Shown here: in pieces, positions 1 to 38,846 of the stretch
How positions within the stretch are numbered: the stretch's first letter is position 1
How the letters are laid out: each line of letters opens with the position of its first letter
NCBI GenBank assembly: GCA_947167125.1
Contig: CAMVGT010000018.1
Location: 1 to 38,846, forward strand
Length of the DNA stretch: 38,846 bases
Source: an uncultured Erysipelotrichaceae bacterium
GTDB taxonomy: Bacteria; Bacillota_I; Bacilli_A; Erysipelotrichales; Erysipelotrichaceae
Reading direction: 5' to 3'
Notes under the pieces: generated by a model
Databases searched by the model: none
Told to the model about the DNA's origin: nothing
The model's input: only the letters and a program-made list of their open reading frames with translations
Position numbers and translations under genes: made by a program

Positions 1-292
1 GTCCGGGTATCTGAAAAGTTTCACACAGCAGCTGCGAAATGATTGAGATAACTATTCAAACCAATTACAACCCTTAAAACTGTTCTAGTATGGTCGACAA
101 TTTTATGTTTTATTCAAAACAGAAGGATCATTTATGTTGCTTTTGTTCAAAATCAATCACATAAGTCAGCAATGTTCTCAAACACCGCTGACAGGTAAGA
201 GTCGGTTCTTTCAGAATACAGGATTTTGCTCTACCTACGACAAACAACGCTTTGTTTTTCTCACGTTTTATGGAATTTCAGTTTCCATTGAA
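1..292. other. Gene-free left edge
   Basis: No convincing gene is seen here. A 62-codon open frame at 134-322 has no ribosome site and runs through the promoter of the next gene. The stretch is AT-rich and probably belongs to the integrated element. Confidence 0.5.
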
Positions 293-323
293 TTGACATA
301 TAACACTTACGTGTTATTATAAT
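293..323 (+). promoter_or_regulatory. Promoter with internal operator-like inverted repeat
   Basis: A -35 TTGACA (293-298) and a -10 TATAAT (318-323) are separated by 19 bases. The spacer contains a perfect 7-bp inverted repeat, ATAACAC and GTGTTAT, at 300-306 and 311-317, with a 4-base gap. A dimeric repressor bound there would block RNA polymerase. The predicted start point near 330 supports translation from the ATG at 357. Confidence 0.65.
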
Positions 324-356
324 AATGCAACGATGTTTTGCGTGGGGGAATATGGT

Positions 357-1133
357 ATGAAGATGCCTTTAAAGAAAAAGCTGAGCATCGATTTTTGGCA
401 GTCCAATTATGACCGTCTGGATACATTTATTGAATCGCTGGAAATGGTGGCTCCGAACACTGTGATAAACAAAGGCTACATCGTCAATTATCTGGTGGAG
501 TCCGTCATCGGTATTGATGACACTGTCCGGGAAGAATTGTATGCATTCTGCTATGAACAAATGAGAGCTTACTATGCTGAAGCTGAAAAATCACAGGGCT
601 TTGAAAAAGCCGATCAGAACAGTAAAGCCCAGCAATATGAAAAGCTCGTCGATCTGTTTAATAACTTCAGGTCATATCAGAATCCTCCAAAGCAGAAACA
701 GCCGATGAAGCGCATCGACCTGATGGAAGGTTATGTCGTCTTCCCTGCTGACTGGATCATTATTGAAACAGTAAAACCCAGTCAGTGTCAGAATGTTTAT
801 GTCATTGAGATCCGAGATCGTAAAAACCAATATCATGCGCCGCATTTCCTGGTATTAGGACATGTGCCATGTGATGAACTCGACGACTACTATCTGGAAA
901 AGATTTACCAAATGTGTTCGGACGCTTATCCTGAGTTTGCAAAATGGATGAGTATGCAGGTGGATCCGGTTTATGGGGATAGGAATGAGAATGGCGTACG
1001 CAAATTGCTTAATGCAGAAGAGTTCGATAATTCCCCGGCCATCGGCATCTTCCAGCTGCCGAAATTTGGAGACAATAAAGTCGGAGAATATCCGTTTGGT
1101 GCAATGCTCGTGCCAAACAAGAAAGAGCAGTGA
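357..1133 (+). CDS. Uncharacterised element-borne protein
   Basis: The product is 258 residues and I do not recognise the family. The start at 357 is chosen because a G-rich ribosome site lies at 344-349, while the alternative ATG at 333 would fall almost on the transcription start. The N-terminus (MKMPLKKKLSIDFWQ, then a predicted helix pair to about residue 55) is basic and could be a ribbon-helix-helix-like DNA-binding region, but I cannot confirm this. The middle, about residues 75-110, is hydrophilic and rich in Gln and Lys. The C-terminal half looks globular. No signal peptide or membrane segment is seen. It has a strong promoter with an inverted repeat, and the next ORF starts 2 bases after its stop, so the two are probably co-transcribed. 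An element regulator is possible. Confidence 0.7.
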   Translation: MKMPLKKKLSIDFWQSNYDRLDTFIESLEMVAPNTVINKGYIVNYLVESVIGIDDTVREELYAFCYEQMRAYYAEAEKSQGFEKADQNSKAQQYEKLVDLFNNFRSYQNPPKQKQPMKRIDLMEGYVVFPADWIIIETVKPSQCQNVYVIEIRDRKNQYHAPHFLVLGHVPCDELDDYYLEKIYQMCSDAYPEFAKWMSMQVDPVYGDRNENGVRKLLNAEEFDNSPAIGIFQLPKFGDNKVGEYPFGAMLVPNKKEQ

Positions 1134-1135
1134 GA

Positions 1136-1303
1136 ATGAAAGACAAAAAGACAGAAAAACGAATTGAATCAAAAGATGGCAAGCTCTTCTGCATGTACAG
1201 AATTGCAGAAGACGGCAGACGGGTCCTTGTAGCAAAAAACTGTGAAATCCTTTTGGATGAGCTGTTACAGCAGGTGTATAACCGCGAAAGAGCAGCGAAC
1301 TGA
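1136..1303 (+). CDS. Small 55-residue ORF of the element
   Basis: The ATG at 1136 lies 2 bases after the stop of the preceding gene, and the frame runs 55 codons to TGA at 1301-1303. The product (MKDKKTEKRIESKDGK at the start) is charged, with a central beta-like stretch and a C-terminal helix ending in NRERAAN. The tight spacing suggests translational coupling. No family is recognised. It may be a small accessory protein of the element. Confidence 0.5.
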   Translation: MKDKKTEKRIESKDGKLFCMYRIAEDGRRVLVAKNCEILLDELLQQVYNRERAAN

Positions 1304-1478
1304 TCCTGTCTGCCATACCAGGTCTTCCTGCAGCAGAATGACATGTGTGACCTCGCAGTACATCTCCAGCAAAAGTCATATATGCTTTATTGTTGATCAA
1401 CAGAGAATACCGGTCAAAAAAAGATTGATATTTGTTTTTGAGTAAACCTTTATGGCATGGAGCCCATAATGAGCCATA

Positions 1479-1532
1479 CCGGAACAGATAACGCACTGTT
1501 TTATACAGTCTGTATCTGTCCGGTTTTTGTTT
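1479..1532 (+). terminator. Rho-independent terminator
   Basis: CCGG plus ACAGATA pairs with TATCTGT plus CCGG around a loop that itself contains CTGT/ACAG, followed by a T-rich run from 1524. It would end transcription from the two upstream ORFs and isolate the excisionase/integrase pair. Confidence 0.75.
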
Positions 1533-1576
1533 TCCGGCCAGTTACACATATCAGTAATCGAAATAAGGAGGTCAAC

Positions 1577-1807
1577 ATGGAAATCAAATTACTGACAACA
1601 AAAGAAGTTGCAGAAAAACTGCATTGTTCCACCCATCAGGTCGCGCATCTGCGCCAGCACGGACTGATCCGCGGCACACGTTTTGCCAAATACTGGATGT
1701 ATTCAGAAGAGGATATCAATAACTTTATCCTCAAGAATCTCGGCCAGGACTTCTGGCATTTCCGGGATTTGACACCGGAGGCCGCAAGGAAAAAATATGC
1801 TGTCTGA
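1577..1807 (+). CDS. Excisionase-family (MerR-like HTH) DNA-binding protein
   Basis: The product is 76 residues. The start at 1577 is set by AAGGAGG at 1565-1571. The N-terminal half, LLTTKEVAEKLHCSTHQVAHLRQ then a short wing and YWMYSEEDINNFI, is the winged-helix pattern of the excisionase/helix_turn_helix family. Such proteins bend DNA at attachment sites and steer the integrase toward excision. The gene is 87 bases upstream of the integrase on the same strand, which supports a directionality-factor role. The C-terminal tail (DFWHFRDLTPEAARKKYAV) is less typical. A transcription regulator of the integrase is the main alternative. Confidence 0.75.
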   Translation: MEIKLLTTKEVAEKLHCSTHQVAHLRQHGLIRGTRFAKYWMYSEEDINNFILKNLGQDFWHFRDLTPEAARKKYAV

Positions 1808-1894
1808 TCATCCGACAGCAACGCACAAAGAACCAGTAATTTAGCAGTAAACAGCATTATCTCTTCCTTTTATCAATTCAGGAGGCTATCAATC

Positions 1895-3235
1895 ATGGCA
1901 AAAGAAAAATTCATCTATGAAAGAAAGAGTACCGTCAAAGGAAGAGAAAACGAAACAGTTGCATATGTTGTTCAAATACCCTATTACGAGCATGACGGCA
2001 GTTCAAAGAAGCGGAAACAGTACGTCGGGAATTTCAAAGTCAGTGATTTTATTTCTCCTGCCGCAGCTTTGAAGGCGGCAATCCGGGAACGTGACCGCAT
2101 GACTCCCCTGCTGAAAGGCATTCAAGAAATACACTATAGCAGTGCCATGAACTATACTGCGGATGAGATCCTGTCACTTCTTCCCGCCGGAATAAGAATG
2201 GTCATTCTGACTGAAATGGAAAAGAAACATGATAATACCGCTTATGAAAACCATACAGTACAGGAGCTCTTCGATCTGATTCCCGCCCATTACAGCCGTC
2301 GCAAAAGAACTTACCGGCATATGGGATTCCAATATAAAATCTATATTCAGGAAAAATACGCAGATAAGCTGATTACGGATATAACTGTTGCGGATGTACT
2401 GGACAGTCTGAAGAGCTGTGCAGCTGTCTGCACCAGGGAATACACCAGCAAACTGAAAAGTCTGTGGGGCAAGATCTTCGGTGTAGCCCAGATGCTTGGC
2501 ATTCCGGTGACCAACTGGAGTGAGATTGTGGATCTGCCTTCTTCCGACAAACACACCCAGCGCAGTCTGACGGAACAGAACATAACAGAAGAGGACTTCC
2601 AGAAGTTCTGCGGGTTTATGGCACAATACGGCAATTATGCACCGATTCAGAAAAAAGCGATCTTCCGCAGAGATATTGTGCTGCTGATGATTCGCTTCAT
2701 GAGAATAACCGGTATACGTCTTGCCGAAGCCAGGACGATCAATCGCAGCAACATCACCTTCCGGACCGTTACCATTGATGGAAAGGATGGCACTCAGACA
2801 AGCACAGAAGTGGCAGAAGTGCGTATAGAAACGGAAATGGGATCTACATTAACTGAAATGGATGTGGTCCGTGAAACTAAAACACCGCAATCTGTGCGTA
2901 CTCTGCCTGTAAGCCCGGATGGTGCAGAAATCCTCAGAGAAACAATGGCCTATCATGACTATGATATTCTCTTCTGTGATTATGGCGGCGGCTTATTGAA
3001 AACCAGTGTTGTAGACAGTCTGCTTGCAAATGTAAGCAAAAAGTGCGGAATCAAGGTGTACGCCCTTCTGCTGAGGAAATCCTTCTCTGCCGATCTGTAT
3101 GCCAACGGTGTCAATCCGGCAGTCACAAAGAAACTGATGGGACATAAAAGCGAAGAAATGTCACTGAATGCATATGCCAGCGCATCCGACAAAGATGTTT
3201 TCGATGTAATGATGAACCGGAAATACAAAGAATAA
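1895..3235 (+). CDS. Tyrosine site-specific recombinase (integrase)
   Basis: A protein of 446 residues, preceded by AGGAGG. Residues 1-110 form an N-terminal arm-binding-like region, about 115-215 a core-binding SAM-like domain, and about 255-435 the catalytic domain. Catalytic residues visible are Arg275 (TGIRLAEA), Lys329, Arg394 (LLLRKSF), His417 (LMGHK) and Tyr427 (SLNAYAS). The box II histidine expected three residues before Arg394 is Leu391, and the residue after Arg394 is Lys rather than His. The gene ends 75 bases before the tRNA-Ala, with two arm-type repeats and a hairpin between. It should integrate and, with the neighbouring excisionase, excise the element at the tRNA 3' end. A related C-terminal fragment lies at 38515-38715. 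Confidence 0.92.
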   Translation: MAKEKFIYERKSTVKGRENETVAYVVQIPYYEHDGSSKKRKQYVGNFKVSDFISPAAALKAAIRERDRMTPLLKGIQEIHYSSAMNYTADEILSLLPAGIRMVILTEMEKKHDNTAYENHTVQELFDLIPAHYSRRKRTYRHMGFQYKIYIQEKYADKLITDITVADVLDSLKSCAAVCTREYTSKLKSLWGKIFGVAQMLGIPVTNWSEIVDLPSSDKHTQRSLTEQNITEEDFQKFCGFMAQYGNYAPIQKKAIFRRDIVLLMIRFMRITGIRLAEARTINRSNITFRTVTIDGKDGTQTSTEVAEVRIETEMGSTLTEMDVVRETKTPQSVRTLPVSPDGAEILRETMAYHDYDILFCDYGGGLLKTSVVDSLLANVSKKCGIKVYALLLRKSFSADLYANGVNPAVTKKLMGHKSEEMSLNAYASASDKDVFDVMMNRKYKE

Positions 3236-3245
3236 CAAAGAAACT

Positions 3246-3268
3246 GTTTACGAATCTGTTTACGAATC
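3246..3268 (+). repeat. Tandem repeats next to the integrase (arm-type sites)
   Basis: Two exact copies of GTTTACGAATC, at 3246-3256 and 3258-3268, have a 12-base period, 10 bases after the integrase stop. The same arrangement (GTTGACGAAT twice, period 12) follows the integrase remnant near the right edge. The position fits integrase arm-binding sites next to the crossover core; binding itself is inferred. Confidence 0.65.
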
Positions 3269-3281
3269 AGGAAAAAAGAAA

Positions 3282-3305
3282 AAAGCCGCATAAATTCGCG
3301 GCTTT
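3282..3305 (-). terminator. Hairpin terminator between integrase and tRNA-Ala
   Basis: AAAGCCGC (3282-3289) pairs with GCGGCTTT (3298-3305). Read on the minus strand the stem is followed by a T-rich run, so it should end the tRNA transcript. It may also end the integrase transcript, though less well. Confidence 0.7.
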
Positions 3306-3309
3306 ACAG

Positions 3310-3382
3310 TGGAGCCGAAGAGGCTCGAACTCTCTACCTCATCGCTGCCAGCGATGCGCTCTCCCAGGTGAGCTACGACCCC
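3310..3382 (-). tRNA. tRNA-Ala (anticodon GGC)
   Basis: The reverse complement folds as a full cloverleaf of 73 bases. It has a 7-bp acceptor stem (GGGGTCG with CGGCTCC), a D stem GCTC/GAGC, an anticodon stem CATCG/CGATG around the loop CTGGCAG, and a T stem GAGAG/CTCTT around TTCGAGC. The anticodon is GGC, which reads GCC alanine codons. CCA is not encoded. The 3' end faces the integrase and is its likely attachment target. Confidence 0.92.
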
Positions 3383-3511
3383 GTGCAGTAATAAAATACC
3401 ACGAAACCTCTGAAACGCAAAGATATATATTTCCTGAGCATGTTTTTTGAGTGGATTGAATCAACTTTTTGGTATAGGATTGTAGGGCTGAAGAAATTGA
3501 GGTGATTGATT

Positions 3512-4879
3512 TTGGACAAAAAAGAACGGGGTGTGTTCTCCGGAAAACTCGGTTTTGTGCTTTCGGCAGCCGGTGCTTCGGTAGGACTTGGAAATATATG
3601 GCGATTCCCCTATCTCGCCGCAAAATACGGAGGCGGCATTTTTTTACTGATTTATATTATTCTCGCGATGACATTCGGCTATACGATGATCATTGCGGAA
3701 ACAGCGATCGGCAGATCCACAAGGAAAAGCCCGGTCGGTGCGTTTACTTCCTATGGCGTGGGAAATGTGATCAAGGCAGGAGGATGGCTGAACGCGGTCA
3801 TTCCGATCCTGATCTGTCCCTACTATTCCGTCATCGGCGGATGGGTATGCAAATATCTGTTTGAATATCTGCACACCGATCTTGATACGATCGCGGCTGA
3901 CGGTTTCTTCATTAACTTTATGACCGGCGGATGGGAAGCGGAATTCTGGTTCTTTGTCTTTGCCTTCTTTGTTCTGCTGGTAATCTTTCTCGGCGTGAAT
4001 AACGGCATTGAACGTGTATCCAGCTTCATGATGCCGGTGCTGGTTGTGCTGGCAATTGTGATCAGCGGCTATGTTCTGACAAGACCCGGTGCACTGGAAG
4101 GTGCGAAGTATCTTCTGATTCCGGATTTCAGCCGTTTTTCCTGGATGACGGTTGTGGCCGCAATGGGACAGATGTTCTATTCCCTTTCCATTGCGATGGG
4201 AATCCTGATTACATTCGGTTCCTATATGCAGAAAGACACAAGCATTGAAAATTCCACCGTGCAGGTTGAAATCTTCGATACAGCGATTGCGATCCTTGCC
4301 GGACTGATGATCATTCCTGCTGTATTCGCATTCTCTTCCGGAAATCCGGAAACACTCAATGCCGGACCGGCACTGATGTTCATCACCATGCCAAAGATCT
4401 TTGCGGCAATGGGATTCGGAAGAATCATCGGCATTCTCTTCTTCCTTCTGGTTCTGTTTGCGGCTTTGACCAGTGCCATCGCACTGGTGGAAAGCGCGGT
4501 TTCCACGATGACTGACGAATTCGGATGGTCAAGAAACAAAGGCACAGCCATCATGGCCGTCATCATGATTGTGCTCGGAACCCTTTCCTGCCTCGGCAGC
4601 GGTCCGCTCGGCGGAATCAAAATCATCGGCATGCAGTTCCTGGATTTCTTTGACTTCCTGACCAACTCAGTCATGATGCCGGTTGCGGCAATCGCAATCT
4701 GCCACCTTGTCACAAAATATATGGGTCTGTGGATGATTGAAGAAGAAGTGATGTATGACGGCCATCCGTTCAGAAGAAAGAAGATCTTTGATTTTATGAT
4801 CTGCTATGTCTGCCCGGTATTTGCGGTGATTATCCTTCTCTCCTCCATTGCGTCGGCTTTCGGATGGATCAAAATCTGA
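3512..4879 (+). CDS. Sodium-dependent transporter, NSS/SNF family
   Basis: About 455 residues with roughly 12 hydrophobic segments. The N-terminus FSGKLGFVLSAAGASVGLGNIWRFPYL is the family signature: the unwound first helix with the GLGNIWRFPY motif forms the sodium and substrate site. Such bacterial symporters import amino acids or related amines with sodium. TTG at 3512 is preferred because a GAGGTGAT ribosome site (3499-3506) precedes it; a TTG at 3506 would overlap that site. The gene stands alone after the tRNA and is followed 61 bases later by a methyltransferase. Substrate cannot be read from the sequence. Confidence 0.92.
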   Translation: MDKKERGVFSGKLGFVLSAAGASVGLGNIWRFPYLAAKYGGGIFLLIYIILAMTFGYTMIIAETAIGRSTRKSPVGAFTSYGVGNVIKAGGWLNAVIPILICPYYSVIGGWVCKYLFEYLHTDLDTIAADGFFINFMTGGWEAEFWFFVFAFFVLLVIFLGVNNGIERVSSFMMPVLVVLAIVISGYVLTRPGALEGAKYLLIPDFSRFSWMTVVAAMGQMFYSLSIAMGILITFGSYMQKDTSIENSTVQVEIFDTAIAILAGLMIIPAVFAFSSGNPETLNAGPALMFITMPKIFAAMGFGRIIGILFFLLVLFAALTSAIALVESAVSTMTDEFGWSRNKGTAIMAVIMIVLGTLSCLGSGPLGGIKIIGMQFLDFFDFLTNSVMMPVAAIAICHLVTKYMGLWMIEEEVMYDGHPFRRKKIFDFMICYVCPVFAVIILLSSIASAFGWIKI

Positions 4880-4940
4880 CACCGATGATGTCATCTTCCT
4901 TTCTCACATGATGTGCTAAGGTATTGGCAGAGGAACAAAC

Positions 4941-5534
4941 ATGAACAACACAACGATCGAATATTTCAACGAAAAAGCACAGAAGTGCTTTGAAGACGCT
5001 TTTACCATCACAGAGCGTACAAACCAGGATCATTTCCTGTCTTATCTGAAACCGGGAGCTTCCATTCTGGATTTCGGATGCGGATCTGGACGCGACAGCA
5101 TGTATTTCATCGAAAAAGGGTTTGATGTCACTCCGACGGACGGATCAGAAGGAATGTGCAGACTGGCTTCTGAATATCTTCATATGCCGGTTAAAGTCAT
5201 GGAATTCAATGAGCTCGATGATGAAGATCTCTATGACGGGATCTTCGCTTCCGCTTCCATCATGCATATTGAATATGAAAAGCTGCTGGAACTGTTTCCC
5301 AAAATGATCCGGGCATGCAGGGATCAGGGAATCATCTACGTTTCCTTCAAATACGGCGATACCGACGGATTTCTGGGAAAGCGCTATTACACCTATATGA
5401 ATGAACAGCGGTTTGCGGAAATGATTTCCGGATTTAAGGAACTGGAAGTTCAGACTCAGGGAATCTTCGGCAACGAACATCCCGGACAGATGGATTTCCG
5501 TTGGCTGTATGCGATCTTAAAAGTGAACAAATAA
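4941..5534 (+). CDS. SAM-dependent class I methyltransferase
   Basis: 197 residues. The SAM-binding motif ILDFGCGSGRDSMYFIEKGFDVTPTDGS lies near residues 41-69, followed by the acidic motif DLYDGIFASASIMHIE. The small size and lack of an added domain fit a free-standing small-molecule methyltransferase of the Methyltransf_11/25 kind. AGAGGA lies just upstream of the ATG. The gene is in line with the symporter, and a shared bidirectional terminator follows. The substrate is unknown. Confidence 0.87.
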   Translation: MNNTTIEYFNEKAQKCFEDAFTITERTNQDHFLSYLKPGASILDFGCGSGRDSMYFIEKGFDVTPTDGSEGMCRLASEYLHMPVKVMEFNELDDEDLYDGIFASASIMHIEYEKLLELFPKMIRACRDQGIIYVSFKYGDTDGFLGKRYYTYMNEQRFAEMISGFKELEVQTQGIFGNEHPGQMDFRWLYAILKVNK

Positions 5535-5538
5535 AAAG

Positions 5539-5600
5539 AAGAACTGTACCGGTTCATACATCATGTCAGTATGTACGGTACAGTTCTTTCATTTTTCTCA
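5539..5600. terminator. Bidirectional terminator
   Basis: AAGAACTGTACCG (5539-5551) pairs perfectly with 5576-5588 and has T-rich runs outside it on each strand. It serves the convergent methyltransferase and carboxymuconolactone decarboxylase-like genes. Confidence 0.88.
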
Positions 5601-5605
5601 ATTGC

Positions 5606-6337
5606 TTATTCCGCTTCTTTCAGGCATGCAATCGCGTTGAGGCTGCGCGGATAGCCGATATAGGGAATCATCTGTTCCACAACCTTCATTAAGAAAGCCG
5701 TGTCATTTCCCATATTGATATTGCCCTGGATATGGGAACGCAGCTGCGATTCACATCCGCCCTGGGCAAGCAGGAAACAGAATGTGATCATTTCACGGTC
5801 TTTGAGATCCAGGCCTTTTCTTGTGTAATAATCACCGAAACAGTTGGACGCGAGCCAGTAATTGACTGTACCGCCTTTCCAGAATTCCTTCATGTGTCCA
5901 CCGAAGATTTCCGCCTGGGCAGCTGTACCGGTCGGCTGTCTGTCTTCCTGTGTATTTGTCAGACGGCTTTCCTTTGATTCTTCAATGCCGTTTGCTTTAA
6001 AGACTTCATTGGTTCTCTGCAGGAACGGGAATACTCTTGCGATGCCGAGATACGCTGTTCCCTGATAGACCAGTTCCTTGATTTCTTCCGGTGTCACCCC
6101 GAATTCCTTCACAGCAGAAGGAATCAGGAATCCGAATTCATCGACTGCGCCTGCACCCATGCATGTGGCTAAAACAGCGAGTGTTCTGTGACGGTCGTCC
6201 AGATCATTGGCATTGACCACTTCATCATAGGCCCAGTTTTCATAGCGGACCGTATATTCATAATCAGGATCATTCTCATTCACGGGGTAATCCGGGAATA
6301 CCCGGGCATGAAACTTCTTCGCACTGTCTTTGTACAT
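5606..6337 (-). CDS. Carboxymuconolactone decarboxylase family protein (two CMD domains)
   Basis: 243 residues carrying two AhpD/CMD-like helical repeats. One is at about residues 45-110 (LDDRHRTLAVLATCMG...VKEFGVTPEEIKELVYQGTAYLG). The other is at about 170-240 (LDLKDREMITFCFLLAQGGCESQLRSHI). The second contains the family pattern of a small residue run then Cys and His, but no CxxC pair of the AhpD peroxidase type is seen. The tandem form is common next to cupins and oxidoreductases in Bacillota. It is the last gene of a three-gene minus-strand operon after the cupin and the dehydrogenase. The true reaction is unknown. Confidence 0.85.
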   Translation of the reverse strand: MYKDSAKKFHARVFPDYPVNENDPDYEYTVRYENWAYDEVVNANDLDDRHRTLAVLATCMGAGAVDEFGFLIPSAVKEFGVTPEEIKELVYQGTAYLGIARVFPFLQRTNEVFKANGIEESKESRLTNTQEDRQPTGTAAQAEIFGGHMKEFWKGGTVNYWLASNCFGDYYTRKGLDLKDREMITFCFLLAQGGCESQLRSHIQGNINMGNDTAFLMKVVEQMIPYIGYPRSLNAIACLKEAE

Positions 6338-6356
6338 TTTCTTTACCTGTCTCTTT

Positions 6357-6767
6357 CTATTTCAATGCATTGTATGTTTCATCATCCACCGGTTCCAGCC
6401 ATTCATGGCTGCCTTCCGCCAGTCTTGACATCACGGATAGATGGGCGAACCAGGAATCCTTTGCGGCACCATGCCAGTGCTTGGTATCCAGCGGAATTTC
6501 AATCACATCTCCCGGCTTCAGTCTGACGGCCTCTTTGCCCCATTCCTGATACCAGCCTTCACCGCCGACACAGACAAGAATCTGCTGGCATCCGTGATGG
6601 ACATGCCAGTTGTTGCGGCAGCCCGGTTCAAATGTGACATTGGCAATGTCGGTCTGTGCATCCGGACCTGTCAGCGCAGCCAGAAAAGACTGGCCGGTGA
6701 AATACTGTGCGACCGGATTAACGTCTCCGACTTCAAAAGGTGATACTTTTCTGACATCTTTTTCCAT
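6357..6767 (-). CDS. Cupin-domain protein
   Basis: 136 residues. The start at 6767 is chosen because AGGAGA precedes it by 8 bases; an upstream open extension lacks a ribosome site. Cupin motif 1 is NNWHVHHGCQQILVCVGGEGWYQEWG and motif 2 is LKPGDVIEIPLDTKHWHGAAKD, giving a likely His/Glu/Gln metal site. Single-domain cupins of this type often accompany carboxymuconolactone decarboxylase-like proteins. It lies 16 bases after the dehydrogenase stop and 19 before the CMD gene start, so an operon is likely. Confidence 0.88.
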   Translation of the reverse strand: MEKDVRKVSPFEVGDVNPVAQYFTGQSFLAALTGPDAQTDIANVTFEPGCRNNWHVHHGCQQILVCVGGEGWYQEWGKEAVRLKPGDVIEIPLDTKHWHGAAKDSWFAHLSVMSRLAEGSHEWLEPVDDETYNALK

Positions 6768-6783
6768 TTTGTTTTCTCCTGTT

Positions 6784-7737
6784 CTATCTGCAGATGTTTT
6801 TCGGATTTCCATCCAGAAAGCTGTATACATTGTCAAAGACAATCTCAGCTCTGCGCTCCATCGCCTCTTCGGAAATGAATCCCTGATGCGGTGTCAGGAA
6901 TGTATTCTTCGCATGCAGAAGCGGATAATCCTGGGGAATCGGGGGTTCCATGTCATAGACATCGATGCAGGCAAAGCCGAGCTCATCCCTGTTCAGTGCT
7001 TCGGCAAGCGCCGCATTATCGACAATCGGACCTCTTGCGCAGTTGATGAAAACAGCAGTATCTTTCATCAGCGCGATTTTTTCTTTTGAAATGAGTCCTT
7101 TGGTTTCCGCATTGTTCGGCAGATTCAGTGAGATGATGTCGCTTTGAGAAAGCACTTCATCCAATGATTTATACACAATGCCGAGCTGTTTCGCTTCTTC
7201 TTTTTCACTGCGGTTATAGGCAATGACATTTGCGCCGAATGCAAGGAACAGCTTTGCGCATGCCATGCCGATCGCGCCAAGGCCGATGATACCGACGGTT
7301 TTCCCATGGATTTCCCTGCCGCCGAGTCCTGCGGCTGTTCCGCCTTCTCTGACTGCGCGGTCTGCTCTGCCAAGATTCCTGAGTCCCGCAACAGCCATGC
7401 CGATGATAAGCTCTGCGACCGTCTGTGTGGAATAGCCGGCCGCATTGCATACCATGACACCCTTCTCTCTGCAGGCATCCAGTGCGACATGGTCAATGCC
7501 GGTAAAAGCCACATCGAGCATTTTCAGGTTTTCAGCTGCTTCCACGGTTTCTTTTGGGAACGGGTGGTTGGCGATCATGACAATGTCACAGTCTTTGACT
7601 CTTGCCTTCTGTTCTTCTGTATCTTTGCTTAAAGAATCATAGGAAACAAATTCATGTCCTTCATCCTTTAAGCGCTTTGAAAGTCTGTCAAGAACTTCCT
7701 TCTTTACATTCAATGGTTCAATCAATGCGATTTTCAT
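6784..7737 (-). CDS. D-isomer-specific 2-hydroxyacid dehydrogenase
   Basis: 317 residues. The NAD-binding motif GIIGLGAIG lies at about 149-157, and the catalytic Arg235 (NCARGPIVD), Glu264 (VYDMEPP) and His284 (TPHQG) are all present. The fold is the split substrate domain and Rossmann domain of the phosphoglycerate/lactate/glyoxylate reductase family. It interconverts a 2-oxoacid and a D-2-hydroxyacid using NAD(P)H in the cytoplasm. AGGAGAT precedes the start. It leads the operon with the cupin and CMD genes and is divergent from the phospho-beta-glucosidase. Confidence 0.9.
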   Translation of the reverse strand: MKIALIEPLNVKKEVLDRLSKRLKDEGHEFVSYDSLSKDTEEQKARVKDCDIVMIANHPFPKETVEAAENLKMLDVAFTGIDHVALDACREKGVMVCNAAGYSTQTVAELIIGMAVAGLRNLGRADRAVREGGTAAGLGGREIHGKTVGIIGLGAIGMACAKLFLAFGANVIAYNRSEKEEAKQLGIVYKSLDEVLSQSDIISLNLPNNAETKGLISKEKIALMKDTAVFINCARGPIVDNAALAEALNRDELGFACIDVYDMEPPIPQDYPLLHAKNTFLTPHQGFISEEAMERRAEIVFDNVYSFLDGNPKNICR

Positions 7738-7849
7738 ATGTTTTTATCTCCTGCAATTATTGTACTTGTTATCGTCCGGTTTTTCACTGCTTTGTGTTCT
7801 TCCTTTTGCCTGTCATGCATAATGCAGAAACGGTTATGAACAGATATAA

Positions 7850-9851
<2,002 letters not shown>

Positions 9852-9859
9852 TCCAATCA

Positions 9860-9887
9860 AAATGCCGGGTTAGTTTTCCCGGCATTT
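9860..9887. terminator. Hairpin between convergent genes
   Basis: AAATGCCGGG (9860-9869) pairs with CCCGGCATTT (9878-9887) and the T-tract is only moderate. It lies between the pyrophosphatase gene and the convergent aldo/keto reductase gene and may serve both. Confidence 0.65.
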
Positions 9888-9897
9888 ATGTTATTCC

Positions 9898-11034
9898 TTA
9901 GTGTTCGTAGTGGGAAGCGACATCCTTGAGGAAGTCGATAATGGTCAGATGCTGAGGGCACACACCTTCGCACTGTCCGCATCCGATGCAATCAGAAGCT
10001 TTTCCGTTTTTGGATGCGAGAATTTCATAATTTGTGAAGTTGATCGTCCATCCTTTGCTGGAAAGATCTTCTCTCATGTCTTCGTTGTAAATGGAGAAGT
10101 ATTCAGGAATGCAGATATGCATCGGGCATCCTTCCGTGCAGTAGTGGCAGGATGTACAGGGGATTGTGATCTGACTGTTGATGATATCCGCAGCCTTGAA
10201 GCAGAGCTGTTTTTCTTCTTCTGTCAGAGGCTGGAAATCTTCCATATAGGAAGTATTGTTTTCCATCTGTTCCAGTGTGCTCATGCCGGAAAGTACAACC
10301 ATGACATTGGGCAGGCTTGCGGCAAAACGGATTGCCCAGGACGGCATTGTATATGACGGATCATGTGCTTCAAAGAGCTTCTGCGCTTCTGCCGGCAGCT
10401 TCGCAAGTGTTCCGCCTTTGACCGGCTCCATGACAATGACCGGCTTGCCGTGCTTTTCAGCAACTTCATAGACTTTCCTGGACTGAATCCATTTGCTTTC
10501 CCAGTCAAGATAATTGATCTGCAGCTGGACAAATTCCATCTCCGGATGCTTTGTCAGAATATCATCCAGAAGTTCCGGTGTATCGTGATAGGAGAAGCCT
10601 ACATGCTTCACAAGTCCCTGTGCTTTCTTTTCCAGCATCCAGCTGAAGCAGTCGAATTCTTCATATTTACCGATCATGCTTTCTTCAATACCGTGCAGAA
10701 GATAGTAGTCAAAATAGCCGGCACCGGTTTTTCTCAGCTGTTCATTGAATACCTTGTCACGGTCTTCAAGGAAATTGAAGAAACCGGCATGAAGCTTTGT
10801 GGCAAGGGTGAAGCTTTCACGGGGATAGCGGTCGACAAGGGCTTCCTTCGCAACATTTTCAGAAGCGAAGCCGTTGTACATCCAGGCTGTATCAAAATAG
10901 GTGAATCCTTTTTCCATGAACAGATCAACCATTTTCTTAACCTGTTCCACATCAACTGCTGCAGCGTTGTTCGGATCAAGTCTGGGCATTCTCATGAGTC
11001 CGAATCCTAATTTTTTAGCGGGTCTGAAATCCAT
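9898..11034 (-). CDS. Aldo/keto reductase with C-terminal [4Fe-4S] ferredoxin domain
   Basis: 378 residues. Residues 1-270 form the AKR barrel with an intact tetrad: Asp48, Tyr53, Lys80 and His114. The tail carries CTSCHYCTEGCP near 300 and CIGCGQCEGVCP near 350, which is enough cysteines for two iron-sulfur clusters. Proteins of this kind occur in anaerobes and are expected to pass electrons between clusters and a carbonyl or alcohol substrate; the substrate is unknown. AGGAGGAC precedes the start. It lies 34 bases downstream of the lipoprotein gene in the same minus-strand operon. Confidence 0.9.
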   Translation of the reverse strand: MDFRPAKKLGFGLMRMPRLDPNNAAAVDVEQVKKMVDLFMEKGFTYFDTAWMYNGFASENVAKEALVDRYPRESFTLATKLHAGFFNFLEDRDKVFNEQLRKTGAGYFDYYLLHGIEESMIGKYEEFDCFSWMLEKKAQGLVKHVGFSYHDTPELLDDILTKHPEMEFVQLQINYLDWESKWIQSRKVYEVAEKHGKPVIVMEPVKGGTLAKLPAEAQKLFEAHDPSYTMPSWAIRFAASLPNVMVVLSGMSTLEQMENNTSYMEDFQPLTEEEKQLCFKAADIINSQITIPCTSCHYCTEGCPMHICIPEYFSIYNEDMREDLSSKGWTINFTNYEILASKNGKASDCIGCGQCEGVCPQHLTIIDFLKDVASHYEH

Positions 11035-11068
11035 AATGTCCTCCTCTTTTTTCGTTACAGTTTCAGCT

Positions 11069-11578
11069 TTATTCGATTGTGATTTTTATTGTGCATTCCG
11101 GTACATCCAGAAGGCTTCTCAGTTCTTCGTCTGAAGAATACACCATTGTGCCGAGCTTTGTATAGGCCCATGTGTTGTTTCCGTAAAACAGAACCATCTG
11201 ACTGCCTGTATACAGCATGATGTCACCGGGCTGCGCGGTCTGTCTGACATCATTGCTGGAAAGTCTGTGTCCGATGTCACCGACCTGTTCCCATCCGCCG
11301 TAGGCAGATGTTTCAATATAAAGCGGCTCATCTCTGACAAGGTTCTTCAATTCCTGCACAGCCGCGTTGTCTTCCCATTTCACTTCAGTTTCAATATCGT
11401 TGATATACAGTTTCATGATCATTTCTTCCTCTGTTTCTGCAGTTTCTTCTTTCTCAACTGCCGGTGTTTCCTGAATCTCCGCTTCTTCCGTTTCCTGCGG
11501 CTGTGTTTCTGCTGTCTGCTGTGCGCATCCGCATAGCAGCAGGAATCCGGCAGACAGGATTGCCATCATTTTCTTCAT
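11069..11578 (-). CDS. Lipoprotein with cyclophilin-like domain
   Basis: 169 residues. The start MKKMMAILSAGFLLLCGC gives a signal peptide with a lipobox-like end, with Cys18 the likely lipidated residue. A Glu/Thr-rich linker of about 35 residues follows. The C-terminal part (MKLYINDIETEVKWEDNAAVQELKNL to the end) matches the cyclophilin-like family, with the characteristic GGWEQVGDIGHRLSSNDV and GDIMLYTGSQMVLFYGNN segments. The ATG is 1 base past the stop of the upstream reductase with no strong ribosome site, so coupling is likely. Its place between two ferredoxin-type reductases suggests a linked extracytoplasmic role. Confidence 0.8.
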   Translation of the reverse strand: MKKMMAILSAGFLLLCGCAQQTAETQPQETEEAEIQETPAVEKEETAETEEEMIMKLYINDIETEVKWEDNAAVQELKNLVRDEPLYIETSAYGGWEQVGDIGHRLSSNDVRQTAQPGDIMLYTGSQMVLFYGNNTWAYTKLGTMVYSSDEELRSLLDVPECTIKITIE

Positions 11579-11579
11579 T

Positions 11580-12674
11580 CTATTCACCGAAATATTCTCT
11601 GATTTCCTGCATCTTTTCACTTTGTCTGACATGGAACGGACAGCGCGAATCGCAATGTCCGCATCCGACACAGTCAGATGCTTTCTTTTCCAATGTACGG
11701 TAATGTTCTTCGGCCATACTGTCACCGGCTATGGCAAGATCATAATACTTGTTGATCAGGCCGATATCCAGTCCCATCGGACATGGCTTGCAATGATTGC
11801 AGTAGACGCATTTTCCTTTGATGGAGAAAGATGCGGAAGATGTGATTTCCGAATAATCCAGATCTTCTTCTTTCTGATCATAATAGGCAAGAAGTTTCTT
11901 TACTTCTTCAACGGATGATGCCCCGGGCAGTACTGCCAGAACACCCGGTCTGTCCAGTGCGTATCTGATGCATTGATAAACAGTCATCGCTTTGCCGAAA
12001 GGTGAAACGGACGCATCGAGCAGCTGACCGCCGGAGAACGGCTTCATGACTGTGATGCCGATGCCTTCTTTCTCGCATCTGCGGTAAATCTCTGCCCTTT
12101 CATCCTTTTCGCCATAGGCATATTCACCCTGGCCGCAATCGTAAGCAGGATTGACGGAAAACATGAGCATATCGATCAGTCCTGTATCCAGAATTTTATG
12201 AATCACCTTCGGTGTATGGGAAGAAACGCCGATATGGCGGACAGTTCCCTTCTTTTTCATTTCCAGAAGATAATCCAGAATGCCGTTTTCCTGATAGGTT
12301 TCCCAGTCGGAAAGTTCATCCTGGCAATGAATGAATCCGTAATCGATATAGTCCGTCTTCAGTTCCTTCAGCATCTTTTCCACGGAAGCTTTGACTGTTT
12401 CGAGGTCCAGTGTCCATCCATATGTACCCTGTGAATAATCAGCCCCGAAATGAACCTGATAGAAAACATTCTTTCTTACATCCGCAAGCGCTTTGCCGAA
12501 GATCGGAAATGTCAGGCCGTCCCCTGCCGCAAGATCGAAATAATTGATTCCGTGTTCATAGGCATAGCGGACAGTTTCCGCTCCTTTTTCCAATCCTGCT
12601 TCATAAAGATAGGAAGTTCCGAAGCCGATCTCACTGATTCTGTCACCTGTTTTTCTGTTGATTCTGTATTCCAT
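11580..12674 (-). CDS. Aldo/keto reductase-like ferredoxin protein with altered active site
   Basis: 364 residues. The start at 12674 is set by AAGGAG seven bases upstream; an in-frame GTG six bases earlier is too close to it. The barrel is recognisable (INYFDLAAGDG, TDYIDYGFIHCQDE, VRHIGVSSHT) and the tail carries CVYCNHCKPCP and CVGCGHCDSRCP iron-sulfur motifs. The catalytic Tyr of the AKR tetrad is replaced (Asp52 in GDG) and the Lys position carries His75 (QVHFGA), while Asp47 and His116 remain. Ordinary NADPH carbonyl reduction is therefore doubtful. It leads the operon that continues into the lipoprotein and the second reductase. Confidence 0.85.
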   Translation of the reverse strand: MEYRINRKTGDRISEIGFGTSYLYEAGLEKGAETVRYAYEHGINYFDLAAGDGLTFPIFGKALADVRKNVFYQVHFGADYSQGTYGWTLDLETVKASVEKMLKELKTDYIDYGFIHCQDELSDWETYQENGILDYLLEMKKKGTVRHIGVSSHTPKVIHKILDTGLIDMLMFSVNPAYDCGQGEYAYGEKDERAEIYRRCEKEGIGITVMKPFSGGQLLDASVSPFGKAMTVYQCIRYALDRPGVLAVLPGASSVEEVKKLLAYYDQKEEDLDYSEITSSASFSIKGKCVYCNHCKPCPMGLDIGLINKYYDLAIAGDSMAEEHYRTLEKKASDCVGCGHCDSRCPFHVRQSEKMQEIREYFGE

Positions 12675-12825
12675 CTGCACACTCCTTCTTTGATTCAGAT
12701 GTTTCCTTATTTATTATAATTGGCAGAAATCCATGCACAAATACCGGTTGTGTATAGGAATCCATTCAGAAAATGCATACACACGATTCATTAGCAAATC
12801 TTATCAAAAAGACAGAAATCGCAAA

Positions 12826-12854
12826 TTGATGTGCTTCTCCTTATTTTTTATACT
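12826..12854 (+). promoter_or_regulatory. Sigma-A-type promoter of the SDR gene
   Basis: TTGATG (12826-12831) and TATACT (12849-12854) are spaced by 17 bases, 37 bases before the start codon. Confidence 0.65.
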
Positions 12855-12890
12855 GTGATTGTAAACAAAAAGAAAGATGAGGAAATAAAG

Positions 12891-13715
12891 ATGGCAAAAA
12901 CATGGATTATTACAGGCGCAAGCGCAGGCGGAATCGGTGAAGGCATCGCAAGAGCAGTTCTTGCCAAAGGCGATAACGCAGTCATCACAGCAAGATCCCT
13001 TTCCAAACTCGAAGCAATCGCAAATGATTATCCGGAAACATGTCTGCCGATGACACTGGACATGTCAGACCGTGAGCAGATGAAGGAACTTGTCGCAAAG
13101 ACAGTTGAAAAATTCGGAACAGTAGATGTTCTGATCAACAACGCCGGACACGGCTACCGTTCTTCCGTTGAAGAAGGCGAAGATGAAGCGATCCGCGAAC
13201 TGTTTGAAACAAATCTCTTCGGCCCCATCAACATGATCAAGGAAGTTCTTCCGATCATGAGAGAAAAAGGCGAAGGCGTCATCATGAATACCACCAGCAT
13301 CGCGGCAGAACGTTCCGCGATTGCCTCCGGATACTATGCATCCTCCAAGGCAGCCCTCGACTTACTGACCGATGGCCTGGCAAAGGAAGTCGCGCCGTTA
13401 GGCATCAGAGTTATGGTAATTGAACCGGGAGCTTTCCGTACACACTTCTATGATGAAGCCTACAAGGCAGCGCCTTTAAAGGTCGATGCCTATAAAGATA
13501 CAACATGGAAGAGAGCACAGGCAGTCAACCAGAGACAGCAGCCGGGTGATCCGATGAAAGCCGGCGAGCTGATTGTCAAAATGGCATTTGCGGAAGAAGC
13601 ACCGTTCAGACTCCTGCTCGGTGCAGATGCAGTCAAGGCAGTTGTCACAACAGCGGAAGGCAGAATTGAAGAAGCGAAGAAATTCGCAGCTGATTCCGAA
13701 AGCACCGGATTCTGA
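12891..13715 (+). CDS. Short-chain dehydrogenase/reductase
   Basis: 274 residues. The start at 12891 follows GAGGAAAT; the longer open frame upstream runs through the promoter. The catalytic Ser136, Tyr149 and Lys153 (YASSK) and the NNAG motif are present. The nucleotide-binding loop reads TGASAGGIGEG, one residue longer than the usual TGxxxGxG. It should oxidise or reduce a small alcohol or carbonyl with NAD(P). It is a single-gene unit with its own promoter and a good terminator. Confidence 0.9.
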   Translation: MAKTWIITGASAGGIGEGIARAVLAKGDNAVITARSLSKLEAIANDYPETCLPMTLDMSDREQMKELVAKTVEKFGTVDVLINNAGHGYRSSVEEGEDEAIRELFETNLFGPINMIKEVLPIMREKGEGVIMNTTSIAAERSAIASGYYASSKAALDLLTDGLAKEVAPLGIRVMVIEPGAFRTHFYDEAYKAAPLKVDAYKDTTWKRAQAVNQRQQPGDPMKAGELIVKMAFAEEAPFRLLLGADAVKAVVTTAEGRIEEAKKFAADSESTGF

Positions 13716-13733
13716 TTTAACAGATGCATGAAG

Positions 13734-13760
13734 CCGTGGAAATAAAATCCACGGTTTTTT
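13734..13760 (+). terminator. Rho-independent terminator
   Basis: CCGTGGA (13734-13740) pairs with TCCACGG (13748-13754), followed by six T. It ends the SDR transcript. Confidence 0.88.
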
Positions 13761-13795
13761 CTTGTACTGTCTGTTATAAGCTGTACCCTATACTC

Positions 13796-14179
13796 ATGAA
13801 CAATCAGGAACTCGCAAAGAAAACGGAAAGCATATTTGTATCGCAATGCTGGCACAGGGGTTATGCATCCCCTGTACAGGTTCTTCTGGACCTTGGATAT
13901 CTTTCAAAAAAGGATTATGAATCATGGCGGAAAGGAAATGTACCTTATCTGGAAAAGGTATGTCAGACCAATCTTTCCAAACTCTCATTCATCATGAAGC
14001 AGATCCGCTCCTGTGCTGTGAAATATCATTGCCGTCCATCCTTTACCGTTTATCATCGCAAAGGAAAGAAGCTTTGTTTTTCCAAAACCGGAGATCCGGG
14101 CATTGAAAAGAATTATGCGACACATTATGTCAACATGGATCTCAAAAAGAAAGATGAGACAGAAGAGACAGACGGATAA
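13796..14179 (+). CDS. Small conserved-looking protein of unknown function
   Basis: 127 residues starting MNNQELAKKTESIF. The segment WHRGYASPVQVLLDLGYLSKKDYESWRKGNVPYLEKVCQTNLSKLSFIMKQIR looks like a compact helical domain that I have an impression of seeing elsewhere, but I cannot assign a function. No signal peptide or membrane segment is present. No ribosome site is visible, and a TATACT lies 1 base before the ATG, so the mode of initiation is unclear. It is flanked by terminators on both sides, so it is a single-gene unit. Confidence 0.7.
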   Translation: MNNQELAKKTESIFVSQCWHRGYASPVQVLLDLGYLSKKDYESWRKGNVPYLEKVCQTNLSKLSFIMKQIRSCAVKYHCRPSFTVYHRKGKKLCFSKTGDPGIEKNYATHYVNMDLKKKDETEETDG

Positions 14180-14194
14180 AAGTCTGTCTTTTTT
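14166..14194 (+). terminator. Rho-independent terminator
   Basis: AGACAGAC (14166-14173) pairs with GTCTGTCT (14182-14189), followed by T residues. It ends the small-protein gene; the left arm overlaps its last codons. Confidence 0.85.
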
Positions 14195-14199
14195 CATAC

Positions 14200-14223
14200 G
14201 AAAAAAGCAGTCCGAAGACTGCT
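14200..14223 (-). terminator. Rho-independent terminator of the MATE gene
   Basis: On the minus strand AGCAGTC and GACTGCT pair around a TTCG tetraloop and are followed by a run of T. Confidence 0.88.
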
Positions 14224-14230
14224 GTAAGCG

Positions 14231-15613
14231 TCAGATCAGCTGATGGCTGAGCCACTTTCCGCTTCGTTCTCGGATGACCAGGATCATGCCCTTGAGCGCC
14301 CAGTCCATCACCATCGCGATGGCAATACCGATGACACCCATCTGTAATCCCAGACACAGCAGGAATGACATGGATGTACGGAAGATGACGGTGCAGAAGA
14401 TCGAAACATACATCGCGAATTTCACATCTCCGGCAGCCCGGAATCCGGCTGACATCGGTCCGAAGAAGGCGCCGATTGTACCGCAGAAGATGTTATGAAT
14501 AAAGACGATGATAATCAGCAGATGCCTTGTTTCTTCTGAAATATCATACAGCGGCAATAATACCGGCAATGCCAGCAGAACCAATGCATTCCATACAAAT
14601 GTCAGCGCGGTTGTCATCCGCAGAAGCTTCCATAAATAATATTTCGCAGCTTCCCTGTCCCCTGCTCCGATGCACTGGCCGATGACAGTGATAAAGATCG
14701 GACTCATGGAGCTGACGACAACAGCTGCCAGTGACCAGATTGTCTGGCCGATGCCGTTTGCGGCGATCTGGGCTGTTCCGAATGTTGCAATCAATGAACC
14801 GAGAACTACTTTTGCCATCTGGAACAGTCCGCCTTCAACCGCATTGGGAACAGCGACCTTCATGATTCTGGAAACCATTTCACTGTTGAAGGAAATGATC
14901 TTCTTCCATTCAATGAATACTTTGTTTTCTTTCGAAAAGCAGAGATATGTCATGATGCATGCGGCTGCGTACCAGGAGATGGTGGTGGGCCAGGCAACGC
15001 CTGCCGCACCGGCATGGAGTACAAAGATTCCGATTGCGTTTCCAACGATGTTGATGAGGTTCATGATCATCGATACACGCATCGTGACAGATGTTTTTCC
15101 CATCGAGCGGTATAATGCGGTTCCTGCGTTATAAACCGCATTTGCCGGGAAGGAAAGCGTGACGATCCAGAGATAGGTTTCACACGCCTGCATAACAGCC
15201 GGATCCACACTCGGATACAGCAGATGCAGGATTGTCTTTCCAAGCAGGAGCAGAAGGATCATCAGCACAATGGAGATGGTAAAGGAGACCAGGAATACCT
15301 GCGAAGCAGCAGTATTTCCGTTTTCACGGTCATCTCTTCCGATATACTGTGCCACGATGACTCCTCCGCCGGCACCCAGCGAAGAGAATACAAGAATGAA
15401 GATCGTATAAATCATGGTATCCAGCGAAACACCGGAGACGGTCGCTTCACCGGCATGCGAGACCATCATCGTATCCGCAAGGCCGACAACCATCAACAAC
15501 AATTGTTCGATAAACAGCGGAATCATCATCCGCCGCAGCTGGCTGTTGGAAAACCGCTTGCGGCTGTCATCGATCTGATTCTTCGGTTCAATCCACTTTT
15601 CAATCCATTCCAT
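14231..15613 (-). CDS. MATE family multidrug/toxin exporter
   Basis: 460 residues with about 12 membrane segments in two homologous halves. The region MMIPLFIEQLLLMVVGLADTMMVSHAGE near residues 28-55 is the N-terminal MATE pattern, and PNAVEGGLFQMAKVVLGSLIATFGTAQIAANGIG begins the second half. It should export cationic drugs or metabolites in exchange for sodium or protons. The start at 15613 follows AGGAGG; upstream in-frame codons have no ribosome site and run through the promoter. It is a single-gene unit. Confidence 0.92.
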   Translation of the reverse strand: MEWIEKWIEPKNQIDDSRKRFSNSQLRRMMIPLFIEQLLLMVVGLADTMMVSHAGEATVSGVSLDTMIYTIFILVFSSLGAGGGVIVAQYIGRDDRENGNTAASQVFLVSFTISIVLMILLLLLGKTILHLLYPSVDPAVMQACETYLWIVTLSFPANAVYNAGTALYRSMGKTSVTMRVSMIMNLINIVGNAIGIFVLHAGAAGVAWPTTISWYAAACIMTYLCFSKENKVFIEWKKIISFNSEMVSRIMKVAVPNAVEGGLFQMAKVVLGSLIATFGTAQIAANGIGQTIWSLAAVVVSSMSPIFITVIGQCIGAGDREAAKYYLWKLLRMTTALTFVWNALVLLALPVLLPLYDISEETRHLLIIIVFIHNIFCGTIGAFFGPMSAGFRAAGDVKFAMYVSIFCTVIFRTSMSFLLCLGLQMGVIGIAIAMVMDWALKGMILVIRERSGKWLSHQLI

Positions 15614-15638
15614 GACAAAACCTCCTGTATGCATGGAT

Positions 15639-15667
15639 ATAATATTCCGATTTCCGGAAATGTCCAA
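15639..15667 (-). promoter_or_regulatory. MATE promoter with palindrome in the spacer
   Basis: On the minus strand TTGGAC (15667-15662) and TATTAT (15644-15639) are 17 bases apart. The spacer holds a perfect 12-bp palindrome, ATTTCCGGAAAT, at 15650-15661, well placed for a repressor or MerR-type activator. Confidence 0.65.
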
Positions 15668-15761
15668 TTTGCGGTTCTGATCATTTTGATAAGCTGAAGC
15701 GATCAGAAATGGCATCCTCCGGAAACAATATGGACAAATTCGATTTCAATGTGCCTCTTTG

Positions 15762-15790
15762 TTGTTTTCATCATTCTGCTGTGCTAGATT
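15762..15790 (+). promoter_or_regulatory. Probable promoter of the SGNH hydrolase gene
   Basis: TTGTTT (15762-15767) and TAGATT (15785-15790) are spaced by 17 bases, 31 bases before the start codon. Confidence 0.5.
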
Positions 15791-15821
15791 TCTTTATGCA
15801 CGTAAAACTGGAGAATTAATT

Positions 15822-16565
15822 ATGGAAAAAGCATATACAGAACAGAACGGAAATATTCTTTACGGAAAAAAATGGGCCGTCTGCGGCGACAGCTTCACAA
15901 GCGGCGTAACCGGAAATGTATTTGAGGACGGTTTCTGCAAAGGCATGCCGAAAACATATCCCTACTACATTGCGGAAAGAAACCATATGAAAATCGTCCG
16001 CTTCTTTGAAGGCGGCAGAACCCTCGGCTTCCCGGCTGACAACACATTCCATAACAGCCTGAGCGATCCGGAAGCGGATTATTATTACCGCAATATTCCT
16101 GAGGATGCGGATTATATTACCATCTATCTCGGCATCAATGATTCCCACCATGAACACGGCAAGGCAAAAGACGGTGAAGATCCTACCGGACCGATTCCGA
16201 TCGGCACAATGGACGATCAGACAGCAGCCACCTATTGCGGCGCATGGAATGAAATTCTTTCCTGGCTGATTGTCAACCGCCCCTTCGCCCACATCGGCAT
16301 TCTGGTTTCAAACGGATGCGACCGGGAAGAATACAGAACCGTACAGATCAATATGGCTGTGAAGTACGGTATTCCGTATATTGATTTAAACGGCGACCGC
16401 TTTACCCCGGTCATGATCCGTTCGCAGAATCCGGATATCGCACCGGAAGTCAAAAAAGCAGTCCTGTTAAAACAGGCAGTGGATTATCCGCACAATACCC
16501 ATCCTAATGATGAAGCACATGCCTATGAATCCTGCTTCATTGAAGATTTCCTGAGAAGAATCTGA
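15822..16565 (+). CDS. SGNH/GDSL-family hydrolase
   Basis: 247 residues. Block I is AVCGDSFTSG with nucleophile Ser24, block III is LGIND with Asn106, and the C-terminal block is HNTHPNDEAH with His227. The usual Asp three residues before that His is replaced by His224. No signal peptide is seen, so the enzyme is probably cytoplasmic. It is likely an esterase or acetyl-hydrolase on a sugar or small ester. The start at 15822 follows CTGGAGA. It is a single-gene unit ending in a shared terminator. Confidence 0.87.
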   Translation: MEKAYTEQNGNILYGKKWAVCGDSFTSGVTGNVFEDGFCKGMPKTYPYYIAERNHMKIVRFFEGGRTLGFPADNTFHNSLSDPEADYYYRNIPEDADYITIYLGINDSHHEHGKAKDGEDPTGPIPIGTMDDQTAATYCGAWNEILSWLIVNRPFAHIGILVSNGCDREEYRTVQINMAVKYGIPYIDLNGDRFTPVMIRSQNPDIAPEVKKAVLLKQAVDYPHNTHPNDEAHAYESCFIEDFLRRI

Positions 16566-16582
16566 ATATCTTATTTCAAATG

Positions 16583-16623
16583 AAAAGCCGGTTTTCACGG
16601 ATCTGTGAAACCGGCTGTTTATT
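16583..16623. terminator. Hairpin between convergent genes
   Basis: AGCCGGTTTTCAC pairs with GTGAAACCGGCT at 16586-16598 and 16605-16616, with a moderately T-rich tail on each strand. It serves the SGNH hydrolase and the DegV gene. Confidence 0.78.
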
Positions 16624-17470
16624 TCTTAGCAAAGAAAGCGACTGCGATAGCACCGGGACCGGCATAGGTTCCGATTGTGCTGCCGACTTCCGCCGTCTGT
16701 ATACATTCTTCATGTCCTTCATAAAGATATGCGGAATCATGAAGATATTTCTGCAGCAGATGATCATCCGTGCCGGTATATCCGACACATACAGGTCTTT
16801 CAAAATCAATGCCGCCGACTTTCGCAATCATCTCGCTGAGCATGTTGCCGCTCTTTTTCGAACCGCGCGCTTTGCCGAGAATCTTTACAATCCCATCTTC
16901 AATCGTCAGCACCGGCTTGATTGCCAGCAGATTTCCGGTGATTGCGGCTGCCGCGGAAAGACGGCCGCCGAGTCTCAGATATTCCAATGTATTGAATACT
17001 GCAATGACATGGGAATCTTTCAGTTCTTCACGGATAACGGACACAATTTCCTGTGCGCTTTTTCCTTCATCTCTCAACTCCACTGCCCTTGCGACAATGA
17101 TGTATTCGGAGATGCAGAACTGCTGTGTGTCAATGACAGTCACGCAGTCTTCATAATCCATCGCCGCCATGCAGGCGCTCTGATAGCATCCGGAGACGCC
17201 GCTGGACATGCAGAAACAGATCAGCTGATCGCCTGCTTCCCTGGCAGCTTTGAATTCCTGTTCATATTCAAACGGTGTGATCTGGGAAGTCTTGGGAATT
17301 TCATCCGTTTCCACAAGCTTCTCATAGAATTGCTTCGGCTTTAATGTTTTACCGTCCAGATATTCCTCTTCGCCGAAGCGCACTTTCAGAGGAATTACTT
17401 TAATACCCCATTTCTCTGCCGTTTCCTGTGAGATATCACTCGCGGAATCGGTCAGAATCCTGATACCCAT
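16619..17470 (-). CDS. DegV family fatty-acid-binding protein
   Basis: 283 residues, normal for DegV/FakB. The motifs TDSASD (7-12), SSGVSGCYQSA near 89-99, LEYLRLGGRLS near 162-172 and the C-terminal IGTYAGPGA are all present. These proteins hold a fatty acid for phosphorylation by FakA; no fakA gene lies in this window. The gene starts 2 bases after the MarR regulator stops, so it is the second gene of that operon and probably controlled by it. Confidence 0.92.
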   Translation of the reverse strand: MGIRILTDSASDISQETAEKWGIKVIPLKVRFGEEEYLDGKTLKPKQFYEKLVETDEIPKTSQITPFEYEQEFKAAREAGDQLICFCMSSGVSGCYQSACMAAMDYEDCVTVIDTQQFCISEYIIVARAVELRDEGKSAQEIVSVIREELKDSHVIAVFNTLEYLRLGGRLSAAAAITGNLLAIKPVLTIEDGIVKILGKARGSKKSGNMLSEMIAKVGGIDFERPVCVGYTGTDDHLLQKYLHDSAYLYEGHEECIQTAEVGSTIGTYAGPGAIAVAFFAKK

Positions 17471-17472
17471 TT

Positions 17473-17919
17473 CTATCTCTTCTCCTCCAGGTAGTTCACC
17501 ATAAACGTATTTACTTTATTCAGCATTTCATAGAAAGCGGTTCTTTCTTCTTCCGTCAATGACAGACCGATCGTGCTGACAGCGTCCGCAATCTTCGCGT
17601 CCATCTGCTGTGCTGCCTGCATGCCTTTGTCACTGAGGAACCACTTCCTTCTGTAAATCTTCTCATCGGATTCATCCACATAGGCAAACGCCATTTCCTC
17701 CATCTGGTTCATGTAGCGGGAAACCGCTGCCTTGTCGAGATCGGACAGCTGCGCAATATCTTTGGCAGTCAGCCCTTCCGGATGTTCGATGAGGATGTGA
17801 AGACAATCCACATGGCCGCTGCGCAGGCCGTACTGTTTCATCTCCTCCATTTTCATTTTCTGAAGATTCTGGTAGACAGTTGTAATCGATGATGTAAACC
17901 GGTCAAAACGTTCCTTCAT
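17473..17919 (-). CDS. MarR-family transcriptional regulator
   Basis: 148 residues. The winged helix spans about 30-100, with the recognition region LTAKDIAQLSDLDKAAVSRYMNQMEEMAFAYVDESDEKIYRRKWFLSDKG. The start at 17919 follows AGGAGGG eight bases upstream; an in-frame upstream extension overlaps the operator. Its own promoter carries two inverted repeats, one over the -35 and one over the start point, so autorepression is very likely. Pairing with a DegV/FakB gene suggests a lipid-responsive role like that of FabT, but this is inference. Confidence 0.92.
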   Translation of the reverse strand: MKERFDRFTSSITTVYQNLQKMKMEEMKQYGLRSGHVDCLHILIEHPEGLTAKDIAQLSDLDKAAVSRYMNQMEEMAFAYVDESDEKIYRRKWFLSDKGMQAAQQMDAKIADAVSTIGLSLTEEERTAFYEMLNKVNTFMVNYLEEKR

Positions 17920-17933
17920 ACAGCCCTCCTGTT

Positions 17934-17985
17934 TTGTTGATCTATCAACAACCTCATTGTAATGCATGTTTGTTGATCGGTCAAC
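17934..17985 (-). promoter_or_regulatory. MarR-DegV promoter with two operators
   Basis: On the minus strand TTGACC (17984-17979) and TACAAT (17961-17956) are spaced by 17 bases. Operator 1 (17934-17951) is TTGTTGAT-CT-ATCAACAA, a perfect inverted repeat over the start point. Operator 2 (17972-17985) is GTTGA-TCGG-TCAAC over the -35. Their centres are 36 bases apart. Both share TTGA-N4-TCAA. Confidence 0.8.
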
Positions 17986-18077
17986 GTTTGTGGAGTGACA
18001 TATATGGCAATCTGTGTAAATATTTTCATTTTTTGAAAATCCAAATCATTTTTATTGCGTGTTTCTGATTATTTTTA

Positions 18078-18106
18078 TTGAAATACCATGTAAGTAATGA
18101 TAATAT
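18078..18106 (+). promoter_or_regulatory. Promoter of the lysine operon
   Basis: TTGAAA (18078-18083) and TAATAT (18101-18106) are spaced by 17 bases, placing the start point right before the riboswitch. Confidence 0.72.
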
Positions 18107-18114
18107 CACTGCAT

Positions 18115-18270
18115 TGATAGAGGCGCGGAAACGACAAAGCCATGCAGAGCCGGCGGGCATTGGATGGATGGCTGCAGCAATTCCGCCGAACTGTTGTCCG
18201 GGGCACCGGGCAATGGTGGGCCGACGGAGAAGATCCGGCGGACTGTCTACGTATGTAGGAGTGCTATCTG
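18115..18270 (+). ncRNA. Lysine riboswitch (L-box) aptamer
   Basis: The 5' strand GATAGAGGCGCGG and the 3' strand GGAGTGCTATC form the P1 helix and match the conserved ends of the lysine aptamer. GC-rich helices and the GCCGACGGAG segment lie between them. The element sits between a promoter and a terminator directly upstream of lysA-dapA-dapB-ddh, so lysine binding should favour termination. Confidence 0.87.
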
Positions 18271-18285
18271 AAGGTGATTTTGATC

Positions 18286-18315
18286 TGCCGGCAGTAGACT
18301 CCTGCCGGCATTTTT
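18286..18315 (+). terminator. Riboswitch-controlled terminator
   Basis: TGCCGGCAG (18286-18294) pairs with CTGCCGGCA (18302-18310), followed by five T. It lies between the lysine aptamer and the lysA ribosome site, as expected for transcription attenuation. Confidence 0.88.
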
Positions 18316-18332
18316 GATAAAAGGAGGCTTAT

Positions 18333-19589
18333 ATGCTTGAAATCGGCGGAATCAAAGCAATCGATCTTGCGAAGAAATACGGCACACCGCTGTGTGTCTA
18401 TGATGAAAACAGACTGCGCGGAAGACTGAAGGAATTCAAAGACAATTTCAGATGCGATGAATTCGATACAGATGTCATCTATGCGTCCAAAGCATTCAAC
18501 TGCAAAGCCATGATCCGTCTGATTGATGAATATGACTGCTGCCTGGATGTGGTTTCCGGCGGTGAACTGTATACAGCAGTAAAAGCCGGATATGACTGCT
18601 CGAAAGTCTTCTTCCACGGCAACAACAAGACCCCTGCCGAGATTCAAATGGCACTTCAGAACGGAGTCGGAACCATTGTTGTGGACAACGCGATGGAAGC
18701 GGATGAACTGATCCGTCAGATTTCCGGAACTGATTATAAAGTCAATGTCTATCTGCGCATCAATCCCGGCATTGAAGCACATACACATAAATACATTGTG
18801 ACCGCCCATGTCGATTCCAAATTCGGATTCTCGCTGCTTGATGAAGAAGAAATCATCGAAACCGTTCAGAAGCTGAATCAGACAGAAGGCATCACAGTCG
18901 AAGGACTGCATGCCCACATCGGTTCGCAGATCTTCGACCAGCAGGCATTCGTTGAAGAAATCCGAAAGATGTTCGCCTTTGCGTCAAAGCTGAAAGAAGT
19001 CTATGGCATTGATGTCTGCGGCATTAATCTTGGCGGCGGATTTGCGGCGCTCTATACAGATGAGGACAAGCCGATTCCCGTTCCTCAGGTCTGTGAAACT
19101 ATTCTGAGCACCTGCAGAGAAGAAAATGAAAAAGCCGGCGGATTCATCAAACGGATTCTGATTGAACCTGGACGCTCAATTGTTGCGGAAGCCGGATACA
19201 ATCTTTACACCATCGGCTATATCAAGAAGACACCGAACAAGCTGTATGCATTCGCAGACGGCGGTATGGCGGACAATATCCGCCCTGCCCTCTACCAGGC
19301 TAAATACGATGCGGTGATTGCCGGAAAGGAAGATCAACCGGCATATGCGGATTATACGATTGCCGGAAAATGCTGTGAGTCGGGAGACATCCTGATCCAG
19401 TCCATTGCCCTTCCGGAAGTGAAAACCGGCGACATTCTGGCAATGAAAACAACCGGTGCCTATGGATATTCCATGGCAAGCCATTACAACAAGCTCCCTC
19501 TTCCTGCGGTTGTATTCGCAAAGGACGGAGAAGACAGAGAAGTGATCGCAAGGGAAAGCTATGATCATCTGATTTCCCTGGAAAAATAA
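18333..19589 (+). CDS. lysA: Diaminopimelate decarboxylase
   Basis: 418 residues. The PLP lysine is Lys53 in YASKAFNCK. HIGSQ (195-199), GGGF (234-237) and EPGR (278-281) bind the cofactor phosphate, and Cys348-Glu349 in KCCESGD belong to the second-subunit active site. The enzyme decarboxylates meso-diaminopimelate to lysine, the last step of the pathway. AAGGAGG precedes the ATG. It is the first gene of a riboswitch-controlled operon with dapA, dapB and ddh. Confidence 0.95.
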   Translation: MLEIGGIKAIDLAKKYGTPLCVYDENRLRGRLKEFKDNFRCDEFDTDVIYASKAFNCKAMIRLIDEYDCCLDVVSGGELYTAVKAGYDCSKVFFHGNNKTPAEIQMALQNGVGTIVVDNAMEADELIRQISGTDYKVNVYLRINPGIEAHTHKYIVTAHVDSKFGFSLLDEEEIIETVQKLNQTEGITVEGLHAHIGSQIFDQQAFVEEIRKMFAFASKLKEVYGIDVCGINLGGGFAALYTDEDKPIPVPQVCETILSTCREENEKAGGFIKRILIEPGRSIVAEAGYNLYTIGYIKKTPNKLYAFADGGMADNIRPALYQAKYDAVIAGKEDQPAYADYTIAGKCCESGDILIQSIALPEVKTGDILAMKTTGAYGYSMASHYNKLPLPAVVFAKDGEDREVIARESYDHLISLEK

Positions 19590-19603
19590 ATGGAGGAACA
19601 ATC

Positions 19604-20479
19604 ATGTTAAAAGGATCCATCGTTGCACTCATCACACCGTTCCATGAGGACGGCAGTGTCAATTTCGAAAAACTCGGCGAACTGCTTGAATGGCACATCG
19701 CCAATTCCACCGACGGCATTCTTGTCTTAGGCACAACCGGCGAAAGCACAACCATGACGCATGAAGAAGATGATGCGGTTGTTGAATTCACTTTGAAGAC
19801 GGTCAATCATCGTGTTCCGGTCATTGCCGGCTCCGGTTCCAATGACACCAACACCATGCTTTACAAGTCCAAAAAATATGCCGACATGGGTGTCGATGCC
19901 CTGCTTGTCATTACACCGTATTACAACAAGGCAAATGAAGAAGGCATGATCCGCCACTTCACAACCGTTGCGGATGCGGTCAGCGCACCGCTCATCCTCT
20001 ACAACGTACCGGGCAGAACCGGATGTTCCTTAAGCGTCAGCGCGGTTGAAAGACTTTCGAAACATCCCAACATCATCGGCATCAAGGAGGCTTCCGGCAA
20101 TATCTCCTATGCCGTCAGCATTTCCCGCTTTGTGAATGAGAACTTCGTCATGTTCTCAGGAAATGACGATATGGTCGTCCCGATTCTTTCGCTCGGCGGC
20201 AGCGGCGTCATCTCCGTCTTTGCCAACACCAATCCGAAAGAAGCGCATGACATGGTCGCCGAATGGTTCGCGGGCAATCAGGAAAAGTCCCTGCAGATCC
20301 AGCAGGAATATCTTGATTACATCCACGCCCTCTTCTGTGAAGTCAATCCGATCCCGGTCAAGGAAGCACTGAATGCGATGGGCTTCAAGGTCGGCGGATA
20401 CAGACTGCCGCTCTATGAAATGGCTGAACCGAATAAGGAAAAGCTTTATAACGAAATGAGAAAGGTCGGTCTGTTATGA
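19604..20479 (+). CDS. dapA: 4-hydroxy-tetrahydrodipicolinate synthase
   Basis: 291 residues. The Schiff-base Lys161 is in IGIKEASGN, Tyr133 is in YNVPGRTG, and GTTGE is at 43-47. It condenses pyruvate with aspartate semialdehyde, the committed step to DAP and lysine. GGAGGA precedes the start, 14 bases after lysA. The stop overlaps the dapB start by four bases, so translation is coupled. Confidence 0.95.
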   Translation: MLKGSIVALITPFHEDGSVNFEKLGELLEWHIANSTDGILVLGTTGESTTMTHEEDDAVVEFTLKTVNHRVPVIAGSGSNDTNTMLYKSKKYADMGVDALLVITPYYNKANEEGMIRHFTTVADAVSAPLILYNVPGRTGCSLSVSAVERLSKHPNIIGIKEASGNISYAVSISRFVNENFVMFSGNDDMVVPILSLGGSGVISVFANTNPKEAHDMVAEWFAGNQEKSLQIQQEYLDYIHALFCEVNPIPVKEALNAMGFKVGGYRLPLYEMAEPNKEKLYNEMRKVGLL

Positions 20480-21186
20480 AAATCATCATCGGCGGCAGAG
20501 GAAGAATGGGAAGCCTGCTTGCGGAAACCGCAGAAAAAGCAGGACATGAAGTTCTCGGCATGTTCGACATCTTCAATAAAGACGAACTGAATTCCATGGA
20601 ACCGGCAGATATGATCATCGATTTCTCACATCGTGACAATCTTGCCTGGATCATCGATTACGCAAAGAAAAACGGCTGTGCCCTCGTCTACGGCACAACC
20701 GGCTTATCCGCTGATCAGAAGGCAGATCTCGATGAACTTGCCAAAGACAATCCCGTCTTCTTCAGCGCGAATTTCTCCTATGGCGTTGCGGTTCTGCAGG
20801 AACTGATCCGCACAGCTGTACCGCTGTTAAAGGACACATTCGATATCGAACTGACGGAAACCCATCACAACCAGAAGGCAGACGCTCCCAGCGGAACCGC
20901 CAAAGCGCTGCTTGCCATTCTGAATCCGGATGGAGAATTCAAAGAAGTCTACGGCAGAAGCGGAATGACAGGCGCGCGGCAGAAGGAAATCGGCGTGCAT
21001 GCCTTAAGAGGCGGAACCGAAGCCGGTGAGCATTCTGTTCACTTCTTCGGAACCAATGAATCGATCACAATCACCCATCACGCGGACAACCGGCAGATCT
21101 TTGTCAACGGCGCCGTCAGGGCTGCAGAATATCTCTATGGCAAAGAACCCGGACTTTATAACATGCACGATCTTTTGTTCGGTTAG
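20476..21186 (+). CDS. dapB: 4-hydroxy-tetrahydrodipicolinate reductase
   Basis: 236 residues, somewhat shorter than the common 250-270. The nucleotide loop GGRGRMG is at the N-terminus, GTTGLS near 73-78, and the catalytic motif ETHHNQKADAPSGTA near 128-142 with His130, His131 and Lys134. It reduces the DapA product to tetrahydrodipicolinate with NAD(P)H. The start overlaps the dapA stop (ATGA). Confidence 0.94.
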   Translation: MKIIIGGRGRMGSLLAETAEKAGHEVLGMFDIFNKDELNSMEPADMIIDFSHRDNLAWIIDYAKKNGCALVYGTTGLSADQKADLDELAKDNPVFFSANFSYGVAVLQELIRTAVPLLKDTFDIELTETHHNQKADAPSGTAKALLAILNPDGEFKEVYGRSGMTGARQKEIGVHALRGGTEAGEHSVHFFGTNESITITHHADNRQIFVNGAVRAAEYLYGKEPGLYNMHDLLFG

Positions 21187-21200
21187 AAAGAAGGAATATT

Positions 21201-22187
21201 ATGAAAACCAGAATCGGAATCGCAGGCTACGGCAATCTCGGACGCGGTGTGGAATGCGCCGTCAGAGAAACCAGCGACATGGAACTCACAGCAGTCTTCA
21301 CCCGCAGAGACCCCTCTTCCTTAAAGATTCAGACAGAAAATGTTCCGGTTGTTTCAATGGATGACATCCTTGAGTGGAAAGACAGAATTGATGTCCTGGT
21401 ATTATGCGGCGGCAGCGCGACTGATCTGCCGGTACAGACACCGGAACTCGCAAAGAATTTCAATGTCATCGACAGCTTCGATACTCACGCCAATATCCCT
21501 GTTCACTTTGCGGCAGTCGATGAAGCCGCAAAGGCTAACGGCAATACAGCAATGATTTCCGTCGGCTGGGATCCGGGTATGTTCTCATTGATCCGCGCTT
21601 ATTCTTCTGCTGTTCTTCCCAATGGCAAAGACTATACATTCTGGGGAAAAGGCGTTTCCCAGGGACATTCCGATGCCATCCGCAGAATTGAAGGCGTTGC
21701 CAACGCGAAGCAGTATACCGTTCCGGTTGAAGCTGCTCTTGAAGCAGTGCGCAATGGCGAAAACCCTGAACTGACCACAAGACAGAAGCACACACGTGAA
21801 TGCTTTGTTGTCCTGAAGGAAGGCGCTGATCCTGAAAAAGTCCGTAAGGAAATCGTCGAGATGCCGAACTACTTCGCGGATTACGACACAACCGTCAATT
21901 TCATTTCCGCTGAAGAATTCGCCGCAAATCACAGCGGTCTTGCCCATGGCGGATTCGTATTCCGCTCTGGCTGCACAGGCTTCAATCATGAGCACAGCCA
22001 TGTCATTGAATTCTCGCTGAAACTCGATTCCAATCCGGAATTCACATCCAGCGTCATCATCGCCTACGCCAGAGCAATCAAGCGTCTCAATGACAAAGGC
22101 GATACAGGCTGTAAGACAGTCTTCGACATTCCTCCGGTTCTCTTAAGCGAAATGACCCCGGAAGAAATGCGCGCACGCCTGCTGTAA
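21201..22187 (+). CDS. ddh: meso-Diaminopimelate D-dehydrogenase
   Basis: 328 residues, full length for the family. The N-terminal Rossmann motif is GIAGYGNLGRGVE, followed by the typical segments DSFDTHANIPVHFAAVDEAAK, SVGWDPGMFSLIRAY and GKGVSQGHSDAIRRIEGV. It converts tetrahydrodipicolinate, ammonia and NADPH directly to meso-DAP, bypassing the succinylase or acetylase steps. Its presence with dapA, dapB and lysA gives the one-step route in this organism. It is the last gene before the operon terminator. Confidence 0.95.
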   Translation: MKTRIGIAGYGNLGRGVECAVRETSDMELTAVFTRRDPSSLKIQTENVPVVSMDDILEWKDRIDVLVLCGGSATDLPVQTPELAKNFNVIDSFDTHANIPVHFAAVDEAAKANGNTAMISVGWDPGMFSLIRAYSSAVLPNGKDYTFWGKGVSQGHSDAIRRIEGVANAKQYTVPVEAALEAVRNGENPELTTRQKHTRECFVVLKEGADPEKVRKEIVEMPNYFADYDTTVNFISAEEFAANHSGLAHGGFVFRSGCTGFNHEHSHVIEFSLKLDSNPEFTSSVIIAYARAIKRLNDKGDTGCKTVFDIPPVLLSEMTPEEMRARLL

Positions 22188-22209
22188 TTCTTTAAACAAT
22201 TCATAAGTG

Positions 22210-22247
22210 ATACAGGGAGAAACCAAACGGCTTCTCCCTGTATTTTT
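22210..22247 (+). terminator. Terminator of the lysine operon
   Basis: ATACAGGGAGAA (22210-22221) pairs with TTCTCCCTGTAT (22232-22243), followed by T residues. Confidence 0.9.
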
Positions 22248-22271
22248 ATTGGATTCAGTTTTTGAAAATGA

Positions 22272-24908
22272 TTACTTTGCGTATCTGTAGAGGAATGTCA
22301 CGACGTGCTCTCTTAAGCAGTCAAGCTTGGGTCCGAATCCGCCGGCATGAGGACCGTCTGAGTAGCCCTTGGCGATGCCCTTTGCGTTTGCCCACAATGC
22401 AGCATTGTAGTAGTAATCGGATGAGCTGACATCATTGAACGGATTCTTTGAAACACCCGGATTCGGTTTGCCTGCATATCTGTACAGGAATGTGACAACA
22501 TGTTCTCTTAAGCATGTATCATCCGGTTTGAATGTTCCGTCTTTATAGCCGCCTGCAATTTTCTTTTCAGCTGCCCACAATACTGCTTTGTAATAGTATT
22601 TCGAGCTGTCTTTGACATCCGTAAACGGACTCTTCATGGATTTGGGTTCAGGTTTGCCAGCCAGTCTCCAAAGGAATGTCACAACTGCTTCTCTGGTGCA
22701 GTTGTTCTGCGGCCTGAATGTTCTCGATAAACCGTCATCATCTTTATAGCCGTTTGTGATTCCTTTATTCACTGCCCAGTAAACAGGTGCAGAATAGTAC
22801 TTTCCTTCATAAGGAACATCCGTGAAGGTGACATGAATCGTACATGTTGCCCTGACTCCGTTTTCTGCTGTCGCAGTCATTGTGACAGTACCGGTCTTTT
22901 CACCGAAAAGCAGGTTATCCTGATTGCTTACAACATTAGGATTGGAGCTGGTTATCGTGATTTTTGAAGTTGAATTTCTCGGTTCCAGATGCGGAATCAG
23001 GACAAACTGCTGTCCGACATTGATTGTATAGGACGGCTCTGTAAACCAGATCCTTGTCGGTTCAACTGTTTCCTCCTTTTTTCTGGTATCCGTATATGTT
23101 TTCCCGTTGAACTGTACAGTCGCTGTATAAACATTTCCTGACTTTGTGATGGCTGCGTCAACTTTGATCTCATCGCCGCATCCGCATACAAATGTCGCAT
23201 ATGCCGATGAAAAGTCATCTGCCCATGTCCAGCCGCTCAGTGTATATTCATGTTCATGATCCGGATCGACAACACGGATGGTGAATGTTCTGCTTCCCAC
23301 TGTATATGTTTCTTCACCGGTTTTTTCAGCGTATACAGTTTATCTCGGGCTTATGGAGATACTGCTGTTTCCGATGTTTTCAACCAGTCCGTATCTTTCC
23401 TGAGGAAGCATAATGGAAGAATCCTCAAACATCGACGCAAGCATACTCACTTCGGGAATATATGCTTCCCCTTCCACATCAATGCGGATCTGATGTTCTT
23501 CCCCGAGATTCATAACATATACATCCGGGTTCTTTACCGTATCATAAAGTCTGTCATTTTCAATCCGGGAAATCGACACATCGGATGTGAATTCTTCCTC
23601 CTCATACGGGCCTTCCACGATTGTGACATTGAAGGATGTGCTGAGAGAAGGATTCGTTTTGGATGTGGCAGTCACTTTCGTGCTTCCGGTTCCATAGAAG
23701 CGGAAATCAGGAGAAAGATCTCCGCCCAGTTTGAGCAGATCCGGGTCATCCGCTGTCCATTCTGTTGATGTATCTGCGGTTGCCGGATCATATGCAATGC
23801 GCATAACCGCCGCAGATCTGTACCAGTAGCCGTTATGAAGTTCGACGTTCTCCGGTGTCATTCTGCGGATTGCGGTCGGCTCAGCCGGCTCATATACTTC
23901 AAATTCCTTGGATACAGTGAATGAAGGCTCCGTCTTGCTGACTCCTGTCAGTGTCGCTTTGCCGATACCTGTAACATCAATTCCGCCGTATTCATTCGGT
24001 GAAAGTACATTCGTGTTGCTGGAAGTCCATGTAAACTCAGCTGACCGGACTCTGATCGTGGCTTCAGCCGGCTCCGCAATCAGATACTGCGACGGATAAA
24101 TTGTTTGTGTCCATGACTGCTTTTTGATCAGAGACTGTGTGTCGGGATCGAATATGACTCTTTTAATCTGCGGAGCAACAGAAATATAAGCAGTCTGGGA
24201 ATATCCGCTTGCAATGGATGCTCTGATTCTGCCGGTTCCGTTGGCAAGAGCTTTCACTTTTCCGTTTTGATCAACGGAAAGAACATCCCGATCCGACTCA
24301 TATTCAGGAAATGCTACCCATTTGACAGTTTCATCCGCGAATGATGTCTTTCCTTCATCCGAACTGGAATGCAGAGTACAGTTCAGCTGAATCGTTTCTC
24401 CGGCTTCGAGCACAATATTGCCATATGCGTTTTCAATGGAAAGATAATCCGCATAATCGCCTTCATATACCGTCAATTCTGCAGATGCCTTCAGACCGTT
24501 TTCCGTCTGTGCAAAAATATGCGTTTTGCCTGCCTTTTTCACGGTAAACTCTCCGGAAGCCGCATCAATCTCTGCGATGGAAGTATCCTCAATTGAATAG
24601 GTCACCATGCTGACAGCATCAATCGGGTAGATGCTGGCGTATACCTGATGCCGCTGTGAGCTGCCGACGACTGCTGTATAGGACGGATCTGTAAAAACGA
24701 TCCGCCTGGGAGCGGTTTCTCCCTCATCCGCATTGAGATCTGCTTCTGCATAATCCTGCGCCGCTTTTCCTGACGCAAAGGATTCTGATTCTGTGATCTC
24801 CTCATCTCTTGGAGAAGATGGCTGAGTCCCTTCAGCATGTACGGGAAGGATTGTGAAAAACATGAAAACCGTCAAAACCAAAGATGGAATTCTGAATCTT
24901 TTCCGCAT
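22272..24908 (-). pseudogene. SLH-domain surface protein gene split by an in-frame stop
   Basis: Two open frames on the minus strand, 23340-24908 (522 residues, with signal peptide MRKRFRIPSLVLTVFMFFTILPVHA) and 22272-23337, are in the same phase and separated only by TAA at 23340-23342. The paralogue at 25341-27518 reads through this point without a stop, and the two flanks align to it (SISISP and EKTGEETYTVGSRTF). The first part holds Ig-like/Big-type beta domains. The second holds one more such domain and three S-layer homology repeats (FTDVPYEGKYYSAPVYWAV and so on). The stop would release the protein without its wall anchor. A sequencing error or stop read-through would restore an 878-residue protein. 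Confidence 0.82.
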
Positions 24909-25340
24909 GATATATCTCCTTTATCGATACCTATATTGTACATGGCGGTCCGTGATCATGCATGAGTATTATCGTGCATGCAGAAAGAAAATGAATATTT
25001 TAAATGTAGCGGGATCGGTCGGATAGAGGAGCCACTCGTGAGACTCCTCTACTCGACCGGAGTCTGAGGGCAGAGCTCTCATCATTCAAAAGTCATGAGG
25101 TGCTACAATCTCATGCCTTCCATCCATTTTTCTGACAACTTTTGTGAAAGATCAAGGTATCTCTTTCAGTTATCGGTGGTTTGTTTGACCGCCATCTGCT
25201 TCAAAGCCTTTTTCCCTTTCTACCCCACTTATTTTACAACATCAGTTTTCAAACCAATCGGATCATAAGCGTGAGTACAAAAAGAGACTATAGCAGTTCT
25301 CAACTGTTATAGTCCCTGTTCTGAAAATTGCAGATCGGAT
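24909..25340. other. Gene-free stretch with strong hairpins
   Basis: No gene is seen. A long stem-loop is formed by CGGTCG/CGACCG and TAGAGGAG/CTCCTCTA at 25016-25059, and CATGAG/CTCATG pair at 25094-25115. The paired blocks are exact, so a structured RNA, an old insertion-element end or a recombination site are all possible. I cannot assign it. Confidence 0.5.
25286..25314 (-). terminator. Terminator of the second SLH gene
   Basis: GACTATAGCAGTT (25286-25298) pairs with AACTGTTATAGTC (25302-25314) with one wobble. On the minus strand the stem is followed by a short T run. Confidence 0.75.
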
Positions 25341-27518
25341 TTATCTGTCTGTTGACACATTCCGGTCATATCTGTACAGGAATGTAACAACATGTTCTCT
25401 CAGGCAGTCCAGCTTCGGTCCGAAGCCGCCGGCATATTCGCCGTCCTTATATCCTTTGGCAATGCCCTTTTCATTTGCCCAGAGCGCTGCTTTATAGTAA
25501 TAATCTTTAGGAGTTACGTCGTTGAACGGATTCTGTTCCGTTTCAGGCTTCGGTCTTCCTGCATATCTGTAAAGGAAGGTGACAACATGTTCTCTTAAGC
25601 ATGTTTCATCAGGTCTGAATGTTCCGTCATCATAGCCGCCGGTGATGCCTTTTTCAGCAGCCCATAACACTGCCTTGTAATAATATTTGCCAGGATCCTG
25701 CACATCCGGGAATGTGCTTTCCATGGACTGCGGCTCCGGTTTGCCGGCCAGTCTCCACAGGAATGTGACGACCGCTTCTCTTGTGCAGTTGTTCTGCGGC
25801 CTGAATGTTCTGGCCAGTTTGTCATCATCGGTATAGCCGTTGGTGATGCTGTTTTCCACAGCCCAGTAAACCGCATCGCTGTAATACTTTCCTTTTGCCG
25901 GAACATCGGTAAAGAGAACACGGATGACGCATGTTGCGCTGACACCGTTAACGGAAGTGACTGTGACTTCCGTTCTGCCTGCTTTGAGTCCTTTGAACTG
26001 ACTGCTGTCATTGGAAGCGATTTTCGGATTGGAAACTGTCCATGTCAGCTGCGCATCCTTTGCGCTTTCCGGTTCAATATGCGGAATCAGTTCAAAGATC
26101 TGACCGACTGTGATTTCATATTCATCTTTGTCGAATGAAATTGTTTCCGGATCCGGCTTTTCTTCTTCAAACGGTCCGAACTGGAAATATGCGGTGAGTG
26201 AATTCTTTGTTCTGTAAACTCTGTCCGCATGTCTGTCATTGAACACCACATCAACTGTATCGGCAAACTCATATTCATCATCGGTGTAGAGACTGAAGCG
26301 GTAGTAAGCACTGTCTCCTGCTTCCGCAATATAATCCCATGTAATTCTTCTTTCCGGATGTTCGATGGTTCCAAGGAACCATACACCTTCAACATCGCCG
26401 ACACCGTGCGAATGCTGCTTTTCATTGAACTGGGCAGGTGTCAGATAGCCGCTGTTTTCCGGAACCGACATATCCGACGCCCATGTGATGGCTTCGCCGA
26501 TCTTCGGTTCTCTGAAGATTTCAGAAGTCATGAATGCTTCACGGATCAGTCTCTTTTCAGCAATTCTGGTATCTGTATAAGTTGCGCCGCCGTATTTCAC
26601 GGTCGCTGTATAGACATTGTCTTCTTCCGTAATTTCCGCATGGACTTTGATAGAATCTCCGCACTGGCATACAAATTCCGCATATGCCCAGGAATAATCA
26701 TCCGCCCATGTCCAGTCATCCAGTTCATACAGATGCACATGTACCGGTGTATCCGTAACACGGATTGTGAATTTTCTTGAACCGGCTGTATAGGTTTCTT
26801 CACCGGCTGTTTTTGCGCTCACAACAACGGCGGGACTTGCGGAAATGGTTGTGGCCCCGACCTTTTCTTCCGTATCCATTGTCTTCCCGCTCTGCAGGAT
26901 TTTTGATTTCTCAAACATTTCAACACGGCTTTCCGGCATCGGGATATACATTTCCCCTTCATCTTTGAAGCGGACCAGATATTCCTGTCCGGCTTTCATT
27001 TCATAGACATCCGGGTTCTGCACCGTGTCATAGGTCTTTTCACCTTCATAGCGGGAAATCAATACATCTGTTGTAAAGCTTTCCTTTTCATAAAGACCAT
27101 CTTTGACAGTCACATTGAACGATGTGCTTAGTTCAGGATTTGCTTTGGATGTGGCAGTTACCTTCGTCTTTCCAAGACCGTTTAAACGGAAAGTCGGATA
27201 CAGATTTCCGGACAGGTCGGCAAGAATTGTGCTGTCTGCCTTCCATTCTGTCGATGTGTCCGCATTTGCCGGATCATAGGCAATGCGCATAACACCGGGT
27301 GCCCTGTAGAAATAGCCGGGATGCAGTTCCACATCTTCCGGCGTCACTCTTCTGATCGCGGTCGGCTTCACCTTCTCATCGGCAAGGATATTGTCCGCAT
27401 TCAAACCGGCTGTTTCCTCTTCTGTACCGCATGCTCTGCCTTCCGCATAAACGGGAAGAACCGTGCACATCATCATAAGTGCACATAATAAAGAAATAAG
27501 CCCAAACCGTTTTCGCAT
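25341..27518 (-). CDS. Secreted surface protein with three SLH domains
   Basis: 725 residues. The signal peptide is MRKRFGLISLLCALMMMCTVLPVYA. Next come Ig-like/Big-type domains, including one at about residues 460-545 (PETISFDKDEYEITVGQIFELIPHIEP). A segment WTWADDYSWAYAEFVCQCGDSIKV has a cysteine pair. Three S-layer homology repeats follow from about 545 to the end, each with an FxDV...YY..AVxWA pattern. SLH domains bind pyruvylated secondary wall polymer and hold the protein on the cell surface. AAAGGAG precedes the start. The split paralogue lies directly downstream, so the pair arose by tandem duplication. A ligand or enzyme activity is not evident. Confidence 0.9.
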   Translation of the reverse strand: MRKRFGLISLLCALMMMCTVLPVYAEGRACGTEEETAGLNADNILADEKVKPTAIRRVTPEDVELHPGYFYRAPGVMRIAYDPANADTSTEWKADSTILADLSGNLYPTFRLNGLGKTKVTATSKANPELSTSFNVTVKDGLYEKESFTTDVLISRYEGEKTYDTVQNPDVYEMKAGQEYLVRFKDEGEMYIPMPESRVEMFEKSKILQSGKTMDTEEKVGATTISASPAVVVSAKTAGEETYTAGSRKFTIRVTDTPVHVHLYELDDWTWADDYSWAYAEFVCQCGDSIKVHAEITEEDNVYTATVKYGGATYTDTRIAEKRLIREAFMTSEIFREPKIGEAITWASDMSVPENSGYLTPAQFNEKQHSHGVGDVEGVWFLGTIEHPERRITWDYIAEAGDSAYYRFSLYTDDEYEFADTVDVVFNDRHADRVYRTKNSLTAYFQFGPFEEEKPDPETISFDKDEYEITVGQIFELIPHIEPESAKDAQLTWTVSNPKIASNDSSQFKGLKAGRTEVTVTSVNGVSATCVIRVLFTDVPAKGKYYSDAVYWAVENSITNGYTDDDKLARTFRPQNNCTREAVVTFLWRLAGKPEPQSMESTFPDVQDPGKYYYKAVLWAAEKGITGGYDDGTFRPDETCLREHVVTFLYRYAGRPKPETEQNPFNDVTPKDYYYKAALWANEKGIAKGYKDGEYAGGFGPKLDCLREHVVTFLYRYDRNVSTDR

Positions 27519-27626
27519 GATAAATCTCCTTTGTTCATAAATACAATTGTACAGGACGTTATGTTTTTCCGTTCATAATTTTTTCTGTACATTCCCAAAC
27601 AATTCAATTCCCTATACAAAAGAACA

Positions 27627-27642
27627 GACGGTTTCTCGTCTT
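27627..27642 (-). terminator. Weak hairpin after the VanZ-VOC gene
   Basis: AGACG and CGTCT pair around a six-base loop and on the minus strand lead into a T-rich run. The stem is short. Confidence 0.35.
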
Positions 27643-28723
27643 ATTCCTCCATGAATGTAATCCGGATTCCCTCTTCATTGGAAACGGAAAATGTCCGTAA
27701 GCCGGTATAGGGATCCAGGCTGTATTCCGAAACTTCGATTTCTTCTTCGATCAGTTTCTTCCTTATCTTTTCCGAATTGTTTGCGGCAATCGTGATCTGC
27801 TGAGGCGGAAGAGGCGTCCCTTTGGGCAGTACAATCACTTCAATCTGTGTCCGGCTGCATTCATACAGCAGATGCGTGCTGTTTCCTTCCTGATGCTCAT
27901 TGTAAAGAAAGAAACCGAGCTGATCCGAAAAGAAGTGCCTGGTGCTCTCTTCATCGCATGTGTAGATTGTGGTCCGCATCATATGAATGCGGTCAAGAAA
28001 CGGATAGACAGCTGCCTTCTTTGCCGTCTTCTTCCATTTCCTCCTTGCCCTGAATTCTTTCCGCCAGTTGGGATGGGTGTTGGTATAGGCAACCGCCACA
28101 AACAGCAATGCCCCGATCATTCCTCCAAGCGTGTTTGTCAAAAGATCATCCAGATCGTAATAGCCATGCCGGGAGAGAAGCTGAACATTTTCAATCAATA
28201 CCGAAGCAAGAAAGCAGAAAGGAACAGTTCTTCGGAAAACATCTCTTCTGAACCAGTCAAAGATATAAGGGAGAAGATAGCCCATCGGCACAAACATCGC
28301 AACATTCATATAAACCTGCGCAATTCCGCCGCCGCTGATGACATGGATATGTTTCAGCATGCTGGAAAAGCCTTCTGTCACCAGGATGTTCCATGCGTCA
28401 AGAAGTCCGAAATCGATGTAGAAGGATGATGTGAAATCATGCAGAAGAGGTCCGGCATGGACCCGGTAGTCATCTGCTGTTCCTCTGGAAAGAAACGTGA
28501 CATATACGACCGCAAGAAGATAGAAAACAAACATGATGACAAGAAGTATTTTTCTTCTTCGCAGCAGCCGGTCCGCATCCGGATTTGTGCTGATGCCGTC
28601 GCTCAGTGAAAGACCGTATCTCCTGCAGATCATTCTGTCCAGAAGCGGAAGAAAAAACACCATTACAGCCATCATGGCTGTAACGATGATTCCTGTTTTC
28701 ATACTCTCCGGATTAAAGAACAT
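27641..28723 (-). CDS. VanZ-like membrane protein fused to a VOC/glyoxalase domain
   Basis: 360 residues from the ATG at 28723, which follows GAGGTGG; an in-frame GTG at 28750 lacks a ribosome site. Residues 1-230 hold about six membrane segments with the VanZ pattern (FVPMGYLLPYIF, SVLIENVQLLSRHGYYDLDDLLTNTLGGMIGALL). A basic linker (RKEFRARRKWKKTAKKAA) leads to a soluble domain of about 115 residues with the VOC/glyoxalase pattern (IHMMRTTIYTCDEESTRHFFSDQLGFFLYNE and onward). VanZ proteins are linked to glycopeptide tolerance in some contexts, but most have no known role. The fusion suggests a membrane protein with a cytosolic ligand-binding module. Confidence 0.8.
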   Translation of the reverse strand: MFFNPESMKTGIIVTAMMAVMVFFLPLLDRMICRRYGLSLSDGISTNPDADRLLRRRKILLVIMFVFYLLAVVYVTFLSRGTADDYRVHAGPLLHDFTSSFYIDFGLLDAWNILVTEGFSSMLKHIHVISGGGIAQVYMNVAMFVPMGYLLPYIFDWFRRDVFRRTVPFCFLASVLIENVQLLSRHGYYDLDDLLTNTLGGMIGALLFVAVAYTNTHPNWRKEFRARRKWKKTAKKAAVYPFLDRIHMMRTTIYTCDEESTRHFFSDQLGFFLYNEHQEGNSTHLLYECSRTQIEVIVLPKGTPLPPQQITIAANNSEKIRKKLIEEEIEVSEYSLDPYTGLRTFSVSNEEGIRITFMEE

Positions 28724-28756
28724 AAGCCACCTCTGCACTGTCATGCACACATCATT

Positions 28757-29191
28757 TTAACGTGTTATCCGGTCAGAATCATTTTTAATTCTCCGATGTG
28801 AGAACAGAACAGCAAGTTCAATCAGACTTTCAGCCAGCACACATGCAATTATGATGTATGCCCCTGTTTTCAAATTGTATAAAAGCAATGGTCTGAACGG
28901 TGTCAGAAAAACAACAGACAGCAGCGGTAAACTGTTTAAAGTCACAAGATCAGCTATACATGCTGCAATGATCAGCAGCTTCCATATCATCATAAACATC
29001 AATTCATGTTTTTCGCTTTTTATTGCTGTGTAATATACAGCTGCCAGATATACGGTCAGAAGCACAATTCCGCATATTAAATACAGTTTTACAGGACCGG
29101 GGATCGGAACAGTTACACACAGCAGCTGGGAAATGAACGAAATGACAATATGGAGACGGAATAATCTGAGAATTCCGGGATACCGGTTCAT
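28757..29191 (-). CDS. Small integral membrane protein
   Basis: 144 residues with about four membrane helices (HIVISFISQLLCVTVPIPG, LYLICGIVLLTVYLAAVYYTA, MFMMIWKLLIIAACIADLVTL and TGAYIIIACVLAESLIELAVLF). The start at 29191 follows AAAGGAG; a GTG six bases earlier is too close. It precedes the VanZ-VOC gene on the same strand by 33 bases, so the two are probably co-transcribed. No family is recognised. Confidence 0.75.
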   Translation of the reverse strand: MNRYPGILRLFRLHIVISFISQLLCVTVPIPGPVKLYLICGIVLLTVYLAAVYYTAIKSEKHELMFMMIWKLLIIAACIADLVTLNSLPLLSVVFLTPFRPLLLYNLKTGAYIIIACVLAESLIELAVLFSHRRIKNDSDRITR

Positions 29192-29239
29192 AAACACTTC
29201 TCCTTTCTAATCTTTCTGTTCATGTTAATCATACATACA

Positions 29240-29269
29240 TATATATTCAATACAGCATTTCATTTGCAA
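29240..29269 (-). promoter_or_regulatory. Probable promoter of the small membrane protein
   Basis: On the minus strand TTGCAA (29269-29264) and TATATA (29245-29240) are spaced by 18 bases. Confidence 0.45.
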
Positions 29270-29662
29270 TGAGTGCGGCTGAAACGCCTGTATATCAAAA
29301 CAGACTGACGCTGACACTGACAGGAATTATGCTGTTCCATTGTAGACAATCATGAATTATTCCTCATTTATTCCGTTAGTAAACTTCTTTTTTAACCTCT
29401 CAAATGAACTGACAGTCTTATTACTGAAACACAGTTTATCAAGTATTGGCAAGGAAAATAGAAGGAGCTCTATTCACATAATATTTAGTAATCAACACGA
29501 TGTACATACTGGATGCGTAATCGGTCAGTCTTCTGCGTAATCGGTCCATTGTTCCAGAGCTGTGTTACGGGAGTGGTTCAGGTAATCCGATAAAGGAAAC
29601 GAAAACAGCCTGTTTTCACAAGCTGTGGTCTGGTTCTGTATGATAGATTGCCATTATGAAAA
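29270..29662. other. Gene-free stretch before the repeat array
   Basis: No gene is supported here. The one clear feature is a pair of exact 13-bp repeats, TGCGTAATCGGTC, at 29514-29526 and 29534-29546 (20-base period). Confidence 0.5.
29514..29546 (+). repeat. Paired 13-bp direct repeats
   Basis: TGCGTAATCGGTC occurs twice with a 20-base period, 150 bases from repeat A. It resembles the short tandem sites beside the integrase genes and may be an arm-type site of a lost element. Confidence 0.45.
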
Positions 29663-29665
29663 ATA

Positions 29666-29689
29666 AAAGGGATTTGAGCAATCCCCTTT
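29666..29689. terminator. Hairpin before repeat A
   Basis: AAAGGGATT pairs with AATCCCCTTT, 7 bases before the repeat core. Nearly the same hairpin and gap occur before core D at 33239-33263. Confidence 0.55.
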
Positions 29690-29696
29690 ATTAGGT

Positions 29697-29842
29697 AGTG
29701 GAGCTGAGGGGTCTGGAACATTGTTATCTTATAGGATTTTTGCTGTTTTATACTTTCTTTTGCGGATGAATTCATCCATTTATGAGCGAATTTCCCTTTA
29801 TTGCAGTTATATTTTTTCAGGTCGGTCCCAAAAGTCGGTCCC
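29697..29842 (+). repeat. Repeat A (attachment-site-like)
   Basis: It begins AGTGGAGCTGAGGGG-TCTGGAAC and ends with two GTCGGTCCC copies 13 bases apart (29821 and 29834). The interior shares segments with B and C but is the most diverged. The core resembles a tRNA/tmRNA 3' end on the minus strand. Confidence 0.75.
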
Positions 29843-29899
29843 AGACAAAAATGCATGTCAATTCATTTCAGTTAAATAATTCAGAATACATTCATAGGT

Positions 29900-30481
29900 T
29901 CAACCAAGCTGCTGAACTTTTGTTTTAATAATTTCAAAATAATTATCATCGTCACTTCCAGCCAAATGTTTTCTGATTACGCCAACCACATTATCAGCAA
30001 ATTGCAATCCTTTATTATTGTATGAAAAATCCTGTCTGATAGACATCACATTGGGCAGACAACTGACTTCACTGATAATCCTGGTTTCAAATACTGCATT
30101 TCCAAATGCATCAAACGTCACAACAATCACTGGCTCATTAAGAGAGGATACAATCAGTTTAAGCAAGGTAATATAGCGCTTTTCTTTTTCATCCTGATAT
30201 AAAACCCCTTCAAATCTGTCGTAAGCATAAACTACGGCACATTGAAAAGAATTAAGCTTATACAGCAGTTTACGTTTGATCTGCGGATATGCCCTTTCAA
30301 GAATTGTTGATTTGAACTCGTTTGTAACAGCTTCTTTCTGTCTTCTTGTCATTGGAATGCTGGATATTTGTTTTTTTATCTGGCGATATGCTAAAAGCAG
30401 ATCCCGCTCACTATCCGCAAGAATTCCTCCCACAACTAACAGTTGTTCACCAATCGATTCATCAATATATAGATATTTCAT
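29900..30481 (-). CDS. DUF3800-like protein (cassette 1)
   Basis: 193 residues. The N-terminus MKYLYIDESIGEQLLVVGGIL matches the YIDES start of DUF3800, VIVVTFDAFGN holds a second acidic position, and GLQFADNVVGVIRKHLAG matches the LQxAD motif near the C-terminus. This family is thought to have an RNase H-like fold and is common in mobile and defence-related regions, but its activity is uncertain. No strong ribosome site is visible. It is the sole gene between repeats A and B and ends 58 bases before repeat A. Confidence 0.75.
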   Translation of the reverse strand: MKYLYIDESIGEQLLVVGGILADSERDLLLAYRQIKKQISSIPMTRRQKEAVTNEFKSTILERAYPQIKRKLLYKLNSFQCAVVYAYDRFEGVLYQDEKEKRYITLLKLIVSSLNEPVIVVTFDAFGNAVFETRIISEVSCLPNVMSIRQDFSYNNKGLQFADNVVGVIRKHLAGSDDDNYFEIIKTKVQQLG

Positions 30482-30587
30482 AAACTTCTAAAGAAAAAAA
30501 GTGAGGGCTCGCATCAATCTGCACATCCAGCATCCGTCTGCCGGAAACCGACACTTTTCGGCGATTCAATTCACCTTTGGTAATTAC

Positions 30588-30611
30588 ATTTTAGCTTTTG
30601 AAAGCGAAAAT
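30588..30611. terminator. Hairpin before repeat B
   Basis: ATTTT-A-GCTTT and AAAGC-G-AAAAT pair around TG, 4 bases before the repeat core. Its position matches the hairpins before A, D and E. Confidence 0.5.
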
Positions 30612-30615
30612 TACA

Positions 30616-30763
30616 AGTGGAGCTGAGGGGGGTCTGGAACAGTGTTAATCTATGTGATTTATACTGTTTTATGCCCTCTTTAACGTTTGAAATCATTCAT
30701 TTACAGCTATATTTTGCCATATACGTGTTATGTTTTTTTGAGTCGGTCCCGAAAGTCGGTCCT
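30616..30763 (+). repeat. Repeat B (attachment-site-like)
   Basis: 148 bases, starting AGTGGAGCTGAGG and ending with GTCGGTCCC (30742) and GTCGGTCCT (30755). It shares TTTATACTGTTTTATG and TTTACAGCTATATTTTGCC exactly with repeat C. It lies 17 bases 3' of the toxin gene. Confidence 0.8.
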
Positions 30764-30779
30764 AGACATACAAAATGAT

Positions 30780-31046
30780 TTACTTATAGATTTCCCTTCG
30801 ATGCCCGATGTTCAGTGCGATGATAACCAGATTCTCATCTTCAATAGTGCAGATCAAGCGATAGTCTCCGATTCGATACCGCCAATATCCGCGTTTATTC
30901 CCCGTCAGAGCTTTTCCAATCCTTCTTGGATCATCAATTCCTTCAAGATTTTTACGAATCCAAGAAGTGACCATTTTCTGTGTGTATTTGTCCAGCGTTT
31001 TGATTTCTTTGATAACTTCTTTGGTGAAACTGACGTGATATGACAT
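30780..31046 (-). CDS. RelE/ParE-family toxin (cassette 2)
   Basis: 88 residues, the family's normal size. KEIKTLDKYTQKMVTSWI, the conserved KALTGNKRGYWRYRIGDYRLICTIED and the C-terminal LVIIALNIGHRREIYK are typical of RelE toxins that cut mRNA on the ribosome. The start overlaps the antitoxin stop by one base (TAATG), which couples translation. The gene ends 17 bases before repeat B. Confidence 0.92.
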   Translation of the reverse strand: MSYHVSFTKEVIKEIKTLDKYTQKMVTSWIRKNLEGIDDPRRIGKALTGNKRGYWRYRIGDYRLICTIEDENLVIIALNIGHRREIYK

Positions 31047-31264
31047 TATAACCCCAGCTCTTTCTCCAATTCTTCCAGTGAATAAGTTTCAGGATTATTT
31101 TTATACTCGTCATAAGCTTTATCTGCCAGCACAATATCGAATTCATCTTCAATCTTCTCAAACAATGCCCTTTTGAAAGCTTCGGAAATGCTTAAGGAAT
31201 GCAGCTTGGCATAACTGTCTGCCAGTTTTCTTTCTTCTTCTGTCAATCTGATTGAAAAGCTCAT
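31046..31264 (-). CDS. RelB-type (DUF6290-like) antitoxin
   Basis: 72 residues. The N-terminus MSFSIRLTEEERKLADSYAKLHSLSISEAFKRALFEKIEDEFD is a ribbon-helix-helix DNA-binding domain. The acidic tail (DEYKNNPETYSLEELEKELGL) is the toxin-binding region. AAGGAGG precedes the start. It should neutralise the adjacent RelE toxin and repress the shared promoter through the palindrome at 31284-31296. Confidence 0.9.
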   Translation of the reverse strand: MSFSIRLTEEERKLADSYAKLHSLSISEAFKRALFEKIEDEFDIVLADKAYDEYKNNPETYSLEELEKELGL

Positions 31265-31283
31265 AATAAAAGCCTCCTTACGT

Positions 31284-31317
31284 AGTACATTGTACTCCTC
31301 AAGGAAGCTGTTTTCAA
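31284..31317 (-). promoter_or_regulatory. Toxin-antitoxin promoter and operator
   Basis: On the minus strand TTGAAA (31317-31312) and TACAAT (31294-31289) are 17 bases apart. A perfect palindrome AGTACA-T-TGTACT (31284-31296) covers the -10. The -35 ends one base before repeat C, so the cassette carries its own whole promoter. Confidence 0.78.
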
Positions 31318-31318
31318 T

Positions 31319-31465
31319 AGTGGAGCTGAGGGGGTCTGGAACAGCATAATCTTATAGGATTTATACTGTTTTATGATCTCTTTTACGGTTGAAATCGTTC
31401 ATTTACAGCTATATTTTGCCATATACCAGTTATATTTTTCTGAGTCGGTCCTGAAAGTCGGTCCC
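31319..31465 (+). repeat. Repeat C (attachment-site-like)
   Basis: 147 bases, starting AGTGGAGCTGAGGGGG-TCTGGAAC and ending with GTCGGTCCT (31444) and GTCGGTCCC (31457). It is closest to repeat B. Unlike A, B, D and E it has no clear hairpin at its left, because the toxin-antitoxin promoter lies there. Confidence 0.8.
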
Positions 31466-31469
31466 ACCG

Positions 31470-31894
31470 TTATCTCGGCTGAAATAAATCATCCAGGATT
31501 ACCTGACTTTGAATCATGCTGCTGTATTTATTATATTTCACACCATAGGTTGTAATCATAGTTATCTGCAAGGATTTTTTAGTTCCTGTCATTCTCCTGA
31601 ATGTTTCAAGTTTGTTTCTCAGTACCTGATCATATTCTTTATCAAGAATATATTTATTAATTGAGAATTTAATTTCACACAGATTTATCACCCTGTCACG
31701 TCTTTCAATCAGAAGATCAATTTGTGCACCGGGAATGCCAAGATCCGGATCACCATTCGTATGCCATACTGATTCCTGTGAAAGGACCCCGGATATTCCA
31801 AGTTTTCGTTTAATTTCTGCAACATGATCTTGTTTGATGAATAAATCAGGCTGAATAATATTGCCCCCGAACTTTGAAACAGCAATTCTTCAGA
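31470..31894 (-). pseudogene. C-terminal remnant of an AAA ATPase (ATPase_2/DUF234 type)
   Basis: The minus-strand frame reads PDLFIKQDHVAEIKRKLGISGVLSQESVW, then GIPGAQIDLLIERRDRVINLCEIKFS, then TKKSLQITMITTYGVKYNKYSSMIQSQVILDDLF and a stop. This is the C-terminal nuclease-like domain of the large family of prokaryotic ATPases with a DUF234-type tail, normally about 450 residues. The frame is open only back to a stop near 31894 and the whole ATPase domain is missing. It ends 5 bases before repeat C. Confidence 0.72.
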
Positions 31895-31895
31895 C

Positions 31896-32235
31896 TAACA
31901 GAATAATTCAATAATATAAGTCAAATCCTTGTTAGCCTCCGGCGATTTTGACACAAACCAGAAAAAAAAGGATCTAACCTCTTTGAATAGCCATTAAACT
32001 ACTCAACTGTTAGATCCCCTTTAATAATCATGCTGTATTGATGCTGGAAAAAGTCAAACGATGAGTCATTGTATTTGGCTTATCATAATACATCAAAAGG
32101 CATAAGTCCGCTCATTTCGCTGCTCATACCCTTTATGGTTATTTCCACTGTCGCTTCAAAGTTTTGCTGTTGGTGAGGAGGGATTCGTTGATCACCAGTT
32201 TTTTTAAGTCATTACAGGCTTCTCACACACTTATC
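31896..32235. other. Gene-free stretch with long-loop inverted repeat
   Basis: GGATCTAAC (31970-31978) and GTTAGATCC (32009-32017) pair around 30 bases. Read on the minus strand this leads into eight T, so it could end transcription of the upstream minus-strand gene. Otherwise I see nothing. Confidence 0.5.
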
Positions 32236-33090
32236 TTATTGCGTCACCTTTTTGAGCCAGCTGTCCAGCTGTGCAGTCACTTTGCAAAGTTCAAAGTATT
32301 CCTGCTGTCCATAATAAAGCTTCTCTGATCCATAAGAAAGAATCATCGCTGAATTATTTGCGTCAACAAATTCAAACCAACGCTCTGTATCCTCTTTAGT
32401 CAGCGGATACTGTGTACCCATTGTTATTTCACCTGAATTAAAAATCATTTTAAAGAAAGATTGATACATTTCTTTCGGCAATGTAACAGATTGTTTGCCC
32501 TGACTGGATATGATCAAACTTTCAGTATGCATGATTTTTTGCATGATTTTTATACCCCGGTATCCTGAATACATTCTCAAGACGCCATCCAGATTCATCG
32601 CATACGCCAAAGCTGTACGGATCGGATATATTTCTTTCCATTCTCTTTGCATATCTTCCGGATTGATTCCCCGGAAATAGCCGAGCACATTCGTCAGAAA
32701 AACAGAATTGCTGGAAAATACATCCAGATCAGGGTTATAACCTATGATGATCCAGTCATCACTGTATTCCTCGCTTAATAATCCCCCCTGACGGTTGTAC
32801 TCCTCAAAAAACATTCTGCTGCTGTCATTGTCTTCCAGTTTCCAGAATTGATCAGATCCATCCTGCTGCATCTGTAAAAGTATTGGCCTTACATAACTCA
32901 GCTGCCAATCGTCCGCTGTAATTTCCCGGATTCCCATTTCTTCATTCAACCAGTTCACAAACGAGTCAAAACCCATTTTCGGCACTATAAAATATGATTT
33001 TAGTTCTGAAACAATTGACGAAGAATAATTCTCATCTGTCAGATAAATATGCGGAATAGGAATTAAGTGTAATCGTTCCGTAATAATCAT
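32236..33090 (-). CDS. Uncharacterised protein (cassette cargo)
   Basis: About 284 residues from the ATG at 33090, which has TTGGAG eight bases upstream; an ATG at 33120 is possible but has no clear ribosome site. It reads MIITERLHLIPIPHIYLTD and contains DDWIIIGYNPDLDVFSSNSVFLTN and RMYSGYRGIKIMQKIMHTESL. It appears soluble, with no signal peptide or membrane segment, and is rich in aromatic and acidic residues. I recognise no family. It lies between the ATPase remnant and core D on the same strand as the other cargo, so a role in conflict or element biology is possible but unproven. Confidence 0.62.
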   Translation of the reverse strand: MIITERLHLIPIPHIYLTDENYSSSIVSELKSYFIVPKMGFDSFVNWLNEEMGIREITADDWQLSYVRPILLQMQQDGSDQFWKLEDNDSSRMFFEEYNRQGGLLSEEYSDDWIIIGYNPDLDVFSSNSVFLTNVLGYFRGINPEDMQREWKEIYPIRTALAYAMNLDGVLRMYSGYRGIKIMQKIMHTESLIISSQGKQSVTLPKEMYQSFFKMIFNSGEITMGTQYPLTKEDTERWFEFVDANNSAMILSYGSEKLYYGQQEYFELCKVTAQLDSWLKKVTQ

Positions 33091-33238
33091 TTGCGGGGCT
33101 CCAACCGTTTTGATAATCATAAACAAGCGCTCACAGTAAATAAAAGCTTGACTTAACTATATTTATGATACTTCGCATTTTCCATTTGGTACAACGCATT
33201 TTTGAGTATACTTGAAAATGTTAAAAATGCCGATAAAT

Positions 33239-33283
33239 AAAGGGGATTTGCGCAATCCCCTTTACTAGGTAGTGGAGCTGAGG
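33239..33283 (+). repeat. Hairpin and core D (partial attachment-site repeat)
   Basis: AAAGGGGATT (33239-33248) pairs with AATCCCCTTT (33254-33263), then TAGGTAGTGGAGCTGAGG follows. This matches the left flank and core of repeat A, but after GAGG the sequence diverges completely from the other repeats. Confidence 0.7.
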
Positions 33284-33621
33284 AGAAGGAGGGCTTATAT
33301 TACTCAGGATATTTGGCAGTATTTCATGGAAGACAGTAGTAAAGACAGTATCATGGAGCATTTGTCACGGAATTCTAATATATTATATTGCACCATACTC
33401 AATCTCTTCGTTGACGAATCGTGGCGAATGCTCTTTGATGGGTTTGGAATAATTGTGCTTAGTCGAAGCGATAATATTAAAATAGGGAATAGTAATATAT
33501 ATATTCAATAGGAAGAATATACTCCTTCATTATGATGTTATATCAAAAGCTTTGATGATATTATCTGCAGCATCACTTGACTTTATATGTTGTTCATAAA
33601 ACATGAATCTATTCAAGCCGT
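33284..33621. other. Gene-free stretch after core D
   Basis: An open frame to 33511 has no convincing start or family match. I see no other feature. Confidence 0.45.
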
Positions 33622-33744
33622 TTTGATGTTCCCGACACAGGAACTGCCCTGTTCCCCGACGCCCCTTCAAAGCGCGCAGTGAAGCATCTGGATGAACTTG
33701 CCGCTGCCGCACAGGAAGGCTATTTCTCAGGGTCTGAACTGTAA
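33622..33744 (+). pseudogene. Remnant of an sfsA-like gene
   Basis: The plus-strand frame reads GTALFPDAPSKRAVKHLDELAAAAQEGY and then runs to a stop. This matches the conserved ALFPDA..ERG.KHL.EL block near the C-terminus of SfsA (sugar fermentation stimulation protein). Nothing upstream or downstream extends it. It is a short decayed fragment of about 40 codons beside the cassette region. Confidence 0.6.
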
Positions 33745-33816
33745 CCCTATCATGTGCTATCATCAGACAGATTCATTCATCAGCACGTATCCGGAGCTGT
33801 CCGTTCATCCGTATAC

Positions 33817-33848
33817 CAAAAAACAGTCAGTACCAAAATACTGACTGT
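33817..33848 (-). terminator. Terminator of the dehydratase operon
   Basis: ACAGTCAGTA (33823-33832) pairs with TACTGACTGT (33839-33848). On the minus strand the stem is followed by six T. Confidence 0.88.
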
Positions 33849-33856
33849 CATATGAA

Positions 33857-35005
33857 TTACCAGTCTTTGACAGATCCGTCGTAATATCTCTTTGCGATAT
33901 TGGATCCTCTTTCGTTTGCCGGATAGAGTTCTTCCGCATTGTCTGCCAGTTCAATGCCAATGCCCGGCGCTTCCGGAATCATCATGAATCCGTCTTTGAA
34001 CTGCAGCGGATTCTTCACCATTGCGTTCTCAGCGCCATTGATGCAGAAGCCCGGGAGTTCCTGGATTCCCAGATTCGGTATGCAGGCGCAGATCTGTAGG
34101 CAGGCTGCTGTGGAAACCGGTCCGAGAGGATTGTGAGGAATCAGAAGAACATCATGCGCTTCCGCCATTGCGGCAATTTTCTTTGTGGCGGTAATGCCGC
34201 CGACCGCGCATACATCCGGACGGATATACCGGACTGATGTTCTGTCCATCAGCATTTCAAATTCGCGGATGTTTGTGAACCGTTCGCCGGTCGCGATCGG
34301 AATACTCACCTTGTCAGCAACCTGTGCCATGGTGTCGATGTTGTCCGGAGCCACCGGATCTTCGAAGACCATCGGTCTGTATTTTTCGACTTCCCTGCCG
34401 AATGTGACCGCCATCGCAGGTTCCATGCCGCGGTGTGCTTCAAGAACAAAATCGAAGTGCGGGCCGACTGCTTCACGGATGATTCTGACCTTTTCAAGTT
34501 CATCCTCAACTCTGCCGGAATAGAATTCATCAAATCCGTTATTAGCGGAACTGACCGGACCGTTGACAAAGATCTTCGCGGCATTGAATCCCTGTTTCTG
34601 CAGGTCTTTATAGCATTCCGCCAGTTCATTGAGATCTTCGGTTTTGGTCATGACCGAAGCATAGACTCTGATTTTATCTCTTGTCTTACCGCCCAGCAGC
34701 TGCCAGACAGGAACACCTAGTTTCTTTCCTTTGATATCCCACAATGCAATGTCAATTGCGGAGAGTGCGCTCATGATGACCGAGCCCCTGAAATAGACAG
34801 CGCGGTAGAGATTCTGGAAAATGTCTTCCGCATTGAACGGATCTTTGCCGATCAGATACGGCTTGAATTTCATGATCGCATCCGCTGTGGATGACAGGAA
34901 ACCCCAGTTTCCCGCTTCACCGAGTCCGGTAATGCCTTCGTCTGTATCGATTTCCGTAAACAGATAATGCTTTGCAAAACGCAGTCTGACATCTGTAATT
35001 TTCAT
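33857..35005 (-). CDS. Mandelate racemase/enolase superfamily sugar-acid dehydratase
   Basis: 382 residues. The N-terminal capping domain is followed by the barrel with metal ligands Glu189, Glu215 (VFEDP) and Glu241 (ATGERF). His191 in LEAHRG and His291 in IPHNPLGP are the likely acid/base residues. The spacing and the PHNPLGP motif fit the galactonate dehydratase group, which converts an aldonic acid to a 2-keto-3-deoxy acid. It is the last gene of a permease-hydrolase-dehydratase operon. The substrate could be another sugar acid. Confidence 0.87.
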   Translation of the reverse strand: MKITDVRLRFAKHYLFTEIDTDEGITGLGEAGNWGFLSSTADAIMKFKPYLIGKDPFNAEDIFQNLYRAVYFRGSVIMSALSAIDIALWDIKGKKLGVPVWQLLGGKTRDKIRVYASVMTKTEDLNELAECYKDLQKQGFNAAKIFVNGPVSSANNGFDEFYSGRVEDELEKVRIIREAVGPHFDFVLEAHRGMEPAMAVTFGREVEKYRPMVFEDPVAPDNIDTMAQVADKVSIPIATGERFTNIREFEMLMDRTSVRYIRPDVCAVGGITATKKIAAMAEAHDVLLIPHNPLGPVSTAACLQICACIPNLGIQELPGFCINGAENAMVKNPLQFKDGFMMIPEAPGIGIELADNAEELYPANERGSNIAKRYYDGSVKDW

Positions 35006-35010
35006 ATGAT

Positions 35011-35910
35011 CTATTCCTCCATCAGCAGGCTGCCGATGAAGCGCTTATGCAGTGCAAGCGCTTCTTCCCATTCGCCCGTTCTATTGATTGTAAAACCGTG
35101 CGGTGAATTCACAAATCTTCTCCATGTCACAGCCGTTCCGGCTTTCGCAAGCCGGTTTGCAAACCGTTCTCCTTCTTCCAGAAGCGAGTCGAGACCTGCT
35201 GTGATGACCAGTGTGTCCGGGAATGAAGCCAGTGTTTCATCATCCGCAAGAACCGGTGAAGCCAGTTCGTCAATGCACTGTTCCGGTTCCATATAAAGTT
35301 CAAGATAATTGTATTCCATTAAGGCTCTGGATACACGTCTTTGATCGCTGTAATCCTCACTCTTCAGCTTTGTAAAAGGATTGAGTCTCTGATCGCAGGG
35401 AATATAATCCAGCAGCAGACCCCGGATTTCAAACGCAGGGGTTCTGTGATTGAGAATCAATGCACCGCATGCCAGATTGGAGCCGGCACTGTGACCGAGA
35501 ATGAAGATGCGCTTTGGATCAAAACCGTATTCTTCCGCATGTTCATATGCATAGCGGACTATGTCATAGGTTTCATATACTGCTGCAGGAAACGGATATT
35601 CCGGGGCAAGGACATAATCCACATCCCATACCGATGCACGGTATGTTTCCGCAATCAACGAGCAGTATACGGAATCACGGTCTGCCCTTCCTTTAATGAA
35701 TCCGCCGCCGTGCAGGTTGATGAACAGCGGTCTGTTCTTTTCACCCTGTGTTCCGTCGAAGATCCAGGTGTCAACACCCTTTTCATTTGCGCCGATCAGT
35801 TTCCGTTCAGGTTTGACGGCAAGCTGATTCAGGATTTCCGGATCAACCGGTCTGAACGCGCCGGCATTGCGGCACTGTTCAGCCAGGATCAGTTTATCTT
35901 CACGTTTCAT
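35011..35910 (-). CDS. Alpha/beta hydrolase (HSL-like esterase/lactonase)
   Basis: 299 residues. The oxyanion motif HGGGF is at 67-71 and the nucleophile Ser141 is in GHSAG. The acid is in TAGLDSLLEEG and the histidine in NSPHGF near the C-terminus. It has no signal peptide. In this operon, upstream of the dehydratase by 5 bases and after the permease by 2 bases, it may open a lactone or remove an ester from the imported sugar acid. Confidence 0.88.
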   Translation of the reverse strand: MKREDKLILAEQCRNAGAFRPVDPEILNQLAVKPERKLIGANEKGVDTWIFDGTQGEKNRPLFINLHGGGFIKGRADRDSVYCSLIAETYRASVWDVDYVLAPEYPFPAAVYETYDIVRYAYEHAEEYGFDPKRIFILGHSAGSNLACGALILNHRTPAFEIRGLLLDYIPCDQRLNPFTKLKSEDYSDQRRVSRALMEYNYLELYMEPEQCIDELASPVLADDETLASFPDTLVITAGLDSLLEEGERFANRLAKAGTAVTWRRFVNSPHGFTINRTGEWEEALALHKRFIGSLLMEE

Positions 35911-35912
35911 AA

Positions 35913-37202
35913 TCAGAATGCAGGGAAGACTGTCATTGTGTAGATGATGTAGACAGCTGCCAGCATGATGGAGATCAGCCAGCCGCCTTTGAGCAGATCT
36001 TTCAGTTCATAGCCGCCGTCGCCCATTGCCATCGGTACAGCCGGCGTTGCCATCGGTGTCATAAATGCGGTAAGGCTTCCGGCATTGACCAGCATGATCA
36101 GACCGATCGGATTTGCACCGAGTGCGCTGCATGTCAGCAGACAGATCGGAACGAATACTGCGGAGACGGCACGGTTGAGCATCACCTGTGTCATCAGGAA
36201 CGGGATCACGAAGAACAATGCACCGAGAACATAGTTGTTATGGGTTCCGCCGACTGCGGATGCCAGTGCGTTTCCGATCATTTCACCGGCACCGGTATTT
36301 GTCAGAGCTGTTCCAAGTCCCAAAGCACCGACATAGAGGAGAATCATATCCCAGGGAATGTCGCGCAGTGCGTTCCTCTGATCAACAACTTTGAAGAGAA
36401 CCATCATCAGGCTTCCGACCAGGGCAACCCACCATGTCTGCAGTTTCAGCTGGGCAGAGAATACAAGGATAATAATGGTTGCGAAGAAGATGATGATGCC
36501 GGCTGTATTGGAGAATCCGGAAAGATTGCCTGCGGAAGCTTTGTTTTCTTTCTTTTCAGCTGTTTCGATTTCCGTCTGTGCAGGCAGGAACTTCGCGCTT
36601 AACAGCATCGCCCAGACAAGGACAACGATGATGACCGGCCATTCACCGAAGAAGAAGTTGATCGGTGTAAATGTCATGCCTGTAAATCCGTATGTTTCCA
36701 TGAAGCCGGTGAACTGGCCGCTCATCTGGATTGCGGTAGGACCGGGAAGAATGCCGCATGTGGCGATCGCCGTTACCATCAGCGGGAAGATATAAAGGGA
36801 TCTCGACACATTCCCCTTATCGCACAGCGCGCAGACAAGCGGGGATACGATCGCATATACAACCATCGGGCTGGCGATGAAGTTGGAAAGGATGACAGTG
36901 AGAATCAGATAGCCGAGGAATGCAAGTTTGAAGGATCCCTTTGTCAGTTTCAGAATGGAGTTGCACATGGTGTCAACCAGTGTTGTTCTTCTGAATCCGG
37001 CTGCGACGACGAACATGGCAGCCATCAGGATCGTGTTGGTGTTTGCAAATCCTGCCAGCGCTCCCTGTGAGTCAATGCAGTTGGTAATAAAGAGAGCCGC
37101 GAGGGAGATCATGGATGTCAGCCACATCGGAATTTTGTTCAGAAGGAAGCTGACCAGTGTTGCCACAAAGATGATAAGACAGATCATTAACTGGGTATTC
37201 AT
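35913..37202 (-). CDS. SLC13/DASS-type anion permease
   Basis: 429 residues with about 11-12 hydrophobic segments. NKIPMWLTSMISLAALFITN near the N-terminus, LSNFIASPMVVYAIVSPLV in the first half and LTAFMTPMATPAVPMAMG near the end match SLC13-like carriers, where paired re-entrant loops bind sodium and an anionic substrate. It should import a carboxylate, probably the sugar acid used by the next two genes. AAAGGAAC precedes the start, and it is the first gene of the operon. Confidence 0.85.
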   Translation of the reverse strand: MNTQLMICLIIFVATLVSFLLNKIPMWLTSMISLAALFITNCIDSQGALAGFANTNTILMAAMFVVAAGFRRTTLVDTMCNSILKLTKGSFKLAFLGYLILTVILSNFIASPMVVYAIVSPLVCALCDKGNVSRSLYIFPLMVTAIATCGILPGPTAIQMSGQFTGFMETYGFTGMTFTPINFFFGEWPVIIVVLVWAMLLSAKFLPAQTEIETAEKKENKASAGNLSGFSNTAGIIIFFATIIILVFSAQLKLQTWWVALVGSLMMVLFKVVDQRNALRDIPWDMILLYVGALGLGTALTNTGAGEMIGNALASAVGGTHNNYVLGALFFVIPFLMTQVMLNRAVSAVFVPICLLTCSALGANPIGLIMLVNAGSLTAFMTPMATPAVPMAMGDGGYELKDLLKGGWLISIMLAAVYIIYTMTVFPAF

Positions 37203-37291
37203 TTGATTGTTCCTTTCTCAGGTCTTTGCCTGTTTGCATATACAAAATAACCGTTTCACGGGCCCTCCGCGCTGAGGATATTCACAGATTG

Positions 37292-37305
37292 TGTAAGCGT
37301 TTACA
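37292..37305. promoter_or_regulatory. CcpA-type cre site
   Basis: TGTAAGCGTTTACA matches the cre consensus at every defined position. It lies about 90 bases upstream of the permease start, so catabolite control of the sugar-acid operon is likely. Confidence 0.7.
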
Positions 37306-37447
37306 CCCGTCTGCGCATGCATGCCGGGTTCCGGGATCGGGCATTTCAGAGCGAAAAAGCCAAACATTTTACCTGTTTCATGTCCCGAACTATGATAATA
37401 AATATGTATAGAATCCTTGCATGATTTTAAAAAAAAGCGCTTAATAA

Positions 37448-37468
37448 GCAGATATTATGCATATCTGC
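37448..37468. promoter_or_regulatory. Inverted repeat upstream of the AraC regulator
   Basis: GCAGATAT and ATATCTGC are a perfect 8-bp inverted repeat separated by TATGC, 67 bases before the regulator start. It may be an operator for the regulator or another protein. Confidence 0.5.
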
Positions 37469-37535
37469 TGATATATGTCTGAATCATATCCGAATATTTT
37501 CCACAGGGAAAATGTTCGGATTCAGGGAGAGAAAA

Positions 37536-38468
37536 ATGTCTAACTACCGCTATAAATTCGTTTCACCAAAGGACAGTCTGTATGCCGACTGCTATGTTCA
37601 TCAGGTCATGAACTTCCGCTATCACTGGCATCCGGATGAATTTGAACTGAATATCCTTCTCCATGGCCGCCAGCATTTCTTTCAGGGTACGGATGTCTAT
37701 GACCTTGAAGAAAATGATGTCATTCTGATCAATCCCAATGTCGGCCACGCTTCCTATTGCGATCCGGAAGGAACCATTGCCTTTGTGCTCCATTTCTCTT
37801 CTTCCGCTTTGAAGCAGTTCACAAAGAAAAACAGCATGCTTGCAATCACGGACTGCCTGTCTTCTGAAGAAACAAGAAATAACCCTGCCTATAAGAGGGT
37901 CCGTATGCATGCGGCAGAGATGATGTACTATCTGAATCAGGATTCCCCTTTTGCGTCTTATCTTGCAAAAGCCTCGCTGGAAATGCTGATCGGGACGCTC
38001 TGCACGATGTTTGAAAGCAGCACAGTTCTCTCCCACAATGAAACCGATGAGGAAACCCAGGCAGTCATGCGTTCGGTTCTTGATTATATGGAAGAGCATT
38101 ACAGCGAAAAGATCACGCTGGAACAGATTGCCGGACTGACCGGCTACAACCGCACCTATATCTCAACACTGTTTCATCAGACCGTCGGAATCCGTTTCTA
38201 TGACTATCTGATCCGGATCCGTCTGCAGAAAGCAATCAACGAGCTGATCACAACCGACAAATCACTGACGGAAATTGCGTTATACAACGGATTTTCCGAT
38301 CTGAAGTCATTCAACGCCCGCTTCCGTGACATGCTGAAGATTCTTCCTTCCCAATACCGCAGCATCATCCAGTCAGGAACTCTGAGCCCCGACTTCTTCG
38401 CAATCCGTTCCATCCCATGGAATGATCCTCTGATTGAGAAAAAGCTTCAGGAATACATGTCGCTGTAA
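37536..38468 (+). CDS. AraC-family transcriptional regulator
   Basis: 310 residues. The start at 37536 follows AGGGAGAG; an ATG at 37512 has no ribosome site. The N-terminal half is a cupin-type sensing domain (FRYHWHPDEFELNILLHGRQHFFQGTDVYDLEENDVILINPNVGH). The last 100 residues form the two AraC helix-turn-helix motifs, about 205-295 (ITLEQIAGLTGYNRTYISTLFHQTVG and LTEIALYNGFSDLKSFNARFRDMLKILPSQYR). It is divergent from the permease-hydrolase-dehydratase operon and is its likely activator in response to the sugar acid. Confidence 0.92.
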   Translation: MSNYRYKFVSPKDSLYADCYVHQVMNFRYHWHPDEFELNILLHGRQHFFQGTDVYDLEENDVILINPNVGHASYCDPEGTIAFVLHFSSSALKQFTKKNSMLAITDCLSSEETRNNPAYKRVRMHAAEMMYYLNQDSPFASYLAKASLEMLIGTLCTMFESSTVLSHNETDEETQAVMRSVLDYMEEHYSEKITLEQIAGLTGYNRTYISTLFHQTVGIRFYDYLIRIRLQKAINELITTDKSLTEIALYNGFSDLKSFNARFRDMLKILPSQYRSIIQSGTLSPDFFAIRSIPWNDPLIEKKLQEYMSL

Positions 38469-38514
38469 AGATGATCCTCAATTATCATGATCATTGTCAT
38501 TTCACAATACAGAA

Positions 38515-38715
38515 AGCAAGAAATGCGTGATCAAGGTATATGCCCTTCGGATGAGGAAAGCGTTCTCTGCCGACCTTTACGCGAACGGTGTAAACCCTGC
38601 TGTCACTAAAAAGCTGATGGGACACAAGAACGGAGATATGTCGCTAAATGCATATGCTAGCGCGTCGGATGAAGATGCCTTTGATGCTATGATGAACAAA
38701 AAATACAAGCAGTAA
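38515..38715 (+). pseudogene. C-terminal remnant of a tyrosine integrase
   Basis: The frame reads SKKCVIKVYALRMRKAFSADLYANGVNPAVTKKLMGHK and ends KKYKQ. It matches the last 66 residues of the integrase at 1895-3235 nearly along its length. It keeps the box II Arg, the LMGHK His and the NAYAS Tyr but has no N-terminal or core-binding part. Just before it the sequence shows no homology, so it is a truncated copy left by recombination or deletion beside the AraC gene. Confidence 0.85.
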
Positions 38716-38727
38716 AACCCGATATTT

Positions 38728-38749
38728 GTTGACGAATCTGTTGACGAAT
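38728..38749 (+). repeat. Tandem repeats next to the integrase remnant
   Basis: GTTGACGAAT occurs at 38728-38737 and 38740-38749, a 12-base period, 12 bases after the remnant's stop. It matches the paired GTTTACGAATC after the intact integrase at 3246-3268. Confidence 0.65.
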
Positions 38750-38764
38750 GGACAAAAACACGAA

Positions 38765-38788
38765 AAAACCGCGTAAATACGCGGTTTT
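38765..38788. terminator. Hairpin before repeat E
   Basis: AAAACCGCG (38765-38773) pairs with CGCGGTTTT (38780-38788), 2 bases before the repeat core. Confidence 0.6.
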
Positions 38789-38790
38789 CT

Positions 38791-38846
38791 AGTGGAGCTG
38801 AGGGGGTCTGGAACAGCATTAATCTATATGGTTTATACTGTTTTAT
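38791..38846 (+). repeat. Repeat E (attachment-site-like, cut by the window end)
   Basis: It starts AGTGGAGCTGAGGGGG-TCTGGAAC and continues into TTTATACTGTTTTAT, matching repeats B and C for its visible 56 bases. It follows directly the integrase-type end (remnant, arm repeats, hairpin). Confidence 0.8.

Follow-up and report, generated by a model that had tools for sequence, protein, structure and literature searches.

CIMEs and microCIMEs of Streptococcus salivarius and others occur in tandem accretion with ICEs and IMEs; in the excerpts available of two reports, known composites hold two elements (33 cases) or three (4 cases), classical CIMEs measure 1.2-13 kb and microCIMEs are gene-less and 130-220 bp long (PMC7563491, PMC5704250). 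Such accretion of CIMEs and IMEs at the 3' end of a gene, ssrA included, is the closest published analogue of the locus analysed here, which lies in a window of 38,846 nucleotides (the whole stretch of DNA that was analysed) from an uncultured Erysipelotrichaceae bacterium. Like the CIMEs of those excerpts, its units are bounded by direct repeats of the target gene's 3' end and are free of integrase and relaxase, with decay greatest in the units most distant from the target gene and a presumed IME beside that gene in relatives. The DUF3800 and RelBE units contain no further annotated gene and thus neither integration nor transfer functions, while the MLE unit keeps an integrase remnant. Unlike the CIMEs described there, five unit starts lie on one contig, gene-bearing units are as small as 0.7-0.9 kb, the P-arm side is missing from most units, and between distant genomes three unit pairs are 94-99% alike.

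The ssrA islands of Dehalococcoides, as the available part of one report presents them, stand in tandem downstream of ssrA, with a 20-bp direct repeat of ssrA sequence at their boundaries; an integration module is missing from 15 of the islands, which were suggested to be cis-mobilizable, the cargo is metabolic, and a CcrB-like serine recombinase, DsiB, is associated with insertion in the T-loop (PMC3146451). The present array shares with the islands in that account tandem insertion at ssrA, ssrA direct repeats and metabolic cargo, but it differs in its tyrosine-integrase-type arm sites of two families, in gene-bearing units down to 0.7 kb, and in its toxin-antitoxin and candidate-defence cargo. 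Our best reading is that the array is a miniaturised variant of CIMEs and of the Dehalococcoides ssrA islands.

In integrons, a gene and its 3' recombination site are repeated in one direction, units of mixed function are gained and lost singly, and the attC site is a palindrome. The original prediction had likened the units to integron cassettes, and the one-directional succession of gene plus site, bounded by the core and bringing together unrelated functions, bears this out; however, the sites here consist of a core and two direct-repeat arm sites, some units hold whole operons with divergent regulators, and the target is ssrA. Membership among integrons is unsupported. No IntI was seen among the two integrases examined, both of Phage_integrase (tyrosine) type: the window's integrase scored 44.6 bits against the XerA/integron model (cut-off 220) and Int378 of relatives 26.2 bits against TIGR02249 (cut-off 265), both far below integron-type cut-offs. 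Staphylococcal composite SCC elements also stack units, some without recombinase genes, at the 3' end of one gene, but they have serine recombinases, rlmH as target and large units, whereas here the arms are tyrosine-type, the target is ssrA and the units are small.

Anatomy of the array and its ssrA core

Three repeats, A, B and C, had been predicted to share a core resembling a tRNA or tmRNA 3' end. All three are present (BLAST of repeat C against the genome, E = 2.9e-46 for B and 1.7e-28 for A; A is 72% and C 87% identical to B over 135 nt), as are the AT-rich middle and the terminal site pair with 13-base spacing. The tmRNA likeness proved understated, as the core is the 3' end of the genome's own ssrA (tmRNA), which we located on contig C34 of G000, the window's own assembly (other G numbers denote relatives, including same-genus MAGs). 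Each repeat runs from the core sequence AGTGGAGCTGAGG through the AT-rich middle to a pair of GTCGGTCC sites, spaced 13 bp and located at +124 to +126. Five core copies, and hence five unit starts, lie on the single window contig (29697, 30616, 31319, 33271 and 38791), each 13/13 bp identical to the ssrA 3' end, and the array, predicted to span 29663..33283, has repeats A to C there and runs on to the contig end.

We define a unit as the stretch that begins with a copy of the ssrA end (core AGTGGAGCTGAGGGG) and reaches up to the following copy. The core and a P' arm with two tyrosine-integrase arm-type sites about 125 bp from the core make up the left edge, in agreement with the predicted phage-integrase type of attachment site: the arms are of phage/IME type and constitute half sites. 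At the right edge of most units a hairpin abuts the following core: scored against mononucleotide shuffles, folding reaches z <= -2 at 28 of the 37 cores and in 21 of the 300 random windows (the 37 cores are partly non-independent, with 29 distinct left ends). Raw folding energy separates the two sets weakly (dG <= -9 in 28/37 cores vs 45% of random windows), the z-score better.

The core at 33271, previously taken as bare, is followed by a P' arm of another kind, whose GTTGACGAAT-type sites lie at 33410. The stretch 33271-38790 is a decayed element of this second arm family (arms GTTKACGAAT, Int446), which stands on the same core, and a further unit starts at 38791. The idea of an ectopic array with a bare core was abandoned after the family-2 arms were recognised and ssrA and array were seen together on one contig of a relative (G005:C2); in G000 the ssrA end of the array falls in an assembly gap. 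We consider it likely, as part of our reading as a whole, that the array arose by tandem accretion at the ssrA 3' end, its units stacked behind the tmRNA gene.

Features of the window, in order of position
Feature	Position	Strand	Evidence or remark
Predicted family-2 tyrosine integrase, 446-aa open frame, adjoining tRNA-Ala	1895..3235	+	PF00589 E 5.8e-14; PHROG integrase
Family-2 P arm sites GTTTACGAATCTGTTTACGAAT	3246..3267	+	
tRNA-Ala(GGC)	3309..3382	-	3' end AGTGGAGCCGAAG like ssrA core, 2 mismatches in 13
ssrA-side P arm remnant (terminator hairpin only), array left end	29658..29696	+	39 bp, 95% to ssrA downstream flank G000:C34; without arm pair
Repeat A: ssrA core and P' arm	29697..29842	+	GTCGGTCC pair 29821/29834; opens DUF3800 cassette 29697-30615
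DUF3800 protein, 193 aa	29900..30481	-	Pfam PF12686, E 1.4e-5, 26.3 bits (cut-off 21)
Repeat B: core and P' arm	30616..30763	+	GTCGGTCC pair 30742/30755; opens RelBE cassette 30616-31318, 703 bp
RelE/StbE-family toxin, 88 aa	30780..31046	-	PF05016, TIGR02385
RelB-family antitoxin, 72 aa	31046..31264	-	PF19807, NF046040
Repeat C: core and P' arm	31319..31465	+	GTCGGTCC pair 31444/31457; opens composite unit 31319-33270
AAA ATPase cassette gene, C-terminal remnant	31470..31831	-	86% to G005 ATPase unit over unit positions 3-513
296-aa ORF	32236..33126	-	No family match
P-arm remnant, 79 bp	33192..33270	+	95% to ssrA-side P arm; arm pair lost
ssrA core opening family-2 element	33271..33283	+	Core match
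Family-2 P' arm sites GTTGACGAATCGTGGCGAAT at +139	33410..33429	+	Equal distance in G044 (GTTTACGAATGTTTACGAAT, +139)
Operon: mandelate racemase/enolase superfamily, alpha/beta hydrolase, CitMHS-type transporter	33857..37202	-	
AraC-type regulator, divergent	37512..38468	+	
Family-2 tyrosine integrase remnant, C-terminal	38494..38712	+	Residues 7-73, 81% to integrase at 1895-3235
Family-2 P arm sites GTTGACGAATCTGTTGACGAAT directly behind integrase remnant	38728..38749	+	
Fourth A-C-like copy: core and start of P' arm	38791..38846	+	Contig ends before arm sites

The predicted repeat-to-cargo distances of 58, 17 and 5 bases agree with the ORF table, and the cargo assignments hold: the DUF3800-like gene matches its Pfam family, the RelE toxin is of RelE/ParE type with a supported RelB antitoxin partner, and the ATPase remnant corresponds to the start of a G005 unit with a 479-aa ATPase reading frame, a G040 relative of which matches PADLOC PDC-S27. 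The 296-aa ORF matched nothing in Pfam, PHROGs, PADLOC or NCBIfam at E 0.001. Across genomes, the cargo comprises a toxin-antitoxin pair, DUF3800, AAA ATPases of candidate-defence type, and PTS, PFL-like and MLE operons, and most units seen are cargo only, without working integrase, relaxase or intact P arm.

The core 14-mer is present in 43 of 70 genus genomes, with more than one copy in 9 (reversed control, 0/70); extra core 14-mers were noticed in G034 and G043. The hosts are uncultured Solobacterium-related bacteria of the ruminant gut. Among the matches listed for the core-plus-arm pattern, the Erysipelotrichaceae records are all MAGs, and four matches fall outside the family. Residence on a phage or plasmid is not supported: 29697-33283 matched none of 72,556 plasmid records and none of 50,697 phage records, and the core-plus-arm pattern was not found in viral contigs.

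Sharing of integrase-less units between genomes

Core-to-core units recur beside other neighbours in same-genus MAGs. The DUF3800 unit (919 bp) is found end to end in three genomes (G000 vs G105, 95.8%; vs G104, 92.1%), with left flanks at 0-6% identity in all three pairs. The RelBE unit (703 bp) is complete in two genomes (G000 vs G044, 88.8%), contig-cut in two (vs G047, 87.3% over 15-703; vs G011, 90.1% over 1-654) and partial in two, over positions 1-420 only (vs G104, 84.2%; vs G105, 79.6%). It lies directly against ssrA in G047, as does the PFL unit in G037, and against a family-2 arm in G044, and its right end is identical in type, and integrase-less, in all three copies with that end assembled (G000, G044, G047). 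Identity breaks off abruptly at these ends: the RelBE right flanks of G044 and G047 are 99% identical over 300 bp and then 1% (family-2 arm vs ssrA), and those of the PFL unit in G037 and G105 98% and then 2% (ssrA vs P' arm), compared with a mean of 5.7% and a maximum of 23.4% for unrelated control flanks. The sharpest unit junctions lie at most 14-19 bp from the core start.

The MFS unit (5083 bp) is 99.4% identical between G040 and G044; its left neighbour is an ATPase unit in G040 and an ATPase remnant in G044, the two being only ~90% alike. Unit identity far exceeds rnr/smpB identity in G040-G044 (99.4% vs 69.0%), G005-G040 (98.8-99.4% vs 66.8%) and G044-G047 (94.1% vs 68.9%). Since these three unit pairs are 94-99% identical while rnr/smpB are only 67-69% identical, their movement is recent, and integrase-less units have passed recently between species. 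A binning check of two contigs was consistent with their host genomes. Searching related genomes for the repeat and its neighbours, as had been proposed, thus revealed integrase-less units with junctions at the core in several genomes, and not a repeat in unrelated contexts or gains and losses that never fall at the core.

P arms, integrases and possible routes of movement

We found 11 ssrA flanks with a P arm and tested six, all of which have the arm pair at -99, vs none of three internal P-arm-like ends; no P arm is seen at the right end of either the DUF3800 or the RelBE unit. The P' arm pair is intact in 17 of 25 assessable copies (<=1 mismatch per site). Of the 7 array genomes whose ssrA is resolved, 5 have the P arm there, compared with 6 among 47 other genomes (p = 0.0025, kinship ignored), and G047 and G025 have array units and an ssrA without it. 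Int378 and an HTH repressor share a contig with the P arm in G104 and G051, and Int378, placed by ssrA in relatives, is a candidate integrase for the GTCGGTCC arms. The window's own assembly yielded no Int378, and among the contigs examined Int378 and a P' arm never occur on one contig; the other end of the IME is unseen because contigs break at repeats. A relative of the Int378 element at tRNA-Thr (31% integrase identity), the one in which a relaxase was sought with Pfam, carries a Mob_Pre relaxase and has, in succession, a repressor, paired short repeats, a terminator and the tRNA. By eye, a G106 fragment was likened to this relative, and an ORF on G005:C89 resembles a serine recombinase. 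The prediction that no intact integrase is present holds within 29.6-33.3 kb but not for the window, with its 446-aa open frame, and the proposed integrase-less class is supported as to its units, but integrases for both arm families, one of them by inference, reside in the window or in relatives.

We weigh several routes by which such units may move. The most probable, in our judgement, is that CIME-like units retaining core and P' accrete in tandem, the P arm and enzymes being supplied by an IME at ssrA. Recombination by Int378 would join its own P-core site to the core-P' site of whichever upstream cassette is used, and the excised circle, comprising that cassette and everything up to ssrA, would be mobilised and then insert at ssrA of a new host; the IME may be lost later, with the cassettes staying behind. 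Cassettes would keep core and P' but not P because the P arm comes from the ssrA-proximal IME. This half-site anatomy fits cis-mobilisation in a composite with that IME better than movement in trans. It is possible, though doubtful, that single integrase-less core-plus-P' genes form a cassette system on half attachment sites and are moved singly by Int378 or Int446 in trans; ssrA would then be a landing site for integron-like traffic among ruminant gut species, in cassettes with toxin-antitoxin, candidate-defence and catabolic functions.

We think it unlikely that cassettes move mainly by homologous recombination through the 147-bp repeats and flanking cassettes, integrases having only founded the array long ago. 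The P' arms are homologous and mosaic, 63-99% identical between different cargo. On the P' tree cargo labels cluster weakly: RelBE labels need 4 changes vs a shuffled mean of 6.2 (as low in 18/500), ATPase and DUF3800 labels do no better than shuffles, and all labels together need 14 (as low in 50/200). The tree contradicts a P' arm travelling strictly with its cargo, an idea we dropped, and the mosaicism indicates that homologous recombination between repeats also contributes. Pointing the same way, P' is replaced up to the arm sites, with one arm lost, in the G104 DUF3800 and G025 ATPase units, the MFS unit is common to two genomes though its P' arm stops short of the arm sites, and the G040 HAD unit resembles a deletion derivative of the G005 order. 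However, units abut ssrA (G047, G037) or a family-2 arm (G044), which have only ~15 bp in common with the GTCGGTCC P' arm, and several junctions fall at the core, not within the repeat.

That the units are inert relics of complete IMEs, inserted serially at ssrA and decayed in place with nothing integrase-less moving, would suit the integrase remnants at 38494-38712 and in G105, the eroded internal P arms, and the accretion model of CIME origin in the available part of one report (PMC5704250). It is very improbable, as the integrase-less RelBE right end and the MFS unit are nearly identical between genomes, the former beside different right neighbours; shared decayed ends imply that already decayed units moved, which largely contradicts this explanation. 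A plain dispersed non-coding repeat (MITE/REP-like or RNA) with no tie to recombination, despite the AT-rich, non-coding copies and three weak or partial profile matches outside recognised arrays (G011:C52, G041:C85, G005:C15), is rejected as having almost no likelihood. The profile matched 29 times, in 10 of the 70 genus genomes, and 26 of these matches are array copies, of which 25 start with the ssrA core while the one in G047 is truncated where its contig ends; 26000-38846 has no Rfam match above gathering score (one chance-level match, 38718-38792, E 0.63).

Tandem accretion of units served by an ssrA-proximal IME suggests that the units of CIME-type accretion can be reduced to single genes on less than a kilobase and still spread between species, which brings genomic islands and integron cassettes closer together. 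It yields a testable rule by which recombinase-less DNA might remain mobile, namely to keep core and P' and to borrow P and enzymes from a gene-adjacent IME, and makes the ssrA locus a readout of the recent exchange of toxin-antitoxin, candidate-defence and sugar-use genes in uncultured ruminant gut bacteria.

Repeats with an ssrA core

The three attachment-like repeats of the original prediction, A, B and C, exist: across 135 nt, A shares 72% and C 87% identity with B, and the coordinates, the AT-rich middle, the pair of GTCGGTCC sites spaced 13 bp apart and the gaps to the cargo genes all match its description. When repeat C was searched against its own genome by BLAST, it recovered B (2.9e-46) and A (1.7e-28), together with a fourth copy cut by the contig end. 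ARAGORN found no tmRNA in the window. The tmRNA of the genome (G000; other G numbers denote compared genomes) lies on contig C34 (110 bits with the tmRNA model), and the plus-strand sequence of its 3' end is AGTGGAGCTGAGGGGAGTCGAACC. The repeat core is the 3' end of ssrA. Of the 70 genomes of the genus, 43 contain the 14-mer RTGGAGCTGASGGG, nine of them more than once (six copies in G005, five in G000, four each in G040 and G104, three each in G044 and G105, and two each in G011, G034 and G043), and the reversed 14-mer, as a control, has no match in any of the 70. The match lies at ssrA in 32 of the 34 single-match genomes and elsewhere in G022 and G025.

The strict core-plus-arm pattern is present in 8 of the 70 genus genomes. 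A profile search with 23 P' arms (the arm on the unit side of the core) as input, whose filters drop some weak matches, gave 29 matches in 10 of the 70; weak or partial matches on G011:C52, G041:C85 and G005:C15 were set aside, so that nine array genomes remain. BLAST over 100 genomes, G000 included, placed the repeat in eight, all among the 60 of the same genus and one of them (G017) through a 31-bp match only, and in none of the 40 from another family of the order. Among GTDB species genomes the pattern appears in 16 stretches, 12 of these in Solobacterium or Erysipelotrichaceae MAGs, and several of the pattern MAGs are labelled goat or sheep jejunum or ileum. The pattern was not found in the viral contigs searched, and cassette DNA had no match in plasmid and phage collections. 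Separately, a core-plus-arm sequence in G017 that is divergent and not at ssrA, GGTGGAGCTGAGAGGGACCGGAACAGC, may represent a further P' type, and two genomes have in common the site GGTGGAGCTAAGGAGGTGTGCTTC, a weak profile match with adjoining ORFs similar by eye, which is possibly another attachment family.

Coordinates of features in the window (no prefix) and in compared genomes
Feature	Location	Remark
Second-family element at tRNA-Ala	297-3382	278-aa ORF, integrase, arm pair
Integrase Int446	1895-3235	446 aa
P-arm-like end	29658-29696	arm pair lost
Repeat A	29697
DUF3800 cassette, right end	30500-30615	also L075 1-107; L089
Repeat B	30616
Repeat C	31319
P-arm-like end	33192-33270	arm pair lost
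Core of second-family element	33271	GTTGACGAATCGTGGCGAAT at +139
Second-family element, decayed	33271-38790
MLE-type operon	33857-37202
GTTGACGAATCTGTTGACGAAT	38728	immediately after integrase remnant
Fourth repeat copy	38791	cut by contig end
tmRNA	G000:C34:1634-1992	minus strand
P-arm-like end	G011:C59:7353-7504	arm pair lost
34-bp tandem duplication	G106:C10 (L107 10950-11017)	exact
Integrase downstream of ssrA	G034:C207 (L215 4824-5933)	369-aa ORF
Core plus GGTGGAGCTGAGAGGGACCGGAACAGC	G017:C147 (L039 6425)
GGTGGAGCTAAGGAGGTGTGCTTC site	L223 3612; L224 3952

Units, junctions and attachment sites

We found that units, each the DNA from one core to the next and named by cargo, recur core to core with changing neighbours across genomes. 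The DUF3800 unit is present in G000, G105 and G104 with unrelated left flanks. The RelBE unit is complete in G000 and G044 and contig-cut in G047 and G011, and its match in G104 and G105 is limited to the first 420 bp. Its left neighbour is the DUF3800 unit in G000 and G104 (and in G105, by its P' end), the MFS unit in G044 and the PTS unit in G011; its right neighbour is an ATPase remnant in G000, a candidate IME (an element with its own integrase and relaxase) of a second arm family in G044, and ssrA in G047. The PFL unit lies directly against ssrA in G037 and is followed by further cassettes in G105, with 94.8% identity between the two copies along the 6270 bp that lead up to the core. Identity falls from 99% on the shared side to 1% on the other at the RelBE junction (G044/G047), and from 98% to 2% at the PFL junction (G037/G105); unrelated DNA as a control gave a mean of 5.7% and a maximum of 23.4%. 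Array cargo includes RelBE and catabolic operons, and the ATPases of relatives match the PADLOC candidate-defence models PDC-S27 and PDC-S01.

The P arm, on the opposite side of the core, was seen in 11 of 30 fetched ssrA flanks (one, from G017, was not placeable by script) as GTCGGTCCCAAAGTCGGTCCC or a near variant followed by a terminator; it is only partly visible at a contig end in G015, and the terminator is shortened in G052. Six of the eleven were measured, and in all six the pair begins 99 bp from the core. On the unit side, the P' sites are found at +124 to +126; of 25 copies that could be assessed, 17 retain both sites with no more than one mismatch in each. A complete site would thus consist of the core with two P sites on one side and two P' sites on the other. 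All three internal P-arm-like ends (Table) have lost the arm pair. Many cores have, immediately on their left, a hairpin (z ≤ -2 in 28 of 37 cores versus 21 of 300 random windows), which could serve ssrA as a terminator when a unit adjoins it. The DUF3800 cassette has a conserved non-coding right end, parts of which also adjoin ssrA in G107 and G041. In six further ssrA flanks (G013, G103, G100, G018, G008 and G019; L074, L077, L082, L084, L086 and L090) a different, terminator-like hairpin, caggac..gtcctg, sits directly at the core, preceded by differing sequence, and hints at a third cassette family.

Two arm families and their integrases

Two arm families use the same ssrA core. The candidate arm-type repeats are GTCGGTCCC for Int378, the candidate integrase of the GTCGGTCC family, and GTTKACGAAT for Int446, the window integrase of the second family. 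Outward of the ssrA P arm in G104, G106 and G051 lie an HTH repressor (family tested in G104), two small genes and Int378. A tRNA-Thr element of G044, whose integrase is 31% identical to Int378, has the same gene order and a Mob_Pre relaxase, and by eye shows short repeats paired 11 bp apart, then a terminator and the tRNA; the layout in G015 is similar. The 370-aa ORF next to Int378 in G106 has, by eye, a start in common with this relaxase. The relaxase-like ORF of G106 also contains a tandem duplication near its split into two ORFs. Int378 was not found in G000 (best match 24% identity), where contig C34 starts inside the neighbouring gene. In G034 the position directly downstream of ssrA is occupied by a different tyrosine integrase that shares 28% identity with Int378.

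In the second family, a G044 core carries GTTTACGAATGTTTACGAAT at the same distance as GTTGACGAATCGTGGCGAAT in the window. Int446 is 81% identical to the window's integrase remnant across residues 7-73 and is followed by GTTTACGAATCTGTTTACGAAT and then tRNA-Ala; at its 3' end, this tRNA shows 2 mismatches to the 13-bp ssrA core. With second-family arms at both ends and the remnant, the stretch 33271-38790 looks like a decayed member of this family; it carries the MLE-type (mandelate racemase/enolase) operon and an AraC regulator. The G044 unit encodes RepA_N, an IstB-like ATPase and a MobA/VirD2-type relaxase, which makes it the IME candidate; no integrase was seen in it. In G011, G040, G052 and G105, related integrase frames (split in G105) are likewise accompanied by the arm pair and flank of the tRNA-Ala element, and one integrase family thus seems to use tRNA-Ala and ssrA ends alike.

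Exchange, transfer and probable accretion at ssrA

Several observations stand against purely site-specific movement. A tree of 23 P' arms clusters weakly by cargo: RelBE requires 4 changes, where shuffled labels average 6.2 and 18 of 500 shuffles need no more, ATPase and DUF3800 labels do no better than shuffles, and all labels jointly score as low in 50 of 200. Mean P' identity is 82.4% for same cargo in different genomes (29 pairs), 79.6% for different cargo in the same genome (24 pairs) and 76.4% for neither (198 pairs). In two units a replacement of the P' arm extends as far as the arm sites, and one arm is missing. Together, the weak clustering and the replacements suggest that P' arms exchange by homologous recombination. 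Furthermore, a 99.4%-shared MFS unit has no remaining arm sites, and G047 and G025 have array units and no P arm at ssrA. A P arm at ssrA was counted in 5 of 7 array genomes versus 6 of 47 others (p = 0.0025, uncorrected for relatedness). This count covers the 54 of 70 genomes whose ssrA match reaches query position 345 or beyond, leaving out the G010 fragment and the unresolved ssrA of G011 and G105; for genomes lacking a fetched flank, absence means a match stopping at the ssrA end.

The array is real and modular, and its units moved between genomes recently. Common units are 99.4% (G040-G044), 98.8-99.4% (G005-G040) and 94.1% (G044-G047) identical, and rnr/smpB identity in these pairs is 69.0%, 66.8% and 68.9%. 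The named Erysipelotrichaceae records are MAGs. Gross misbinning of two array contigs is unlikely, since 6-kb stretches of them searched in pieces, with matches counted over about 1 kb or more, reached at best 83% to seven other genomes (G040:C16) and 93% to G106, then 86% to G011 (G044:C14); the rnr of G106 is 93.7% identical to that of G044.

By the usual rules for such integrases, a core-P' site must pair with a site that has a P arm. Each cassette is bounded by core-P' at both ends, its own on the left and that of the next unit on the right, and so is without such a partner of its own. An IME at ssrA would supply the missing P-core site: recombination between it and the core-P' of cassette k would cut out the IME together with cassettes k to n, the set would transfer and insert at ssrA, and IME loss would leave the cassettes between older ones and ssrA. 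We infer that this composite mechanism accounts for the array traits; it fits the mostly kept P', the internal loss of P, the IME or P arm by ssrA and the changing cassette neighbours on both sides.

Related accretion is described in three papers. An IME inserts and decays to a cis-mobilizable element (CIME), and the att site next to the target gene then receives a further insertion (PMC5704250). In Streptococcus salivarius, 33 composites consist of two elements and 4 of three; the CIMEs there measure 1.2-13 kb, microCIMEs carry no gene and measure 130-220 bp, and decay is most advanced in units farthest from the target gene (PMC7563491). Dehalococcoides has tandem ssrA islands, 15 of them without an integration module, with a serine recombinase (PMC3146451). 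Open-licence papers, by title, gave no report of such arrays or of integrase-less phage-type cassettes among the matches listed. We read the array as a new form of CIME/IME accretion at ssrA.
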